This document shows, piece by piece, positions 1-64,000 of a stretch of DNA of 64,000 nt. The DNA is from Acinetobacter sp. CS-2 (GTDB lineage: Bacteria > Pseudomonadota > Gammaproteobacteria > Pseudomonadales > Moraxellaceae). The notes beneath the pieces are model-generated. The model saw only the letters and a program-made list of their open reading frames with translations, searched no databases and had not been told where the DNA came from. Made by a program: the position numbers and the translations under genes. Each line of letters opens with the position of its first letter. Position 1 is the stretch's first letter. The stretch is from positions 2,356,001 through 2,420,000 of the forward strand of contig NZ_CP067019.1 in assembly GCF_016599715.1 (NCBI RefSeq). The letters run 5' to 3'.

Positions 1-295
1 TTAACCAAAGGATACGCGATAAAATCCAGTCACGTTCAGGATATTGTGCAGCCAATGCTGCATCATAGACTTCACCAGTTTGCTGCCGTGCTTTAAACAC
101 CGCATTTTTCGGAGCATTATGACCAAATTTAAGCGCCACTTTATGCCAGCCCCGAGGAGTCTTGCCGGAATTTTCCTGCTCGCCAATCCCGTTTTTGCCT
201 GTAGAGATGACATAAGTCTTGTCATGTTTCGGTAAGATCAAACTTTGCTCAGCTAAGTCAATCCATATATCCGCCTGTTCTAAAGAATATGCCAT
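1..295 (-). CDS. L,D-transpeptidase family protein (partial, C-terminus beyond window)
   Basis: The reading frame starts with ATG at 293-295 and stays open to base 1, so only about 98 N-terminal residues are visible. They include a TGKNGIGE stretch followed by SGKTPRGWHKV. This is the pattern of the YkuD/ErfK-type catalytic domain, where a TGK...TP.G segment precedes the catalytic His/Cys part, which here lies off the edge. Family members crosslink peptidoglycan or anchor envelope proteins. No signal peptide is visible, so a cytoplasmic or non-classical member is possible. The start lies 7 bases after the DUF454 stop, which suggests one minus-strand transcript. The family call is an inference from a partial sequence. 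Confidence 0.7.
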   Translation of the reverse strand, partial: MAYSLEQADIWIDLAEQSLILPKHDKTYVISTGKNGIGEQENSGKTPRGWHKVALKFGHNAPKNAVFKARQQTGEVYDAALAAQYPERDWILSRILWL

Positions 296-302
296 AACAA
301 AA

Positions 303-686
303 TCACTCACCATCTTTGATTGGTTCTGCTGAAGGTTCAGGACGTAGCCATAACCAGATGGCCACTGTCAGCATGGTCAGGTCAGTGAAGATTTTCACCA
401 AAAGCGGTGCATTGGTAAATAACATGATGATTCCACTGATCATCATCATGATAGTGGCGAACCATTTTGCCTTGCGTGGTACGGTGCCATTTTCACGCCA
501 TGCCCTTAAGGTCGCCCCATATTTAGGATGATTCAGCAACCAGGCATCCATTTGCGGCCAGCCTTTCGAAGCCGACCAGGCAGCTAAAATCAGAAATACT
601 GTTGTTGGCATACCCGGTAAAAGTGCCCCGATAAAGCCCAGGATGACAAAAATCATCACTAAACTTCGCCAAAACAACATTTTCAT
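303..686 (-). CDS. DUF454 (YbaN-type) inner-membrane protein
   Basis: This 127-residue protein begins with a hydrophobic segment ending in the hallmark GFIGALLPGMPTTVF. It continues with an AAWSASKGWPQ motif and a LLNHPKYGATLRAWRENGTVPRKAK cytoplasmic loop, and ends with two more membrane segments. Length and motifs match the DUF454/YbaN family, whose biochemical role is unknown. It is followed after 7 bases by the L,D-transpeptidase gene, which suggests an envelope operon. The region 687-782 probably holds the divergent promoters for this gene and the DUF1853 gene. Confidence 0.85.
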   Translation of the reverse strand: MKMLFWRSLVMIFVILGFIGALLPGMPTTVFLILAAWSASKGWPQMDAWLLNHPKYGATLRAWRENGTVPRKAKWFATIMMMISGIIMLFTNAPLLVKIFTDLTMLTVAIWLWLRPEPSAEPIKDGE

Positions 687-782
687 AGCACTACCCTATA
701 CAACTAATTGCGGTAGTATAAAGTGTTTTTGCATATTATCCGTTGTCATTCTGCACTTTTTAATTTATCGCCCGGGGTTGCT

Positions 783-1679
783 ATGTTTGCTTTAAATCAA
801 GTCTCTCATATTGAAGAACCCTGGCTGCAATTTAAAAATTTACTGGTTCGGCAACTGGCCTTTTGTGTATGCAGTCCAAATATTTTATCCCACATCCCGT
901 CCGAAATGGTACTCAAGCATGCTTTTCAATTTCATGATGATGCCGTATGGCGTAGCCATTTTCAGAATTATCACTCCAGATTGCTTTATTTAGATCAGCA
1001 TCCACAAGAATTAGAAAGCTTTTTACAGCAGCTGAAAAGTACACGTTTGGGTCTGCGTTTTGAAATGCTGGTCTGGTTCTGGTTGCTCGACCAAGACTAT
1101 CATCCGTATCAGTTAATCGGTCATAGCATTCAGAAAATTGCAGGACCCAGAACTCTGGGTGAACTCGATTTTCTGTTATTGAATACCGAAACCCAAGCCA
1201 TTGAACACTGGGAAGTGGCTTTAAAATATTATCTGGCAGAACGGGATTGTTCTTTGCCCTACTGGTATGGCTTAAACCGCAGCGATACTTTATTGCGAAA
1301 ATTAAATCACTTTAGCCAAAAGCAGTTTCAGTTTGAGGATGCACTGGAACACAACATTGAGCAGCGTTTCGCAGTACTCAAAGGGCAACTTTATCTACCT
1401 ATTGGAAGCACAACAAACAGCCTTCCCAACTGGGTCAATCGACAGCGACGTTTAGGCTGTTGGGGAAGCGATATTCCTCCGCAAAATGCTCAATTTTACC
1501 GCTTACAGCGACTCGAATGGATCTGTCCAGAGCAGCATATCAGTAGCGATACCGCACAGTGGTGGAGTAACGGCTTATATCTGCAAAAAGATCAAAATAA
1601 TTTCTATATGTACCGCAATCCACCTTTACTCTCTCAAGCAATACATCGCCAATTTTATGAGAATTGTCTATTTTTATAA
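783..1679 (+). CDS. DUF1853 family protein
   Basis: The motifs GPRTLGELDFLLL and IEHWEVALKYYL are the conserved core of DUF1853, a proteobacterial family of about 300 residues with no assigned function; the ExD...ExK layout recalls nuclease-like folds, but that is only a guess. I chose ATG 783 (MFALNQV) because it follows a CGGGGT stretch and gives a normal family start; the frame could extend to 723 but gains only unconserved residues. The stop codon at 1677-1679 overlaps the target duplication of the adjacent ISAba1 copy. The insertion therefore lies just past the coding region and leaves the protein intact. Confidence 0.75.
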   Translation: MFALNQVSHIEEPWLQFKNLLVRQLAFCVCSPNILSHIPSEMVLKHAFQFHDDAVWRSHFQNYHSRLLYLDQHPQELESFLQQLKSTRLGLRFEMLVWFWLLDQDYHPYQLIGHSIQKIAGPRTLGELDFLLLNTETQAIEHWEVALKYYLAERDCSLPYWYGLNRSDTLLRKLNHFSQKQFQFEDALEHNIEQRFAVLKGQLYLPIGSTTNSLPNWVNRQRRLGCWGSDIPPQNAQFYRLQRLEWICPEQHISSDTAQWWSNGLYLQKDQNNFYMYRNPPLLSQAIHRQFYENCLFL

Positions 1680-1704
1680 CAAATGCCTCTGTACACGACA
1701 AATT

Positions 1705-2795
1705 TCACAGAACTCTTATCCTATCAGGCTTTTTCTTTCTTAAAATTGCCAGAATTTCCTTAAACTCTTCTTTTTTCCCAAAACCAATTAAACGCTGAAT
1801 CGCCATTTGAACATAGTCTAAACCATAGCGAAATAAACTCATTGAGAGTCGTCCATGCTTCTTTATTTTTATCGCTTTTTTTTGATCATGTTGCCATTCA
1901 CCCGTTAAGTAGCACCAACAGAAGCTTATAGCTAAGACCGCAATCAATTTTTTCACTCGTCTAGGGTCTGTCAAGCGCGTATTTTCAAGATTGAATCCTC
2001 GTCCTTTGAGACAACTGAATAAGGTTTCAATTTCCCAGCGTAATGCATAATCCTGAATAGCATTGGCATTAAACTGAGGAGAAACGACGAGTAAAAGCTC
2101 TCCATTTTCTAACTGTAGTGCACTCATATATAGTTTCACCCGACCAACCAAAATCCGTCGTTTACGACATTCAATTTGACCAAGTTGAAGATGGCGAAAT
2201 AAATCACTAATTTTATGATTCTTCCCTAAATGATTGGTGACAATGAAGTTTTTTTAACACGAATGCAGAAGTTGATGTCTTGTTCAATTAACCATGTAAA
2301 CCACTGCTCACCGATAAACTCTCTGTCTGCGAACACATTCACAATACGGTCTTTACCAAAAATGGATATAAAGCGTTGAATCAAAGCAATCCGCTCTTTC
2401 GTATCTGAATTTCCACGTTTATTAAGCAATGTCCAAACGATAGGTATCGCTATTCCACGATAAACGATCGCAAGCATCAGGATATTAATATTTCGTTTTC
2501 CCCATTTCCAATTGGTTCTATCTAAAGTCAGTTGCACTTTGTCGAATGAAAACATATTGAAAATCAACTGAGAAATTTGACGATAATCAAAATACTGACC
2601 TGCAAAGAAGCGCTGCATACGTCGATAAAATGATTGTGGTAAGCACTTGATGGGCAAGGCTTTAGATGCAGAAGAAAGATTACATGTTTGCTTTAAAATG
2701 ATCACAAGCATGATGAGCGCAAAGCACTTTAAATGTGACTTGTTCCATTTTAGAGATTTGTTTAAGATAAGATATAACTCATTGAGATGTGTCAT
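1705..2795 (-). CDS. ISAba1-type transposase, two frames joined by -1 frameshift
   Basis: The first frame (2226-2795) encodes 189 residues; the second ends at 1705 and supplies the C-terminal half. At the junction a run of seven A residues follows a GTT codon. A -1 slip there changes KKTSLSPII to [10 protein letters not shown] and gives one continuous IS4-family DDE transposase. Visible catalytic segments are LTLDRTNW (first Asp), VFADREFIG (second Asp) and [15 protein letters not shown] (Glu of the YREK-type box). The same arrangement is seen in copies B and C, so the frameshift is a normal property of the element and not damage. Confidence 0.9.
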
Positions 2796-2806
2796 AGTAT
2801 TCGTCG

Positions 2807-2834
2807 TTAGAAAACAATTATTGTGACATTATTT
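2807..2834 (+). promoter_or_regulatory. Outward promoter of ISAba1 copy A
   Basis: TTAGAA (2807-2812) and TTATTT (2829-2834) are separated by 16 bp. They match the known outward-reading ISAba1 promoter that activates neighbouring resistance genes in A. baumannii. Here it points rightwards, toward the entericidin-like gene that begins about 130 bp downstream. Confidence 0.7.
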
Positions 2835-2967
2835 CAATGAGTTATCTATTTTTGTCGTGTACAGAGAACAAATGCTTACTTTTCTACCATCAAAAAACCC
2901 TATTGTTTAGACTGTGTATTAATTAACCTGAATTCACATCAAAATAATGAATGACTTGGAGATGATG

Positions 2968-3117
2968 ATGAAAAAAATTCTTGCTGCTTCCCTCATTATT
3001 GCATTTGCTTTAACTGGCTGTAATACGTTTAAAGGTATGGGTAAAGATGTATCTAAAGCTGGAGAGGCTGTAACCGATACTGCAGAAAAAACTTCTGAGG
3101 AAATCCGCAAAAACTAG
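2968..3117 (+). CDS. Entericidin A/B-like small lipoprotein
   Basis: This 49-residue protein consists of a short signal peptide, a lipobox ALTGC and a small Lys/Glu-rich amphipathic tail (KGMGKDVSKAGEAVTDTAEK). That is the standard design of EcnA/EcnB entericidin lipoproteins, which are anchored in the envelope. Three ATGs occur in a row; I chose 2968 because GGAG at 2958-2961 then has a 6-base spacing. The gene is monocistronic with its own terminator just downstream. The ISAba1 copy A outward promoter faces it, so its expression may be raised in this strain. Confidence 0.85.
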   Translation: MKKILAASLIIAFALTGCNTFKGMGKDVSKAGEAVTDTAEKTSEEIRKN

Positions 3118-3135
3118 TTTGTCTTCAGCACACAG

Positions 3136-3161
3136 AACCCTATCCAAGATAGGGTTTTTTT
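3136..3161 (+). terminator. Rho-independent terminator after the entericidin-like gene
   Basis: The 9-bp stem AACCCTATC / GATAGGGTT with a CAA loop is followed by a run of T, 18 bases after the stop codon. Confidence 0.85.
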
Positions 3162-3174
3162 ATGCCAATTTTAG

Positions 3175-4383
<1,209 letters not shown>

Positions 4384-4402
4384 AACAGTAACCACATAAA
4401 AT

Positions 4403-4430
4403 AAAAAAGGAACTGAACAGTTCCTTTTTT
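4403..4430. terminator. Bidirectional terminator between dapE and the chp operon
   Basis: The stem AAAAAAGGAACTG / CAGTTCCTTTTTT carries A and T runs on both sides, so it can end transcription of dapE from the left and of the convergent chp operon from the right. Confidence 0.9.
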
Positions 4431-4459
4431 ATTACCCACCTTTTATAAATGCTTCAACA

Positions 4460-4918
4460 TTACAATCCTAAAGAAGACTGAATGTGTTCGAGATTAGGCA
4501 CATAAAACACCTGATCTCCCATCCGTACATACTGGAATACATCAGGGTCTGTTGCCGTGCGTTCTTCATCTACCACTTCAGAAATACGCAGACGAATCGT
4601 TTTTGGCATCTCATTACACATCAGGGCAAAACGCTGACTGACATCATCGCCTTCAATGACCAATGCTACACCCGTTTTGCGCTCCGGATCATTCACAGCA
4701 TACACTGGCAGCTTCAATTCATGCCATTCCACAAAAGGCACCTGTGTAGCGCTATCCAGCGCAGACAAGACAATGTTTTGCGGAAGAATCATCGCTTCCT
4801 TACCATAACAATCGATAATATAGGTATCGATAAATCCGGTAGATACCGTAATAAGGTGGTGTAACTCCTGTTGTGAAATTCGGTCAACAGCAGAGTTTGA
4901 AACACTATTTTGGCTCAT
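4460..4918 (-). CDS. CheW-like protein at the end of the Pil-Chp operon (ChpC-like)
   Basis: This 152-residue protein has a CheW-type layout: a TGFIDTYIIDCYGKEAMILP opening, a central LPVYAVNDPERKTG and a C-terminal VFQYVRMGDQVFYVPNLE. It follows chpA after a 4-base gap and is the last gene of the operon. In Pseudomonas the matching position holds ChpC, a second CheW-like coupling protein for surface-motility chemosensing. The coupling role is inferred from position and fold-level resemblance. Confidence 0.65.
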   Translation of the reverse strand: MSQNSVSNSAVDRISQQELHHLITVSTGFIDTYIIDCYGKEAMILPQNIVLSALDSATQVPFVEWHELKLPVYAVNDPERKTGVALVIEGDDVSQRFALMCNEMPKTIRLRISEVVDEERTATDPDVFQYVRMGDQVFYVPNLEHIQSSLGL

Positions 4919-4922
4919 TGAG

Positions 4923-7900
4923 TTATCCCTGACTGATTTCTAACAAACTTTCCACATTTTCCAGCAATTCCGCTTCCTGGAACGGTTTACCCATATAGTG
5001 CGTTACCCCAAGACTGAATGCACGTTCACGGTGCTTCTCGCCTGTTCTTGACGTAATCATGATAATAGGCAAGTTTTGATGCACGTCATGGTGACGAACC
5101 AGATTCGTGACTTCAAAACCGTCCATGCGCGGCATTTCAATATCCAGCAACATCAAGTCTGGTTTGACATTTTCCAGCTGCTCCATGGCATCAATACCAT
5201 CTTTGGCCGTCACCACATCAAAGCCTTGACGTTCAAGTAAACGTGAGGTCACCTTACGTACTGTCACCGAGTCATCCACAATCATGATCAGGCGGCGTGT
5301 ATTACTGTAACGCGAATGCTCACGTTGATCAGACACATGTTTAAGACGTTGGGTGTTCTGAATTTGTCGGGCAATATTCTGACCATCCAGAATCAGACAG
5401 ACTTGACCATCACCTAGAATAGTCGCTCCGGCAACAGCGCCAACACTTGAGAATTGCTGACCGATCGGTTTCACCACAATTTGTGCACGCGAACCAATCA
5501 GCTGATCCACAAGTAGTGCAATAGTTTGACCACTATTGCCTTTAATCAGCAATACAGGTAAAGAATGGGCAACATTACTTAAACGTGGTAAAGGCTGATT
5601 GGACACAAATTCGGATAAATAACGCAGTTTGTAACTGGTGTTATCAATTTTAAAGAAGTCGTCTTTACTGTTGAAATATTTTTCCAGTGCTGATGGTGCA
5701 ATACGTACAATACGGTCAATTTGTGCCAGTGAAATCGCAAACTGCTGGTCGCCTGATTTAACCATCAAGGCGTCACTCACCGCCACCGTAGTTGGTACGC
5801 GAATGGTAAAGGTGGTCCCTTTACCCAATTCAGAATCGATGGAAATATGCCCGCCCAGCGCCTTAATTTCGCTTTGCACCACGTCCAGACCTACACCGCG
5901 TCCGGAAATTTGGGTCACTTCTTTGGCAGTAGTAAATCCAGGATGGAAAATTAATTGCAGGATTTCCTGCTTATCCATGGATTGATCGGCTTTAATTAAA
6001 CCCAAGCTGAGTGCTTTTTCTTTAATTTTTGTTTCATCAATCCCTTTACCGTCATCACTGAATGACACCAGTACATCTGTACCTTGACGGCTAATATTGA
6101 GAACAATTTTCCCGACTTCAGGCTTTTGTAACTCATGTCGTACGTGAGTGTCTTCCAGACCATGGTCAATCGCATTACGCAGCATGTGCTCGAACGGTGT
6201 AACCAGACGCTCTAGAATGTTACGGTCCAATTCACCTTCGGTGTTTTGCACCACCAGCTCGGCCGGACGGTTCAGGGTCGATGAGGTTTGATGCACAATC
6301 CGTTGTAACCGTGGCAATAAACGATCAAATGGTACCAGACGGGTACGCATCAGGCTTTCTTGAATCTCGGCTTGAATACGGGATTGTTGTAACAGTAAAC
6401 CTTCCGTATCACGAATCTTTTCTGACAGGGTCGTCTTGAAATCGACCAAGTCAGATGCAGATTCCGCCAGCGATTTTGACAACTGGTTTAATGATGAATA
6501 TTGGTCCATCTCCAGGGGATCAAAATCGGCATAACGTGAATTATCACCATGTTTGGCAATAATTTGAGACTCGAGCTCACCTTCCATTCGACGTAACTGG
6601 TCAGCCAGACGCTTGATTGCCAGTTCCATTTCGTTCAGGGTATTACTAAACTGTCCCAAGTCCATTTCAATACGTGAACGGTTAATCGCATTTTCACCAG
6701 ACAAGTCGATCATTTTCTCGACCAGATCGGCAGAAATACGGATCATTTCATTGCTGTTGTCCTGTTGATTACTTGTATCCCACTCACCCATCATTGCTGG
6801 AGGTTCGGTACCATCACCCTGAACAAATTCAAAGACTTTAGCCGTAGACAGCGTATCGGATTCGGCCACGCGCTTAGGTAACTGCGCAATGACATCAACA
6901 AATTCAATCGACTCTAAACTTAATTTGACGCTGTCAAAATTACTGTAATCATGCTCGAAAATGGCCTGCTTTAACCATGCCAAAGTCGTTTGCAATAACA
7001 GGTCATAAACATTGGAGTTGAACTGATGCACCGCAAAGCGTTCGAAGGTGGTTTCCAGCTGGTAAGCAATTGCCCCTACCGGTTCATTTTCCACCATACG
7101 TGCGCCACCTTTCAAACTGTGGGCTGCACGCTGTAATTGAAGCAGCAAGCTACGGTCACTACGCTGCTCAAACCACTGTTTCAACAGGCTATCTGTAGAC
7201 TCCAGAATTTCTTCTGCTTCTTCCCAGAAGGTTTCTTCTGCAATTAAACGGATACTGTCATCTGGCTCTTCAACATGGTCTGGAGTTGCCAAGGCAACTT
7301 CAGCAGCTGCTTCAGCTTCGACTTTAGCTTCCACTTCAGTTTCAAGCTGAATCTCAGGTTCAATTTCTGTTTCTAATGTCGTTGCAGTTTCAAGTTCTTC
7401 AATTTCAGCTGCAACTTCAGGTTCAGCCTGAACTTCGACTTCCGCAACTGCGGTGCTTACAGCCACACTACCTTGAGCGATCGCCTGAATATTACGCAAA
7501 ATTTCAATCGATTCAGCACCAGAATAATCAATCTGCTCATCGCGAATGACTTGAATACGGTCTGATACATCATCTTGTACTAAGCGAATAATACTGATGA
7601 GTTGTGGATTGACCTCAATTTGATGACGGATCACGCGTTCATAAATGCTTTCCAATTCATGCGCAATTAAGCCAATATGAGTCGCCTGAATCATATTGGC
7701 ACCCCCTTTAAGGGTATGCAAATAACGCATTAAATTATTCAGTGCTGCAGTATCGGACGGATCTTTCGACCAGGTATTCAAGTCTTGATCGATCCCGCCC
7801 AGTAATTCTTCTGCTTCTTCCAGGAAGATATCCAACAAATCTTCATCAAAATCACGATTTGCATCAGCAGCATGCATGTGTTCGCGGTCTGAACCAATTT

Positions 7901-9392
7901 TTTGTGAAATCTGTGCCAGATCTACAATACCTGAAGCAGCAGCTGGTGAGGCTTCAGCTTGAGTTTCAGGATTCGGTTCCTGAACTTCGAACTGTTCAAG
8001 ATCCTGCTGAACAAAGGCTGCCAGATCATTCAGAACTTTCTGGATATCTTCCGTTAAAATAACGCGCTGACCTGCCGCCAGTGTATCAAACAGATGAATG
8101 AACTCTTGATGTGCCTGCCCAAACAGATCATATGCATAGTCGATATTGAGCAGTTCCGGTTTTAATACCAGAGCTTCATAGCCAGACTTCAATTCATGGG
8201 TAAATTGATAGATGCCCATCGCAGCACGATTATCAGTATTGTCCAATAATTGCTGTGCCTGCTGGCTTAAGGCCTGAATGTATTCCGGATATTCTACTTT
8301 GGCACGTTTTTCAAATTCGAATTCGGCATCCAGAAGTAAATCAATATTCAATTCGACCAGTTTGGACACCAGACCTTGCGGATTAACGTCCTCATCCACT
8401 TCTGCAGAACTGAAACCATAGTCGTCCCATGCCGAATTAAAGGTGGCATATATCGCATCAAGTTTCTGAGTCTGACCCTGTCTTAAAGTATGTAAATAAT
8501 CACGGACAAATTCAGCATATTGAATTAGCAACGCAGTCTGGCTGGAGGTAGAGACAATTTCTTCTTGTAAAAGTGTTTTAAATAAGTTTTCAACCTTGGT
8601 ACTGGCTGCAAAAATCTGATCAATATGTGCCATAGAAGAGCTGCCACGCAAGGTATGCAAGGCACGGATCAGGCCATTATAATCCTGATATTGTTCCTGT
8701 TCATTTTTCAGGAACTGGTCAATCGTGAGCAGATGTTCTTCTGCTTCTTCAATAAAGATCGCGACCGTTTCTTCAATATCATTGTTGTCGTCTGCTGCGA
8801 CTGACGCTGCTGTAGCAGTAGTTTCGATTGCCATTTCAGGCGCTGCTTCACTAAATGATTGATCCTGCAATTCCAGACCAGTAAGACTATTGACACTGGT
8901 CAGTGTGCTAGACAGTTCAAGCAATTCTTCTAGTGCAGGTTCTAAACTGACCTGCTGCTGAATTTGCTGCCCCAATAATACTAAAGGTCTTAAGTCGATA
9001 TCAGCATTTTGAACAGTTTTAAAAATTGGGTATAACTTGTATTGATAAATATTAAATACAGTTTGGGCAAATCGTTGAACTGTGCTGTCCAAAGGTACTG
9101 TGCCGGAAATAACCCGATTTAAAGTATCTTCAACCGCCCATGCCAACTCACCCGCAGATTTTGCTCCAACCATACGGCCAGAACCTTTAAGGGTATGAAA
9201 ATGACGGCGAATGGTCGTTAAAGTTTCTTGGTCATTCGGATTTTCCAACCAAGTTGTAAATAAAGTACTTAATTCAACGAAGATTTCTTCTATTTCTTCA
9301 ACAAAAATTTCTAGAATTTCTGCATCTTGATCAAGATAACTATCTTCAGGAAGCGTAGTCGTTTCAACTAAATTTTTTAATATTTCTTTCAT
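4923..9392 (-). CDS. chpA: ChpA hybrid histidine kinase / response regulator of twitching motility
   Basis: This 1489-residue CheA-type protein has four readable histidine phosphotransfer modules: FHTLKGSGRMVGA near residue 70, LHTLRGSSSMAHI near 245, LHTLKGGANMIQA near 565 and AHSLKGGARMVEN near 760. Then come a dimerisation region, an HATPase domain (HMLRNAIDHGLED, SDDGKGID, GRGVGLDVVQ), a CheW-like domain and a C-terminal receiver (MIVDDSVTVRKVT, LLDIEMPRMDGFEV). Linkers are rich in Glu and Ala. It should take signals from PilJ via PilI and phosphorylate PilG and PilH to control type IV pili. The Pseudomonas homologue is much longer with more Hpt/Spt modules; Acinetobacter ChpA proteins are shorter. 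Confidence 0.95.
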   Translation of the reverse strand: MKEILKNLVETTTLPEDSYLDQDAEILEIFVEEIEEIFVELSTLFTTWLENPNDQETLTTIRRHFHTLKGSGRMVGAKSAGELAWAVEDTLNRVISGTVPLDSTVQRFAQTVFNIYQYKLYPIFKTVQNADIDLRPLVLLGQQIQQQVSLEPALEELLELSSTLTSVNSLTGLELQDQSFSEAAPEMAIETTATAASVAADDNNDIEETVAIFIEEAEEHLLTIDQFLKNEQEQYQDYNGLIRALHTLRGSSSMAHIDQIFAASTKVENLFKTLLQEEIVSTSSQTALLIQYAEFVRDYLHTLRQGQTQKLDAIYATFNSAWDDYGFSSAEVDEDVNPQGLVSKLVELNIDLLLDAEFEFEKRAKVEYPEYIQALSQQAQQLLDNTDNRAAMGIYQFTHELKSGYEALVLKPELLNIDYAYDLFGQAHQEFIHLFDTLAAGQRVILTEDIQKVLNDLAAFVQQDLEQFEVQEPNPETQAEASPAAASGIVDLAQISQKIGSDREHMHAADANRDFDEDLLDIFLEEAEELLGGIDQDLNTWSKDPSDTAALNNLMRYLHTLKGGANMIQATHIGLIAHELESIYERVIRHQIEVNPQLISIIRLVQDDVSDRIQVIRDEQIDYSGAESIEILRNIQAIAQGSVAVSTAVAEVEVQAEPEVAAEIEELETATTLETEIEPEIQLETEVEAKVEAEAAAEVALATPDHVEEPDDSIRLIAEETFWEEAEEILESTDSLLKQWFEQRSDRSLLLQLQRAAHSLKGGARMVENEPVGAIAYQLETTFERFAVHQFNSNVYDLLLQTTLAWLKQAIFEHDYSNFDSVKLSLESIEFVDVIAQLPKRVAESDTLSTAKVFEFVQGDGTEPPAMMGEWDTSNQQDNSNEMIRISADLVEKMIDLSGENAINRSRIEMDLGQFSNTLNEMELAIKRLADQLRRMEGELESQIIAKHGDNSRYADFDPLEMDQYSSLNQLSKSLAESASDLVDFKTTLSEKIRDTEGLLLQQSRIQAEIQESLMRTRLVPFDRLLPRLQRIVHQTSSTLNRPAELVVQNTEGELDRNILERLVTPFEHMLRNAIDHGLEDTHVRHELQKPEVGKIVLNISRQGTDVLVSFSDDGKGIDETKIKEKALSLGLIKADQSMDKQEILQLIFHPGFTTAKEVTQISGRGVGLDVVQSEIKALGGHISIDSELGKGTTFTIRVPTTVAVSDALMVKSGDQQFAISLAQIDRIVRIAPSALEKYFNSKDDFFKIDNTSYKLRYLSEFVSNQPLPRLSNVAHSLPVLLIKGNSGQTIALLVDQLIGSRAQIVVKPIGQQFSSVGAVAGATILGDGQVCLILDGQNIARQIQNTQRLKHVSDQREHSRYSNTRRLIMIVDDSVTVRKVTSRLLERQGFDVVTAKDGIDAMEQLENVKPDLMLLDIEMPRMDGFEVTNLVRHHDVHQNLPIIMITSRTGEKHRERAFSLGVTHYMGKPFQEAELLENVESLLEISQG

Positions 9393-9513
9393 AGCTTAGG
9401 CTTCTTACGTTTATCTGCCACCAAGAAGGTTGCTCAAACTTAATTGTCACCATCACGCGAGACCTAACTTTGAAGTTAAGTTCATCTTGTCGATGCTTGA
9501 TCTGTGTCTTATA

Positions 9514-9543
9514 GATATCCCCTGCCCAAAAGCAGGGAATATC
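9514..9543. repeat. Inverted repeat in the pilJ-chpA intergenic region
   Basis: An imperfect dyad, GATATCCCCTGC with GCAGGGAATATC, spans 9514-9543 in the 173-bp gap between pilJ and chpA. There is no T run, so it is more likely an mRNA-processing or stabilising hairpin than a terminator. Confidence 0.4.
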
Positions 9544-11346
9544 ACTGCAACGCTTTTTAATTAACTTAGTCAGGTAATTTAAAGTCGGTTACAGATTCAC
9601 GTAATGATTCGGCCATATTTGCCAGTTCCGATACCGAACGTGCTGTATCGAAGGTTGCTGTTGTGGTTTGCGAGGTAATTTCTTGTACGACATTCATCGT
9701 TGTCGCAATGTGACCAGCAGAAGCAGACTGAAGTTTTGCAGCATCCGAAATGTTGGCAATCAATCGCGCCAGGTTGGTCGATACGTTTTGAATTTCATCC
9801 AGTGCCACACCGGCATCTTTGGTTAAGCTTGCACCACGAACAACCTCGGAAGTGGTTTGCTCCATCGAAATTACGGCTTCGTTGGTATCTGTCTGAATGG
9901 TTTTTACCAAGCCTTCAATCTGTTTGGTTGCAGAGGCTGAACGTTCCGCAAGACGCTGTACCTCATCGGCTACCACGGCGAAACCACGACCAGCCTCACC
10001 CGCCATAGATGCCTGAATTGCAGCGTTCAATGCCAGAATGTTGGTTTGGTCGGCAATATCGTTAATCAGGGCAACGATGTTACCAATTTCCTGAGAAGAT
10101 TCACCCAGACGTTTAATACGTTTAGATGTTTCCTGGATCTGCTCACGGATGGTGTCCATACCTTCAATAGAACGGTTTACAACCTCTGCACCATTGGCAG
10201 CAATTTGTACCGAACGCTCCGCAACCACTGCAGATTCTTCCGCGTTTGCAGATACCTGGTCAATAGACATCGCCATTTCGTTAATCGCGGCAGATGCACC
10301 GGCAATCTCTTGTGCCTGGTGTTCAGATGCTTCAGCAAGCTGGTGGGTAATGCCTTGGGTATTCGCTGTATATTGCGCAACTTCTTGAGACGTTTCAGTA
10401 ATACGTGATACCAGGTCACGTAACTGGTCAATCGCGAAGTTAATGGAGTCGGCAATTGCTCCGGTAAAATCTTCCGATACCGTTGCATATGAACGCAAGT
10501 CACCATCCGCCAAGTCGGCAATTTCATCCAGTAAACGTAAAATCGCATTCTGGTTACGGTCATATTCTTCTTGCAGGTTTGCCACGCGCTGTTTATCTGA
10601 CTGGCCACGTAATGCAAGCAACTTGAATACAGAAAACAGGAAAGCAACCAGACACAGGATTAAAAGCAAGGCAGGAAGCGCAATAGCCAAGCTCGAACCA
10701 CCAGATAGCTTATTCAGGTTGGCTAACAATTCATCCGACTGGGCAAAAATTGCAGCAGAAGCTTGACGTACTTTTACAATTTGCGCCGAGTTTGAAAGAA
10801 TTGTTGCAGAAGCTGATTTTAGTACATCATCATATTCGCTTTTAATGCCTGTCAGTGATTCACGCAATGCCGGATCATCAATACGTTCTACACCCAGTTC
10901 TGCACTACCATTGAGCTGGGCATTGAGGTAAGAACCGAAAGTTTCAGTATCGGCACTGAAGTCATCCGCAGATTCACGCGAGTTATCGTTACCTGTGAGT
11001 ACCGAACTGATCGAACGCAAAATACGTTCCGCAATGAATACCTGGTTTTTGGCAATAACCACCTGGTTAGACGGCATGTTTTGACGCGCCATTTGGTCAA
11101 CCATCAGGTTATATTCTGCCTGAATTCCCGGAATCGACTCACCAATTGCAATATTGGTATCGTACAGCTTGTTAATCATTTTCTGTTGAGACGAAATTAA
11201 ATCAATCCCTTCTGATAGCGATTTCCACTGCTTTTCCACCTCAACCAATGCAGCTGTATGTGGATGAATATCTTTAACCGTTTCCAGGTTTTCAGCAAAT
11301 TCTTTTTGCGATTTCTTTGTACACGACAAAAAAAGATAACTCATTG

Positions 11347-11374
11347 AAATAATGGCATAATACTTGTTTTCTGA
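11347..11374 (-). promoter_or_regulatory. Outward promoter of IS copy B
   Basis: On the minus strand TCAGAA (11374-11369) and TTATTT (11352-11347) are 16 bp apart. This is the geometry of the ISAba1 outward promoter with one change in the -35 box. It points into the 3' part of pilJ and on to chpA. Confidence 0.55.
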
Positions 11375-11382
11375 CGACGAAT

Positions 11383-12476
11383 ATGATGACACATTTCAAT
11401 GAGTTACATCTCATCTTAAACAAATATCTAAAGTGGAACAAGTCACATGCAAAATGTTTTACACTGATTATGCTTGCATTAATTGTAAAACAGACATGTA
11501 ATCTTTCTTCTGCATCTAAAGCCTTACCCATCAAGTGCTTACCACAATCATTTTATCGACGTATACAACGCTTCTTTGCAGATCAGTATTTCGATTATCG
11601 TCAAATTTCTCAGTTAATTTTCAATATATTTTCATTCGATAAAGTCCAATTAACTTTGGATAGAACTAATTGGAAATGGGGAAAACGAGATATTAATATC
11701 TTGATGTTAGCCATCGTCTATCGTGGAATAGCGATACCTATTGTTTGGACATTGCTCAATAAACGTGGAAATTCAGATACAAAAGAGCGTATTGCTTTGA
11801 TTCAACGCTTTATCTCCATTTTTGGTAAAGATCGTATTGTGAATGTGTTTGCAGACAGAGAATTTATCGGTGAGAAATGGTTTACATGGTTAATTGAAAA
11901 TGACATTAACTTCTGTATACGTGTTAAAAAAACTTTATTGTGACCAATCACTTAGCCAAGAATCATAAAATTAGTGATTTATTTCGTCATCTTCAAGTTG
12001 GTCAAACTGAATGTCGTAAACGACGTATTTGGGTTGGTCGAGTGAAACTGTATATTAGTGCGCTACGATTAGAAGATGGAGAGCTTTTACTTGTTGTTTC
12101 TCCTATGTTTAATGCTTCTGCTATTCGTGATTATGCATTACGCTGGGAAATCGAAACGTTATTTAGTTGTCTCAAAGGACGTGGATTCAATCTTGAAAAT
12201 ACTCGTTTAACAGACCCTAGACGAGTCAAGAAATTGATAGCAGTGCTAGCTATCGGTTTCTGTTGGTGCTATTTAACAGGTGAATGGCAACATGATCGGA
12301 AAAAAGCGATAAAAATAAAGAAGCATGGACGACTTTCAGTAAGTTTATTTCGCTACGGTTTGGACTATGTTCAAATGGCTATTCTACGTTTGATTGGTTT
12401 TGGAAAAAAAGAAGAATTTAAGAAAGTGCTAGCAATTTTAAGAAAGAAAAAGCCTGATAGGACAAGGATCCTATGA
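11383..12476 (+). CDS. IS4-family transposase of copy B, two frames with -1 frameshift
   Basis: The first frame runs from 11383 (or ATG 11386) to 11943, and the second frame ends at 12476. The junction has the same A-run after GTT as copies A and C; a -1 slip changes KKTLL-stop to [18 protein letters not shown] motifs [17 protein letters not shown] and [15 protein letters not shown] are all present, so the enzyme looks functional. Confidence 0.88.
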
Positions 12477-12872
12477 AATTTGTCGTGTACAGAGTTGCGA
12501 TTTAATTAATTTATCAATCGACTCTTTGGTTCCTGAAGCAGTTGCATCAGTTGCCTGACGTGAAATGGTTTGTGACAATAGACGCAAATCACCCACACTA
12601 CGTGTCAATTCATTATTACGCGGTACACTATAGAATAAGTACAATAACAGGAAGAGTGCTACGACCAGAGAAAATGCTGCCCCCAAAATTAATGGTTTGG
12701 ACTTTTCACTGTCACCAAATACACGTGATAATTGCTCTGTTTGTGATTGAATCTTTGCGACTAAAGCATTCCCGCCATTATGGCTGGTGCCTTCACCTGT
12801 ATTTTTCTTTTTAAGTTTAAAGCCCATCCAGCTTCTCCCCGAGTTGCGCTATCATTCTTTAGCTTGCGACTA

Positions 12873-13409
12873 TTAATTTATAAATTTTATAGAGGCATTC
12901 ATGTATTTTGGGTTTTGCAATAAACGACTAAATAAGAAAACATGCCAGTGCTGATTATGCTGATAAAAATAACCCTGACAATATTCTTGTAAATTGCTAT
13001 CTAATTCACTGTTTTTAGAAAAGAAACTCTTCTTATTAAAGTGTTGAATCCCCAAAACCTGATCTACCACCAAACCGACATAATGGTCATTATGACTAAT
13101 ACACAATACTTTTTGAGTCGGTGAAAACTGACTTCGATGTCCTGAAATATAATGCGCCAAATCAGCGACGGAAAGTAAACGTCCCCGAATATTGGCCAGT
13201 CCCATCACCCATGACTGAGTATTTGGAACCGGAGTATATTTTGGTGGATATATCACTTCAGATACTTCACCCAAAGGGGCAACAAAATATTGCCCCATCA
13301 TCTCAAAAGCAATGCCTGACCATCGGTTTACTTCATTTTCAGTTGTAACGTAGTTTTTGTTACCACGTTTAGCAATCCGAAGTAATTCGATAAATCCATT
13401 TGCTGCCAT
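12873..13409 (-). CDS. pilI: PilI, CheW-like coupling protein
   Basis: This 178-residue CheW-domain protein (WSGIAFEMMGQYFVAPLGEVSEVI, WVMGLANIRGRLLSVADLA, HYVGLVVDQVLGI) lies between pilH and pilJ in the conserved pilGHIJ-chpA order. It should connect the PilJ receptor to the ChpA kinase. It starts 5 bases after the pilH stop, consistent with one operon from pilG. Confidence 0.88.
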   Translation of the reverse strand: MAANGFIELLRIAKRGNKNYVTTENEVNRWSGIAFEMMGQYFVAPLGEVSEVIYPPKYTPVPNTQSWVMGLANIRGRLLSVADLAHYISGHRSQFSPTQKVLCISHNDHYVGLVVDQVLGIQHFNKKSFFSKNSELDSNLQEYCQGYFYQHNQHWHVFLFSRLLQNPKYMNASIKFIN

Positions 13410-13414
13410 AGAGC

Positions 13415-13783
13415 TTATCCTGCATTGAGGTGTTGTTTAATCACATCAATTAATTGGTTTTCGTCTACAGGCTTGGTCAAATAATCACTTGCCCCCTGAC
13501 GTTTCCCCCAAACGCGGTCAGTGGCTTGGTCCTTGGTACTGACAATCACAATCGGAATGTGTTTAGTAGTAGCACCACGGGCAATCTGACGTGTTGCCTG
13601 AAAACCGTTTACACCAGGCATGACCACATCCATGAGCACTAGATCTGGCAATTCTGCTTGTGCCATTGTGACACCATCAGCACCATTTGCTGCTTCAATC
13701 ACCTCAAAGCCATGCTTGGTTAAAATCTCTCTAAAACGAAATGTTTCCGTAGGTGAATCATCAACGATAAGGATACGTGACAT
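13415..13783 (-). CDS. pilH: PilH, single-domain response regulator
   Basis: This is a receiver domain of about 122 residues (MSRILIVDDSPTETFRFREIL; phospho-Asp in LVLMDVVMPGVNGF; Thr/Ser switch in IVIVSTKD; Lys in YLTKPVDENQ) with no output domain. I chose ATG 13783 over TTG 13795 because GGGGAAAAGC lies directly in front of it. PilH is one of two CheY-like partners of ChpA and is generally linked to pilus retraction or phosphate drain. Confidence 0.92.
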   Translation of the reverse strand: MSRILIVDDSPTETFRFREILTKHGFEVIEAANGADGVTMAQAELPDLVLMDVVMPGVNGFQATRQIARGATTKHIPIVIVSTKDQATDRVWGKRQGASDYLTKPVDENQLIDVIKQHLNAG

Positions 13784-13806
13784 GCTTTTCCCCAATAAAA
13801 ATAAAC

Positions 13807-14190
13807 TTATGCTGTTACGTGATTGCGGATTGCGTTTAACAATTCATCTTTACTAAAGGGTTTAGTTAAATACTCATCCGAACCAACAACACGACCTTTT
13901 GCCTGGTCAAATAAACCATCTTTACTTGACAGCATAATGACTGGAATATTTTGATAATTCTGCGAATTTTTAATTAATGCACAAGTTTGATAACCGTCTA
14001 AACGTGGCATCATAATATCTACAAAAACAATATCCGGATTTGCTTCAGCAATTTTTGCCAAAGCCTCAAACCCGTCTACTGCGGTCACGACTTCACAACC
14101 TTCACGTTGGAGTAATGTTTCTGCTGTACGACGAATGGTTTTTGAATCATCAATCACCATCACTTTTAGATTTTGGAATTTTTCGTCCAT
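13807..14190 (-). CDS. pilG: PilG, single-domain response regulator
   Basis: This 127-residue receiver domain (VMVIDDSKTIRRTAETLL, phospho-Asp in IVFVDIMMPRLDGYQ, YLTKPFSKDEL) is the first gene of the minus-strand Pil-Chp operon. PilG is the ChpA-phosphorylated regulator that promotes pilus extension and, in Pseudomonas, cAMP signalling. The 280 bp upstream (14191-14470) is AT-rich and is shared with the divergent gene at 14471, so it should hold the operon promoter. Confidence 0.93.
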   Translation of the reverse strand: MDEKFQNLKVMVIDDSKTIRRTAETLLQREGCEVVTAVDGFEALAKIAEANPDIVFVDIMMPRLDGYQTCALIKNSQNYQNIPVIMLSSKDGLFDQAKGRVVGSDEYLTKPFSKDELLNAIRNHVTA

Positions 14191-14470
14191 TTAATGATCC
14201 TTCCCATTTTTAGAATGTACAAACAATTTTAGTCAAAAATTTTATTACAAGTTACAAACATTTTTAACATATCTTTACTTGCCTTTTCAATGAACATTTT
14301 CCGCACGAAGACTCACTTTAGTCTATTTTCAATAACGACTTCACACTTTCCATCGACCAATGATTTTTTTTTGACAGACAGAGGTTTTTTATTACTTATT
14401 TTGAGTCTAATATAGCTCATTTATTACTTTTAAAATAAGTAATTTAGTCAACTTTTATTCGGGGGTTACA

Positions 14471-15115
14471 ATGCAAAGTCAGTTTAAATACAAACTTGCT
14501 TTCATTGCACAAAAAAAAATGAACTTTAGATTCATTTTTCTTTCTTTTCTGGTTTTGCAATCGGCATTCGCATATGCTGAAAATCCGCCACCTAAAGCCA
14601 CCTGGTATCGCTATTATGACAGTAAGGGTATAGCCAATATTAGCACCAATGTCACCCCCAATCATATTCGCTATGGCTACGAAGCTTTGGACCAGAACAT
14701 GCAGGTCATCCGGCGTAATCGTGCCTATAATACTGAAGCCGATATTAAACAGGCACCGCAACGTGCAGCCCACGCCAGACAGCAGGCAGCGGACTTAAAA
14801 CTAAAAAAGGCTTATGGTAATAGTCAAGTTGCATTCGCAAAACGTAATGACGCATTAACCGGCATCAAAAAGCAAATTGCCTTTCAGCAAGACCAGTTAA
14901 AGCAATTACAAACTGACCGTATTTATTTTAAGCGTCAACAGATTGAACATTTACGTAAAGCTGAAGACATTCCAGCCAGCTTGAAAAATACAATCGAGAA
15001 TAATCAAAAGAATATTGAAGCAAAAAAAGCAACGATTCAATCATTACAAATTAACTATCGAAATACTCAAGCAAAATACGACAATATTATCGCTCGCTTA
15101 AAAGCGCTTGAATAA
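14471..15115 (+). CDS. Secreted coiled-coil protein of unknown function
   Basis: This 214-residue protein has a late signal peptide (FRFIFLSFLVLQSAFAYAE). A short domain, TWYRYYDSKGIANISTNVTPNHIRYGYEALD, resembles the DUF4124-type fold of secreted proteobacterial proteins. The C-terminal half is a long Gln/Lys/Glu-rich coiled coil (residues about 90-214). The first ATG follows GGGGG at a good distance; an alternative start at Met17 (14519) would give a more standard signal peptide. It is divergent from pilG. No function can be assigned. Confidence 0.7.
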   Translation: MQSQFKYKLAFIAQKKMNFRFIFLSFLVLQSAFAYAENPPPKATWYRYYDSKGIANISTNVTPNHIRYGYEALDQNMQVIRRNRAYNTEADIKQAPQRAAHARQQAADLKLKKAYGNSQVAFAKRNDALTGIKKQIAFQQDQLKQLQTDRIYFKRQQIEHLRKAEDIPASLKNTIENNQKNIEAKKATIQSLQINYRNTQAKYDNIIARLKALE

Positions 15116-15176
15116 ATTGTATTTAGGCTATGAAGCACTTAATTTAAGTCACAATAAATAAAAAGGATGAAGCTAC

Positions 15177-16301
15177 ATGCTATCTGGACAGCATATGAAA
15201 AAATCTAAATTAAGTGACCATAAGCAATATTTAACCGGCAGCGTTCTGTGTTTAATTTTATTTCTAACAGCTTGCAAAAAAAATGAAATAGAAAAACCTG
15301 TAGAAACCACAACAAAAATTGAATTAATTGAAAAAGATCTAGTTTCCGTGAAGAATGGCACTTCTGTCGCAAAAAGTGCTTTTACCGGCACGCTTCGTGC
15401 AGTCAATCAAAGTAGCATACAGGCTCAGGTCACTGCCACTGCAACCCAGGTCTATGTCCAGGTCGGACAGTCAGTCGCTAAGGGACAGATCTTGGTTCGC
15501 CTGAATAATCAAGATAATGCTGCACGTTTAGCGCAAGCTCAGGCCAATTTGTCAGCAGCACAAGCGCAGGCAAATCTGGCTAAAAATATGATGCAGCGCA
15601 AACAACGCTTATTGGATCAAGGTTTTATCTCCAAAGTTGAATATGAACAGGCTGCTGTTGACTATCAGGCGCAACTGGAAAATGTGCATGCGCAACAGGC
15701 CAGTGTCAATATTGCCCAAAAAGCCGAGCGTGAAGGGACTATTTATAGTCCCATTTCCGGAGTAATTACACAGCGCCAAGTCGATGCTGGTCAAACCGTT
15801 GCTGCTGGCCAGACCCTGTTTGAAATCGTGGATCCGAGTCAGCTAGAAATTCAGGCCAAATTGCCAAGTGACATGCAAGCCGCTTTAAAAGTGGGACAGC
15901 ATATTGAATACACCATTCAAGGCAATCCAGCTCAACTGACTGCTGTTTTAACACGCATCTCCCCTATTGCCGATCCTGCCAGTCGCCAGATTGAATTCTT
16001 TGCCCGACCGAATGAAACCATTAACTCACTGAGTATTGGTTCTTTCGTGGAAGGCAACATTCTTGCTTCGACTCAAGTTTCAGGTCAGCTCATTCCGCTC
16101 GATGTGATCCAGAATATCAAAGATAAACCCTATGTCTGGGTGATCCGCCAGAACAAAATTGAAAAGGTCAATCTGGTCATTCTGGAACAGCGCTATCGGG
16201 ACAATTTGGCTGTCGTGCAAGGACTGCAAAACGCCGACCAGATTAGCCGTATTAAATTTAATGACCAGGACATTCATCAAGCGGTCGTCATCAATAAATA
16301 A
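15177..16301 (+). CDS. RND efflux periplasmic adaptor (membrane fusion lipoprotein)
   Basis: This 374-residue HlyD/AcrA-type adaptor has an N-terminal lipobox (LFLTACKK), barrel-sandwich halves (AQVTATATQVYVQVGQSVAKGQILVRL and IYSPISGVITQRQVDAGQTVAAGQTLFEI) and a coiled-coil hairpin rich in Ala/Gln between them. It connects the inner-membrane pump encoded 26 bases downstream to an outer-membrane channel; no channel gene is present here. Either the ATG at 15177 (GGATGAAG upstream) or the ATG at 15195 could be the start. Substrates cannot be read from the sequence. Confidence 0.88.
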   Translation: MLSGQHMKKSKLSDHKQYLTGSVLCLILFLTACKKNEIEKPVETTTKIELIEKDLVSVKNGTSVAKSAFTGTLRAVNQSSIQAQVTATATQVYVQVGQSVAKGQILVRLNNQDNAARLAQAQANLSAAQAQANLAKNMMQRKQRLLDQGFISKVEYEQAAVDYQAQLENVHAQQASVNIAQKAEREGTIYSPISGVITQRQVDAGQTVAAGQTLFEIVDPSQLEIQAKLPSDMQAALKVGQHIEYTIQGNPAQLTAVLTRISPIADPASRQIEFFARPNETINSLSIGSFVEGNILASTQVSGQLIPLDVIQNIKDKPYVWVIRQNKIEKVNLVILEQRYRDNLAVVQGLQNADQISRIKFNDQDIHQAVVINK

Positions 16302-16327
16302 TAAAAAATAAGTACAGGATTGTTCTT

Positions 16328-19300
16328 ATGTGGTTTACCAGAATTAGCGTTAAATATCCTGTTTTCACCATCATGATGATGTTGTGTTTACTGGTACTGG
16401 GGCTGGCATCTTGGCAACGCATGGGCATAGAAGAATTTCCCGATGTCGATTTTCCATTTGTTGTGGTCTATACCTCCTATCCGGGTGCCTCCCCTGAAAC
16501 CATTGAATCTGAAATTACCAAAAAAATGGAAGACCAGATCAATACCATTTCAGGTTTAAAACAGATTATTTCCCAGTCTAGTGAAGGGCTGTCGACCATT
16601 ATTGTCGAATTTAATCTGGATATGTCTTCTGCAGTGGCCGCCCAGGATATTCGCGATAAGATTGCTCCAGTTACCGCCCAGTTTCGAGATGAAATTCAGG
16701 ATCCTGTTGTTGAACGTTATGACCCTACTGCCAATGCGGTGATGTCGATTGTGTTTGAATCGGAGACCATGCCGTTACGCGACTTGAGTTCCTATTTAAG
16801 TCAGCAGATTGTCCCGCAACTTCGAACCATGCCGGGCGTGGGTACAGTCAATTTACTGGGCGATGCACAACGCCAGATTCGTATTGAAGTCGATCCGCAA
16901 AAACTGCAAAGCTTTGGTATTGGTGTAGATAAAGTCATCAATACCTTGAAAGGTGAAAATATTGAAGTTCCGGGAGGCACCTTAAAACAGCCGACGTCTG
17001 AACTGGTGGTGGAAATCAAATCCAAAGTGATTCACCCGCAATCGTTTGGTGACCTGATTATTGCCAATAAAAATGGTACTCCTATTTTTCTAAAACAGGT
17101 GGCAAGCATTGAAGATGGTCAAGCCAATCTGGAATCAAGTGCTTATTTAAATGGTAAAGCTGCGGTCGCGATTGATATTCTGCGCAATTCGGATTCCAAT
17201 GTAATTGATGTGGTCAATGCCAGCTATAAAGCCCTAGCAAAAATCGAGCAACAGCTACCCGAGGGTACTGTGGCTAAAGTTGCCGTCGATGGTTCCAAAG
17301 GCATTCGTGGCAGTATTAAAGATGTGGCACGAACCATTATTGAAGGTGCGGTTCTCGCTGTTCTGATTGTTTTACTGTTCTTGGGGTCTTTTCGCTCTAC
17401 CGCCATTACCGGGCTGACCTTACCTATTTCCCTGTTGGGGACATTAACCTTTATTTGGGCTTTCGGCTTCACTATTAACATGATGACCTTACTGGCATTA
17501 TCTCTCAGTATTGGCCTGTTGATTGATGATGCAATTGTAGTGCGGGAAAATATTGTCCGTCATGCCGATATGGGCAAAGATGCTGTAACGGCAGCACTCG
17601 ATGGCACTAAAGAAATTGGGCTGGCGGTTTTAGCCACGACACTGACCATTGTTGCGGTATTTTTACCAGTTGCATTTATGGGCGGCATTATCGGTAAATT
17701 CTTCTATCAATTTGGAGTAACGGTCAGCGCTGCCGTGCTGATTTCAATGTTTGTCAGTTTTACCCTCGATCCCATGCTTTCTGCACACTGGGCTAAAAAA
17801 CATAATCCAAACAAGAAACCCAGCAGAATAAAGCGCTTCTTTAACTGGATATCCAATAGGCTTGATCATTTAAGCCATTACTATGAAAAACTGTTAAAAC
17901 TGGCACTACACTTCCGTATTTTAACCCTGATAGTGGCCGCAGCTTCACTTTTTGGTGCATTGGGTTTATCTAAATTGATTGGTACGGAATTTGTTCCTGT
18001 TCCAGATAAAAACGAAATTCGAATTAAATTTGAAACGCCTGTAGATGCCTCACTCGAATATTCACAAGCCAAGTTGTTGCAAGTGGAGAATATTATGCGC
18101 CAGTATCCAGATGTACGTAATACCTACAGCATTATCAATGGGGTAACGGATCGTGGTAAAAACCATGTCAGCATACGCGTCAAGGTCACGCCTCGTCTGG
18201 AGCGTGATAAGACCCTGACCCAACTGAATAATGAGTTTCGCCAGCGCTTGCAAAGTGTAGCGGGTATTACCATTACCTCGGTGGCTTCGGCAGATGAAAC
18301 GGTTTCGGGAGGGCAAAAACCGATCATGATTTCCATTAAAGGTACCGACCTGAACGAACTGCAAAAAATCTCCGATCGCTTTCTGGCAGAAATTTCCAAA
18401 GTCGAAGGTATCGTCGATCTGGAAAGTTCACTTAAAGAACCTAAGCCCACCTTGGCGGTTCATATCAATCGTGTCCTTGCCAGTGATTTAGGTCTTTCTG
18501 TCAATCAAATCGCCAGTGTCATTCGTCCCTTAATTGCAGGCGACAACGTTACCACTTGGCAAGATGAAAAAGGCGAAATCTATGATGTTAATCTTCGCCT
18601 GACTGAAAACAGACGCACCTTACCGAGCGATATTGAAAATCTTTATCTGAATTCACAAAAAACCGATGCTTCTGGCCAGCCTATTTTAGTGCCTCTAGCC
18701 AGTGTGGCAAACTTCGAAGAAAGTTTGGGGGCATCGCAAATTACCCGCCGTGATTTGGCCCGCGAAGTCCTGATAGAAGCCAATACAGCAGGCCGCCCTG
18801 CAGGGGATATCGGTCAAGACATTAAAAAAATTCAAGATAACTTTGATTTACCACCCGGTTATAGCTTTGCCACGCAAGGTGCAAATAAAGACATGGCCGA
18901 ATCGGCAGGTTATGCCTTAACCGCCATTACCCTTTCCATTGTGTTCATCTATATTGTACTGGGTTCACAATTTAACAGCTTCATTCATCCTGCTGCGATT
19001 ATGGCTTCCCTTCCCCTCTCGCTGATTGGGGTGTTTCTGGCTTTATTCCTGTTTAATTCCACCATGAACCTGTTTTCCATTATTGGCATTATCATGCTGA
19101 TGGGATTAGTGACCAAAAATGCCATCCTGTTAATTGACTTCATCAAAAAAGCCATGGATCGTGGGGTTGATCGTTATGATGCCATTATAGAAGCGGGTAA
19201 AACCCGTCTACGCCCTATTTTAATGACCACCAGTGCCATGGTGATGGGGATGATTCCTCTTGCATTGGGTCTGGGTGAAGGTGGCGAACAAAGTGCACCC

Positions 19301-19432
19301 ATGGCCCATGCCGTGATTGGGGGCGTAATCACCTCCACCCTATTGACTCTGGTTGTGGTTCCTGTGATCTTCACCTACCTGGATGACTTGAAGAATTTTA
19401 TGACGCGCCAAATCCGAAAAATCATGGCATAA
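16328..19432 (+). CDS. RND (AcrB/HAE1-type) efflux permease
   Basis: This 1034-residue pump has the duplicated RND architecture. It opens with [24 protein letters not shown], has the usual [11 protein letters not shown] and [10 protein letters not shown] porter-domain motifs, two large periplasmic loops and twelve membrane segments. The proton-relay region [13 protein letters not shown] (twin Asp in TM4) is intact. It should act with the preceding lipoprotein adaptor. In Acinetobacter such two-gene pumps, without their own TolC-type channel, affect drug tolerance or envelope traffic; the substrate is unknown. Confidence 0.92.
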
Positions 19433-19446
19433 TAAACCCACTTGAC

Positions 19447-19482
19447 ATGAGGTGACATTCTGAAATGTTCACCTCATTTTTT
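19447..19482 (+). terminator. Terminator after the RND permease
   Basis: The stem ATGAGGTGA / TCACCTCAT is followed by a T run, 15 bases after the permease stop and just before the proS leader. Confidence 0.85.
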
Positions 19483-19528
19483 ATCGTATAATCTTATGCT
19501 TTAACGCTTAATTATTAGGACAGTTTCC

Positions 19529-21247
19529 ATGCGCGCGAGTCGCTTTTTATTTGCTACGTTAAGAGAAACCCCAAATGATGCTGAAGTGATTTCACATCAG
19601 CTCATGTTACGTGCGGGGATGATTCGTAAATTGGCTTCGGGTTTATACACTTGGTTGCCGATGGGCGTACGCGTGCTAAATAAAGTTGAAGCGATTGTCC
19701 GTGAAGAAATGAACCGTGCAGGAGCGCTGGAAGTATTCATGCCAGTAACCCAGCCTTCAAGCCTTTGGGAAGAATCCGGCCGCTTTGTGCAATATGGTCC
19801 AGAGTTATTACGTTTTAAAGACCGTCATAATAACGATTTTGTGCTTGGTCCTACACACGAAGAAGTGATCACCGATCTTGCACGAAATGAATTGAAAAGC
19901 TACAAACAGCTGCCAATCAATTTCTATCAGGTACAAACCAAATTCCGTGATGAAGTCCGTCCACGTTTTGGTGTGATGCGTTCACGTGAATTTATCATGA
20001 AAGATGCTTATTCTTTCCATATCGATCAAACTTCACTACAAGAAACCTATGACGTGATGTATGACACGTACTGCCGTATCTTTAGCCGTTTGGGCTTAGA
20101 CTTCCGTCCAGTACAGGCCGATACTGGCTCAATTGGCGGTTCAGGTTCACATGAATTCCACGTTTTGGCATCAAGTGGCGAAGATGATATCGCCTTCTCT
20201 ACCGAATCTGATTATGCTGCCAACGTTGAAATGGCTGAAGCAATTCTTGTCGGTGAGCGTGCGGCCGCAACTCAGGAATTAAAACTGGTCGATACACCAG
20301 CTCAAAAAACCATTGCCGATGTATCTGCTTTCTTAGGTACTGATGCTGCACAATCTGTAAAAGCATTGCTCGTACAAGGTGTTGCAACTGAAGAAGGTAA
20401 AGAAGCACCTGTTGTTGCTTTATTCCTTCGTGGTGACCATGAACTGAATGAAATTAAGGCTGAAAAGCATCCGTTAATTGCCGCACCTTTAACATTCGCA
20501 ACTGAAGCTCAAATTCAAGCCCTTGGTTTAACCACTGGCTTCATTGGGCCACAAGGTCTAGTTGAAAAAGGCATTACTGTGATTGTTGACCGTGCAGCAT
20601 CTGTACTTTCTGATTTTGTTGCCGGTGCCAATGAAGCCGAAAAACATGCAACAGGTGTCAACTGGGAACGTGATGCAACATTTACTGAGGTTTATGACTT
20701 ACGTAATGTGGTTGAAGGTGACCCATCTCCAGATGGTAAAGGGACACTGCAAATTAAGCGTGGTATTGAAGTCGGTCACATCTTCCAGCTGGGCCAAAAA
20801 TACTCTGAAGCTTTAGGCTGCAAAGTGCTTGGTAAAGACGGCAAACCGACGATTGTAACCATGGGTTGCTACGGTATTGGTGTAACGCGTGTGGTAGCCT
20901 CTGCCATTGAACAGAACTTCGATGACAAAGGGATTATCTGGCCTTCTGCAATTGCACCGTTTGAAGTTGCGATTGTTCCAATGAATGCACATAAATCACC
21001 ACGTACTTTGGAAGCTGCTGAAGCACTTTATGCAGAACTGCAAGCTGCGGGTTATGATGTGATTTTGGATGACCGTGACGAGCGTCCAGGGGTGAAATTC
21101 TCTGACCTTGAAATTACCGGGATTCCACACCGTATTGTAATTGGGGAGAAAGGTTTGGATGCAGGGACTTTTGAATATAAAGGTCGCCGTGATGCTGAAT
21201 CTGTCAATATTTCAAAAGAAGAATTACTCGCTAAAATTGCAAAGTAG
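19529..21247 (+). CDS. proS: Prolyl-tRNA synthetase
   Basis: This 572-residue class II synthetase is of the bacterial (ProS type 1) form. Motif 2 ([21 protein letters not shown]), motif 3 ([13 protein letters not shown]) and the TXE-type loop ([11 protein letters not shown]) are present. A YbaK-like editing insertion sits between them (residues about 230-400), and a C-terminal anticodon-binding domain ends the protein ([25 protein letters not shown]). It charges tRNA-Pro. It is monocistronic, framed by terminators. Confidence 0.97.
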
Positions 21248-21260
21248 TTGTTCTTAAAAT

Positions 21261-21291
21261 AAAAAATCCCGCTAAGTGCGGGATTTTTTAT
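21261..21291. terminator. Bidirectional terminator between proS and the Fil-like cluster
   Basis: The stem AAAAAATCCCGC / GCGGGATTTTTT with a TAAGT loop lies between two convergent transcripts. Confidence 0.9.
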
Positions 21292-21298
21292 TTCCTCA

Positions 21299-22591
21299 TT
21301 AGCAGAATTTCAGCCCACCAAAGCAGTTAGACTTAAAGTTCTGTCCTTGCAAAGTTAAGTTCTGTAATGGAAAATCAATAAGTGTTGGATTTTTAATTTC
21401 ACCCACAGATAATCCGGTACCTGCAACACATCCAAACAGTAAATCGCCACATGCACGTGGCTTAGAGGTTAAGTCGTGATTAATTCCTGCAATCGTTTGT
21501 TTAAGCACTTCATCGGTAATTTTTACATTGGTTGTTGGACTGATACTCCCTAAATCCACTTCATCTTCAATTGCTAACCACCACCCTCGATTTGCAGCAA
21601 CCGATGCACCCGGCCACAATATTTGCTGGGTCTGTAGTGATAACGAACTTGCATTATTTAGATACAAAGAATGAATCAAACCTAAATTTTGATTTACTGT
21701 AATATCAGTCTTTAAACCAGTTAAATAACCATCGATTTGTTTATTCAAAGTAAGATTTAAACCTAATGCTGAAATCTGTGCAGCTAAAGGTCCAGAAAAA
21801 TCTATTTGATTTACTGTTCCTGTTCCTTTTAGGACAGCCTCTGTCATACGTGTTCCAGATACGATCGTCGATGGAATGGTAAAAGGTGCAGTTGTTGAAG
21901 ATAAGTTAAATGAATAATCATTTGACTTGTAATGCAATTCTAAAGGAATACCAACCAATGTTCCCGTTACAGCACCTTCGATATATTGACCCGTTGCTGC
22001 ATAATCCATAATTCGAGGGTCTGTAATTACCACCCCAGAAGAGGCCTTGGTTTTCATATAACCACTAAAGGAGTTAATACCATTAGGCGTACTACTGTTT
22101 TCTGTTCCTATTGTCATTAAGCCAGCAATTTTTTCAGCACTTAAACGAAAGCCAAGAACCTCACGAGTAGAAGCAGATTTTGGATTTTTAATAGCAAACT
22201 CAACAAATGGATTGGTAATAAGGGCTGAGCTTGCGGCACGATCATCAGAAGTATAGTTTGCGCCTTGCAAACCACTTAAAGAAATATTATCAATATCAAT
22301 ATCACATTTGCCAATACCATTCACCCCACCACAACCTAATTGCAGCTTTTTAATATTGGCGTTGATTTCCATTTCAGCTTCTAGGCCCAATTTATAAAAT
22401 CCCAGATTCGTCTGGTCTACATTTTGTCCTTTAGCATCAATAACGTTATAACCCGCGTTATATTCCATAGACAATAATGCTTGACCACTTACATCAGATA
22501 ATGAATCATCATCCATAGCAACCATTGCATGACTTAAACTTGGTATTGCAATAGATGAAGTAATCAAACTTGCCAATAATAATTTTTTCAT
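21299..22591 (-). CDS. Secreted LSD-GQ motif protein (Fil-like), fourth of the tandem set
   Basis: This 430-residue protein has a signal peptide (MKKLLLASLITSSIAIPSLSHA) and then the shared motif DDDSLSDVSGQALLS. The rest is a beta-rich region with many Asn, Ser and Thr residues and a C-terminal CFGG/FC cysteine pair. It is the last of four minus-strand genes that share this start. I recall the Acinetobacter fil genes (annotated as putative pilus assembly proteins) having this location and motif; a match to FilD is possible but unchecked. ISAba1 copy C sits upstream in the neighbouring gene with its outward promoter pointing here. Confidence 0.65.
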   Translation of the reverse strand: MKKLLLASLITSSIAIPSLSHAMVAMDDDSLSDVSGQALLSMEYNAGYNVIDAKGQNVDQTNLGFYKLGLEAEMEINANIKKLQLGCGGVNGIGKCDIDIDNISLSGLQGANYTSDDRAASSALITNPFVEFAIKNPKSASTREVLGFRLSAEKIAGLMTIGTENSSTPNGINSFSGYMKTKASSGVVITDPRIMDYAATGQYIEGAVTGTLVGIPLELHYKSNDYSFNLSSTTAPFTIPSTIVSGTRMTEAVLKGTGTVNQIDFSGPLAAQISALGLNLTLNKQIDGYLTGLKTDITVNQNLGLIHSLYLNNASSLSLQTQQILWPGASVAANRGWWLAIEDEVDLGSISPTTNVKITDEVLKQTIAGINHDLTSKPRACGDLLFGCVAGTGLSVGEIKNPTLIDFPLQNLTLQGQNFKSNCFGGLKFC

Positions 22592-23383
22592 AAAATTCTA
22601 TCCCTATTCTTTTATTTATTCTCAAACAGGTTAACGTGGAGTAATACCTAAATTACTTCTAATACTTCCCCCTGTAATTGCAATATCTGCCATTTTCTGC
22701 ATTTGATTCGGCATGGTAGACATCGATAATTCGGTTCTGAATACCTGATTCAAAGATTTGGCCGGATTAATATCCACTTTATTATCAAATACCACAGTAT
22801 CTTTTTGCATCTTGACTTGTGATTCAAGCGCTAGGACACCTTGCAATTTATTCAAATTAATACTTGAAGTTTTCACAACCGTGTTATTCGCATCAACATC
22901 TTCGTTAATCAAACTAAAGTAGCTTCCCAAAATATTGGGGTTCAATTTATCTGTGTCTGATAATGCATTAAATTCAAAGTTAGCACGGAAAGATAAGAAG
23001 TTATTTTCTGCATTATCATTCATACCGGGAATAATAAACAAATCACCTTTACCATCCAGTTTAAAGGCAATGGAAGTCAGCACATCATCTTTGCGGGCGA
23101 AATTATCAACAGGAACGACACTGCCACATTTAACAGAACCACTGGTACAGTTATAGAGCGAACCAGGTAATTGACCAATCGCCATTTCTGCACTTGCAGC
23201 GACAAGCAAATCATCGGCGCTAATGTAGATTCCTTGCTCTTCGTAACCAATCACGCCTTTGGCTTTGACAAATGCATCAATATTACGTAAACCGGCATAG
23301 TAATTTACTTCTTCATTGTGCAGCCCTTTTTTTCCATCTATTAAAATTAATCTCTGTACACGACAAAAATAGATAACTCATTG

Positions 23384-23411
23384 AAATAATGTCACAATAA
23401 TTGTTTTCTAA
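23384..23411 (-). promoter_or_regulatory. Outward promoter of ISAba1 copy C
   Basis: On the minus strand TTAGAA (23411-23406) and TTATTT (23389-23384) are 16 bp apart, the known ISAba1 outward promoter. It points into the 3' remnant of the broken Fil-like gene and the intact 430-residue gene beyond. Confidence 0.7.
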
Positions 23412-23422
23412 CGACGAATACT

Positions 23423-24513
23423 ATGACACATCTCAATGAGTTATATCTTATCTTAAACAAATCTCTAAAATGGAACAAGTCACATTTAAAGTGCTTTGCG
23501 CTCATCATGCTTGTGATCATTTTAAAGCAAACATGTAATCTTTCTTCTGCATCTAAAGCCTTGCCCATCAAGTGCTTACCACAATCATTTTATCGACGTA
23601 TGCAGCGCTTCTTTGCAGGTCAGTATTTTGATTATCGTCAAATTTCTCAGTTGATTTTCAATATGTTTTCATTCGACAAAGTGCAACTGACTTTAGATAG
23701 AACCAATTGGAAATGGGGAAAACGAAATATTAATATCCTGATGCTTGCGATCGTTTATCGTGGAATAGCGATACCTATCGTTTGGACATTGCTTAATAAA
23801 CGTGGAAATTCAGATACGAAAGAGCGGATTGCTTTGATTCAACGCTTTATATCCATTTTTGGTAAAGACCGTATTGTGAATGTGTTCGCAGACAGAGAGT
23901 TTATCGGTGAGCAGTGGTTTACATGGTTAATTGAACAAGACATCAACTTCTGCATTCGTGTTAAAAAAACTTCATTGTCACCAATCATTTAGGGAAGAAT
24001 CATAAAATTAGTGATTTATTTCGCCATCTTCAACTTGGTCAAATTGAATGTCGTAAACGACGGATTTTGGTTGGTCGGGTGAAACTATATATGAGTGCAC
24101 TACAGTTAGAAAATGGAGAGCTTTTACTCGTCGTTTCTCCTCAGTTTAATGCCAATGCTATTCAGGATTATGCATTACGCTGGGAAATTGAAACCTTATT
24201 CAGTTGTCTCAAAGGACGAGGATTCAATCTTGAAAATACGCGCTTGACAGACCCTAGACGAGTGAAAAAATTGATTGCGGTCTTAGCTATAAGCTTCTGT
24301 TGGTGCTACTTAACGGGTGAATGGCAACATGATCAAAAAAAAGCGATAAAAATAAAGAAGCATGGACGACTCTCAATGAGTTTATTTCGCTATGGTTTAG
24401 ACTATGTTCAAATGGCGATTCAGCGTTTAATTGGTTTTGGGAAAAAAGAAGAGTTTAAGGAAATTCTGGCAATTTTAAGAAAGAAAAAGCCTGATAGGAT
24501 AAGAGTTCTGTGA
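23423..24513 (+). CDS. ISAba1-type transposase of copy C, two frames with -1 frameshift
   Basis: The first frame is 23423-23992 and the second ends at 24513. They are joined by slippage on the seven-A run after GTT, as in copy A. DDE residues are present in [17 protein letters not shown] and [15 protein letters not shown]. The product should be an active transposase. Confidence 0.9.
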
Positions 24514-26172
24514 AATTTGTCGTGTACAGAGAAAATTAATGATGTAGTACTCGCTGCACCCGTTTTTGTGTCAATTCCATAACCATCGGTAGTTGCCATT
24601 ACATTGTAGGCAATTCCTTTTTTAGTCCCACCATCCACTTTTGATGTATATTCTGTGCCTGCAAGCGCAATATTCGCATTCAGATTATAAACAGGGATAC
24701 CAATTCCCCAGCTACTGGTATCATTGGTAATTTCAGCTAAAGAGTTATCCGCAATAAACCGTGCTTTACGTGCAATCGATTGAAAATCCATACTACGTAT
24801 AGCGATTAATGCAAAGTCATTACCTTTTTCAAGCGATGATAATTGCTGCGTCTGAACTAAATTGCTCACCCCTAAAGTCTTTTTAATTTTATCGTTAATT
24901 AAAAAATCTAAACTTTTTGCTTGTATTGCATTAATATAAATGTCACCAAAATCAATATAGGCATTTTTGGTATTTAAATCTGTTTTAGAACTCGAATTAC
25001 GAACAGTTAAAGGTGATAAATTGGAAAATTCAATGGCATAACTTCCATTACCTGTATGACCAATCTCAAGGGTTGTTGGGGGCTGATTCGTACCTAAAAG
25101 TGCATTCCCTTCACGGGTAAAATCGGCAGAAATACCAAAATGCAGCCCGCCTAGCCCTACCGCATCATAACCTGTTAATGTCGCTGTTGAAGTACGGCCA
25201 AAATCTGTAATCCCACTTTGATTGGCATTTAAGAAAATTGTGGCATTGGTTACCGCGCCCGATGCCCCCATACGAATTAAATTTCGTTGCTGATTCGGAT
25301 CACTGCCATGACGCAGGTCAATATTTACCCCTGGATTGGTTGCCTTGGTTCTTGATGAATGTACGGTATCACGACCAGGCAGTGAATTTGCACTGGCGAC
25401 AGGATCGCTGTCATCTACTCGTCCCAACATTACAACATGATCCGTCACACCATTACGACTCTTTGTAGTCAGAACAATCCCTTCATCCATGTAACTGCTT
25501 GATGTTCTTTCTTGATAAGAGTTCAGATACATATAGCCATCACCAGAAAAATTGAAGTTAAAATCTTTCAAAGTGAGCTTTTGCCCGTTTAAACCATGAC
25601 TGATACTGGCATTTTGCAATTGAAAATTAAGGTGTGCCGTTTCATCTCGATTAAATAATCCTGCTTGCGTTTGAAGAAGTAAACGAAGTGGTGAACTGGT
25701 TTTGATATCGAGAGAACCCAAACTTTGTTCAGGAGTCTGACATTTAGTTGCATCAGTACACAGTAACATGAGGTTGTTAACAGCTAATTCAAATGGAGAA
25801 ATATTGGCTTCTATGCGAATCCCCGCCCCTCAATCAGTTGCCCCCACATCAAAGTCAAGCGTAGAAATAATCGATTGATTATTGACACCTGACAGGGTCA
25901 CATCTTTCAGCCCCATCTTCATGGTATCAGGACGTAGTAATGAATCGTTGGCATTGCTTTTTGAAGAAGAATCAACCCAATTGACAGCATTTATAGTTGC
26001 CTTGGAGATCTCATGTGTAATGCTGATACCATCTTGCCCGGTTACTGAGCCAAGATAATCATCGGAAAGTTGCTCAAATGCATGGCTTTGTTGTGCAATC
26101 AAAATGCTTGCCGTAAGTATTTTTAACTTTGTTATTTTTTTCATTCTTATATCCCTATCTGGCTTTATTCAA

Positions 26173-26892
26173 TTAACAGCGCGCAGTTCCTGCACCTGTA
26201 CAGTTAAAACTGAATATTTTTAAATTGCCTGACATATGCAAATTGCCATGCATATTTAAGCCCATAAAGCCTTTTTCTGTATTTTTATCAAACGTCGGCA
26301 CATCTAAGCCTGCAACTGTTGTTCCATCAGATTTTTTTTCTGTATAGGTGCTATAAATCATATTATTGGCATACCCTTCAACACCTGCATCACCTGTTTC
26401 GACCGCCAAAGTATTAAAACCTAAATTCCTAATTTTCAGTGGCTTATCATCAAAAAAAGAAATTTGTAATGCAGTCTGAGGATTACCATCACGGTTAATA
26501 ATGGTCGCACCATCTAATGAAAACTGATCAATTTGTAAGGTGCCTTGAATGCCTTTAAAAACCAACCATTTTTTATTACCCGCAGCATCTTTATGATTAT
26601 TCGGTGCGATCGCTAAACGGCAAAATACATTATCAGTACAACTATAAGTATAAAATGCCTCTGTTGCCTTACCTGTTGCATCAAAAACTGAAATATTTTT
26701 TAGAGATAAATCTTTAGCATAGCGATGATTTAACGATAGAGTCCAACTTAAATCTGCACCACCTTGTCCAGATATATCAGTCATCTCATCATTAGCCATA
26801 CCTACTAACTGTGCATTTGCAATAGGGGTAAAAGCCAACATAGAAATTGAACAAACCAGGTTCAGGATAGAAGTTTTAATACTTGGATACAT
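26173..26892 (-). CDS. Secreted TDISGQGG-motif protein (Fil-like), second of the tandem set
   Basis: This 239-residue protein has a signal peptide (LVCSISMLAFTPIANA) followed by MANDEMTDISGQGGADL, the same start motif as its neighbours. Two cysteine pairs (YSCTDNVFCR and the C-terminal FNCTGAGTARC) could form disulfides. It lies 28 bases upstream of the next gene and 11 bases after the 702-residue gene, which indicates one operon. Its position would correspond to FilB of the Acinetobacter fil cluster if that assignment is right. Confidence 0.65.
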   Translation of the reverse strand: MYPSIKTSILNLVCSISMLAFTPIANAQLVGMANDEMTDISGQGGADLSWTLSLNHRYAKDLSLKNISVFDATGKATEAFYTYSCTDNVFCRLAIAPNNHKDAAGNKKWLVFKGIQGTLQIDQFSLDGATIINRDGNPQTALQISFFDDKPLKIRNLGFNTLAVETGDAGVEGYANNMIYSTYTEKKSDGTTVAGLDVPTFDKNTEKGFMGLNMHGNLHMSGNLKIFSFNCTGAGTARC

Positions 26893-26903
26893 AGCCTATT
26901 CTC

Positions 26904-29012
26904 CTATAAACCTGTTGTTTTTATTTTTAGGTGCTGAATGAGTACACCATCAATTGCAACTGAGCCTAAATTTGTCGCCTGGCCATTAATATTTTTAAAG
27001 ACAACACCGGTTGCATCTGCAGTTTTGTTGGCGTTTAACAAATTACCTGTAGCTGACCGTTCTACCGTACCAATACTGATACTACTATGGGTTGCATTTC
27101 GACCTTGATAAGTCGTAGTAATATTATTTGCCGTCGTGGTAATTTCAGTACCACAACTATAAACATTACAGGTTGAACCTTTTAAATAATCAGAAAGTTT
27201 CGTGTAGGTCACTCCATCTTTATCGATCATCGCAATATTCTGATTATTTTTATCTTTCAATACAGTTGTTGAGTCTGTATCACTGTAATAGGTATAAATT
27301 TGTGAATATATTTCTGGCACATTTGGAATACGGGTAATTTCTAAAATAATATTGTTACCTTCAGAACCTAAAATAAAAGGCTGATACATATTCCCCAATA
27401 CCAAGTTAATATTGGGACTATATAAATACATCCCTTCCACATCATTAAATATAGGAGCTAATGAGCGGTCAATCGCTGGAGTGACGGCGGTACCATCATA
27501 TAGATCAGGAGTGCTGTCCGGGCCTTTTTTTGCAGCAGTACTCATTCTAATTCCACGAGCATCCAGGTCAGCATCCGTTGCTTTTAGCGTGGATGGATCA
27601 TCATGAGTATTTAGACGTAAAATTGCAGCCATGCCTAAAGTTTGATTGTAATTGGCATTGCTCGTTGCTGGTAATGTTTGGAATAATCGAACTTGTGACC
27701 CATTTAAATTCAAGCCATTGGCAATAAACTGGGTTCTCAAACGATAATCTTTATCTAGTCCAGAAGTGGGTGCTCCAGTTAACGGATCCACCATATTACT
27801 TGAATTTAATTGGCGTGAAAAAATATCGCTCCAGAAGCCTAATTTAAAAGTATCACTGGTATCTGTTCCTTTTAGCTTTAAAGGTGCCTCCAATGCAATA
27901 TAACCGACATTGGCCTTATTGCCTTTTGCAAACTGAATCGTATCCACATTACCTGCACGAATCAGCCATGGATTTGCTGCTGTTCCCCAATTAAAACCTT
28001 GATTACTGTACCGGGTACTCAAGGACCCATCACTTTTAGAGAGGGCCAGGCCATAAATAAAAACGTCTGCTTTGGTTCTTAGACTTCCCACTGTAGCTTG
28101 AGCTGCTGCTAATTTTGCCAATCGAATGGCTTCAGCTTCAACCTCAGCAAGTGCAGTATTACTTGCTGTAGTGGCTACGCTTTTCGCATATTCAGCGGCT
28201 TGTTGATTAAGTACTGCTTGGGTTTTAGCTTCCAGTTGATTCGCAACAGTGGTGTCGATCGTATTTTGCCTGGTTACACTTTGTGAATAGGTAGTTGTAG
28301 GTATACTTTCAGTTGAACGATTGCCATAAAGCAATTCAATCATTTCTAATGTATTTTTTGTAGCATATTGTTGGGATTTGTCTTTTAACCATAATGTCGA
28401 TTCGGCAGACCCCGGTTCAGTTGTACCATCATCTTTTACACTTAATGGCCACAAATTCCCATCATAATAATCATCATAACGTTGTTGATAATATTGCTTC
28501 ATCAAAGGAGAGTCGACATAACTTTGTACCACATTCCCCCGATATTCTGCTGTATAGTTATTCTTTACAGTTGTGTTAACAGTCGTATAATTATTTGTTC
28601 TATAAGTATTATAAGCAGATTGATAAGTATTTTCGTAAACACCGTTATAATTAGCAGCCTTCCCGCTTAAGTAAGCATCCGTATAAGCTTTATTATAAAT
28701 TTTAGTATAAGCACGCTGACCAAGCAGCTCATAATTTTCACCGGTCGGAATAATTCGGATAAAGCCCGTGTCATACTGTCCCGGATCGACAATTCCTTTG
28801 CCATAACTTGAAGCTTGTGAGATTTCGTTTGGACCTTGAAAGACCATCTTAAAATTTTCAAGGGCTAAAGCAACGCCTTCACCTGTAGTTTCAGAAAGAT
28901 GATCATCTGACAAAGATTCAAGCGCATAAACTGATGGGCTAAGTAAAGCTGCGAGCATGCTCGCCAAACAAGATTTTTTAAATCTTGTATTATTCCAACT
29001 CTGAGTCATCAC
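26904..29012 (-). CDS. Large secreted LSDDHLSETTGEG-motif protein (FilA-like), first of the tandem set
   Basis: This 702-residue protein has an extended signal peptide (KKSCLASMLAALLSPSVYA) and the motif LESLSDDHLSETTGEGVALALE. A Tyr/Asn-rich region with repeated YNTYRTNNYT-like steps follows, then an Ala/Glu/Gln-rich coiled coil (about residues 260-300) and a beta-rich C-terminal half. It heads the four-gene operon. The 243-bp gap to dcd (29013-29255) should hold the promoter. The family is annotated as putative pilus assembly FilA in Acinetobacter, as I recall; no mechanism can be read from the sequence. Confidence 0.65.
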   Translation of the reverse strand: MMTQSWNNTRFKKSCLASMLAALLSPSVYALESLSDDHLSETTGEGVALALENFKMVFQGPNEISQASSYGKGIVDPGQYDTGFIRIIPTGENYELLGQRAYTKIYNKAYTDAYLSGKAANYNGVYENTYQSAYNTYRTNNYTTVNTTVKNNYTAEYRGNVVQSYVDSPLMKQYYQQRYDDYYDGNLWPLSVKDDGTTEPGSAESTLWLKDKSQQYATKNTLEMIELLYGNRSTESIPTTTYSQSVTRQNTIDTTVANQLEAKTQAVLNQQAAEYAKSVATTASNTALAEVEAEAIRLAKLAAAQATVGSLRTKADVFIYGLALSKSDGSLSTRYSNQGFNWGTAANPWLIRAGNVDTIQFAKGNKANVGYIALEAPLKLKGTDTSDTFKLGFWSDIFSRQLNSSNMVDPLTGAPTSGLDKDYRLRTQFIANGLNLNGSQVRLFQTLPATSNANYNQTLGMAAILRLNTHDDPSTLKATDADLDARGIRMSTAAKKGPDSTPDLYDGTAVTPAIDRSLAPIFNDVEGMYLYSPNINLVLGNMYQPFILGSEGNNIILEITRIPNVPEIYSQIYTYYSDTDSTTVLKDKNNQNIAMIDKDGVTYTKLSDYLKGSTCNVYSCGTEITTTANNITTTYQGRNATHSSISIGTVERSATGNLLNANKTADATGVVFKNINGQATNLGSVAIDGVLIQHLKIKTTGL

Positions 29013-29204
29013 GACCTTCCTTTTTATCAGATGCTCCGCATCATTATTTTTTAATTCGTCCTATGCTTGGTATGTCGAATTTTTATTTATTTGTCATGAC
29101 GACAATGTTCTGACCAAGTCTGTTCAACTTTTTATTATGCTGAATATTATTGCAATTGCAAAAAAAACTGGGCGAATGAACACAGTTTCCGATGAATGAA
29201 GCAA

Positions 29205-29239
29205 GCAAAAAATAAGCGGACCAAAATGATCCGCTTATT
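29205..29239 (-). terminator. Terminator of dcd
   Basis: On the minus strand the stem AATAAGCGGA / TCCGCTTATT is followed by TTTTTT, 16 bases after the dcd stop. Confidence 0.85.
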
Positions 29240-29255
29240 CAATTATTTGTAATAT

Positions 29256-29825
29256 TTATGCTTTTGGCAAAGTCACACCAGTTTGTCCTTGATACTTACC
29301 ACCCCGGTCTTTATATGAAGTTTCACATACTTCATCAGATTCAAAGAACAACATTTGCGCAACGCCTTCACCTGCATAAATACGTGCTGGCAAGTTGGTG
29401 GTATTTGAAAATTCCAGTGTCACATGTCCTTCCCACTCTGGTTCAAGTGGAGTGACATTCACAATAATACCGCAGCGTGCATAAGTCGATTTACCAAGAC
29501 ATACAGTCAAAACATTACGCGGAATACGGAAATACTCTACAGTACGAGCCAAAGCAAATGAATTGGGCGGAATAATACAGACATCGGATTCAATGTCGAT
29601 AAAGCTTTTATCATCAAAGTTTTTTGGATCGACAATTGCTGAATGAACATTGGTAAATACTTTAAATTCGCGTGCACAACGAACATCATAACCATAGCTT
29701 GAAACACCATAAGAAATGAGTTTTTCACCAGTTTCATCATAACGTACCTGGTTTTCCGCATACGGTTCAATCATGCCGTGTTTTTCGCTCATTTCGCGAA
29801 TCCAACGATCAGACTTAATTGCCAT
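29256..29825 (-). CDS. dcd: dCTP deaminase
   Basis: This 189-residue enzyme converts dCTP to dUTP for dTTP synthesis. Recognisable elements are the N-terminal [28 protein letters not shown], the catalytic Glu region [20 protein letters not shown], and the C-terminal [13 protein letters not shown] that closes over the substrate. Length and sequence are typical of the homotrimeric gammaproteobacterial enzyme. The gene has its own terminator. Confidence 0.96.
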
Positions 29826-29966
29826 TATTTCAATCCAAAAATAGTTAATTCGATTATTGCGCTGTACTTTAACTGAAATTGGCTACAATGAAAATAATGA
29901 TCAGGCGATGAGGTGTTTTTTTACAAAATGTATATTTTCATCGCCGTAATTTCAAGACTTAAAAGT

Positions 29967-30560
29967 TTAAAGACTCAAAATAGCAGAATAACTTAATGGA
30001 ATTGAAAAACTGATTAAGATGATAGAAGCAGTCTTTTGCAAATTGGATTGATTTAACCAGCGTACTTTATTAGAAGCCAGAATTGATCCAATAAATGTCC
30101 AGAACAAGGCAATCGGGACAATGAGAACCAGAAACATTGCAATATGCGCAGCATAATTATTCACACTGAGCCATGCCGTACTTGGAAAAACAGCCGAAGC
30201 AAATAGTAAGGCTTTAGGATTGAGTAAAGTTGCACAGAACAATTCGCGGGCACGGATGGTCGGCAGATTAAAACTTGCTTCAATATCGGCAGTTTTCCAA
30301 AGTTTAATGGCGAGGAAAATAATATAGAATGCACTCAGTAGCTTTAACAAGGTCGGAAGCATGGGAAATTTAGCTGAAACGCTACCAATGATCATGCCCC
30401 AAAGCGTAATTGCAATTAAATAACCAATCGCTTCAGCAGGAATCAATCGTAATGATTTACGTACACCGACCTGAATGCCGGAAGATGCAAGCAAGGTATT
30501 TGTTGGACCAGGCGTCAATAAAATGCTAATGACTAAACCAATGAATAACCATGAAATCAT
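29967..30560 (-). CDS. LysE/RhtB-type amino-acid exporter family protein
   Basis: This protein of about 197 residues has six membrane segments. It carries the family start WLFIGLVISILLTPGPTNTLLASSG and the middle motif TLLNPKALLFASAVFP. I chose ATG 30560 (MISWLFIG) because a GAGAG box precedes it; the frame could extend to 30584. LysE/RhtB members export amino acids or homoserine-lactone-like compounds, but the substrate is not evident. A long-loop inverted repeat (29904-29911 with 29938-29945) lies between it and dcd. Confidence 0.82.
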   Translation of the reverse strand: MISWLFIGLVISILLTPGPTNTLLASSGIQVGVRKSLRLIPAEAIGYLIAITLWGMIIGSVSAKFPMLPTLLKLLSAFYIIFLAIKLWKTADIEASFNLPTIRARELFCATLLNPKALLFASAVFPSTAWLSVNNYAAHIAMFLVLIVPIALFWTFIGSILASNKVRWLNQSNLQKTASIILISFSIPLSYSAILSL

Positions 30561-30836
30561 ATGCGATCTCTCTATAGAGTGCACGAAGAGTAAATCAGTT
30601 TATTGTACTTGGCAAATCAGAAATTTCACATCTTTTAAAATTGCCCAATCTGTTTTATTAATTTATTAAATTTCAATAAATTAAAGTTATTTTTGTAGTT
30701 TAACTCCTGAGTCATTTGTTAAAAAAAATTTCAACAAATACTATTTTAAGGTTGATCATTTATATTTATCTGGCTTGATCTGTCTCTGAGGGATCGATTC
30801 AGGCACAATACATCATCATTTAAGCGGCCTATTTTT

Positions 30837-31379
30837 ATGGCAAAACAGTTCTTTCAGTCCTGGCTTCCCTCACCGCAAAAAGTTGCAGGGATGAAAGTAA
30901 TGAAAATTTTTGGTGAGCGTACCTTAAATCCTTTACTTTGGTATGTGAACAGAAAGTCCATTTCAAAAGCTGTTTTTATTGGCACGTTTTGGGGCATGCT
31001 ACCTTTACCATTTCACAGTATTTTGATTGTATTGACGGTATTGCTATTTGAAGTCAATTTACCTGTGAGCTTATGTCTTGCCTGGCTGACCAATCCTTTT
31101 ACCCTGGTTCCAATTCTGTATCTGGGGTTCTGGTTAGGCAGCAAAATTTTCCAGGTCAATATGATTGATCAGGATATGATGCTGGGGGTGTTGCATCAGA
31201 TCAGCCACGCTATCACCCACTTTGGGCATGGACACATCGACTTGAGTCTGGCGAAAATTTTATTATTCGGGTTGGTACTAGAGGCTTTCATCTTTGCAAT
31301 TATATTCTTCGTGATTACCCGATTATTGTGGCGATGGAATATTATTCAGCACCATAAACGGCGCCGATATTTTCAATAA
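30837..31379 (+). CDS. DUF2062 membrane protein
   Basis: This 180-residue protein has LWYVNRKSISKAVFIGTFWGMLPLPFHSILIVL and CLAWLTNPFTLVPILYLGFWLGSKI, the conserved glycine/proline-rich pair of hydrophobic stretches of DUF2062. A C-terminal membrane segment and an Arg/His-rich tail follow. Function is unknown. The intergenic region on its left (30561-30836) is AT-rich and shared with the divergent exporter gene. Confidence 0.8.
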   Translation: MAKQFFQSWLPSPQKVAGMKVMKIFGERTLNPLLWYVNRKSISKAVFIGTFWGMLPLPFHSILIVLTVLLFEVNLPVSLCLAWLTNPFTLVPILYLGFWLGSKIFQVNMIDQDMMLGVLHQISHAITHFGHGHIDLSLAKILLFGLVLEAFIFAIIFFVITRLLWRWNIIQHHKRRRYFQ

Positions 31380-31438
31380 TCATTGCATCTTTTAACTATA
31401 TTTCACTATTTAGCCTATTCATATTCGCTTTAACAATA

Positions 31439-32226
31439 GGTGGTGTTTCAAAAAGTATGCTGAAACAAAGCAGGTTGAATTTTGATAAAATAGAGAAATG
31501 CGAATAACTCTAGAAATCAAATGTCCAACCTGCCTCAGTGACAGTATAAAGAAAAATGGCATCAAAGTAGATGGGAAACAAAACTATCAGTGCAAAGACT
31601 GTAAACGTCAGTTTATTGGTGACCATGCTCTGAGCTATCTAGGATGTAATTCAGGCATTACTCGAAAAATATTACAGTTGATGGTCAGAGGTAGTGGTAT
31701 ACGAGATATCGCTGAAGTTGAGCGAATCAGTATCGGTAAAGTTTTACGTACTTTAACCGAATCGACCTACCAAATTCAGCCTAAACAAAGTCATTATGAG
31801 TCTCTTGAAGTTGATGAGTTTTGGACTTTTGTGGGAAATAAAAATAATAAACAATGGCTTATTTACGCCTACCATCGAGAAACAGGTGAGATTGTTGCTT
31901 ATGTTTGGGGTAAAAGAGACTTAGCTACAGTTCAACGATTGAAGACAAAGCTTAAACAATTAGGTATTCACTACACCCGAATTGCAAGTGATCATTGGGA
32001 CAGTTTCATAACTGCTTTTAAAAACTGCAAGCAAAGTATTGGTAAATTTTTTACTGTAGGTATTGAAGGTAATAATTGCAAAATAAGGCATCGAATTAGG
32101 CGCGGTTTTAGAAGGAGTTGTAATTTTTCAAAAAAGATTGAAAACCATTTTAAAGCTTTCGACTTAACCTTTTTTTACATCAATAATGGCTTCATTTAAT
32201 GTCAGCATACTTTTTGAAACACCACC
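31439..32226 (+). mobile_element. IS1-family insertion sequence, copy 1 (ISPa14-like)
   Basis: The element is 788 bp. Its terminal inverted repeats begin GGTGGTGTTTCAAAAAGTAT, and the opposite end is the exact complement over at least 25 bp. A perfect 8-bp duplication, TAACAATA, flanks it (31431-31438 and 32227-32234). It carries one transposase gene and interrupts no gene: it lies between the DUF2062 gene and the apbC terminator. The second copy at 53994-54781 is the same length. Confidence 0.93.
31498..32199 (+). CDS. IS1-family transposase (single reading frame)
   Basis: This 233-residue protein has an N-terminal zinc-finger pair (CPTCLSDSIKKNG and YQCKDCKRQF), a helix-turn-helix region and DDE segments (LEVDEFWTFVG, RIASDHWDSF). 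Its C-terminus, HRIRRGFRRSCNFSKK, corresponds to the IS1 H..R..R..CFSK block. Classical IS1 needs a frameshift, while this group uses one frame. It differs from the second copy at a handful of residues (for example MRI against MQI, STYQ against SAYQ). Confidence 0.93.
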   Translation: MRITLEIKCPTCLSDSIKKNGIKVDGKQNYQCKDCKRQFIGDHALSYLGCNSGITRKILQLMVRGSGIRDIAEVERISIGKVLRTLTESTYQIQPKQSHYESLEVDEFWTFVGNKNNKQWLIYAYHRETGEIVAYVWGKRDLATVQRLKTKLKQLGIHYTRIASDHWDSFITAFKNCKQSIGKFFTVGIEGNNCKIRHRIRRGFRRSCNFSKKIENHFKAFDLTFFYINNGFI

Positions 32227-32303
32227 TAACAATAAAATAAACTTCTGTCTAATTGTTGATCCCCCGATTTATTTCCTCCCATCAAGAGAAAATTAAAGGA
32301 ATT

Positions 32304-32327
32304 AAAGCCCAAACAACATTGGGCTTT
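32304..32327 (-). terminator. Probable terminator of apbC
   Basis: The stem AAAGCCCAA / TTGGGCTTT lies about 30 bases past the apbC stop. The T run on the minus strand is poor. Confidence 0.55.
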
Positions 32328-32358
32328 TCGAAAATATTGCTTTAATCAGACAGTAAAT

Positions 32359-33636
32359 TTAAAAAATTCTATTGTGTGGTTTTTCTACTTTCGGCAATTG
32401 ATCGGCAATTTTTTGCGCAATCGCCATATAACTTTCAGCTGCATCATCCCCCACGAGTACAGAAGGTTTACCAGCATCGGCATTTTCACGGATTTGCACA
32501 TTGAGCGGTAAACGCCCGAGTAAAGGAATATGGTATTGTTCAGCCAATTTGTCACCTCCACCTGTACCAAAAATCTGTTCCTCATAACCACAATTAGAGC
32601 AGATATGGGTCGACATATTTTCCACTACACCAATTACCGGAATCTGGACCTTATTAAACAGTTCAATGCCTTTGGTTGCATCCAGTAAGGCAACATTTTG
32701 CGGGGTGGTGACAATCACTGCCCCGGTCACCGGAATACGCTGCGCCAAAGTTAATTGAATATCCCCTGTCCCTGGTGGCATATCAATCATCAATACATCC
32801 AGGTCTGGCCACAAAGTCTGATTAAATAATTGCATTAAAGCGCCAGTCGCTTTGGGACCACGCCAGGCAACCGGGGTATTGTTATCTCCGGTTAGATGTC
32901 CAATCGAGAGTACTGCCATACCGTAGGCATCCAGCGGAACAAAGTTTTCTGCTTCAATCATGGGCGTACGTCCGGCATTGCCCAGCATGGTTGGAATACT
33001 CGGCCCATAGATATCTGCATCCAGAACACCGACTTTTAAGCCAAGTTTCTGTAAAGCCAATGCAAGATTGACGGTGGTGGTCGATTTGCCCACTCCCCCT
33101 TTACCTGATGAAACCAGGATCACATTTTGAATGCGTGGATGCTTGGGCACATCTCTTTGCTGCGGTGCCGGTTTCTGGATTGGTGGGTTATTCGGATCTT
33201 CTGCAGCTTTGCTTTCAGCTGGAGCAGTTTGTCCGGCAGCATCTACCACAGGGGGAAGTTTTTGCGCTGAAGCTGCCGTTGAAGCCTGTGCATCACTTGC
33301 ACAGCTATGCCCCTGTTTGCCATGCTCAGGATTAGAACAGCTTTCATCCTGTTTATGCTTTTGTTGAATAACATGCATATTCAGTTCCCGGATGCCGCAT
33401 TTTTCCAGTGCATCGGCCAAATCATCATGAATTTGTTGTAAATGATCAGCTTCTTCAGGATAAGTATGAAGAGTGATTTGTAATACCTGACCTTCTACAT
33501 TGACCTGAGTAATCCGGTCTTTCAGGGCATGCTTGGAATTGGGCAAGATATAGCCCTGTAACACATTCTGGATTTCTTCCTCCTTCACCTCTTGCGCGGG
33601 TGAAAACACAGATTTAAGCGAAGAAAGCCACGACAT
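32359..33636 (-). CDS. apbC: Iron-sulfur cluster carrier ATPase ApbC (Mrp)
   Basis: This 425-residue protein has an N-terminal MIP18/DUF59-type domain (residues 1-100), a linker of about 65 residues and a deviant Walker A P-loop ATPase (VSSGKGGVGKSTTTVNLALAL; DADIYGPSIPTMLG; MPPGTGDIQLTLAQ). The conserved CSNCG motif near the C-terminus holds the bridging [4Fe-4S] cluster. It loads Fe-S clusters onto apo-proteins. The linker is unusually Cys/His-rich at its start (SCSNPEHGKQGHSC) and then Ala/Pro-rich. It is monocistronic. Confidence 0.93.
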   Translation of the reverse strand: MSWLSSLKSVFSPAQEVKEEEIQNVLQGYILPNSKHALKDRITQVNVEGQVLQITLHTYPEEADHLQQIHDDLADALEKCGIRELNMHVIQQKHKQDESCSNPEHGKQGHSCASDAQASTAASAQKLPPVVDAAGQTAPAESKAAEDPNNPPIQKPAPQQRDVPKHPRIQNVILVSSGKGGVGKSTTTVNLALALQKLGLKVGVLDADIYGPSIPTMLGNAGRTPMIEAENFVPLDAYGMAVLSIGHLTGDNNTPVAWRGPKATGALMQLFNQTLWPDLDVLMIDMPPGTGDIQLTLAQRIPVTGAVIVTTPQNVALLDATKGIELFNKVQIPVIGVVENMSTHICSNCGYEEQIFGTGGGDKLAEQYHIPLLGRLPLNVQIRENADAGKPSVLVGDDAAESYMAIAQKIADQLPKVEKPHNRIF

Positions 33637-33974
33637 AAGTTTACTCCAAGTACGGACATACAGCTGAATAGTATAGTTTAGCTTTAAATGCCTCGAAGGT
33701 TAAGCATAGTTCTCTATAGCTTGATGAATGTATGAATAAATCCAAATAAATCGATAGCTTGGACTATTTCATATTGTATTTTTATTTATGTCTTCAAAAC
33801 CCTTGTTTAAGTCGTTTACCTAGTAAGCATATAGGGCGGTAAAACAGCTTCAGGTCAGATTAATTTATCCAGCATCCAGCCTTATTTCTGTTAATAATTC
33901 TGCTACAGACATGCTGCTATTTTGTTCTTTATATTGATAAATTGTTTTGATTGTCATTTTATTTTGGGGATAAC
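33637..33974. other. Intergenic region without recognisable genes
   Basis: The 338 bp between the divergent apbC and the small secreted-protein gene show no convincing frame. The region probably carries both promoters; GGGGAT at 33966-33971 is the ribosome-binding site of the gene at 33975. Confidence 0.6.
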
Positions 33975-34307
33975 ATGTTACTTAAATATATAATTCCAGT
34001 GATTTTTTTGTCAGTAGTGTCATTTAATCACGCAGCGAATGAGACATCATCCATCCACACGCCTTCTGGTCAGTCCATCAGTTTGGGAGATTCTTATTCC
34101 GACATGCAAAACCGTATGTCTTTATCCCCCAACTCCATGAGCACACATGAAATCAAAGAAGGAAAAAACCATTATCTAGCCATGGACTATACCTATACAG
34201 TTGAAAATATGCTTTACACCATTACCATCGTGAACGATCGGGTGAAAAAAATTGAATGGCTGAATACCGATCAGGATATTAATAAAGATCAAATTACAAA
34301 AGAATGA
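33975..34307 (+). CDS. Small secreted protein, unknown
   Basis: This 110-residue protein has a signal peptide (KYIIPVIFLSVVSFNHA). Its mature part carries SGQSISLGDSYSDMQNRM and ENMLYTITIVNDRVKKIEW, a pattern loosely like the BamE/SmpA-type lipoprotein-related fold (GDS...D...RM). There is no lipobox Cys. I chose ATG 33975 over the upstream frame start because GGGGAT precedes it. No function is assigned. Confidence 0.65.
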   Translation: MLLKYIIPVIFLSVVSFNHAANETSSIHTPSGQSISLGDSYSDMQNRMSLSPNSMSTHEIKEGKNHYLAMDYTYTVENMLYTITIVNDRVKKIEWLNTDQDINKDQITKE

Positions 34308-34396
34308 TGCAAAATCATTCATAGAAATGGCGACACTGGATAGTCCTTAGCGGTAAAATAACTTTAAAAACAAGCAAATCCAAGTCGCATCATTTT

Positions 34397-34528
34397 TTAA
34401 TTTGTACAGGTCTTGGTGGCTATATTCTTTAGCTCTTCCAATTGACTACAGGTATAGGTGTTAAGTTCATCACATCTAATCGCAGCGGCATGTTGCAGTC
34501 CTGAACGGGATTTAAATTGCAGCGGCAT
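34397..34528 (-). pseudogene. Short open frame, probable gene remnant
   Basis: The gap 34308-34621 contains one open minus-strand stretch ending at 34397. It encodes residues such as GLQHAAAIRCDELNTYTCSQ and continues open, without a good start, to about 34585. The Cys-containing, evenly composed sequence looks protein-like. There is no ribosome-binding site, so it is more likely a relic than a gene. Confidence 0.3.
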
Positions 34529-34621
34529 ACTCAGCAAACCGCTGCAATACAAGATAAAGTGTTTATCTCCAAAGATAATCTGCGTTTAAAGAATCATGAC
34601 CACGACAGCGCACGATGACCT

Positions 34622-35200
34622 TTATTTAACCGGAATCATCAAGTGCTGATAAGGCGTTCCGGGCCACATGACATAAGGTACGGCAGTATCTGGCTGGGCA
34701 TTTTGGGGATACATGTTATAAAAACCAGATTCGGCACCGACAATCATGACGTGTGGGCCGGTCTTGATCCAATGGTTACCTTTGGTGGGTTTTTGGGCAT
34801 ATGGGTCGGTATTACTGGCATCGGTTCCACCCGCCAACATATACATAAAGCCGATTTTACCTACATTTGGCGGTTTGTGTCCCATCCAGGCTTCTGCCCA
34901 TTTCAGCGCATCCTTGTCCATGCACATTGGATCTGGACCGGGGGTAGTCGGATTATCAGGCATACAGGTAAAACCATTATTGCCTTTGCGCAAAGTGCGC
35001 ATCTTGCCATCTTTGCCTATAACCACAATGGTGGCTGCTGCACTGACTTTTTTCGGTGCTGCGCTCATGGCGCTGGCGATAGCCTTCTGGTCAGCTGCGG
35101 AGGTACTGCCCGGTTTGCCACCTGTGGTCTCCGCTGCAAGTATGGCCAGTGTGGATAGAACTATCCATCCGCTCATCATTAATATTTTAGCGATGTTCAT
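34622..35200 (-). CDS. Secreted protein of unknown function
   Basis: This 192-residue protein has a signal peptide (IAKILMMSGWIVLSTLAILAAE), a Lys/Ala-rich linker and a compact domain. The domain contains GKDGKMRTLRKGNNGFTC, DPMCMDKDALKWAEAWMGHKPP and GPHVMIVGAESGFYNMYP, with two Cys that may pair. I chose ATG 35200 because GGAGAAAAAG precedes it. The sequence is clean and well balanced, so the gene is real, but I do not recognise the family well enough to name a role. Confidence 0.7.
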   Translation of the reverse strand: MNIAKILMMSGWIVLSTLAILAAETTGGKPGSTSAADQKAIASAMSAAPKKVSAAATIVVIGKDGKMRTLRKGNNGFTCMPDNPTTPGPDPMCMDKDALKWAEAWMGHKPPNVGKIGFMYMLAGGTDASNTDPYAQKPTKGNHWIKTGPHVMIVGAESGFYNMYPQNAQPDTAVPYVMWPGTPYQHLMIPVK

Positions 35201-35242
35201 GGTCTTTTTCTCCAAATAGGAGGTTATGTTTGGACCCCTCAC

Positions 35243-35804
35243 TCAAGTTATAAGATCCAATATTCGCCTTATAACAAAAATAGCTAAAATGGAGAAAAGC
35301 ATCATTATTGTTTTATGGATTATTTTTAACCACATTTAATTATTCCATCAATATGATGTACCGCAATGCACAGATTTCATAACAAATGAAATCACTAGGA
35401 CACAATAATTTACCAATATAGAAACCATGCCACTCACGGTATCCTGAACATAAAACGATCTTATTTGGACTGTCCCCAATATTGTGGAAAAATATTGTCT
35501 ATTCTCTTTTTGAATAGGGAAAGAACATGATAAGTGATCATCACTTCAGATGTAGTGACAGCTTAAATTTTTCATTAAAAACGCAGCTTCAGCTGCTTTA
35601 ACCTGTGCTAAAAATTATAGAAGGCTTTAATTTTGCAGCTTCTAATCAGGCAACTGATAAAAATTCTCGAACAAGAGTTTTCTAATAAAAGTTTTTTAAT
35701 ATTTGATTTGGTTTTTTAAATATGGTTCTTTTCAACATGTTTTGAGTTGCCCCATCTAAGCAAGCAGCCACAACTTGAAGGAATTGCCAGCTCCTGCCCA
35801 CATC
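35243..35804. other. Intergenic region without recognisable genes
   Basis: I see no convincing frame in these 560 bp. The composition is AT-rich. A short dyad, GCAGCTTCAGCTGC, is present near 35585-35598. Confidence 0.55.
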
Positions 35805-36290
35805 TCAAGCACGAAATGCGGCTTCTATTACAGAAATGTCAATTTTTTTCATGGTCATCATGGCATCAAATGCACGTTTGGCAGCCGCACGGTCAGGACT
35901 GGTATAAGCTTTCGTTAGGACGATTGGGGTAATCTGCCAAGAGATTCCCCATTTATCTTTACACCAACCACATTCGCTTTCCTGACCACCATTTCCGACA
36001 ATCGCATTCCAGTAGCGATCCGTTTCATCCTGATCCTCGGTCGCCACCTGAAATGAGAACGCTTCGTTGTGTTTAAATGCTGATCCGCCATTCAGTCCGA
36101 TGCAGGCAACGCCTAGCACGGTAAACTCCACAGTTAAAATATCCCCTGCTTTCCCTGATGGATAATTTCCAGGTGCACAATGTACTGCACCGATCGATGA
36201 ATCAGGAAAGGTCTCAGCATAAAATCTTGCAGCGCCTTCAGCGTCATTATCGTACCAAAGGCATATGCTATTCTTTGCAATATTCATCAT
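35805..36290 (-). CDS. VOC-superfamily (PhnB-like) protein
   Basis: This 161-residue protein has the 3-demethylubiquinone methyltransferase-like/PhnB layout: ICLWYDNDAEGAARFYAETFPDSSIGAV, ILTVEFTVLGVACIGLNGGSAFKHNEAFSFQVATEDQDETDRYWNAI, and GWCKDKWGISWQITP. Despite the Pfam name, these proteins are generally uncharacterised glyoxalase/bleomycin-fold proteins. GAGGTGA precedes two adjacent ATGs (36290 and 36287). It stands alone. Confidence 0.85.
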   Translation of the reverse strand: MMNIAKNSICLWYDNDAEGAARFYAETFPDSSIGAVHCAPGNYPSGKAGDILTVEFTVLGVACIGLNGGSAFKHNEAFSFQVATEDQDETDRYWNAIVGNGGQESECGWCKDKWGISWQITPIVLTKAYTSPDRAAAKRAFDAMMTMKKIDISVIEAAFRA

Positions 36291-37373
36291 TTCACCTCTT
36301 TATAGAGACTAGAGTTGATGTGATTCGTCATCACTGTCCAATATGTCCAATATCGGTCTAAATATGCTATTCAACACTTTTCTATATTTAAGCAAAAAAT
36401 GGAATAGGCCTATTTCATAATTGTATTTTTATTAATCTAAACGTATTTTTTAGTGAGCAAAACTACTAATTTTTCATAGGATTTAATGAATGATGATAAA
36501 AAATTATGAGATAGGTTTGTGGTATTCCTCTATCACTAAAATATTTTCATTTTGATAATTAACGATAATTCATGGGAGTCTGAGAGACGATCATTTTTAG
36601 GGGGATTACCGATAATTAAATGATTACTACTTTCATTAAATGCTGATTTAGAGTTAAACATAATTTTCACAATATTTTTGGCGTCTAAATCCCTATTTTT
36701 ATTCATGAAAACCGTATTAGACTTAAGTAGCAAAAGATAGAGGATATTCGTCAGGAATTGATTAATGTGGGCTTTTTGATAGTTTTTTTTGATGCTGCCA
36801 TGGTTAGAAAAATAGCTAAAGTTGCTGAATTTGAACGATGGTTGATGATTTAAAAATAAACGATTTATCAAAAGAAATAAAAAACGAGCCTCTGTACTCC
36901 TCCGGAGTTCCTTCATATTCACCTAAAGGATAAATTAGCTTTATATCCATGACTGAAGCACACGTTCATCCATACTCAAAGACACAATATAGCCCAGCAA
37001 AATAGTACATTCTCAGCTCACCCCGATCGAGATAATAAAGGTTAGACAGGATATTCTTGACCTTTTGTACAATATTGTGCCGAATGCCCTAAGCTTTTAG
37101 TAAAGTCAAAAACCGCGTTGTGCAGGGTCAAGTACCCATTTAAGGAAAATACATTTTCCTCAGCAAACTCCTCTTTAGGTTTGATACATTATGGCTTTTC
37201 ACATCAATGCCTTATTCCTCATCTTTGATTTATTGACTAAGAGAAGTTCACCTCTTCAGCAACGCTCATAAAGTAATGGAGGCACCATAGTTTTATATAA
37301 CCGACTCGCCGAGTAATAAAAAATCTTACACCTAACACCTAAAAAAATATGCCCACCTTAAATATAAGTATTT
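36291..37373. other. AT-rich non-coding or decayed region upstream of hca genes
   Basis: About 1.1 kb hold no gene that I can support. A 128-codon minus-strand frame (36536-36922) lacks recognisable motifs. The usual hca neighbours (the LysR-type regulator) are not seen, so the stretch may contain decayed flanks of a larger catabolic cluster. Confidence 0.5.
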
Positions 37374-37691
37374 TAGTAGGAATTACTACTTTAATTATAA
37401 TTGTAAATACAAAAATTAAAATAAAACAACACATCCAAAATATGAGTAATTTAGTAGGAATTATTCCTAAAAAACAATGAAAAAACATATCAATAAAAAT
37501 AGATAATATTAAATTAAATGTTTGTAAATAAACAATAAAAAATTGAAAAACAATATTCTAGTTAAATAATATTAATTAAATTAAAAAAACACACTTTAAA
37601 TACTATCAATTTAGTAGGAATTACTAAAAAAAATACGTTCATTAAATTAAAAAACAGATTATAATCACGAGCAATTTAATAGGAATTATTA
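37374..37691. repeat. Four copies of a palindromic box TAGTAGGAATTACTA upstream of hcaE
   Basis: Boxes lie at 37374-37388, 37452-37466, 37612-37626 and 37677-37691. Each has the form T-A-G/A-T-A, GGAAT, T-A-C/T-T-A, so the 5-bp arms mirror each other around GGAAT. Flanking bases are partly conserved too: AT or AAT precedes the box, and a CA-rich stretch lies about 20 bp upstream. The region is extremely AT-rich. The boxes look like multiple operator sites or remnants of an imperfect tandem array. Confidence 0.6.
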
Positions 37692-37822
37692 CCACAATAA
37701 TAATCCATTAAATATATTAATTAAAATAAATAAAATATTTCCTAAAATACACCCGAAAATTTCATCATCGTTGAAAAGTTAAGTCTATTACTTTGTGCCA
37801 AGATTGGTCGCAGGAGCTTTTC

Positions 37823-39190
37823 ATGAGTGGAAAAATTGATGTGCGCGAAATCGACGCTTTAGTCGATGCACAAAATGGACGTATTACTCCATCTATTTAT
37901 ACAGATCCAGATTTATACGAATTAGAACTTGAACGCGTGTTTGGTCGTACATGGTTATTCCTTTGCCATGAAAGCCAGATTCCTAAAGCAGGTGACTTTT
38001 TTAACACCTACATGGGTGAAGATCCGATTATTGTGGCACGCCAAAAAGACGGTTCAGTTAAAGCATTCTTAAACCAATGTCGTCACCGTGCTATGCGCGT
38101 AAGCTTCGCAGACTGTGGTAATACCCGTGCGTTCACTTGCCCATACCACGGCTGGTCATACGGTATTGACGGTTCTTTAAAAGACATTCCGCTTGAAGAG
38201 CGTGCTTACCCACAAGGGGCTTGCAAAAAAGAATGGGGATTACTTGAAGTAACCCGTGTTAAATCCTACAAAGGCCTGGTATTTGGCTGCTGGGATGAAA
38301 CAACGCCTGACCTAGAAGAATACATGGGCGATATGGCTTGGTATTTAGATGGTGTTCTAGATCGTCGCCCTGGTGGTACAGTGATTGTTGGTGGTGTACA
38401 CAAGTGGGAAATCGAGTGTAACTGGAAATTTGCTGCTGAACAGTTCGCATCTGACCAATACCACGCATTGTTCTCTCATGCATCTGCAGTACAGGTGCTT
38501 GGTGCAAAACCGGACGATGATGCGTCTAAACACCTTGGTGCAGCACAAACGGCCCGTCCAGTGTGGGAAACAGCGAAAGACGCGATCCAATTCGGTTCAC
38601 GTGGCCATGGTTCAGGCTTCTTCTTCACCGAAAAACCAGATGCAAACGTTTGGGTAGATGGTGAAGTAGCAAACTATTTCCGTGAAACTTATGAAGAAGT
38701 AAAAGAACGTTTAGGTGAAACCCGTGCACTGCGTCTAGCAGGTCACAACACCATGTTCCCGACACTGTCTTGGTTGAACGGTACTGCAACACTTCGTGTA
38801 TGGCACCCACGTGGTCCAAACAAAACTGAAGTTTGGGCATTCTGTATCTGTGATGCTGATGCACCACAAGACGTGAAAGATGCATTTGAACGTTCTGCAA
38901 CCCGTGCTTTCGGTCCTGCTGGTTTCCTTGAGCAAGATGACTCTGAAAACTGGGTAGAAATTCAAAAAGTATTACGTGGTTATAAAGCTCGTCAAAACAA
39001 ACTGATCGTTGAGATGGGTAAAGGCAGCGAAAAAGTACGTGAAGATGGTGTCCCTGGTATCACCAGCTATATTTTCTCTGAAACAGCAGCACGTGGTTTT
39101 TATCGTCGTTGGGCAGACCTGCTGATTCATAAAGAATGGGAAGATGTTGAGAAAGCAACTGAAGCATATGAGAAGGAGCTTGTGAAATGA
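37823..39190 (+). CDS. hcaE: 3-phenylpropionate/cinnamate dioxygenase, large (alpha) subunit
   Basis: This 455-residue ring-hydroxylating oxygenase alpha subunit has a Rieske centre (C86-x-H88 in NQCRHRAMR and C106-x2-H109 in TCPYHGW). A mononuclear iron site is seen as [10 protein letters not shown] (H214, H219). Long stretches resemble E. coli HcaE as I recall it, such as [34 protein letters not shown] and [16 protein letters not shown]. The enzyme would add O2 to phenylpropionate or cinnamate to give cis-dihydrodiols. AGGAG precedes ATG 37823. The electron-transfer partners (ferredoxin, full-length reductase) are absent nearby. Confidence 0.92.
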
Positions 39191-39705
39191 GTCAAATCAG
39201 TGTGGAACTTCATTACGAAATCAGTCAGTTCCTTTATCGTGAAGCAAAATTGCTGGATGACTGGAAATTCCGCGAATGGCTGGATGTTATGGCAGACGAC
39301 GTTTCTTACGTCCTGCGTACGACGCCAAACGCGCAAACCCGTGACCGTCGTCGTTCAGTTGAGCCACCAACAACTTGGGTGTTCAACGACAACAAACATC
39401 TGTTGGAACGCCGTGTAGCACGTCTGGAAACAGGTATGGCTTGGGCGGAAGAGCCTCCATCACGTACCACTCACATGGTGAGCAACGTGATTGTCGAGCC
39501 AACTGAAGTTGCAGGCGAATACGACGTGTACGTGACTTACCTGTTATACCGTTCTCAAAAAGAGAAAGATATTACGATTTACTGTGGTAAACGTCACGAC
39601 AAGATCCGTAAAGTTGAAGGTGGTTTAGGCTGGCAAATTTTTGACCGCAAAATCACCCTAGACCAAGTGACTTATACCTCACATAACCTGAGTGTGTTCT
39701 TCTGA
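39187..39705 (+). CDS. hcaF: 3-phenylpropionate/cinnamate dioxygenase, small (beta) subunit
   Basis: This 172-residue beta subunit of a ring-hydroxylating dioxygenase has a typical structural core ([71 protein letters not shown]). It overlaps hcaE by ATGA, which indicates translational coupling in the alpha3-beta3 enzyme. A strong terminator follows it, so mhpB may be transcribed separately. Confidence 0.92.
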
Positions 39706-39816
39706 TGAATAAGATTTTTGTTTGTCAAGTTACAGTCTAGATATCCGTAGTTTACGTCAGCTGTATGCTAGATGCTTTGATGAATAAAAATCTAGTCTGA
39801 TCAAAACGGACTTATC

Positions 39817-39846
39817 GGCAGCCTGTTCTTAGGCTGCCTTCCTTTT
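39817..39846 (+). terminator. Terminator between hcaF and mhpB
   Basis: The stem GGCAGCCT / AGGCTGCC is followed by TTCCTTTT. It ends a few bases before the ribosome-binding site of mhpB, so it could act as an attenuator for mhpB. Confidence 0.75.
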
Positions 39847-39858
39847 AAGGAGTCTCTT

Positions 39859-40824
39859 ATGGCTATTAAACTTATTTGTGCATCTCATAGCCCTTTAATG
39901 GAATTTGCTTCACCTCAGGAAAAACGCAAAGAACAGGTTGTTCGTGATGCCTTTGCCAAACTGGCAGTTGAAGTAAAAGCTTATGACCCTACCCTGATCA
40001 TTACTTTTGGTCCTGACCATTTTAATGGTTTTTTCTATGACCTGATGCCAAGCTTCTGTGTCGGTGTTCGTGCCAAGGCTGCAGGTGACTGGGACTATGG
40101 TAAAGATAATGACCACCTGAATGTACCTCAAGACAAGGCACTGGCTTTGGTTCGCAATGTACTGGATGAAGGTGTGGATGTTGCATATTCTTATCGCATG
40201 CAAGCCGACCATGGGGTAACCCAGCCTTTACATTTCCTCTGTGAAGGTCAGCTTGACCGTTATCCAACAATTCCGGTTTTTATTAATGGCGCTGCAGCAC
40301 CCATGCCCACCACCAAGCGTACCATCGCTTTAGGCCGTGCTGTAGGTCAGTTTATCAAATCTTTAAACCTTGAAAATGAACGTGTACTTGTACTGGGTAC
40401 GGGTGGCCTTTCACACGATCCACCGACTCCGCAAACGGGTTCTGTGCCACCAGAAGTGGAAGAGTTCCTGATTGCGGGCCGTAACCCGACACCTGAAGCA
40501 CGTAATGCCCGTCAGGCGAATGTGATTTCTGTCGGTCAGCGTCTGGCTGCAGGCGACAAGAGCATTTCTGTGCCTCTAAACCCTGAGTGGGATCTGGCAT
40601 TACTTGAAAAATTCAAAAATGCAGATTTCGCTGCACTGGAAGCCATGACTGAAGCTGAAATCCGCCGTGACGGTGGCCGTGGTGGTCAGGAAGTTCGTGC
40701 CTGGATGGCTGCATTTGCTGCCTTGAGCGAACTGGGCGAATACGACATGACGACACATTGCTATGAAGAAATCAGTGAGTGGATTGCGGGCTTCGGCATC
40801 GTATCTGCTGAGTTAAAAGCTTAA
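39859..40824 (+). CDS. mhpB: 2,3-dihydroxyphenylpropionate 1,2-dioxygenase (extradiol)
   Basis: This 321-residue LigB-type extradiol dioxygenase opens the ring of 2,3-dihydroxyphenylpropionate or -cinnamate. It aligns with E. coli MhpB as I recall it, through CASHSPLMEF, FGPDHFNGFFYDLMPSFCVGV, MQADHGVTQPL, IPVFINGAAAPMP, GTGGLSHDPPTP, and EISEWIAGFGIVSAE near the end. Conserved His residues for Fe(II) are present. AAGGAG precedes the start. It is upstream of a truncated reductase relic. mhpA, mhpC, mhpD and mhpEF are not in the window. Confidence 0.92.
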   Translation: MAIKLICASHSPLMEFASPQEKRKEQVVRDAFAKLAVEVKAYDPTLIITFGPDHFNGFFYDLMPSFCVGVRAKAAGDWDYGKDNDHLNVPQDKALALVRNVLDEGVDVAYSYRMQADHGVTQPLHFLCEGQLDRYPTIPVFINGAAAPMPTTKRTIALGRAVGQFIKSLNLENERVLVLGTGGLSHDPPTPQTGSVPPEVEEFLIAGRNPTPEARNARQANVISVGQRLAAGDKSISVPLNPEWDLALLEKFKNADFAALEAMTEAEIRRDGGRGGQEVRAWMAAFAALSELGEYDMTTHCYEEISEWIAGFGIVSAELKA

Positions 40825-40828
40825 TGAC

Positions 40829-40975
40829 ATGAGCAACATCGAAACCATCCGTGGCAATAGCGTAAATAAAATCAACGCTGAAGCGCATACGGTTGAATTT
40901 CAAAATGGTGACGGTGTTGCTTATCACAAGCTGTTGCTTGTAACGGCTGGTATAGGATGTCACTTGGTAAGCTAA
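40829..40975 (+). pseudogene. Ferredoxin-reductase fragment (HcaD-like relic)
   Basis: A 48-codon frame encodes SNIETIRGNSVNKINAEAHT then VEFQNGDGVAYHKLLLVTAG. This is the piece of FAD-dependent ferredoxin reductases just before the second dinucleotide-binding loop, where HcaD-type proteins read ...YDKLLLATG. It starts 4 bases past the mhpB stop, then runs into unrelated sequence and a stop. The N-terminal FAD domain start and all downstream domains are missing, so this is a deletion relic of the hca cluster. Confidence 0.6.
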
Positions 40976-41144
40976 GGATACGTTGAGTAAACATATTTAT
41001 ACTCTGCTTAATCTGGAAGAATCACCGGCACTGGTTCCCATAGTGCAGCCAGGCCGCCCAGACTTTTCAATTTGCCGAAAAAGTTGCCTGAAGGCGAAGG
41101 TATTGATTGGAATGTTGGGATTATAGATGCTACAAAAATTCTAA

Positions 41145-41387
41145 TCTAAAGGTCTAAAACAGAAGAAAAACTATAGTGACCAGAAAAAAACGCATTTTCA
41201 AACAGCTAAAATTTTTAACAACTGTGCAACTCCCTTAAGAGATGTATTTGAAGTGGCCGTAAAGAATAATATTATTTCTAGAAATCCAATGAATAAAATC
41301 AAAAACCGTAAGGTTCAAGTTGAAATACCGGACCCCTTTACAAGAAAAGAAATGGAAACTCTTCTTTCATGGCTAGGATCAGAATAA
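41145..41387 (+). pseudogene. Tyrosine-integrase fragment (core-binding region)
   Basis: An open stretch without a start encodes TPLRDVFEVAVKNNIISRNP, then MNKIKNRKVQVEIPDPFTRK and EMETLLSWLGSE before a stop. This is the SAM-like core-binding end and entry to the catalytic domain of phage or island integrases. The catalytic R...HxxR...Y part is gone. It marks a past integration event beside the truncated hca/mhp segment. Confidence 0.6.
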
Positions 41388-41508
41388 TTTTAGCCAATAA
41401 AGATATTTGGCAGAAAATCAATTCCAGTTATTGATATAGACAAATCATGTTGCTTAAAAATATTTTTTAACTGCTGTGTGAGTTAAGTTTAAACAGTTTT
41501 TATTGTAT

Positions 41509-41542
41509 AAAAATCAGCCCTGAATGGGCAGGGCTGATTTTT
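41509..41542 (-). terminator. Terminator of the gabTD operon
   Basis: The strong stem AAAATCAGCCCTG / CAGGGCTGATTTT lies about 20 bases after the gabD stop, with a T run on the minus strand. Confidence 0.9.
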
Positions 41543-41563
41543 AACTGGTTGATGTAGCATTTA

Positions 41564-43012
41564 TTATGAAGATAAATCTACACACAGATATTTCATTTCG
41601 AGATATTCATCAATACCGAATTTAGAACCTTCACGTCCTAAACCAGATTGCTTCACACCACCAAATGGCGCAACTTCATTAGAAATGGCACCGGTATTAA
41701 TTCCGACCATGCCATATTCCAATGCTTCACCGACACGCCATTGACGCGCTGTACTCTGTGTGAATACATAAGTAGCCAAGCCAAACTCGGTATCATTTGC
41801 CATCGCCACCGCTTCTTCTTCCGTGTGGAAGCGGAATAATGGAGCCAATGGACCAAAAGTTTCTTCTTTAGCCACTTTCATGTCCTGGGTTACTTCAGTC
41901 AGCACGGTAGGCTCAAAGAAAGTGCCGCCTAGACTTGAACGCTGGCCACCAATTTTAATCTGTGCACCTTTGCTCGCTGCATCTGTAATATGCGACTGCA
42001 CCTTGGTAATTGCATCTTCATCAATTAACGGGCCTTGAGTGGAACCGTCTTGACGGCCATCACCCACTTTTAAATTGGCTACAGCGGCAGTCAATTTCTC
42101 AGCCAGCGCATCATAAATGCCATCTTGCACATAAATACGGTTGGCACAGACACAGGTTTGACCGCTATTACGGAACTTGCTGACCATAATGCCCTGAACC
42201 GCCTGCTCCAGATTGGCATCATCAAAAACCAGTACTGGCGCATTGCCACCCAGCTCAAGTGACAGTTTTTTGATGGTTGGCGCACATTGCTGCATCAAAA
42301 TGCGGCCGACTTGAGTCGAACCGGTAAAGCTCAGCTTTTTCACTGTGTCGCTTTCGCACAAGGTTTTGCCCACTTCAATGGCATCGCCACTAATGTGCAG
42401 CAATACATCTTGTGGTAAACCTGCCTGTAAAGCTAGCACTTCCAGAGCATAGGCTGTTAATGGCGTTTGCTCAGCCGGTTTAACCAGCATAGAACAGCCG
42501 GCAGCAATTGCAGGCGCAGCCTTACGGGTAATCATGGCTGCAGGGAAATTCCACGGCGTAATTGCAGCGGTGACCCCAATTGCCTGTTTGATGACCAACA
42601 AGCGCTGATTCGGCAACGTTGGTGTCAGCACTTCACCGTCAATACGGCGCGCCTGTTCAGCAAACCAGCGGATAAAGGAGGCGGCATAAGCAATCTCACC
42701 GCGCGCTTCAGCTAAAGGTTTACCTTGTTCAGCAGTCAAAATCTGAGCCAATGACTCTTTATTTTCCTGCATCAAATCAAACCAGGCCCACAGCACATCA
42801 GCGCGTTGTAATGCTGTTTGTGCTTTCCATGCCTTCTGTGCCGTCTGTGAACGAGCAATTGCTTGTTCTACCGATGCACGGTCATGGGATTTCACCCATG
42901 CCAGCGTGTCATGTGTTGCCGCATCTTTTACTTCGATGTAATCGCCACTTAAGGGCTGATCCAAGCAAACATCCGGATGCTGTAATAAATATTTCAAATG
43001 ATCTGGAAGCAT
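41564..43012 (-). CDS. gabD: Succinate-semialdehyde dehydrogenase (NADP+)
   Basis: This 482-residue aldehyde dehydrogenase oxidises succinate semialdehyde to succinate, the second step of GABA use. Motifs include the Rossmann entry TPWNFPAAMITRKAAPA, FTGSTQVGR, LELGGNAPVLVF with the general-base Glu, the nucleophile Cys in NSGQTCVCANRI, and EETFGPLAPLFRF. It lies 19 bases downstream of gabT on the same strand and shares its promoter and terminator. Confidence 0.93.
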   Translation of the reverse strand: MLPDHLKYLLQHPDVCLDQPLSGDYIEVKDAATHDTLAWVKSHDRASVEQAIARSQTAQKAWKAQTALQRADVLWAWFDLMQENKESLAQILTAEQGKPLAEARGEIAYAASFIRWFAEQARRIDGEVLTPTLPNQRLLVIKQAIGVTAAITPWNFPAAMITRKAAPAIAAGCSMLVKPAEQTPLTAYALEVLALQAGLPQDVLLHISGDAIEVGKTLCESDTVKKLSFTGSTQVGRILMQQCAPTIKKLSLELGGNAPVLVFDDANLEQAVQGIMVSKFRNSGQTCVCANRIYVQDGIYDALAEKLTAAVANLKVGDGRQDGSTQGPLIDEDAITKVQSHITDAASKGAQIKIGGQRSSLGGTFFEPTVLTEVTQDMKVAKEETFGPLAPLFRFHTEEEAVAMANDTEFGLATYVFTQSTARQWRVGEALEYGMVGINTGAISNEVAPFGGVKQSGLGREGSKFGIDEYLEMKYLCVDLSS

Positions 43013-43031
43013 TTCAATCCCTCATTCATTC

Positions 43032-44291
43032 TTATGCAGTTAAAGTTGCAAATCCCTGTTCTAAAATAGCCAGGCCTTCACGGAATTGCGCTGTTGGAAT
43101 GGTTAAAGGATATAGGAAACGAATCACATTACCAGAACGACCGCAGGTTAAAATCAGCAGGCCATTTGCCATTGCATAGTTTTGCACCGCTTTGGCCTGT
43201 TCAGCCGTTTCCAATTCTACTGCAACCATTGAACCCAGCGCGCGAATATCAGTGACTACATTGCTGCTGGCTTTAATGTTATTTAATACCGAAACCAGTT
43301 CCGCACCCAAGACATTGGCACGATCACACAGACCTTCACCTTCAATCACATCAATAACTGCATGTGCTGCAGCAACGGCGATCGGACTACCCGCATAAGT
43401 ACCGCCTAAGCCGCCAGGATTCGGTGCATCCATAACTTCAGTACGACCAACCACGCCAGAGATCGGGAAACCACCGCCCAGGCTTTTTGCCATCGTGATC
43501 AGGTCTGCTTTGGTTTCGTAGTGATTCATGGCAAACAGTTTACCGGTACGGGCAAAGCCTGTTTGTACTTCATCTGCAATCATCAAAATACCATGCTGAT
43601 CACACAATGCACGTAAACGCTTTAAAAATTCTGCCGGTACAACATTAAAACCGCCTTCACCTTGCACAGGCTCAAGTACGATTGCCGCCACATCATGTGC
43701 AGCCACATCTTCAGCAAAAATGTCTTCAATGCTTTGGATGGCATCGTCCACAGTAATGCCTTTTGACTCTACCGGATAACGTGCATGGAAAACACCCGCC
43801 GGCATTACCCCAAAGTCACGTTTGTAAGGGGCAGTTTTACCCGTCATGGCCATGGTCATGAATGAACGACCATGGAAACCGTTACCAAAAGTTACAATGC
43901 CGTGACGGCCAGTATAGGCACGGGCAATTTTAACTGCATTTTCTACTGCTTCAGCACCAGTAGAAAAGAATGAGGTTTTTGCAGGGCCGTCAATTGGTGC
44001 ACGCTCATTAATACGCTCAGCAAGAGAGACATAACTTTCGTAAGGTACAACCTGATAGGCTGTATGGGTAAATTTTGTTAATTGTTCAGTAACAGCAGCA
44101 ATAATTTTAGGATGACGATGACCGGTATTCAGTACCGCAATACCACCTGCGAAATCGATATATTGATTGCCTTCAGCATCCCAAATTGTCGAGTTCTCTG
44201 CTTTCTCCGCGTACCATTGACACATGACACCAACACCACGAGGCGTCGCTTGCTGTTTACGTGCATTCAGTGCAGAGTGTTTACTGTCCAT
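43032..44291 (-). CDS. gabT: 4-aminobutyrate aminotransferase
   Basis: This 419-residue class III PLP aminotransferase transfers the amino group of GABA to 2-oxoglutarate. Features are GIAVLNTGHRHPKII, FFSTGAEAVENAVKIAR, GFHGRSFMTMAMTGK, the PLP-contacting ADEVQTGFARTGK, and the Schiff-base Lys in ITMAKSLGGGFPISG. It is the first gene of the gabTD operon. The control region upstream (44292-44571) contains the shared gab box at 44406-44444. Confidence 0.94.
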   Translation of the reverse strand: MDSKHSALNARKQQATPRGVGVMCQWYAEKAENSTIWDAEGNQYIDFAGGIAVLNTGHRHPKIIAAVTEQLTKFTHTAYQVVPYESYVSLAERINERAPIDGPAKTSFFSTGAEAVENAVKIARAYTGRHGIVTFGNGFHGRSFMTMAMTGKTAPYKRDFGVMPAGVFHARYPVESKGITVDDAIQSIEDIFAEDVAAHDVAAIVLEPVQGEGGFNVVPAEFLKRLRALCDQHGILMIADEVQTGFARTGKLFAMNHYETKADLITMAKSLGGGFPISGVVGRTEVMDAPNPGGLGGTYAGSPIAVAAAHAVIDVIEGEGLCDRANVLGAELVSVLNNIKASSNVVTDIRALGSMVAVELETAEQAKAVQNYAMANGLLILTCGRSGNVIRFLYPLTIPTAQFREGLAILEQGFATLTA

Positions 44292-44405
44292 TTTGTATCC
44301 TCATTCTTGATTCATACAGTGTAAAATTTTGGCATCCATATCATGTGATTGATGATATGCAAATGACTGGTTGATCTTCCTCATTTTGCGCTTTTATCGG
44401 CCTGA

Positions 44406-44444
44406 CACGAGAGCCACTTTGAATCAGATAGACAGGGCCAATTC
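44406..44444 (+). promoter_or_regulatory. gab box A (proposed MocR-family operator) upstream of gabT
   Basis: CACGAGAGCCACTTTGAAT begins at 44406 and GGGCCAATTC follows. The two GCCA cores (44413 and 44437) are 24 bp apart. The same pair with the same spacing occurs at boxes B and C, upstream of the regulator gene and gabP. Confidence 0.7.
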
Positions 44445-44518
44445 ACCCTGTCCCGAAGATTTAAAAAATCAAAAAACAGAATAATTAAATACAAATCATA
44501 AACTTGAAATTACACCAT

Positions 44519-44546
44519 AAAAAAATAGCACCTTTTTATAAGGTGC
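44519..44546 (-). terminator. Terminator of the porin gene
   Basis: On the minus strand the stem GCACCTT / AAGGTGC is followed by a T run, about 30 bases after the porin stop. Confidence 0.75.
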
Positions 44547-44571
44547 CATTTTGATAACTGAGAGCAAAAAT

Positions 44572-45753
44572 TTAGAAATTGTACATAAACAGTAAATTCA
44601 GCAGTCGGCTATGGCCTGCTGCATCTCCTTGCGCCAAAGAACCGGCATCACCGCCAATGAATACATCATTTTTACCGATGATATATTCGGCTGCCAGCGA
44701 AAACTGCTTAACATCCAGCTGAGCACCCAAAATATTGCGTGTAGATGTGGCGAAACCGGACTTGTCTTTATCAAAGACGGTATAGCTGACATAAGGCGTC
44801 AGATCGTAATCCTTATAAAAATCAGTCATTTGATAATCCAGATTCGCCACATAATAATTGGCTTTATTGGCCACATGATACTTCGATTCAAAAGAACCTA
44901 CCGTCGCATAATTTGGATTATCTACAGCCTGGGTATCTGCGCGATTCTGTCCGGCAGTCAGGGTCAGGTTTGCATTCTGGTAGTTTAAGCGACCAAACAC
45001 ATTCCATGCATTGCGATGCCCAGTTTGACCATTGCGGTTATTTTCCAAATCTGAATACCAATACGAGCCGCCAACATTCAGTTTAACCGGGCTGTCCTGT
45101 AGTGGAATCTGCTGATTGATACGTGCAACCCACATGTTTTTTTCTTCAATGTCATCGGTGCTGGCATCTTCCGGCTTGACATAATTGGCCGCATAACGCG
45201 CAGCATCGTCACCAGTGCCGGCAAAACTTCCCCCATCACGCACAAAATAAGCCACATTGACTTTGGTATTTGTACCTAGCTGCTGCTGCCAGTTAATACC
45301 CAGATTATGCACATCTTCCAGTCCGGCATTGTCCATTGAACTGCCGTACCAGCTGCTGCTCCAGAAGCGGCCAATACCAAAAGGCATATCTTGCAGACCC
45401 AAGGTGATGCGGCTGTCATCATTCAGCTTATAGCCCAAGTTGGCATTCACCAAAGTTGAAAAATCACATAGGGTATCATTTTGATAGCAACGGTATTCCA
45501 CATCGCCGAACAATGACTTGGCATCATATTTCAGGCTGAGTTTCGCCGCATTAAACTTTACTTTATGGTCACTGTCCGAATAATCCTTATCCTGATAATT
45601 CGCTCGTAGCCACCCCGATACGGTCAGTTTGCCTAAATCGGTATCGGCATCTCCCCAAGAAAGCGAATCTGCCTGCACGGTGGCAGACATCGTAACGGCA
45701 CTGGCGACAAGCGCACAGAACGAAAATGGTTTTACTAAAAAACGTTGCGACAT
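44572..45753 (-). CDS. Outer-membrane porin-like protein
   Basis: This protein of about 393 residues has a signal peptide (FSFCALVASAVTMSATVQA). A predicted beta barrel of alternating strands follows, ending in the aromatic terminus LLFMYNF recognised by the BAM machinery. Strands such as LTVSGWLRANYQD, SRITLGLQDMPFGIGRF and TPYVSYTVFDKDK resemble substrate-specific diffusion porins. A disulfide is possible in RCYQNDTLCDF. I chose ATG 45753 (MSQRFLVKPF) because the longer frame adds no signal-like sequence. It sits 145 bases downstream of the glutamate dehydrogenase gene among GABA genes, so uptake of GABA, glutamate or a related compound is a reasonable guess. Confidence 0.72.
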   Translation of the reverse strand: MSQRFLVKPFSFCALVASAVTMSATVQADSLSWGDADTDLGKLTVSGWLRANYQDKDYSDSDHKVKFNAAKLSLKYDAKSLFGDVEYRCYQNDTLCDFSTLVNANLGYKLNDDSRITLGLQDMPFGIGRFWSSSWYGSSMDNAGLEDVHNLGINWQQQLGTNTKVNVAYFVRDGGSFAGTGDDAARYAANYVKPEDASTDDIEEKNMWVARINQQIPLQDSPVKLNVGGSYWYSDLENNRNGQTGHRNAWNVFGRLNYQNANLTLTAGQNRADTQAVDNPNYATVGSFESKYHVANKANYYVANLDYQMTDFYKDYDLTPYVSYTVFDKDKSGFATSTRNILGAQLDVKQFSLAAEYIIGKNDVFIGGDAGSLAQGDAAGHSRLLNLLFMYNF

Positions 45754-45898
45754 TATAGAAGCCCCAAAAAAGAAATAATAATTTTCAAAACCAGGTCGCT
45801 GGCAAAAGCAAAGTTTCTGACCAAATGGAATCAGCAAAGGCGTTAAATATCCAAACTTATGCCGGGTCAAATATTGCATCCTGCAAGAGACCCTACCC

Positions 45899-47182
45899 TT
45901 AACCTGGATAGATGCCGCGCTCTTGGCGAGCCATCAGAATTCGTTCACATGCTAAAATATAAGCTGTGGTACGTAAAGAACATCCGGCCTGCATGGCTTT
46001 GAGCCAAACGTCATGCACAGCATTTTTCATGATCACATCCATGCGCTGATTGATTTCTTCTTCTGTCCAGAAATAGCTGGCAAGGTCTTGTACCCATTCG
46101 AAATAGCTGACAGTCACGCCACCAGCATTGCAGATCACGTCCGGTACAACAGTGATTTGACGCTGACTCAGGATTTCATCCGCTTCAGTGAGGGTCGGAC
46201 CATTGGCCCCTTCCAAAATGATCTTGGCTTGAATAGTTTGGGCAACATGCACATCAATCACCCCTTCCAGCGCCGCAGGAATAAACACTTCTGCGGGAAT
46301 TTGCCAGAATTTTGCCATCGCGATTTCGTCGCTTGCAGCAAACCCCTGAATCTTGTGATAGGTGTTTGAATATTCCATTAACTTGGGAATATCAATCCCT
46401 TGTTCCTGATATAGGGTTGCGGAGTGATCCTGTACGCAAATCACTTTGCTGCCATTTTCATGAAACAGCAAGGCGGCTTCGCTGCCGACATTACCAAACC
46501 CCTGCACACACACCCGGGCATCCTTTAAATCCAGGTCAATTTGCTGCGCCACTTCACGCCCGCTAATATACACGCCACGTCCTGTGGCTTTACTGCGGCC
46601 TAAAGAACCGCCAAGATGCACGGGTTTCCCGGTCACCACACCGGTAATGGTAGAACCGGCATTCATGGAAAAGGTGTCCATCATCCAGGCCATAATTTGC
46701 GGATTGGTCCCCACATCCGGTGCCGGAATATCCTTTTGCGGCCCAATAACCAAATTGATTTCTGCGGTATAACGCCGTGTCAATCGTTCTAGTTCACGCT
46801 TGGATAACTGGCTTGGATCAACCCGTACACCGCCTTTGGCCCCCCCAAAAGGTAAATTCAGTGCCGCACACTTAATCGTCATCCATGCCGACAGTGCCAT
46901 CACCTCATCTAAATTGACATCAGGATGGAAGCGCACACCGCCCTTGCCCGGACCGCGGGTCAAATTATGCTGAACTCGATAACCTTCAAAATGCTGAACG
47001 CTGCCATCATCCATAATCACCGGAATATCCACAATCAGGCTTCGCTTCGGACGTCGCAACATATCCAGTCTTTCGCTGAGTTCACCCAGATAAGGAGCCA
47101 CTTTATCCAGCTGTTTCAGATAATTGTTCCAGGCCGTCGTACCGTGCTCGGTATAGGTGAGCCCCTTCATCATTGTGTTCAT
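45899..47182 (-). CDS. Glu/Leu/Phe/Val-type glutamate dehydrogenase
   Basis: This 427-residue protein oxidatively deaminates glutamate to 2-oxoglutarate and ammonia. Conserved parts are [22 protein letters not shown], the catalytic Lys region [33 protein letters not shown], and the Rossmann [15 protein letters not shown]. It would recycle the glutamate made by GabT, which fits its place between the gab genes. I chose ATG 47182 (MNTMMKGL). The upstream region is divergent with the MocR-type regulator and holds gab box B. Confidence 0.9.
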
Positions 47183-47453
47183 TGCATGATCCTGTTTTTT
47201 GTATGCAGACGCATTTCCTTGCGACCGCAAAAAGTATAAATTTATCTCTGCTTGTCGGCATTTATTGATTCAGCTCTGTAGCCAGCGTGATCTGAGCTAA
47301 AACATTCAGCTTGGATTTTTCGCTTTGGCTTTAACCAAGATATGTGTATATTGCCTGCCGTTTACAGGCCCGTATTTACATGCACTGTGCAACAACGGGA
47401 TACTTTACAATTACTGCCTGACCAGATTATTTTGCACATACCGATATCGCTCT

Positions 47454-47491
47454 CACGAGAGCCACTTTGAATTTGTAGGAGAGAGCCAATT
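47454..47491 (+). promoter_or_regulatory. gab box B upstream of the MocR-family regulator
   Basis: CACGAGAGCCACTTTGAAT (the same 19 bases as box A) is followed by GAGAGCCAATTG. The GCCA cores lie at 47461 and 47485, 24 bp apart. The second half-site overlaps the proposed ribosome-binding site and TTG start, which would give direct autorepression. Confidence 0.7.
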
Positions 47492-48992
47492 GCGTAGCTT
47501 GCTTGGAGACTATTTGCTGCAGCGATTACAGCAAGATATCGATGGAACATTGCAGCTACGATTATTTCGCTGCTTACGTAATGCCATAATTGACGGCGTA
47601 TTGGCACCCAAGACTCGTCTGCCGGCATCCCGCGATCTGGCCAAAGAGATCAAGGTTTCCCGTAATACGGTATTAAGTGCGTATGAACAATTACAGGCAC
47701 AAGGGTATGTCGATGCCCGCACAGGACAAGGCACCTGGGTCACAGATAAACTGCCCGAATCCTTTTTAATCAAGGCGGAAAATAGCAACGCCCCTATTCA
47801 AGAAAAAAAATCTCAGCAAAGTTACAGCTTGTCTCAGCGTGGTTCTTACTTAATCGGCTATTCAGCAGCCTCGCCTTATCAATGGGGTGCTTTTGTTCCC
47901 GGTGCACCGGATGTGACAGAGTTTCCGCATCACATTTTTAGCAAAATTCAGACCCGTTTGAGCCGTGAACCGGAAATTACCCGCTTGATTTACAGCAATG
48001 CTGGCGGCTGTCTGGAACTGCGCCAAGAACTTGCGGAATATCTGAAAATTGCACGTTCGGTGCAATGCGATGCCGATCAAATCATTATTACCGAAGGCAC
48101 GCATCAGGCGATTGATTTAGTCTCGCGTACCTTGAGCGACATTGGCGATGAAGTCTGGATCGAAGATCCAGCCTACTGGGGCGCCCGCAACATTTTGCGC
48201 ATTAACGGGGTCAATCTGCGTTCACTGCCGGTCGATCAGGAAGGCATTATTCCTGATCTTGATCCGAAAGTACCCCCCAAGCTGATCTTTGTTACACCCT
48301 CCCACCAGTATCCGCTAGGTTCACATCTAAGCCTGGAACGACGCAAACAGCTGATTGCAATTGCCCGGCAGCATAAAAGCTGGATTGTGGAAGATGATTA
48401 TGACAGTGAATTCAGGTTTTCAGGCCAGCCCTATCCGTCTTTACAAGGATTGGAACCTGATTCCCCGGTCATTTATATGGGCACATTCAGCAAAACCATT
48501 TATCCTGCACTGCGTATCGGCTATCTGGTGGTTCCGAAGAAACTGTTTTCCCCGCTGCGCATTGTGGCCGCAGAACTCTATCGCGGTGGACATTTAATTG
48601 ATCAGAAGGCACTGGCAGAATTTATCCGTGAAGGCCATTATGAGGCGCATATCCGACGCATGCGCTTACTCTACAGTAAACGCCATGCATTTCTGATTGA
48701 TTTAATTCACCGTCATTTAGGTGAAGATTTTCTGCACGAATACAACACGGCAGCAGGCCTACACCTGATTTTAAAACTGCCAAGCAGCAGTGATGATGTC
48801 CTGATTGCATCGAATGCACTTGATCAAGGTATTAAGGTCAGAGCCCTATCGCAATACTATACCAAGCACTATTCTACCCGGCAGAAAGGATTACTGCTCG
48901 GTTTCGCCTGCGTGAGGGAACAAGAAATATTGGTGGCTTTCGGCGTACTGTTGAAATGCTTGCGCGACAATGGAATTCATACTTTAAACTAG
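47490..48992 (+). CDS. MocR/GabR-family transcriptional regulator (PLP-dependent)
   Basis: This protein of about 500 residues has an N-terminal GntR-type winged helix (LRNAIIDGVLAPKTRLPASRDLAKEIKVSRNTVLSAYEQLQAQGYVDARTGQGTWV). The C-terminal part is an aminotransferase fold with the PLP Lys in MGTFSKTIYPALRIGYLV and VEDDYDSEFRF. The family contains GabR, which senses GABA through PLP and activates gabTD. No in-frame ATG precedes the DNA-binding domain; TTG 47490 has AGGAGAG in front of it and is the best start. It is the probable regulator of the flanking gab genes through boxes A, B and C. Confidence 0.85.
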   Translation: MRSLLGDYLLQRLQQDIDGTLQLRLFRCLRNAIIDGVLAPKTRLPASRDLAKEIKVSRNTVLSAYEQLQAQGYVDARTGQGTWVTDKLPESFLIKAENSNAPIQEKKSQQSYSLSQRGSYLIGYSAASPYQWGAFVPGAPDVTEFPHHIFSKIQTRLSREPEITRLIYSNAGGCLELRQELAEYLKIARSVQCDADQIIITEGTHQAIDLVSRTLSDIGDEVWIEDPAYWGARNILRINGVNLRSLPVDQEGIIPDLDPKVPPKLIFVTPSHQYPLGSHLSLERRKQLIAIARQHKSWIVEDDYDSEFRFSGQPYPSLQGLEPDSPVIYMGTFSKTIYPALRIGYLVVPKKLFSPLRIVAAELYRGGHLIDQKALAEFIREGHYEAHIRRMRLLYSKRHAFLIDLIHRHLGEDFLHEYNTAAGLHLILKLPSSSDDVLIASNALDQGIKVRALSQYYTKHYSTRQKGLLLGFACVREQEILVAFGVLLKCLRDNGIHTLN

Positions 48993-49146
48993 TAAAATTC
49001 CGATTCTAATTAAAATTTTATTTTTAAAATCAATATATTATAGGCCAGTTTTTAAACAAGGAGTAAAACCTTTTATGGCCACTTCATTTTATTTAGTCTT
49101 TATTTTTCTGTAAACATTTCTTTCTGTAATTTTCACCTTTTTAAAG

Positions 49147-49187
49147 CAATTGGCTCCCTTCAATAGCTAAAAAATGGCTCTCGTCAC
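49147..49187 (-). promoter_or_regulatory. gab box C upstream of gabP
   Basis: On the minus strand GACGAGAGCCATTTT is followed by GGGAGCCAATTG. The GCCA cores (TGGC at 49175 and 49151 on the plus strand) are 24 bp apart. It lies in the 417-bp non-coding region (48993-49409) before gabP, in inverted orientation relative to the gene. Confidence 0.65.
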
Positions 49188-49409
49188 CTGACAACAAAAA
49201 AGAGAAATTAGCAGCATACATAAACAGCATGTAACAGTTTTGTAATCAAAGTGTGATTTTTCATGTGTTTATAGAAACATCAGCTTTATTAAGTTTAACT
49301 TAAAATTAATGAAGTGATTGCGAATTCGGTTACAGTTTCAAAGGATAGATAGTGTACACAAGGTAGAGAGCTCTATTGCTGTTACACTATGGATATTAAG
49401 GGAAATTAT

Positions 49410-50855
49410 ATGGCAGAACATCAACATGTCTCCACGCCCGATTCATCACACGGCTTAAAAAGTGGACTTAAGTCACGTCATCTTACAATGATCTCGATTG
49501 CCGGGGTAATTGGTGGCTCACTGTTCATTGGCTCTGGTAATGTAATCTACTCGGCAGGTCCCGCTGCAATTTTGGCCTATGCTTTTGGTGGGTTGCTCAT
49601 TCTATTAATCATGCGCATGCTGGGTGAGATGGCCGTTCTCAACCCGGATAGCGGTTCATTCTCAACCTATGCTGATCGTGCAATTGGCCGCTGGGCAGGT
49701 TTTACCATTGGCTGGCTGTATTGGTGTTCTTGGGCCTTACTGATGGGCTGGGAAGCGTATGTCGCAGGTAAAATTCTCAACAGCTGGTTTCCGTTTATCC
49801 CCATCTGGGGCTATATGCTCCTAGTGATTGTGTCATTGGTTGTAGTTAACTTACAAAATGTCAAAAACTATGGTGAATTTGAGTTTTGGTTTGCACTGAT
49901 CAAAGTGATTGCAATTGTTATTTTCTTAGTCATTGGTAGCTTGGCCGTCATGCACTTATGGCCATGGAGCCAAGCAGGTGCGACAGGTATTACCCATTTA
50001 ACCGCTGAAGGTTTCATGCCCAATGGTTTCTCTGCGGTAATCACGGCATTACTCGGAGTTATGTTTGCCTACATTGGCGCTGAAATTGTGACGGTGGCTG
50101 CCGCAGAATCACAAAACCCTGCACGTGAAATCCGTAAAGCATCGAACTCAGTGGTATGGCGTATCATGTTGTTCTATGTTGGTTCAATGCTTATTACCGT
50201 CTGCCTCATTCCACATAACAATCCACTACTCAAAGACCCAACTTGGGGAACCTATAGTGTGACCTTAACTGCACTTGGTATTCCAGAAGCAAAACACATT
50301 GTCAATTTTGTGGTTCTGACTTCAGTGTGTAGCTGTTTTAACTCTGCACTCTATACCTGTTCACGCATGCTGTTTTCATTGTCAAAACGTTGCGATGCAC
50401 CGAAAAGTTTTGGTTTAATCAACCGTAATGGTAGTCCTTGGATGGGTGTTCTGGTGTCATCATCATTCGCTTTATTGGCAACCTACCTGACGGCCACTGA
50501 AAGTATGAATGTCTACGACATCTTTATGTTAGCGACAGGTACAGCGGCACTCTATGTCTATCTCACCATTGCTTTTTCTCAATTACGTATGCGTAAGAAA
50601 TTAGAAGCGGAAGGACAAGTGATTGACTTTAAAATGTGGTTATTCCCCTGGCTGACTTATCTGGCAATTTTCTTTATTATTTGTGCCCTGATTACCATGC
50701 TGGTTGAAGGAACATATTTCAAAGAAGTGACTTATACCAGCTTGCTTGCACTCTTTATTGTGGGATTAGGCATCTGTGCACAAAAATTCAATTGGGGTAA
50801 AGATTCACAAAAAAAAATTTCGCAAAATAGAATAAACCTGAGCGACAATATTTAA
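49410..50855 (+). CDS. gabP: GABA permease (APC family)
   Basis: This amino-acid transporter of about 481 residues has twelve membrane segments. Characteristic parts are SRHLTMISIAGVIGGSLFIGSGNVI, GEMAVLNPDSGSFSTYADRAIGRWAGF, and the conserved amphipathic loop region IGAEIVTVAAAESQNPAREIRKASN of GabP/AnsP-type permeases. ATG 49410 follows AAGGGAAA; the frame could start at 49389. Gene context (gabT, gabD, a GabR-like regulator and a gab box upstream) supports GABA as substrate. Confidence 0.87.
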   Translation: MAEHQHVSTPDSSHGLKSGLKSRHLTMISIAGVIGGSLFIGSGNVIYSAGPAAILAYAFGGLLILLIMRMLGEMAVLNPDSGSFSTYADRAIGRWAGFTIGWLYWCSWALLMGWEAYVAGKILNSWFPFIPIWGYMLLVIVSLVVVNLQNVKNYGEFEFWFALIKVIAIVIFLVIGSLAVMHLWPWSQAGATGITHLTAEGFMPNGFSAVITALLGVMFAYIGAEIVTVAAAESQNPAREIRKASNSVVWRIMLFYVGSMLITVCLIPHNNPLLKDPTWGTYSVTLTALGIPEAKHIVNFVVLTSVCSCFNSALYTCSRMLFSLSKRCDAPKSFGLINRNGSPWMGVLVSSSFALLATYLTATESMNVYDIFMLATGTAALYVYLTIAFSQLRMRKKLEAEGQVIDFKMWLFPWLTYLAIFFIICALITMLVEGTYFKEVTYTSLLALFIVGLGICAQKFNWGKDSQKKISQNRINLSDNI

Positions 50856-50902
50856 CGCTCAAGCTGATAAAATAAATCTTGGGGACAGAATCAGACCCAG
50901 CT

Positions 50903-50937
50903 GGTAGGTGAATCGTTAATCTAAACTTTCACCTACC
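50903..50937. terminator. Possible terminator hairpin after gabP
   Basis: The 10-bp arms GGTAGGTGAA / TTCACCTACC lie 48 bases after the gabP stop, with a 15-base loop and no clear T run. Confidence 0.45.
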
Positions 50938-51010
50938 AATAACAATAAAAGATCTTTTATCATTCAAAAACTGCTCTTCTTTTTATCGGATATAAATAGT
51001 AGCAACGTTC

Positions 51011-51193
51011 TCAATAGTCGGGCATCATCTGCCTAAAATGCCTTAAATAATCTCCCATTTTATAGATCTTTTTTTCTTGGATAACATGGCGAACAAAATC
51101 AAGTTCCCGATAGTCCTTATCTTCAGATTTTAGATTTTCTAATACTGGATCTGATAAAGGGCGCTTTTTAATATCTGAACGCTTTATTGTGTA
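51011..51193 (-). pseudogene. Integrase arm-binding-domain fragment
   Basis: A minus-strand frame between two stops reads IKRSDIKKRPLSDPVLENLK then SEDKDYRELD. This is the usual N-terminal arm-type DNA-binding (DUF4102-like) sequence of P4-type integrases. It then passes into the unrelated FVRHVIQEKKIYKMGDYLRH and ends. No ATG is present. It is a truncated relic at the left boundary of the accessory island. The rest of 50940-51690 shows no gene. Confidence 0.5.
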
Positions 51194-51420
51194 TCACAAT
51201 GGTTTCAATTACTTATCAATAATACACGATATGATCAAACTCATATACTCGGTTAAGCTCAGTTATATACAGGCATAAAAAAAGCCTAAACCATTGAGAT
51301 TTAAGCTTCATTTACTTATATATCGTCATTCAACAACATACAAATTTAAGAGGTGGCGTCTACTTAACTTGACAATAATTAATTGTTTTATATATTTTTA
51401 TTTTTTAATTCAATTCTAAA

Positions 51421-51464
51421 TTGTACATTCAATGTACAAGCTAATTCCCGTGTGAATGGGAATT
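51421..51464. repeat. Two adjacent inverted repeats
   Basis: TTGTACATT-C-AATGTACAA (51421-51439) is a perfect dyad. It is followed at once by AATTCCC / GGGAATT (51443-51464) around an 8-base loop. They lie in a non-coding stretch upstream of the ISAba11-type element and could be operator-like or relic hairpins. Confidence 0.5.
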
Positions 51465-51637
51465 GAACTGAGGATTTTTTGTTAGATTATTATGTAACAA
51501 AACATAAATTTTCATCTTGATTTTAGCATAAATAGCGATGTTTGATCCATCTAAGACCGAACAGGTTATATCACTTGAATCCTGTACTATTTAAGCTCCT
51601 AGATTAAAAAAACTAAAAAAACTTAAGTAAACTGATA

Positions 51638-51659
51638 TTAAGGGATGACCATCCCTTAA
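51638..51659. repeat. Perfect 22-bp palindrome near the island promoter
   Basis: TTAAGGGATG and its exact reverse complement are separated by AC. The site is about 20 bp upstream of TATACT (51681-51686 region), a possible -10 element that the ISAba11-type insertion separates from the helicase gene. It is a candidate operator. Confidence 0.5.
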
Positions 51660-51689
51660 ACAACCACCTCACATTCAACTATACTATCT

Positions 51690-52790
51690 TAGGACTTACG
51701 CATTGACGGATTCAAAAAAGTATTAAAATACTTTATAAAGTATCTGTGATCAGACGAATTAAACATGCTTCTACAGCAACTTGTACATTACCCATTTATA
51801 TGGGCTTTCTCATGACAGAACCGAACTCTATTAGCTGCACACAACTTGCCGAGACTTATAATATCTCGCATGATAGTGTAAATCGCTTTCTAGAGCGTGA
51901 AGACTACACACCTCACGACCTATATCAAGAATCAATTCAACATATTGATAATAATAAACTTATAGTCAGTATTGATGATACTGTTTTAGATAAACCATAT
52001 AGTCAACATATGGACTTGGTTAGCTATTTTTGGTCAGGCAAACACCACCGATCCGTCAAGGGTATTAATCTCATTACCTTGTATGCGACAGATCGAAATG
52101 GTCAAAATATTCCAATTAATTTCCGAATTTATGACAAATCTGAAAGTAAAACCAAGAATGATTACTTTATGGATATGTTAAGTGAAGTACTCAGTTGGGG
52201 TGCAAAGATTCAATTTATTACAGGTGATAGTTGGTATTCATCGACTGGAAATCTAAAAACCATAAGAAAATATGGTATTCGATTTATGTTTGGTATCGAC
52301 TGTAACCGTAAGGTTTCCCCAGAAAAAGGACAATGGTTTCAACTGCGCTTATTGCCAGATTTCCATCAGGGTCAAGTGATCTGGCTCAAAGATTTTGGCT
52401 TTGTACAATTATTTAAGACTCAGTTAAAAGAACAGCAGAGGTTTTATATTGTGCATCAAGATGAAGATGATTTATTGTCCTTTGAAGGTTTTCATGAATT
52501 ACATTCAAGTCATTGGAAAATAGAGCAATATCACCGGGTGATTAAACAGGTTTGTCATATTGAAAAGTTTCAAGTAAGACGATCTAAACTGATTTTGAAT
52601 CATATTTTTTCAGCCTTGATGGCCTACGTTGAGATACAAAAGAACCAGTTTGAGCGGATCTTTGAAAATATATATCGTTGGCAGAAGAAATTATTTAGAC
52701 CAATTATCAAAAACTTCATTGATGACTTTATTCTCGATAAAAATCATCTGCTACCACAGAGAATCTATAAGTAATAGTGCGTAAGTCCTA
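51690..52790 (+). mobile_element. ISAba11-type insertion sequence
   Basis: The element is 1101 bp, the length of ISAba11. Its inverted ends TAGGACTTACGCA / TGCGTAAGTCCTA are flanked by a perfect 5-bp duplication, TATCT (51685-51689 and 52791-52795). It has landed 49 bp upstream of the RecQ-type gene, probably between that gene and its native promoter. Confidence 0.9.
51746..52774 (+). CDS. ISAba11-type (IS701-like) transposase
   Basis: This 342-residue DDE transposase has an N-terminal helix-turn-helix region (CTQLAETYNISHDSVNRFLERE), first Asp in VSIDDTVLDKPYS, second Asp in FITGDSWYSS, and a Glu in SHWKIEQYHRVIKQVCHIEKFQVR. The frame starts at GTG 51746; Met23 (MTEPNS) is another possible start. 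It fills the element and appears intact. Confidence 0.88.
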   Translation: MIRRIKHASTATCTLPIYMGFLMTEPNSISCTQLAETYNISHDSVNRFLEREDYTPHDLYQESIQHIDNNKLIVSIDDTVLDKPYSQHMDLVSYFWSGKHHRSVKGINLITLYATDRNGQNIPINFRIYDKSESKTKNDYFMDMLSEVLSWGAKIQFITGDSWYSSTGNLKTIRKYGIRFMFGIDCNRKVSPEKGQWFQLRLLPDFHQGQVIWLKDFGFVQLFKTQLKEQQRFYIVHQDEDDLLSFEGFHELHSSHWKIEQYHRVIKQVCHIEKFQVRRSKLILNHIFSALMAYVEIQKNQFERIFENIYRWQKKLFRPIIKNFIDDFILDKNHLLPQRIYK

Positions 52791-53993
52791 TATCTTTTAA
52801 AAATTTGTATAAATTAAATCCAGATATTTCAGAGGGTCCATGTTAATTCACGAAGCAGAAAGCTTACTTAAACAAGCTCTTAGCAATCCAACTGCAAAAT
52901 TTAGAGATGGGCAATGGGAAGCTATTGAAGCACTAACAAATAAACGTGAAAAACTTCTAGTCGTTCAAAGAACTGGTTGGGGAAAAAGCTCAGTTTATTT
53001 CATAAGCACTAGAATCTTTAGAGATCAAGGATTAGGCCCAACTATTATTATTTCCCCTCTTCTTGCTCTAATGAGGAATCAGGTTGAAGCCGCAGAAAAA
53101 TTAGGAGTCAGAGCAGCTACAATTAATACTTCTAATAGAGCTGAATGGAACTCAGTAACTCATCAAATTTTAAACAACGAAATTGATTGCTTACTAATTT
53201 CACCTGAACGACTCGCCAATGAAAATTTTATAGAAACAGTATTAATGCCTATTTCAAATACAATTTCCATGCTTGTTATTGATGAAGCACACTGTATTTC
53301 AGATTGGGGACATGACTTCAGACCCGACTATAGAAGAATTGTGAACATTCTTAGAAACTTACCAAATAATCTACCTTTATTAGCAACAACTGCAACTGCA
53401 AACGATAGGGTTATCTCAGATATTCAGCAGCAACTAGGCGATATAAAAATAATACGAGGCACCTTAACCAGAGATAATCTTGCACTACAAACTATTAAAT
53501 TAGCCGATCAGCCAAGTAGATTAGCTTGGCTAGTTCAAAATTTACCACTCATACAAAGAACAGGTATCATTTATGTATTAACAAAAAATGATGCTGAATT
53601 TGTATCTCAATGGTTAAACTTTAATGGTATTAAAGCTTTACCTTACTATAGTGGTATCAAACACAACGACTTTAAAAACGATGCTGGACAGCTGGATTCC
53701 GACTTATATAGAGAACATCTAGAACAACTATTGATTAATAATGATATTAAAGCATTAGTTGCTACTTCAGCCTTAGGAATGGGTTATGACAAACCCGATC
53801 TAGGCTTTGTTATTCATTATCAAGCACCAAACTCAGTTATTTCATACTATCAACAAGTGGGTCGTGCTGGACGTGGAATCAACTCAGCTATTGGAATACT
53901 TTTAAATGGTTATGAAGATGAACTGATTCATAATTTTTTTAGAAAAAATGCATTTCCTAAAGAGTATGAAATAGTGGGTATATTAAAAGCTTT

Positions 53994-54781
53994 GGTGGTG
54001 TTTTAAAAAGTATGCTGACATTAAATGAAGCCATTATTGATGTAAAAGAAGGTTAAGTCGAAGGCTTTAAAATGGTTTTCAAGCTTTTTGGAGAAATTAC
54101 AACTTCTTCTAAAACCACGCCTTATTCGATGCCTTATTTTGCAATTATTACCTTCAATTCCTACAGTAAAAAACTTACCAATACTTTGCTTGCAGTTTTT
54201 AAAAGCAGTGATGAAACTGTCCCAATGATCACTTGCAATTCGGGTGTAGTGAATACCTAATTGTTTAAGCTTTGTCTTCAACCTTTGGACTGTAGCTAAA
54301 TCTCTCTTACCCCAAACATAAGCAACAATCTCACCTGTTTCTCGATGGTAGGCGTAAATAAGCCATTGTTTATTATTTTTATTTCCAACAAAAGTCCAGA
54401 ATTCATCTACTTCGAGAGATTCATAATGACTTTGTTTAGGCTGAATTTGATAGGCCGATTCAGTTAAAGTCCGTAAGACTTTACCGATACTAATGCGCTC
54501 AACTTCAGCGATATCTCGTATACCGCTGCCTCTGACCATTAACTGTAATATTTTACGAGTAATGCCAGAATTACATCCTAGATAGCTCAGAGCATGGTCA
54601 CCAATAAACTGACGTTTGCAGTCTTTGCATTGGTAGTTTTGTTTCCCATCTACTTTGATGCCATTTTTCTTTATATTGTCACTGAGGCAGGTTGGACATT
54701 TGATTTCTAGAGTTATTTGCATTTCTCTATTTTATCAAAACTCAACCTGCTTTTTTTTAGCATACTTTTTGATACACCACC
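53994..54781 (-). mobile_element. IS1-family insertion sequence, copy 2 (ISPa14-like)
   Basis: The element is 788 bp with ends GGTGGTGTTTTAAAAAGTAT and complement (small mismatches) and a perfect 8-bp duplication, AAAGCTTT (53986-53993 and 54782-54789). It disrupts the RecQ-phosphoribosyltransferase gene and reads on the opposite strand to it. Confidence 0.94.
54021..54722 (-). CDS. IS1-family transposase, second copy
   Basis: This 233-residue protein is nearly identical to the transposase at 31498-32199, with the same zinc-finger pair, DDE segments and C-terminal FSKK block. Differences include MQI for MRI, DNI for DSI, SAYQ for STYQ and KLEN for KIEN, so the two copies did not arise by a very recent direct jump from one another. 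Confidence 0.92.
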   Translation of the reverse strand: MQITLEIKCPTCLSDNIKKNGIKVDGKQNYQCKDCKRQFIGDHALSYLGCNSGITRKILQLMVRGSGIRDIAEVERISIGKVLRTLTESAYQIQPKQSHYESLEVDEFWTFVGNKNNKQWLIYAYHRETGEIVAYVWGKRDLATVQRLKTKLKQLGIHYTRIASDHWDSFITAFKNCKQSIGKFFTVGIEGNNCKIRHRIRRGFRRSCNFSKKLENHFKAFDLTFFYINNGFI

Positions 54782-55767
54782 AAAGCTTTAGACAATGTCG
54801 AAAGCTTATCATTAGAAAAACTAGAAAAATCAGCTAATTTGCCAGCTAAAAGAATTGAACATGCTTTAAAATATTTACGTACGGAAAATCCATCCCCTGT
54901 CTCTAGCTCTACAGGTAAATCCTGGTCTAGAAATCCTGTTCATTATAAATTAAATACAGATCATATTAGTAAGATAACTGCTATTAGAGAACAAGAATGG
55001 CAACAAATGCTTCAATTTATCAATACTGATAAATGCTATATGCATTTAGTCAGAGAATATCTGGATGACAAAAATACTGATAAATGTGGAATTTGTTCTA
55101 ATTGTATATCCGAGCCTCTTATAGATATCAAGATTAATTCAAATCTCGCAAATAAAGCTGCGAGTTTTATTAAACATACCGAACAACCTATAGAACCACG
55201 TAAGCAAATTGCTACTTCAAATGAAGAACATATAAATACTTTTAAAATATATACACTCCCTAGACAGTTAGGTTCTTTAAGTGCTCAAGAAGGAAGAGTT
55301 TTATCTCGCTGGGGTGATGCGGGCTGGGGACATCTCGTTAAAGAAGGTAAAGAAAAAAATTACTTTAGTGATGAATTAGTAAATGCTGTTGCTGATATGA
55401 TAACTCAACGATGGAAACCTAGTCCTACTCCTCAATGGATATGTTGTGTACCTTCGTTAAATCATAAAACTCTTGTACCTGATTTTGCAGCAAAATTAGC
55501 CAATAAGCTAGGTATTCCGTTTATTGATGTTATTTCTAAAATTAAAGAGAATGAACCTCAGAAGTTCCAAAACAATAGATTCCACCAATGTAAAAATTTA
55601 GATGGTGTATTCGAAATTTCGAGTAAAATTCCTAATAGCCCTGTTCTTCTTATAGATGACATGGTCGATTCCCGATGGACCTTCACCGTTATTGCTGCTC
55701 TACTTAGGCAGCATGGAAGTGGTGAAGTATTTCCTGTCGCTCTAGCATCCACTTCGGTAAACGAATC

Positions 55768-57051
55768 ATGAATTTAAGCAAAAGCTCTCAAGCGATTATT
55801 CTATTAACTAGTTATTTTACCAAAGCTAATGACTCTGAGCATAAACCGCTGACACCTACTGAATGGGGAAGATTCGCAAAGTGGCTTCATGAGAATCAGC
55901 ATACTCCTGAAGATTTACTTACTCGTGAAGTAAAAGATATTTTAATAGAATGGCAAGATCCAAAAATTTCTAGTACTCGCCTATTATATCTACTAGGCCG
56001 TGGTCATAGTATGGCATTAAACTTGGAAAAATGGTCAAGGTCTGGACTCTGGGTAATCACTAGAGCTGATAGTGAATATCCTTGGCGCTTAAAACAGAGA
56101 CTCAAGCAGGATGCACCACCTGTATTATTTGGGTGTGGTTCAAAAGAATTATTAAATTATCCTGGACTCGCTGTTGTTGGCTCAAGAAGTGCCAATGTAT
56201 CTGATTTGAAATATGCTGAAACTATTGGAGCGAAAGCATCTTTCGAAAGTGTCTCCATTATTTCTGGTGGAGCTAAAGGTATTGATGAAAGTGCTATGCT
56301 TGGTGCTGTAAATAATCACGGTATGACCGTCGGTGTAATGGCTGACAGTTTACTTAAGCATATTACAAGCAAAAAATGGCGCTCTGCACTGATGAATGAA
56401 CAAGCTGTTCTCATCTCTCCGTTTTATCCTGAAGCAGGATTCTCGACTGGAAATGCAATGGCAAGAAATAAGTATATTTATTGTTTAGCAGATTCAAGTT
56501 TAGTAGTGCACTCGGGGCTTAAAGGAGGAACCATTGCTGGTGCTCAAGAAAACCTGAGAAAAGGTTGGGTTCCTATATATATAAAACCTAATGATGATCA
56601 AAACTCAGCTAATACTTTCTTGATCAATCAAGGTGGTAGACCTATAAATACTACTCTCGATAATTTATCAATTATAGAACATCTATTCAAACTTGATCTA
56701 CCTATAGAATCCCACCCTCCTGTTGATGTGATTAATCACCAGATTGATATGTTCAACCCAAACCCAAACCCAAACCCAAACCCAAACCCAAACCCAAACC
56801 CAAACCCAAACCCAAACCCAAACCCAAACCCAAACCCAAACCCAAACCCAAAAGATTTTGTGAAAAATTTTGATTTTTACAATTATTTCTTGGATTTTTT
56901 ACGAGAAGCAAATTTAGATGAAAGCACTGTCGACGAAATCATTCAACATTCTAAATTACATAAATCACAAGTAAATGAATGGTTAAAAATAGCCATTAGT
57001 GAAAGAAAAATTCAAAAAATGAACAAACCCGTAAGATATAAACTTTTATAA
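55768..57051 (+). CDS. DprA/Smf-like DNA-processing protein with an Asn-Pro repeat linker
   Basis: This 427-residue protein has an N-terminal helical domain and then the DprA Rossmann core: LAVVGSRSAN, IISGGAKGIDESAMLGA, EAGFSTGNAMARNKYIYCLAD and HSGLKGGTIAGAQENL. A tract of 16 Asn-Pro pairs (residues about 330-361) links this to a C-terminal winged helix (STVDEIIQHSKLHKSQVNEW, KMNKPVRYKLL) like the DprA C-terminal domain. Classical DprA loads RecA on single-stranded DNA in transformation. Dedicated DprA-like paralogues beside phosphoribosyltransferases also occur in anti-phage systems, as I recall for ShosTA. It is translationally coupled to the RecQ fusion, so a paralogue role in this island is likelier than competence. 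Confidence 0.85.
   Translation: MNLSKSSQAIILLTSYFTKANDSEHKPLTPTEWGRFAKWLHENQHTPEDLLTREVKDILIEWQDPKISSTRLLYLLGRGHSMALNLEKWSRSGLWVITRADSEYPWRLKQRLKQDAPPVLFGCGSKELLNYPGLAVVGSRSANVSDLKYAETIGAKASFESVSIISGGAKGIDESAMLGAVNNHGMTVGVMADSLLKHITSKKWRSALMNEQAVLISPFYPEAGFSTGNAMARNKYIYCLADSSLVVHSGLKGGTIAGAQENLRKGWVPIYIKPNDDQNSANTFLINQGGRPINTTLDNLSIIEHLFKLDLPIESHPPVDVINHQIDMFNPNPNPNPNPNPNPNPNPNPNPNPNPNPNPNPKDFVKNFDFYNYFLDFLREANLDESTVDEIIQHSKLHKSQVNEWLKIAISERKIQKMNKPVRYKLL
56755..56850 (+). repeat. Perfect (AACCCA)16 hexanucleotide tandem repeat
   Basis: Sixteen uninterrupted AACCCA units span 96 bp inside the DprA-like gene and encode sixteen Asn-Pro pairs. Because the unit is 6 bp, copy changes alter linker length without breaking the frame. 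The lack of any synonymous variation implies recent expansion by slippage. Confidence 0.97.
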
Positions 57052-57063
57052 CCATCTCTACCT

Positions 57064-57092
57064 CCTTCCTCTTTTTATATTAAAGAGGAAGG
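57064..57092. terminator. Hairpin between convergent dprA-like and kinase genes
   Basis: The 11-bp arms CCTTCCTCTTT / AAAGAGGAAGG with a 7-base loop sit in the short gap between the two stops. T runs are weak, but position and stem strength suggest a shared terminator. Confidence 0.65.
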
Positions 57093-57121
57093 AAGAAAAA
57101 CCTAATATCAAATATAACCTT

Positions 57122-58594
57122 TTACATCAAACTAATTTTTTGATAAAAAGCTCTCTTTTCTAGAAGGTTTATATCATTAGGGTTTAATCTTAGCGCCAGC
57201 TTAAGATATCCAACAACAGAATTATAGTCCCGTAATTGTTCACAGACTTGAATAAGTTGTTTGATGATCTTAATTTGACGTGGTTCCTTCTCATTTAAAC
57301 ATTCTAGTAAATTTCTAGCCTCTGAATATTGTGCATCCAAACCCAATGAAATAGCTTTCAAATGCATATATTCAGAAGAATTTGAGGTAAATTTAACTTT
57401 TAAGTGCTCAATCCATTTATTTGCTTCAGAAAGATTTCTTTGCAGTAATGAAACTTTGATGATGAGCTCTAATAACTCTAAGTCATCATCACCTCTATTT
57501 TGTATTATGTAAGCTTGATACTCTTTAACAGCTTTAGAAAATTCTAAATACCTTTTATCTTTGTATAATGCACTTAAATGCTGATGCAAAGCCAATAGAT
57601 CTCTTTCTGTATCAAAAACTTGCTTCGATAGATAAGCTGCTTTCGAGTATTTCCTTTCTGAAATTAGCTCTAAAACTTGAGAAGACCAATCTCTATTTTC
57701 ACTTATTGGTTTTATAGCTGAAGAAATAGTATTTATTTTCTGAAATTTAACAGCCTCTTCAAACTCTTCCTTTAAATCTTGGATAGTTTGAAATCTATTT
57801 CCAGGCTGTTTTTCCAAACATTTGAGAATAAATAAGTCTAATTTCTCATTAATCGATTTATTTAACTCTGATGGTTTAGGAAAATGTACATGTCTGTATA
57901 CTGCTGCTGGAGTATCGTGAGGTAATTGACCCGTTAAAAGTTGATATAGCAAAACACCTAAACTATAGATATCACCTAACAATAGATCCTGGGCACTCCC
58001 TTTACGACTCGAAACATAAGAGAATTCTGGTGCAGAATATAAAACTGTACCACCATTCTCTCGCGTACGTACATAAATTTCTTCTGGCAGTGCTGAGCTA
58101 CCAAAGTCAGTCAACTTTACTAAGTCATTATCACCAATAAGAATATTATGAGGTTTAATATCTCCATGAGATATTGGAACATCAAGTTCAGCTAGATATT
58201 GAATCGCATTTAAAACTTGTCTATAAATCTTAAAAATACGTTCATAACTTTGACCGAACTTACAACCAATGACATCCATTTTCTGAGCCAATGTCTGGCT
58301 CGGAAAATATTCCATTTCGATGTAAAACCACTCTTTTTCAATGCGCCCCATAGCATAAATTTTAATAATATTGGGATGAGGATCTAATCCTAATAACTCC
58401 TTACCTTCTGCTAACTCTCTATCTTCCTTGGTAATGTCTTTGGGAATTTTAACAGCGACAATTTCACCATCTACTAGACGTTCAGCACGCCATACCCAAC
58501 CATGACTTCCATCACCTAAGCATTCTAGTAGCAAGTATTGATTACCTAGCTGCTTTTGGTTTCCGGGTAGAAAATGTGCTGAACGAATATTCAC
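57122..58594 (-). CDS. Ser/Thr protein kinase with TPR-like C-terminal region
   Basis: This 490-residue protein has a kinase domain in residues 20-280. It shows a Gly-rich loop GDGSHGWVW, VAVK (Lys49), a helix-C Glu near 63-66, catalytic loop HGDIKPHN (143-150), TDFGSS (163-165 DFG) and an APE-like APEFSYV. Its HGD in place of HRD is common in bacterial kinases. Residues 300-490 form helical repeats resembling TPRs (AAYLSKQVFDTERDLLALHQHL, SEANKWIEHLKVKFTSNSSEY). No membrane segment is seen, so it is cytoplasmic. It is the last gene of the minus-strand operon and overlaps its upstream neighbour by 4 bases. It may sense or regulate the HerA/NurA module. Confidence 0.88.
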   Translation of the reverse strand: MNIRSAHFLPGNQKQLGNQYLLLECLGDGSHGWVWRAERLVDGEIVAVKIPKDITKEDRELAEGKELLGLDPHPNIIKIYAMGRIEKEWFYIEMEYFPSQTLAQKMDVIGCKFGQSYERIFKIYRQVLNAIQYLAELDVPISHGDIKPHNILIGDNDLVKLTDFGSSALPEEIYVRTRENGGTVLYSAPEFSYVSSRKGSAQDLLLGDIYSLGVLLYQLLTGQLPHDTPAAVYRHVHFPKPSELNKSINEKLDLFILKCLEKQPGNRFQTIQDLKEEFEEAVKFQKINTISSAIKPISENRDWSSQVLELISERKYSKAAYLSKQVFDTERDLLALHQHLSALYKDKRYLEFSKAVKEYQAYIIQNRGDDDLELLELIIKVSLLQRNLSEANKWIEHLKVKFTSNSSEYMHLKAISLGLDAQYSEARNLLECLNEKEPRQIKIIKQLIQVCEQLRDYNSVVGYLKLALRLNPNDINLLEKRAFYQKISLM

Positions 58595-59145
58595 TTTAAC
58601 AACTCACTTTTAATATCGTGCAAGCTAATACTAGTGCCATTATCAACAAAATAAAATCGATTTAATATCACTGTAATTGTTGATGGCAACTGAATCTGAA
58701 GGCCTTTAGAACTTGTAAACCCACGATAAAATATGTTTTTCAAAGCCGTTAAGTCGGGAGAAGTAACTATGCCTTTGCTCCAAACACTCAAAATGAGTAC
58801 TTTTGGCTTGAATTCCCAGCGACTACAAGCATCCATCAAGTTTTTAAGCTTGCATTCAATTTTATATTGGTCTTGAATCCCTTGATAGCGCTCAAACTCT
58901 ATTAAGTAGCTAGGATGACTCTGATGCTTATTAAACCATCCAGAATCAGAGCGTATATCTGCGGCATGTGTATTTGGCGCTGGACACTCAACAATAGCCA
59001 TATAGCCCTGTTCATGCCCAAATGTATTCCAAATACTGCAACCAATGCTATGAACTAATACATCACGATCGCCCAACAAGCCACTCGTAGTGATGGGAAA
59101 ACTTTGTTGCACCCATTCAAGCGAAGGGACATTGGTTTCAACCAT
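58591..59145 (-). CDS. Uncharacterised island protein between HerA-like and kinase genes
   Basis: This 184-residue protein starts at ATG 59145, which overlaps the HerA-like stop by 8 bases. Segments are WVQQSFPITTSGLLGDRDVL, GYMAIVECPAPNTHAADIRS, and a C-terminal beta-rich part (KVLILSVWSKGIVTSPDLTA and QIQLPSTITVILNRFYFVD). Tight overlap on both sides implies it works with the ATPase and the kinase. I do not recognise the family; a small regulatory or adaptor subunit is one possibility. Confidence 0.7.
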   Translation of the reverse strand: MVETNVPSLEWVQQSFPITTSGLLGDRDVLVHSIGCSIWNTFGHEQGYMAIVECPAPNTHAADIRSDSGWFNKHQSHPSYLIEFERYQGIQDQYKIECKLKNLMDACSRWEFKPKVLILSVWSKGIVTSPDLTALKNIFYRGFTSSKGLQIQLPSTITVILNRFYFVDNGTSISLHDIKSELLK

Positions 59146-60823
59146 TAAAACTACCCCAAACACGTAATACTTCTGGAGACTCACCACCATGAATTAATGC
59201 TTTACTTCCCACCTTGACCAATAAAGGCGCAGGGATTGAGCGGCCACACACCAAGGCTTCACCAGTAGATAAACTTGGTAGTTCATCTAAATCAGCCTTA
59301 CTCACCATATCAGATGCTTTAGCAATAAATCGTTGGTCATCTGGGTTTTTTAATCTCATTGTGATTAATGTATTACATTGAGATGTGACATCGGAATCAA
59401 GTTTAGATGGTCGCTGACTCACGATTCCAAATCCAACACCAAACTTACGCCCTTCACCTGCAATCTTTTTGATGACTCGATGACTTACAGCATTACCACC
59501 TGCAGGTGCAAAACTATGTCCCTCTTCGTAGATAATAAAACATGGTCGAAGTGGATCCGTTTTACTCGATGCAGCTTTCAAAATTTCACTAGACAGCAAA
59601 GCACATACAACCTGTTTTGCTGTATCACTTAAGCCCTGTAGATCCACTACAACGAGGCGACCTTGTTGATTTGTAGGACGTCCAACCATTTTATAAATAT
59701 CTGTTGGCTCTTTCATTGTCGCAGAATAAAAACTCTGTGCTTCGTTAAGTACTCGAGATAACTTCATAGACGCAACGGCGGCACTACGTCCAGAAAGGGC
59801 TTTTGCTTCAGCTTCTGATAAATCATCCCATTCTTTTAACTCTTCAATACCATCCCCTAAGAAATATCTTAAACGATTAATATCTCTAGGTTCTGTCTTA
59901 TCAGTCGCTCTCCAATAACGAATAGCCACATCAAGTACACGTTGTTGTGGCTCCGTTAAACCCGGTAGAATCTCGGCAATATCATCCATTTCAAAATGGT
60001 CAAATTGCAAAGCAAGTGGAATATTTTTACTGGCGTATTTGTACTTAAATGATTCTTGCTGAGGTGAATAAATCTGAATCCCTGCTCCAGCTTTTTGTAA
60101 TTTTTCAAAAGTTTCTTTAATTTTAGGCAAGGTTTCTTGATCTCGTACATCATCTATATCATCAAAATGATTTGAGAACTGCAACTCGCCTTTAGATAAG
60201 GCTTTTCCATATTCGCCATGCGGATCAAATACAACCACTGTGCCATTATTTAAGGTCACTAATCTTTCAATGATTCGACCTACGGTATAGGACTTACCTG
60301 AGCCTGTCATTGCTAAAATAGCCATATGCTCAGTTACCAGTTTATTCACATCAATAAATACAGGTACCGTATTTTGGCCTTTGTCATAGCCGACCAAATT
60401 GCCTAAATGTAAGCTTGTATGCTCATTAAATTCATAAAAATCACTTAGAAACTGGAAATCAACAGTTTCAACTGCTGTACCTGGATTTAAAGGACGTCGA
60501 GGTATTTTAATTTGACGCGTCTGAGGGTCTCGATAACCTACCAACTCGACTTGGGCATAAATATTTTCACCCGTGACGCTAGCACCTGGTAATAACTCTA
60601 ATTCAGTAACACCATCACCAAAACCCAAGTTATACAACATATTAGATCGGTTAATTTTAACGACACGACCTAAAACAGCCACGTCACCTTCATCCTGACG
60701 TTCTTGGTGCATGATACGTACAAACTCGCCACGGCGCACAGAAAAAGAGTCTTGAACAACCATAGTTAATTGGCTTGCATCACCCGTATTTCCAACTAAT
60801 TTACCTAGTACTTTATAAGCCAT
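59138..60823 (-). CDS. HerA-type hexameric ATPase
   Basis: This 561-residue HerA/FtsK-superfamily ATPase has an N-terminal HAS-barrel (residues 1-130). Walker A is AMTGSGKSYTVGR near 171-183, followed by VVVFDPHGEYGKAL. Walker B is CFIIYEEGHSFAPAGG, with sensor and arginine-finger region FGVGFGIVSQRPSKLDSDV. HerA proteins translocate or unwind DNA as rings and partner with nucleases. The NurA-like gene ends one base before this gene starts, the classic herA-nurA pairing, so a DNA-end-resecting complex is the likely function. A CTC-rich overlap with the downstream gene suggests coupled translation. Confidence 0.92.
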   Translation of the reverse strand: MAYKVLGKLVGNTGDASQLTMVVQDSFSVRRGEFVRIMHQERQDEGDVAVLGRVVKINRSNMLYNLGFGDGVTELELLPGASVTGENIYAQVELVGYRDPQTRQIKIPRRPLNPGTAVETVDFQFLSDFYEFNEHTSLHLGNLVGYDKGQNTVPVFIDVNKLVTEHMAILAMTGSGKSYTVGRIIERLVTLNNGTVVVFDPHGEYGKALSKGELQFSNHFDDIDDVRDQETLPKIKETFEKLQKAGAGIQIYSPQQESFKYKYASKNIPLALQFDHFEMDDIAEILPGLTEPQQRVLDVAIRYWRATDKTEPRDINRLRYFLGDGIEELKEWDDLSEAEAKALSGRSAAVASMKLSRVLNEAQSFYSATMKEPTDIYKMVGRPTNQQGRLVVVDLQGLSDTAKQVVCALLSSEILKAASSKTDPLRPCFIIYEEGHSFAPAGGNAVSHRVIKKIAGEGRKFGVGFGIVSQRPSKLDSDVTSQCNTLITMRLKNPDDQRFIAKASDMVSKADLDELPSLSTGEALVCGRSIPAPLLVKVGSKALIHGGESPEVLRVWGSFNG

Positions 60824-60824
60824 T

Positions 60825-61961
60825 TTATTCTTCCCCTTCTAGACTCTCTAACCAACCCGATTCGACTTCATTTTGCTTCACAGCATTGTGTAAGCCTTTA
60901 CGATAAAACTCCGCGAATTGAGGCAATATATTTAATTGTTGATAACCTAGTAATTGTGGCAATGGCATAGCTTTGCCTTTATTTTGCATATCCAGTGCCA
61001 TTAATCTTGATGCGACAATATCAAGTGATTCGCTGGTCCAAGCAGGCTCATCCCCAACGAGTTGGACGAATTTAATTTGTCCTTGTCTAGAACTTCTAAA
61101 ATGAAAACCAATCAAACCTTGTTGTACTTCCTTAACAGGTTCAATTCGGTTTTCTGATTGATGTGACCTAAAGGCAATGGTTCTTGTAAAATTACCAAGT
61201 ATTCCATTAATAAACCTTAAATCACCAATCCCTATAAGCTGTTCTTCAATTTCGTCCAATTGCTTAATCATGAGCGCATCAAATCCATCATTTTCTAGGA
61301 TCTGGCTCCTACCTTCAGCAGTTCGTAAATCTTGCTTAGCAATACTTACAATTGCTGAGAATCGCTCAGCCAAAATACTTGCAACGACTGGTCCATTTGG
61401 ATTCCAAGGAAAAATTGACTGACGAAACCGATCCCAAAAGCTTTCAATCACTTTTTTAGTTTTTTCATACTCTTGCTTATGTTTTTTATGTCTATCAAGT
61501 GGAGCCATATCCCTTGCTAGAAAAAAAGGTGTATCAATCAAGATAAGATTATAGCTATGAGCAGAATTGAAAATCTTTTCCAGCAAGGAATAGGTTTGTC
61601 GAATCTGTATCAACTCTAAACGTTTAGCTTGGGCTTCAAAATCAATATCATCTAATTCAGAAATGCTGTCTGTTGCGCCAGAACTTAATTTGTTTTGCTC
61701 AATCAGTAGATCTACACGGAGCGCTGCACTGACATAAATAAAGCCACCTAGTGCTTTTGTGACGCAAGATCGTGTAGAGATACCCGCTAGATTCATATCA
61801 ACTATGCTTAATTTCGGTACAGGTTTAACCAACCCCACATCACGAAACATTGGAGCAATTTTCTCAATATCTCGAATATTTTTTAATATTCGTCCAGCAC
61901 TTCCCGGTAATCTTAATTGACTGTCAATCGCAAGAGATTGAGCAAGATTTATTGTTTTCAA
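60825..61961 (-). CDS. NurA-domain nuclease
   Basis: This 378-residue protein has the NurA pattern: an Asp-containing strand LSIVDMNLAGIS near residue 53, a helical insert, LILIDTPFFLARDMAP (second acidic strand), IVSIAKQDLRTAEGR, and a late FRSSRQGQIKFVQLVGDEPAW with a terminal helical region. In archaea NurA is the end-resecting nuclease partner of HerA. In bacteria herA-nurA pairs recur in mobile defence-type islands. The gene lies between the HerA-like gene (1-base gap) and the unknown 275-residue gene (6-base gap). Confidence 0.8.
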   Translation of the reverse strand: MKTINLAQSLAIDSQLRLPGSAGRILKNIRDIEKIAPMFRDVGLVKPVPKLSIVDMNLAGISTRSCVTKALGGFIYVSAALRVDLLIEQNKLSSGATDSISELDDIDFEAQAKRLELIQIRQTYSLLEKIFNSAHSYNLILIDTPFFLARDMAPLDRHKKHKQEYEKTKKVIESFWDRFRQSIFPWNPNGPVVASILAERFSAIVSIAKQDLRTAEGRSQILENDGFDALMIKQLDEIEEQLIGIGDLRFINGILGNFTRTIAFRSHQSENRIEPVKEVQQGLIGFHFRSSRQGQIKFVQLVGDEPAWTSESLDIVASRLMALDMQNKGKAMPLPQLLGYQQLNILPQFAEFYRKGLHNAVKQNEVESGWLESLEGEE

Positions 61962-61967
61962 AATAGT

Positions 61968-62795
61968 TTAGTCCTTTAATTGCTGAGCTAAAGGTTCGGC
62001 ATAATTCCAAATAGAGGAGTCCTGCAAGGCACTAAGACCTTTTTGTGTGAGATTTTTATTGGCTATAAACTTCTCATTCTCAAGTATCCCGTATCGTTTG
62101 AGAATATCTAGCTGATTCAAATCAAAAACCCCTAGGTACTCAATTTTTTCTCTAATCTCACTTGATGAATACTCAGGTAAAATATGCACCAGTAACAAAA
62201 CGGTATAATCTAGTTGATTCAGCGTATAGGTATTAACAGCCTCAATAACAGGAACTTCATCTGACTTGGTACCACAATGATCAAGAAACCAAGTCAACCA
62301 CGCTTTCACTTGATTCGCCGCATCAAGTAGGTTCACTGACCATAGAGGTAAAGTTGTCACCGCAAAGACACCACTATTCGAATGTCTTCGTATATAACGG
62401 GTATGAACTAAATCACCTATATGATGTTGTGCTGGCTCATAACTACCACGATATCCACTTAATGCCTGTAATATTTCTGATTGCAATATTTGAAACTCAA
62501 AGGCATCATGTTCACAGATCGCATGTTCACTATATTCAAGCGTCCAATCTAATCCCAAAGTCGTTTGCTTACAGAGTTCCATCAACTGTTCATGAGGTTC
62601 AAGTATCAAGAGTGCACAGCCTGCCTGTTGAGACCAATCTACATAAAAATGAATATTGTCTATATTCAGCTCTTTCGCACTAACGAGTAATACCCCAGAT
62701 AGAGGTAATACCTGACCTGCAATTTCAGGCTTGATCAACCGTTTTAAAATACGGCCTTTGCTCACACCTGATAAATATTCAGAGAGAAAAATCAA
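61968..62795 (-). CDS. Uncharacterised island protein upstream of the NurA-like gene
   Basis: This 275-residue protein starts MIFLSEYLSGVSKGRILKRL and has LLLVHILPEYSSSEIREKIE with a C-terminal helical stretch that reads like a winged-helix or DNA-binding end (DILKRYGILENEKFIANKNL, TQKGLSALQDSS). It is cytoplasmic, with no signal or membrane segment. It sits between the coiled-coil gene (14-base gap) and the NurA-like gene (6-base gap). I do not recognise the family. Confidence 0.72.
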   Translation of the reverse strand: MIFLSEYLSGVSKGRILKRLIKPEIAGQVLPLSGVLLVSAKELNIDNIHFYVDWSQQAGCALLILEPHEQLMELCKQTTLGLDWTLEYSEHAICEHDAFEFQILQSEILQALSGYRGSYEPAQHHIGDLVHTRYIRRHSNSGVFAVTTLPLWSVNLLDAANQVKAWLTWFLDHCGTKSDEVPVIEAVNTYTLNQLDYTVLLLVHILPEYSSSEIREKIEYLGVFDLNQLDILKRYGILENEKFIANKNLTQKGLSALQDSSIWNYAEPLAQQLKD

Positions 62796-62809
62796 AGCCT
62801 TCCCCCTGA

Positions 62810-64000
62810 CTAATACGCAAAAGATAATTTAATTTTTAAGATCCCAGCTTCAACTAATTTTTGCTGTTGCTCTACGCTCAATGGAATCTGCTCTTGATTG
62901 TTTGAAATAGCATCATGTGCTTTTTTCCAAGTTGGTAAATCAAGCCCTAAAGGGTTTAGAACTTCCTCTGCTTGTGTAGCCCACTGCTTCAATTTTTCGT
63001 TACATGCTTTTTCTAAATCTTTGAGACTAAGTGCACCTAGCTCATTTTCATCTATAAAGTTTTGATGATTTACTTGCCCCACAAACAATGGCTTTAAGCT
63101 TGGAAATTCCTGCCGCAACAAATTAATTTTTTCATTTTTATAAGTTGTACAGTGATTTTCAATTACTAACAATTTACTTGCAACAGAAGAGTTTAATTGC
63201 TGCCGAACAGTATTGTAAAAGCGATCAGCTATACCTTCCAAAGAAGAAAAATCCCCTTTTTGCATTTGTTCTCGATATTTTTCACGGTACTTATCTACAT
63301 CCTCCTCTATATAACTCAGACTTTCTTCCAAAATTGAAATACGGTCTTCAATTTCTTCTAGATTCTCTAAGTCAGAAGAGAACTGGGCTAATGCCTCAGC
63401 ACCAGACAACTTAACTGTCAATTCTTGAACTTTAGAGCGATGCTTTTCTAAGTTTGAAATAATAGTTTCATGTAGCTCCAAACATTTATTGTAGTTCGGA
63501 ACTATATAACCAGTCGAAATATGACCAATATCCTTTGGAATATTCGTATAAACATCTAGTCCAACTTCATCCGCAAGCTCTAATAGTTTCTTATCCGCTT
63601 CAACAAAATTCATTGTCCGCAGTGCATGGATAAAGGTATCACTACTTGCTTGAATTTGTTTTTTCGCTGTTTCACTAGGATTCTCATTATTTAAAACAGC
63701 ATCAACAATATTACCAATAGTATTTAGACACTTCTTAAAAATTAATACCGAACAATCATGATGCGCTTGAGCATCTGCTTCCATGATGTCAATCAGCGCC
63801 ATACTGCGCACTTTGATTTTATAACAAGCGGCTTGTACTTTTTCTGCATAAAGCGTTGCTTGTTGTACTCTTTCATAAAGAGACAACTGCCGATCAGCAA
63901 TATCTAAAGTATTTACATCTCTTAATGCTGTCTTTTGTAGATATAGTGGTTTGACTTTTTCAACCAAAGAAAGGATTTCCGTCCTTTGCTTTAAAAGTGG
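62810..64000 (-). CDS. Uncharacterised coiled-coil protein (partial, N-terminus beyond window)
   Basis: The frame stays open to the window end: residues before the possible TTG start at 63967 read PLLKQRTEILSL, which continues the helical pattern. The visible 397 residues are rich in Glu/Lys/Leu with long coiled coils (DLENLEEIEDRISILEESLS and VDKYREKYREQMQ). A C-terminal segment reads AEEVLNPLGLDLPTWKKAHD. It looks like a structural or SMC-like partner of the HerA-NurA module. It is the most upstream gene of the operon visible here. The true start and full length are outside the window. Confidence 0.7.
   Translation of the reverse strand, partial: PLLKQRTEILSLVEKVKPLYLQKTALRDVNTLDIADRQLSLYERVQQATLYAEKVQAACYKIKVRSMALIDIMEADAQAHHDCSVLIFKKCLNTIGNIVDAVLNNENPSETAKKQIQASSDTFIHALRTMNFVEADKKLLELADEVGLDVYTNIPKDIGHISTGYIVPNYNKCLELHETIISNLEKHRSKVQELTVKLSGAEALAQFSSDLENLEEIEDRISILEESLSYIEEDVDKYREKYREQMQKGDFSSLEGIADRFYNTVRQQLNSSVASKLLVIENHCTTYKNEKINLLRQEFPSLKPLFVGQVNHQNFIDENELGALSLKDLEKACNEKLKQWATQAEEVLNPLGLDLPTWKKAHDAISNNQEQIPLSVEQQQKLVEAGILKIKLSFAY

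Follow-up and report, generated by a model that had tools for sequence, protein, structure and literature searches.

The end of the window (the whole 64,000-nucleotide stretch analysed) holds two separate defence-type loci lying side by side in convergent orientation, psyrTA on the plus strand and a HerA operon on the minus strand. We consider it probable, with a probability of about 0.6, that the minus-strand genes supply the effector half of an operon of ten genes for methylation-guided defence, with HerA and a nuclease in the place of HsdR and a kinase as the gate, and that this operon is separate from the PsyrTA beside it. The original prediction of a defence-type island for DNA processing, in which a HerA/NurA set is linked to a kinase, was borne out; the genes it reported were recovered with exactly the spacings given (overlaps of 4 and 8 bases; gaps of 1, 6 and 14 bases), and the set is named by no library searched. 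Its impression that these genes matched no named system stands for the HerA/kinase operon, as judged by PADLOC, NCBIfam and Pfam, and fails for the RecQ-phosphoribosyltransferase/DprA pair, which is PsyrTA/RqlH-RqlI.

Gene content, conservation and variability of the HerA operon

The minus-strand genes make up the 3' half of a ten-gene operon that extends beyond base 64000, in the order small protein, HsdM, HsdS, U390, 1425-aa P-loop ATPase, U275, NurA-fold protein, HerA, U199 and Ser/Thr kinase. The last gene (57122..58594, minus strand) encodes the kinase, Kin (Pfam Pkinase, 3.1e-34), with C-terminal TPR-like repeats that match TPR weakly. On the same strand follow U199 (58591..59145), a predicted PD-(D/E)XK-type nuclease whose open reading frame reaches 59190 with an ATG at 59145; the hexameric DNA translocase HerA (59138..60823; Pfam DUF87, 2.4e-45, and HAS-barrel); a protein with a predicted NurA fold and without the canonical DGS motif (60825..61961); U275 (61968..62795), a conserved protein of no recognised fold called in 46 of 54 related loci; and the C-terminal 396 residues of the P-loop ATPase (62810..64000), whose gene runs on to L003:5088 and whose Pfam match to KAP_NTPase, 18.9 bits, lies under the cut-off of 20. 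Beyond the window, in L003 coordinates, lie U390 (5136-6308), HsdS (in two pieces, 6316-7392 and 8555-9043, which an IS at about 7400-8579 separates; the C-terminal one matches Specificity_I at 5.2e-49), HsdM (9046-11190; PADLOC MTase_I, 1313.8 bits; Pfam N6_Mtase) and the small protein W123 (11217-11588). Because hsdS is IS-split, the copy of the operon in this genome may be partly or wholly off. Upstream, an accessory methylase, MT433, gave a weak PADLOC PglX match (E 0.00028).

The prediction had also proposed looking past base 64000 for a phosphatase or vWA gene; a Pfam scan of 12 of the 18 ORFs listed there found no such domain. The Ter/TerY-P stress system, in which a kinase, a phosphatase and vWA occur together with HerA/NurA, was rejected as a candidate on the same scan.

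All eight core genes were present in 41 of 54 related loci, drawn from several phyla, in counts that cover plus-strand ORFs and use profiles built from those very loci. The counts for W123 and U275 are partly so by construction, because the Firmicutes members of these two families entered the profiles once they had matched them (E 4.5e-9 and 7.1e-12). Gene order was identical in 41/41; HsdS lies out of its usual position in L061-L063. In Firmicutes U390 is a weak call, and a 351-aa gene found there, X351, has no detectable kinship with it. The operon occurs in 2 of the 175 genomes of the genus; a third genome matched in this search, by 76 residues at 29%, which is not the operon. Its nurA-herA part was found in 252 of 5426 complete E. 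coli genomes (about 4.6%), and the NurA-fold protein had no match in the plasmid and phage collections searched. Two of these 252 E. coli genomes had the region inspected; there McrBC, a phosphorothioate-dependent REase and integrases lie beside the operon, and annotation labels its genes 'HsdM family methyltransferase', 'subunit S', 'HerA domain protein', 'kinase' and six 'hypothetical proteins'.

The partners of HerA and NurA past base 64000, a type I-like methyltransferase and a specificity subunit, point to methylation-guided restriction. Like type I restriction-modification, the operon has an HsdM N6-adenine methyltransferase and a hypervariable HsdS. Unlike it, the operon lacks HsdR and carries HerA, the NurA-fold protein, U199, the large ATPase and the kinase in its stead. 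In the 41 complete loci, the interval from hsdM to the kinase contains no unassigned ORF of a size to match HsdR, and none is annotated as HsdR in the two E. coli regions; for 32 large flanking ORFs, the best 25 of 42 matching families include no type I REase, and HsdR may be encoded elsewhere. The HsdM NPP-type motif was found in 46/47 sequences and the motif-I pattern in 23/47.

Pairwise identities of HsdM, U390, the ATPase, U275, NurA, HerA, U199 and the kinase correlate with one another at r 0.83-0.99, whereas those of HsdS track the other operon proteins at r 0.50-0.54 only. HsdS was less than 40% identical in 20 of the 22 pairs whose ATPase is more than 90% identical, and such replacement in otherwise near-identical pairs is the mark of a self-recognition subunit. 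In two Legionella, for example, HsdS is 27% identical and HsdM, the ATPase, NurA, HerA, U199 and the kinase 93-100%; between E. coli C2 and C41, HsdS is alignable in parts only, with 1417 of 1428 ATPase residues identical and a shared kinase accession.

Sequence motifs of the operon's proteins

In the motif counts, fragments such as those of L049 and L050 were retained as misses. Both Walker motifs, A and B, are present in 49/50 HerA ORFs, the one miss being a fragment; the kinase HxD and DFG motifs were each present in 49/50 ORFs assigned to the family; and two Walker patterns in the 1425-aa ATPase family matched 45/57 and 48/57.

The operon resembles archaeal and bacterial HerA-NurA in its HerA Walker motifs and predicted NurA fold, but its NurA-like protein differs in lacking DGS. 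This motif, which holds the motif-I Asp, occurred in 0 of 49 NurA-like ORFs (1/49 for the looser DG[ST]), compared with 120/120 canonical NurA in a control drawn from a single search with a cyanobacterial query and scored with the plain DGS pattern. The active-site Asp D49 of T. kodakarensis NurA is essential, according to the accessible text of PMC12977600. A separate set of canonical NurA used for alignment had been selected by DGS and so is uninformative on its frequency, and the residue that replaces the motif-I Asp can only be inferred, because the alignment to canonical NurA was not significant. The pattern [VIL]DGS does not suit motif I of every canonical NurA.

U199 is predicted to have a REase-like fold with an alpha-beta-beta-beta-alpha-beta core, and it resembles PD-(D/E)XK nucleases. 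Residues D67, E83 and E85 (E83-F-E85) are invariant in 20 sequences and the motifs are present in 46/46. The Lys lies off its usual PD-(D/E)XK place, as K99 in the next helix, and K..N[LI] was found in 45/46. Profile searches of solved structures gave no match for the NurA-fold protein or U390 and weak, unconvincing ones for U199 and U275. For U275 the best was ribosomal eS10 (E 0.03), followed by regulators and unrelated GTPases; weakly, its C-terminal part may be a winged-helix.

Proposed mechanism and alternative readings

We infer that the operon acts in defence. From their domains and from the hypervariability of HsdS, HsdM and HsdS would put a sequence-specific adenine methyl mark on host DNA. 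A HerA hexamer seated on a dimer of the NurA-fold protein, in the place of HsdR, would draw DNA through for cutting by U199, a PD-(D/E)XK-like protein encoded by a gene that overlaps herA; the folds are predicted, and the complex and the cutting are proposed. Together with U390 and U275, the 1425-aa P-loop ATPase may serve as sensor, loader or scaffold, and the TPR kinase may gate the nuclease by phosphorylation upon sensing unmarked DNA or infection. More tentatively, the operon could represent a distinct unnamed class of restriction-modification, in which HsdM-HsdS is coupled to a HerA ring on a catalytically retired NurA, a PD-(D/E)XK cutter and a Ser/Thr kinase switch. Restriction in this class would be gated by phosphorylation and have an interchangeable sequence specificity, and the class would span several bacterial phyla and, by its nurA-herA part, the E. 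coli fraction given above.

MADS uses methylation for self-recognition together with a multi-protein kinase/ATPase/nuclease restriction arm, and the operon might be a divergent MADS subtype or a 'MADS-like' system that works as MADS does, a reading we regard as unlikely though far from negligible. In general composition the two are similar, since both, judging on the MADS side from family names, bring together in a single multi-gene set a HerA-like ATPase, a methyltransferase, a specificity subunit of type I-like kind and a Ser/Thr kinase. In A. lactucae the best NCBIfam matches of HsdM and HsdS are MAD2 and MAD5 and the kinase matches MAD6; HerA of the window matches PADLOC mad8 (3.8e-25). 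However, the three NCBIfam matches fall far beneath the equivalog cut-offs (115 bits vs 720 for HsdM, 101 vs 400 for HsdS and 125 vs 460 for the kinase), the kinase is nearer PknB_PASTA (162 bits), and HerA is far nearer generic HerA models (7.1e-57). Six of the ten A. lactucae proteins (the small protein, U390, the ATPase, U275, NurA and U199) matched no NCBIfam family. Among 34 members from five loci, HsdM and HsdS excluded, a MADS family was matched only by the four kinases among them (best 25 of 50 families), with no further MADS family in the best 25 of 50 or the best 25 of 55. Searching 229 genomes for mad7 yielded two partial matches, and the mad3 model is not specific, because it matched 293/293 genomes and 14/14 controls; neither yielded a MADS locus for comparison. 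The abstract of the MADS paper reportedly mentions 'MADS-like' systems. No name for the operon was found in the libraries or in a literature search whose scope left outside most subscription papers, the MADS paper included; the operon is therefore apparently an unnamed variant of restriction-modification, with prior mention as 'MADS-like' possible.

The operon also resembles Pgl/BREX and TdpAB. TdpAB is a HerA-like/NurA-like, phosphorothioate-linked system; here, by contrast, the predicted mark is m6A via HsdM-HsdS, and the kinase, U199, the ATPase, U390 and U275 are additional. As in BREX type 2/Pgl (described in part in PMC12839542), a methylase, a large P-loop ATPase and a kinase share one operon, but none of the ten A. 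lactucae proteins matched PglZ, BrxA, BrxB or BrxC in NCBIfam, where the sole BREX family matched was PglW, by the kinase (54 bits vs 990). The main text of the BREX/Dnd papers PMC12839542 and PMC10853773 contains no mention of 'NurA', and their accessible text describes no such gene set.

Stk2-type and PglW kinases have known roles in defence, and with the conserved kinase motifs they lend some credit to abortive infection, in which the methylase pair would tell self from non-self, HerA/NurA/U199 would sense foreign DNA and the kinase would phosphorylate host proteins to stop growth. Stk2 appears in the defence listing of PMC10121019, as far as its accessible text goes. We find abortive infection improbable, because both the Walker motifs of HerA and the nuclease-type residues conserved in U199 suggest an output that consists in work on DNA. 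Quite improbable, too, is a role in DNA repair or genome maintenance, with kinase-controlled HerA-NurA end resection and the type I methyltransferase as a chance companion: HerA-NurA is a known end-resection pair (PMC9960219 and PMC12977600, in their accessible parts), yet the patchy presence of the operon in the genus and in E. coli, the HsdM-HsdS linkage in 41/54 loci with its hypervariable HsdS, and the defence genes adjoining the operon in both E. coli regions argue against it. The original prediction had joined both operons in a single system, with phosphoribosyltransferase/DprA signalling feeding kinase-controlled HerA-NurA resection. They are neighbours and convergent in the window, and in Vibrio mexicanus (L049) psyrTA lies directly upstream of hsdM. 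This is the sole case among 54 relatives, however; PsyrTA was not found in the other 53 (flanks of at most 10 kb, several contigs being shorter), and it is a named stand-alone two-gene system. The plus-strand pair and the minus-strand set are two systems, not one, which leaves the combined reading highly improbable, and the idea of a nucleotide-like signal found no support.

If the methylation-guided reading is true, restriction-modification would gain a kinase gate. A defence operon would have been carried in many E. coli under generic labels, and it would be a further case, beside TdpAB, in which a DNA mark is paired with HerA/NurA machinery. With the E. coli copies that differ in HsdS, methylome sequencing offers a direct test of self-marking.

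The interrupted PsyrTA pair

By its sequence, the plus-strand pair belongs to a named system, PsyrTA/RqlH-RqlI, in which a DprA-like antitoxin accompanies a RecQ-phosphoribosyltransferase toxin; the copy here is broken, its toxin gene being IS-split. The toxicity of RqlH is neutralised by its partner RqlI, according to the accessible text of PMC4670107. As in PsyrTA, a RecQ helicase-phosphoribosyltransferase protein is followed by a DprA-like protein, and both PADLOC models matched over nearly their full length. The N-terminal piece of PsyrT/RqlH (52840..54006, plus strand), a RecQ-like DEAD helicase with Pfam DEAD and Helicase_C domains, covers positions 6-374 of the PADLOC PsyrT profile (E 9.7e-187), and its final residues read into the IS element. 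The C-terminal piece (54839..55771, plus strand) covers positions 393-688 (E 1.6e-102) and comprises the RecQ zinc-binding (Pfam RecQ_Zn_bind, 29.1 bits) and phosphoribosyltransferase regions, the latter with a Pribosyltran score of 24.6 bits, below the cut-off of 26.3.

What sets this copy apart is the IS1-family insertion that splits psyrT (53994..54781, minus strand), recognised by its DDE_Tnp_IS1 and InsA domains, inverted ends and direct repeat. Its transposase ORF occupies 54021-54722, and the 8-bp direct repeat AAAGCTTT flanks the element at 53986-53993 and 54782-54789; the exact ends, deduced from the repeat, are uncertain because the repeat is itself a palindrome. Overlapping psyrT by 4 bases, psyrA/rqlI (55768..57051, plus strand) encodes the DprA-like antitoxin (Pfam DNA_processg_A, 140.9 bits; PADLOC PsyrA, E 8.4e-155), which here, unlike PsyrTA elsewhere, carries an internal Asn-Pro repeat tract.

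A ten-gene operon reaching beyond the window

The minus-strand genes in the window are half of a longer operon. The window spans bases 2356001-2420000 of a 3.26-Mb contig. The original prediction had suggested looking for additional members past base 64000, and these were found there: the stretch reading past the window end (L003, base 1 of which is window base 62000) holds, besides the remainder of the 1425-residue P-loop ATPase, U390, an HsdS divided in two, HsdM and W123, a protein of 123 residues. In Acinetobacter sp. CS-2, hsdS is split by an insertion sequence (L003:7400-8579) that contains DDE transposase pieces, has inverted ends of 16 nt and is flanked by a direct repeat of 9 bp, and the operon copy may therefore be impaired. 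Adjoining the operon upstream are genes for another N6-methyltransferase, of 433 aa, and for a specificity subunit of half the usual size, 199 aa (L003:11720-13617, equivalent to window 73719-75616), preceded by HNH and GIY-YIG genes; A. lactucae has a different gene at this site.

We used the ATPase as query against the genome_contigs collection, which holds one genome per species for 84,980 species. It returned 59 relatives in 54 loci, close relatives only because the query was a single protein, from groups including Proteobacteria, Cyanobacteria, Acidobacteria, Verrucomicrobia, Fibrobacter and Firmicutes. Within the genus, 2 of 175 genomes carried the operon, a third search match being something else; in the phylum sample it was found in 1 of 398, CS-2 itself. 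Family profiles, built from the same loci and applied to plus-strand ORFs, detected HsdM, HsdS, the ATPase, U275, NurA, HerA, U199 and the kinase together in 41 of the 54 loci, in identical order in all 41. Several of the 13 incomplete loci end at contig ends, and in three distant loci HsdS is displaced, lying between NurA and HerA (L062, L063) or after the ATPase (L061). U390 was called in 45 loci, weakly in Firmicutes, and W123 in 36; counts for W123 and U275 are partly by construction, because Firmicutes members were added to their own profiles after profile matches.

DNA matching nurA-herA was present in 252 of 5426 complete E. coli genomes at 95–99% identity, always chromosomal, with at least 80% of the query covered in 249. 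Both E. coli regions inspected (2 of the 252 genomes) had the full ten-gene order, with 6 of the 10 products annotated "hypothetical protein". They were flanked on one side by McrBC and a phosphorothioate-dependent restriction enzyme, and on the other by an integrase and satellite-like genes, which we take to be P4-like, with tRNA-Leu ~13 kb further.

Replacement of HsdS and a proposed mechanism

In comparisons among the 41 complete loci, every component except HsdS showed mutually correlated pairwise identities (r 0.83–0.99), whereas those of HsdS correlated with the others at only r 0.50–0.54; these and the following figures are descriptive, because related sequences are not independent. HsdS was <40% identical in 20 of 22 pairs with ATPases >90% identical, and in 44 of 50 pairs above 80%. 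Two Legionella loci (L034/L035) share 27% identity in HsdS, with HerA at 100% and the kinase at 98%, and L016/L030 share 35% in HsdS and 97% in the ATPase. The exceptions were L013/L014 (HsdS 70%) and L010/L028, in which HsdM itself was swapped (75% versus 98% for the ATPase). E. coli strains C2 and C41 share a kinase accession and 1417/1428 ATPase residues; for their HsdS proteins, BLASTP gave a good alignment only at the C-terminus (98 residues, 76%), and another 134 residues aligned at 31%. Such a pattern is expected of a target-recognition subunit under diversifying replacement. The strongest evidence for DNA marking and restriction by the operon is this replacement of HsdS alongside co-varying partners.

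We propose that HsdM-HsdS would place a self mark on DNA, that HerA and a dimer of the NurA-fold protein would pump DNA, and that U199, whose gene overlaps herA, would cut it; the large ATPase, U390 and U275 may serve in sensing or loading, and the Ser/Thr kinase may act as a gate. What the data show are gene set and order, co-inheritance, HsdS replacement, predicted folds and motifs; we put the outline of the mechanism as a whole at a probability of roughly 60%.

Known systems and neighbouring genes

MADS components were the best NCBIfam matches of HsdM and HsdS and the second best of the kinase. However, the scores (115, 101 and 125 bits, respectively) were far below the cut-offs of 720, 400 and 460, and W123, U390, the ATPase, U275, NurA and U199 matched no NCBIfam family. 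Unlike Type I restriction-modification, the operon lacks HsdR, and unlike BREX, its proteins did not match the PglZ or BrxC families in NCBIfam. The MADS authors reportedly mention "MADS-like systems", of which this operon may be one.

McrB-McrC-like genes lie directly 5′ of W123 in L011, L016, L022, L030, L066 and L067 (identified by Pfam for L011 and L016, by annotation for L066 and L067), with a 4-base overlap into the start of the operon in both E. coli regions; other loci have different genes there. Fifteen loci, among them L024, L025, L034, L038, L042, L045 and L048, carry a related extra gene (378–541 aa) 5′ of hsdM. A profile from nine of these was HsdS-like (E 2.5e-23), although the L024 copy, the one run through Pfam, had no Pfam match. 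Very large ORFs (~1130–1390 aa) follow the kinase in L015 (20110-24273, with sacsin-like HATPase domains), L025 (20096-24262), L017 and L037. When 32 large ORFs flanking the operon were scanned with PADLOC, TmtA, DruE, Mokosh and further defence components were identified.

The plus-strand pair

The gene positions and spacings of the original prediction were borne out in the window, but its fusion of the plus-strand pair with the minus-strand operon into one system nearly fails its own test of co-occurrence: within flanks of at most 10 kb, shorter on some contigs, only L049 of the 54 relatives has the pair next to the operon. By profile match, the plus-strand operon is the known pair PsyrTA, broken here. 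The two pieces of the RecQ-phosphoribosyltransferase gene have one PADLOC model in common, PsyrT, matched over profile positions 6-374 and 393-688. PsyrA was the match for the DprA-like gene. An IS1-family element at ~53994-54781, with transposase domains and with a direct repeat of 8 bp flanking its inverted ends, interrupts psyrT; the antitoxin gene psyrA is intact. RqlH-RqlI is the same kind of pair, and PMC4670107 describes its phosphoribosyltransferase domain as genotoxic without the DprA-like partner. A defence role is counted against by E. coli NILS69 PsyrTA, for which a passage of PMC12409345 reports no detectable protection and a growth defect upon expression.

C-terminal to its DprA domain, PsyrA carries a long Asn-Pro dipeptide repeat (window ~56760-56850), a possible length-variable tract. 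Two IS1-family transposase ORFs in the window (31498-32199 and 54021-54722) are both 233 aa with near-equal Pfam scores, and are perhaps one element at two sites.
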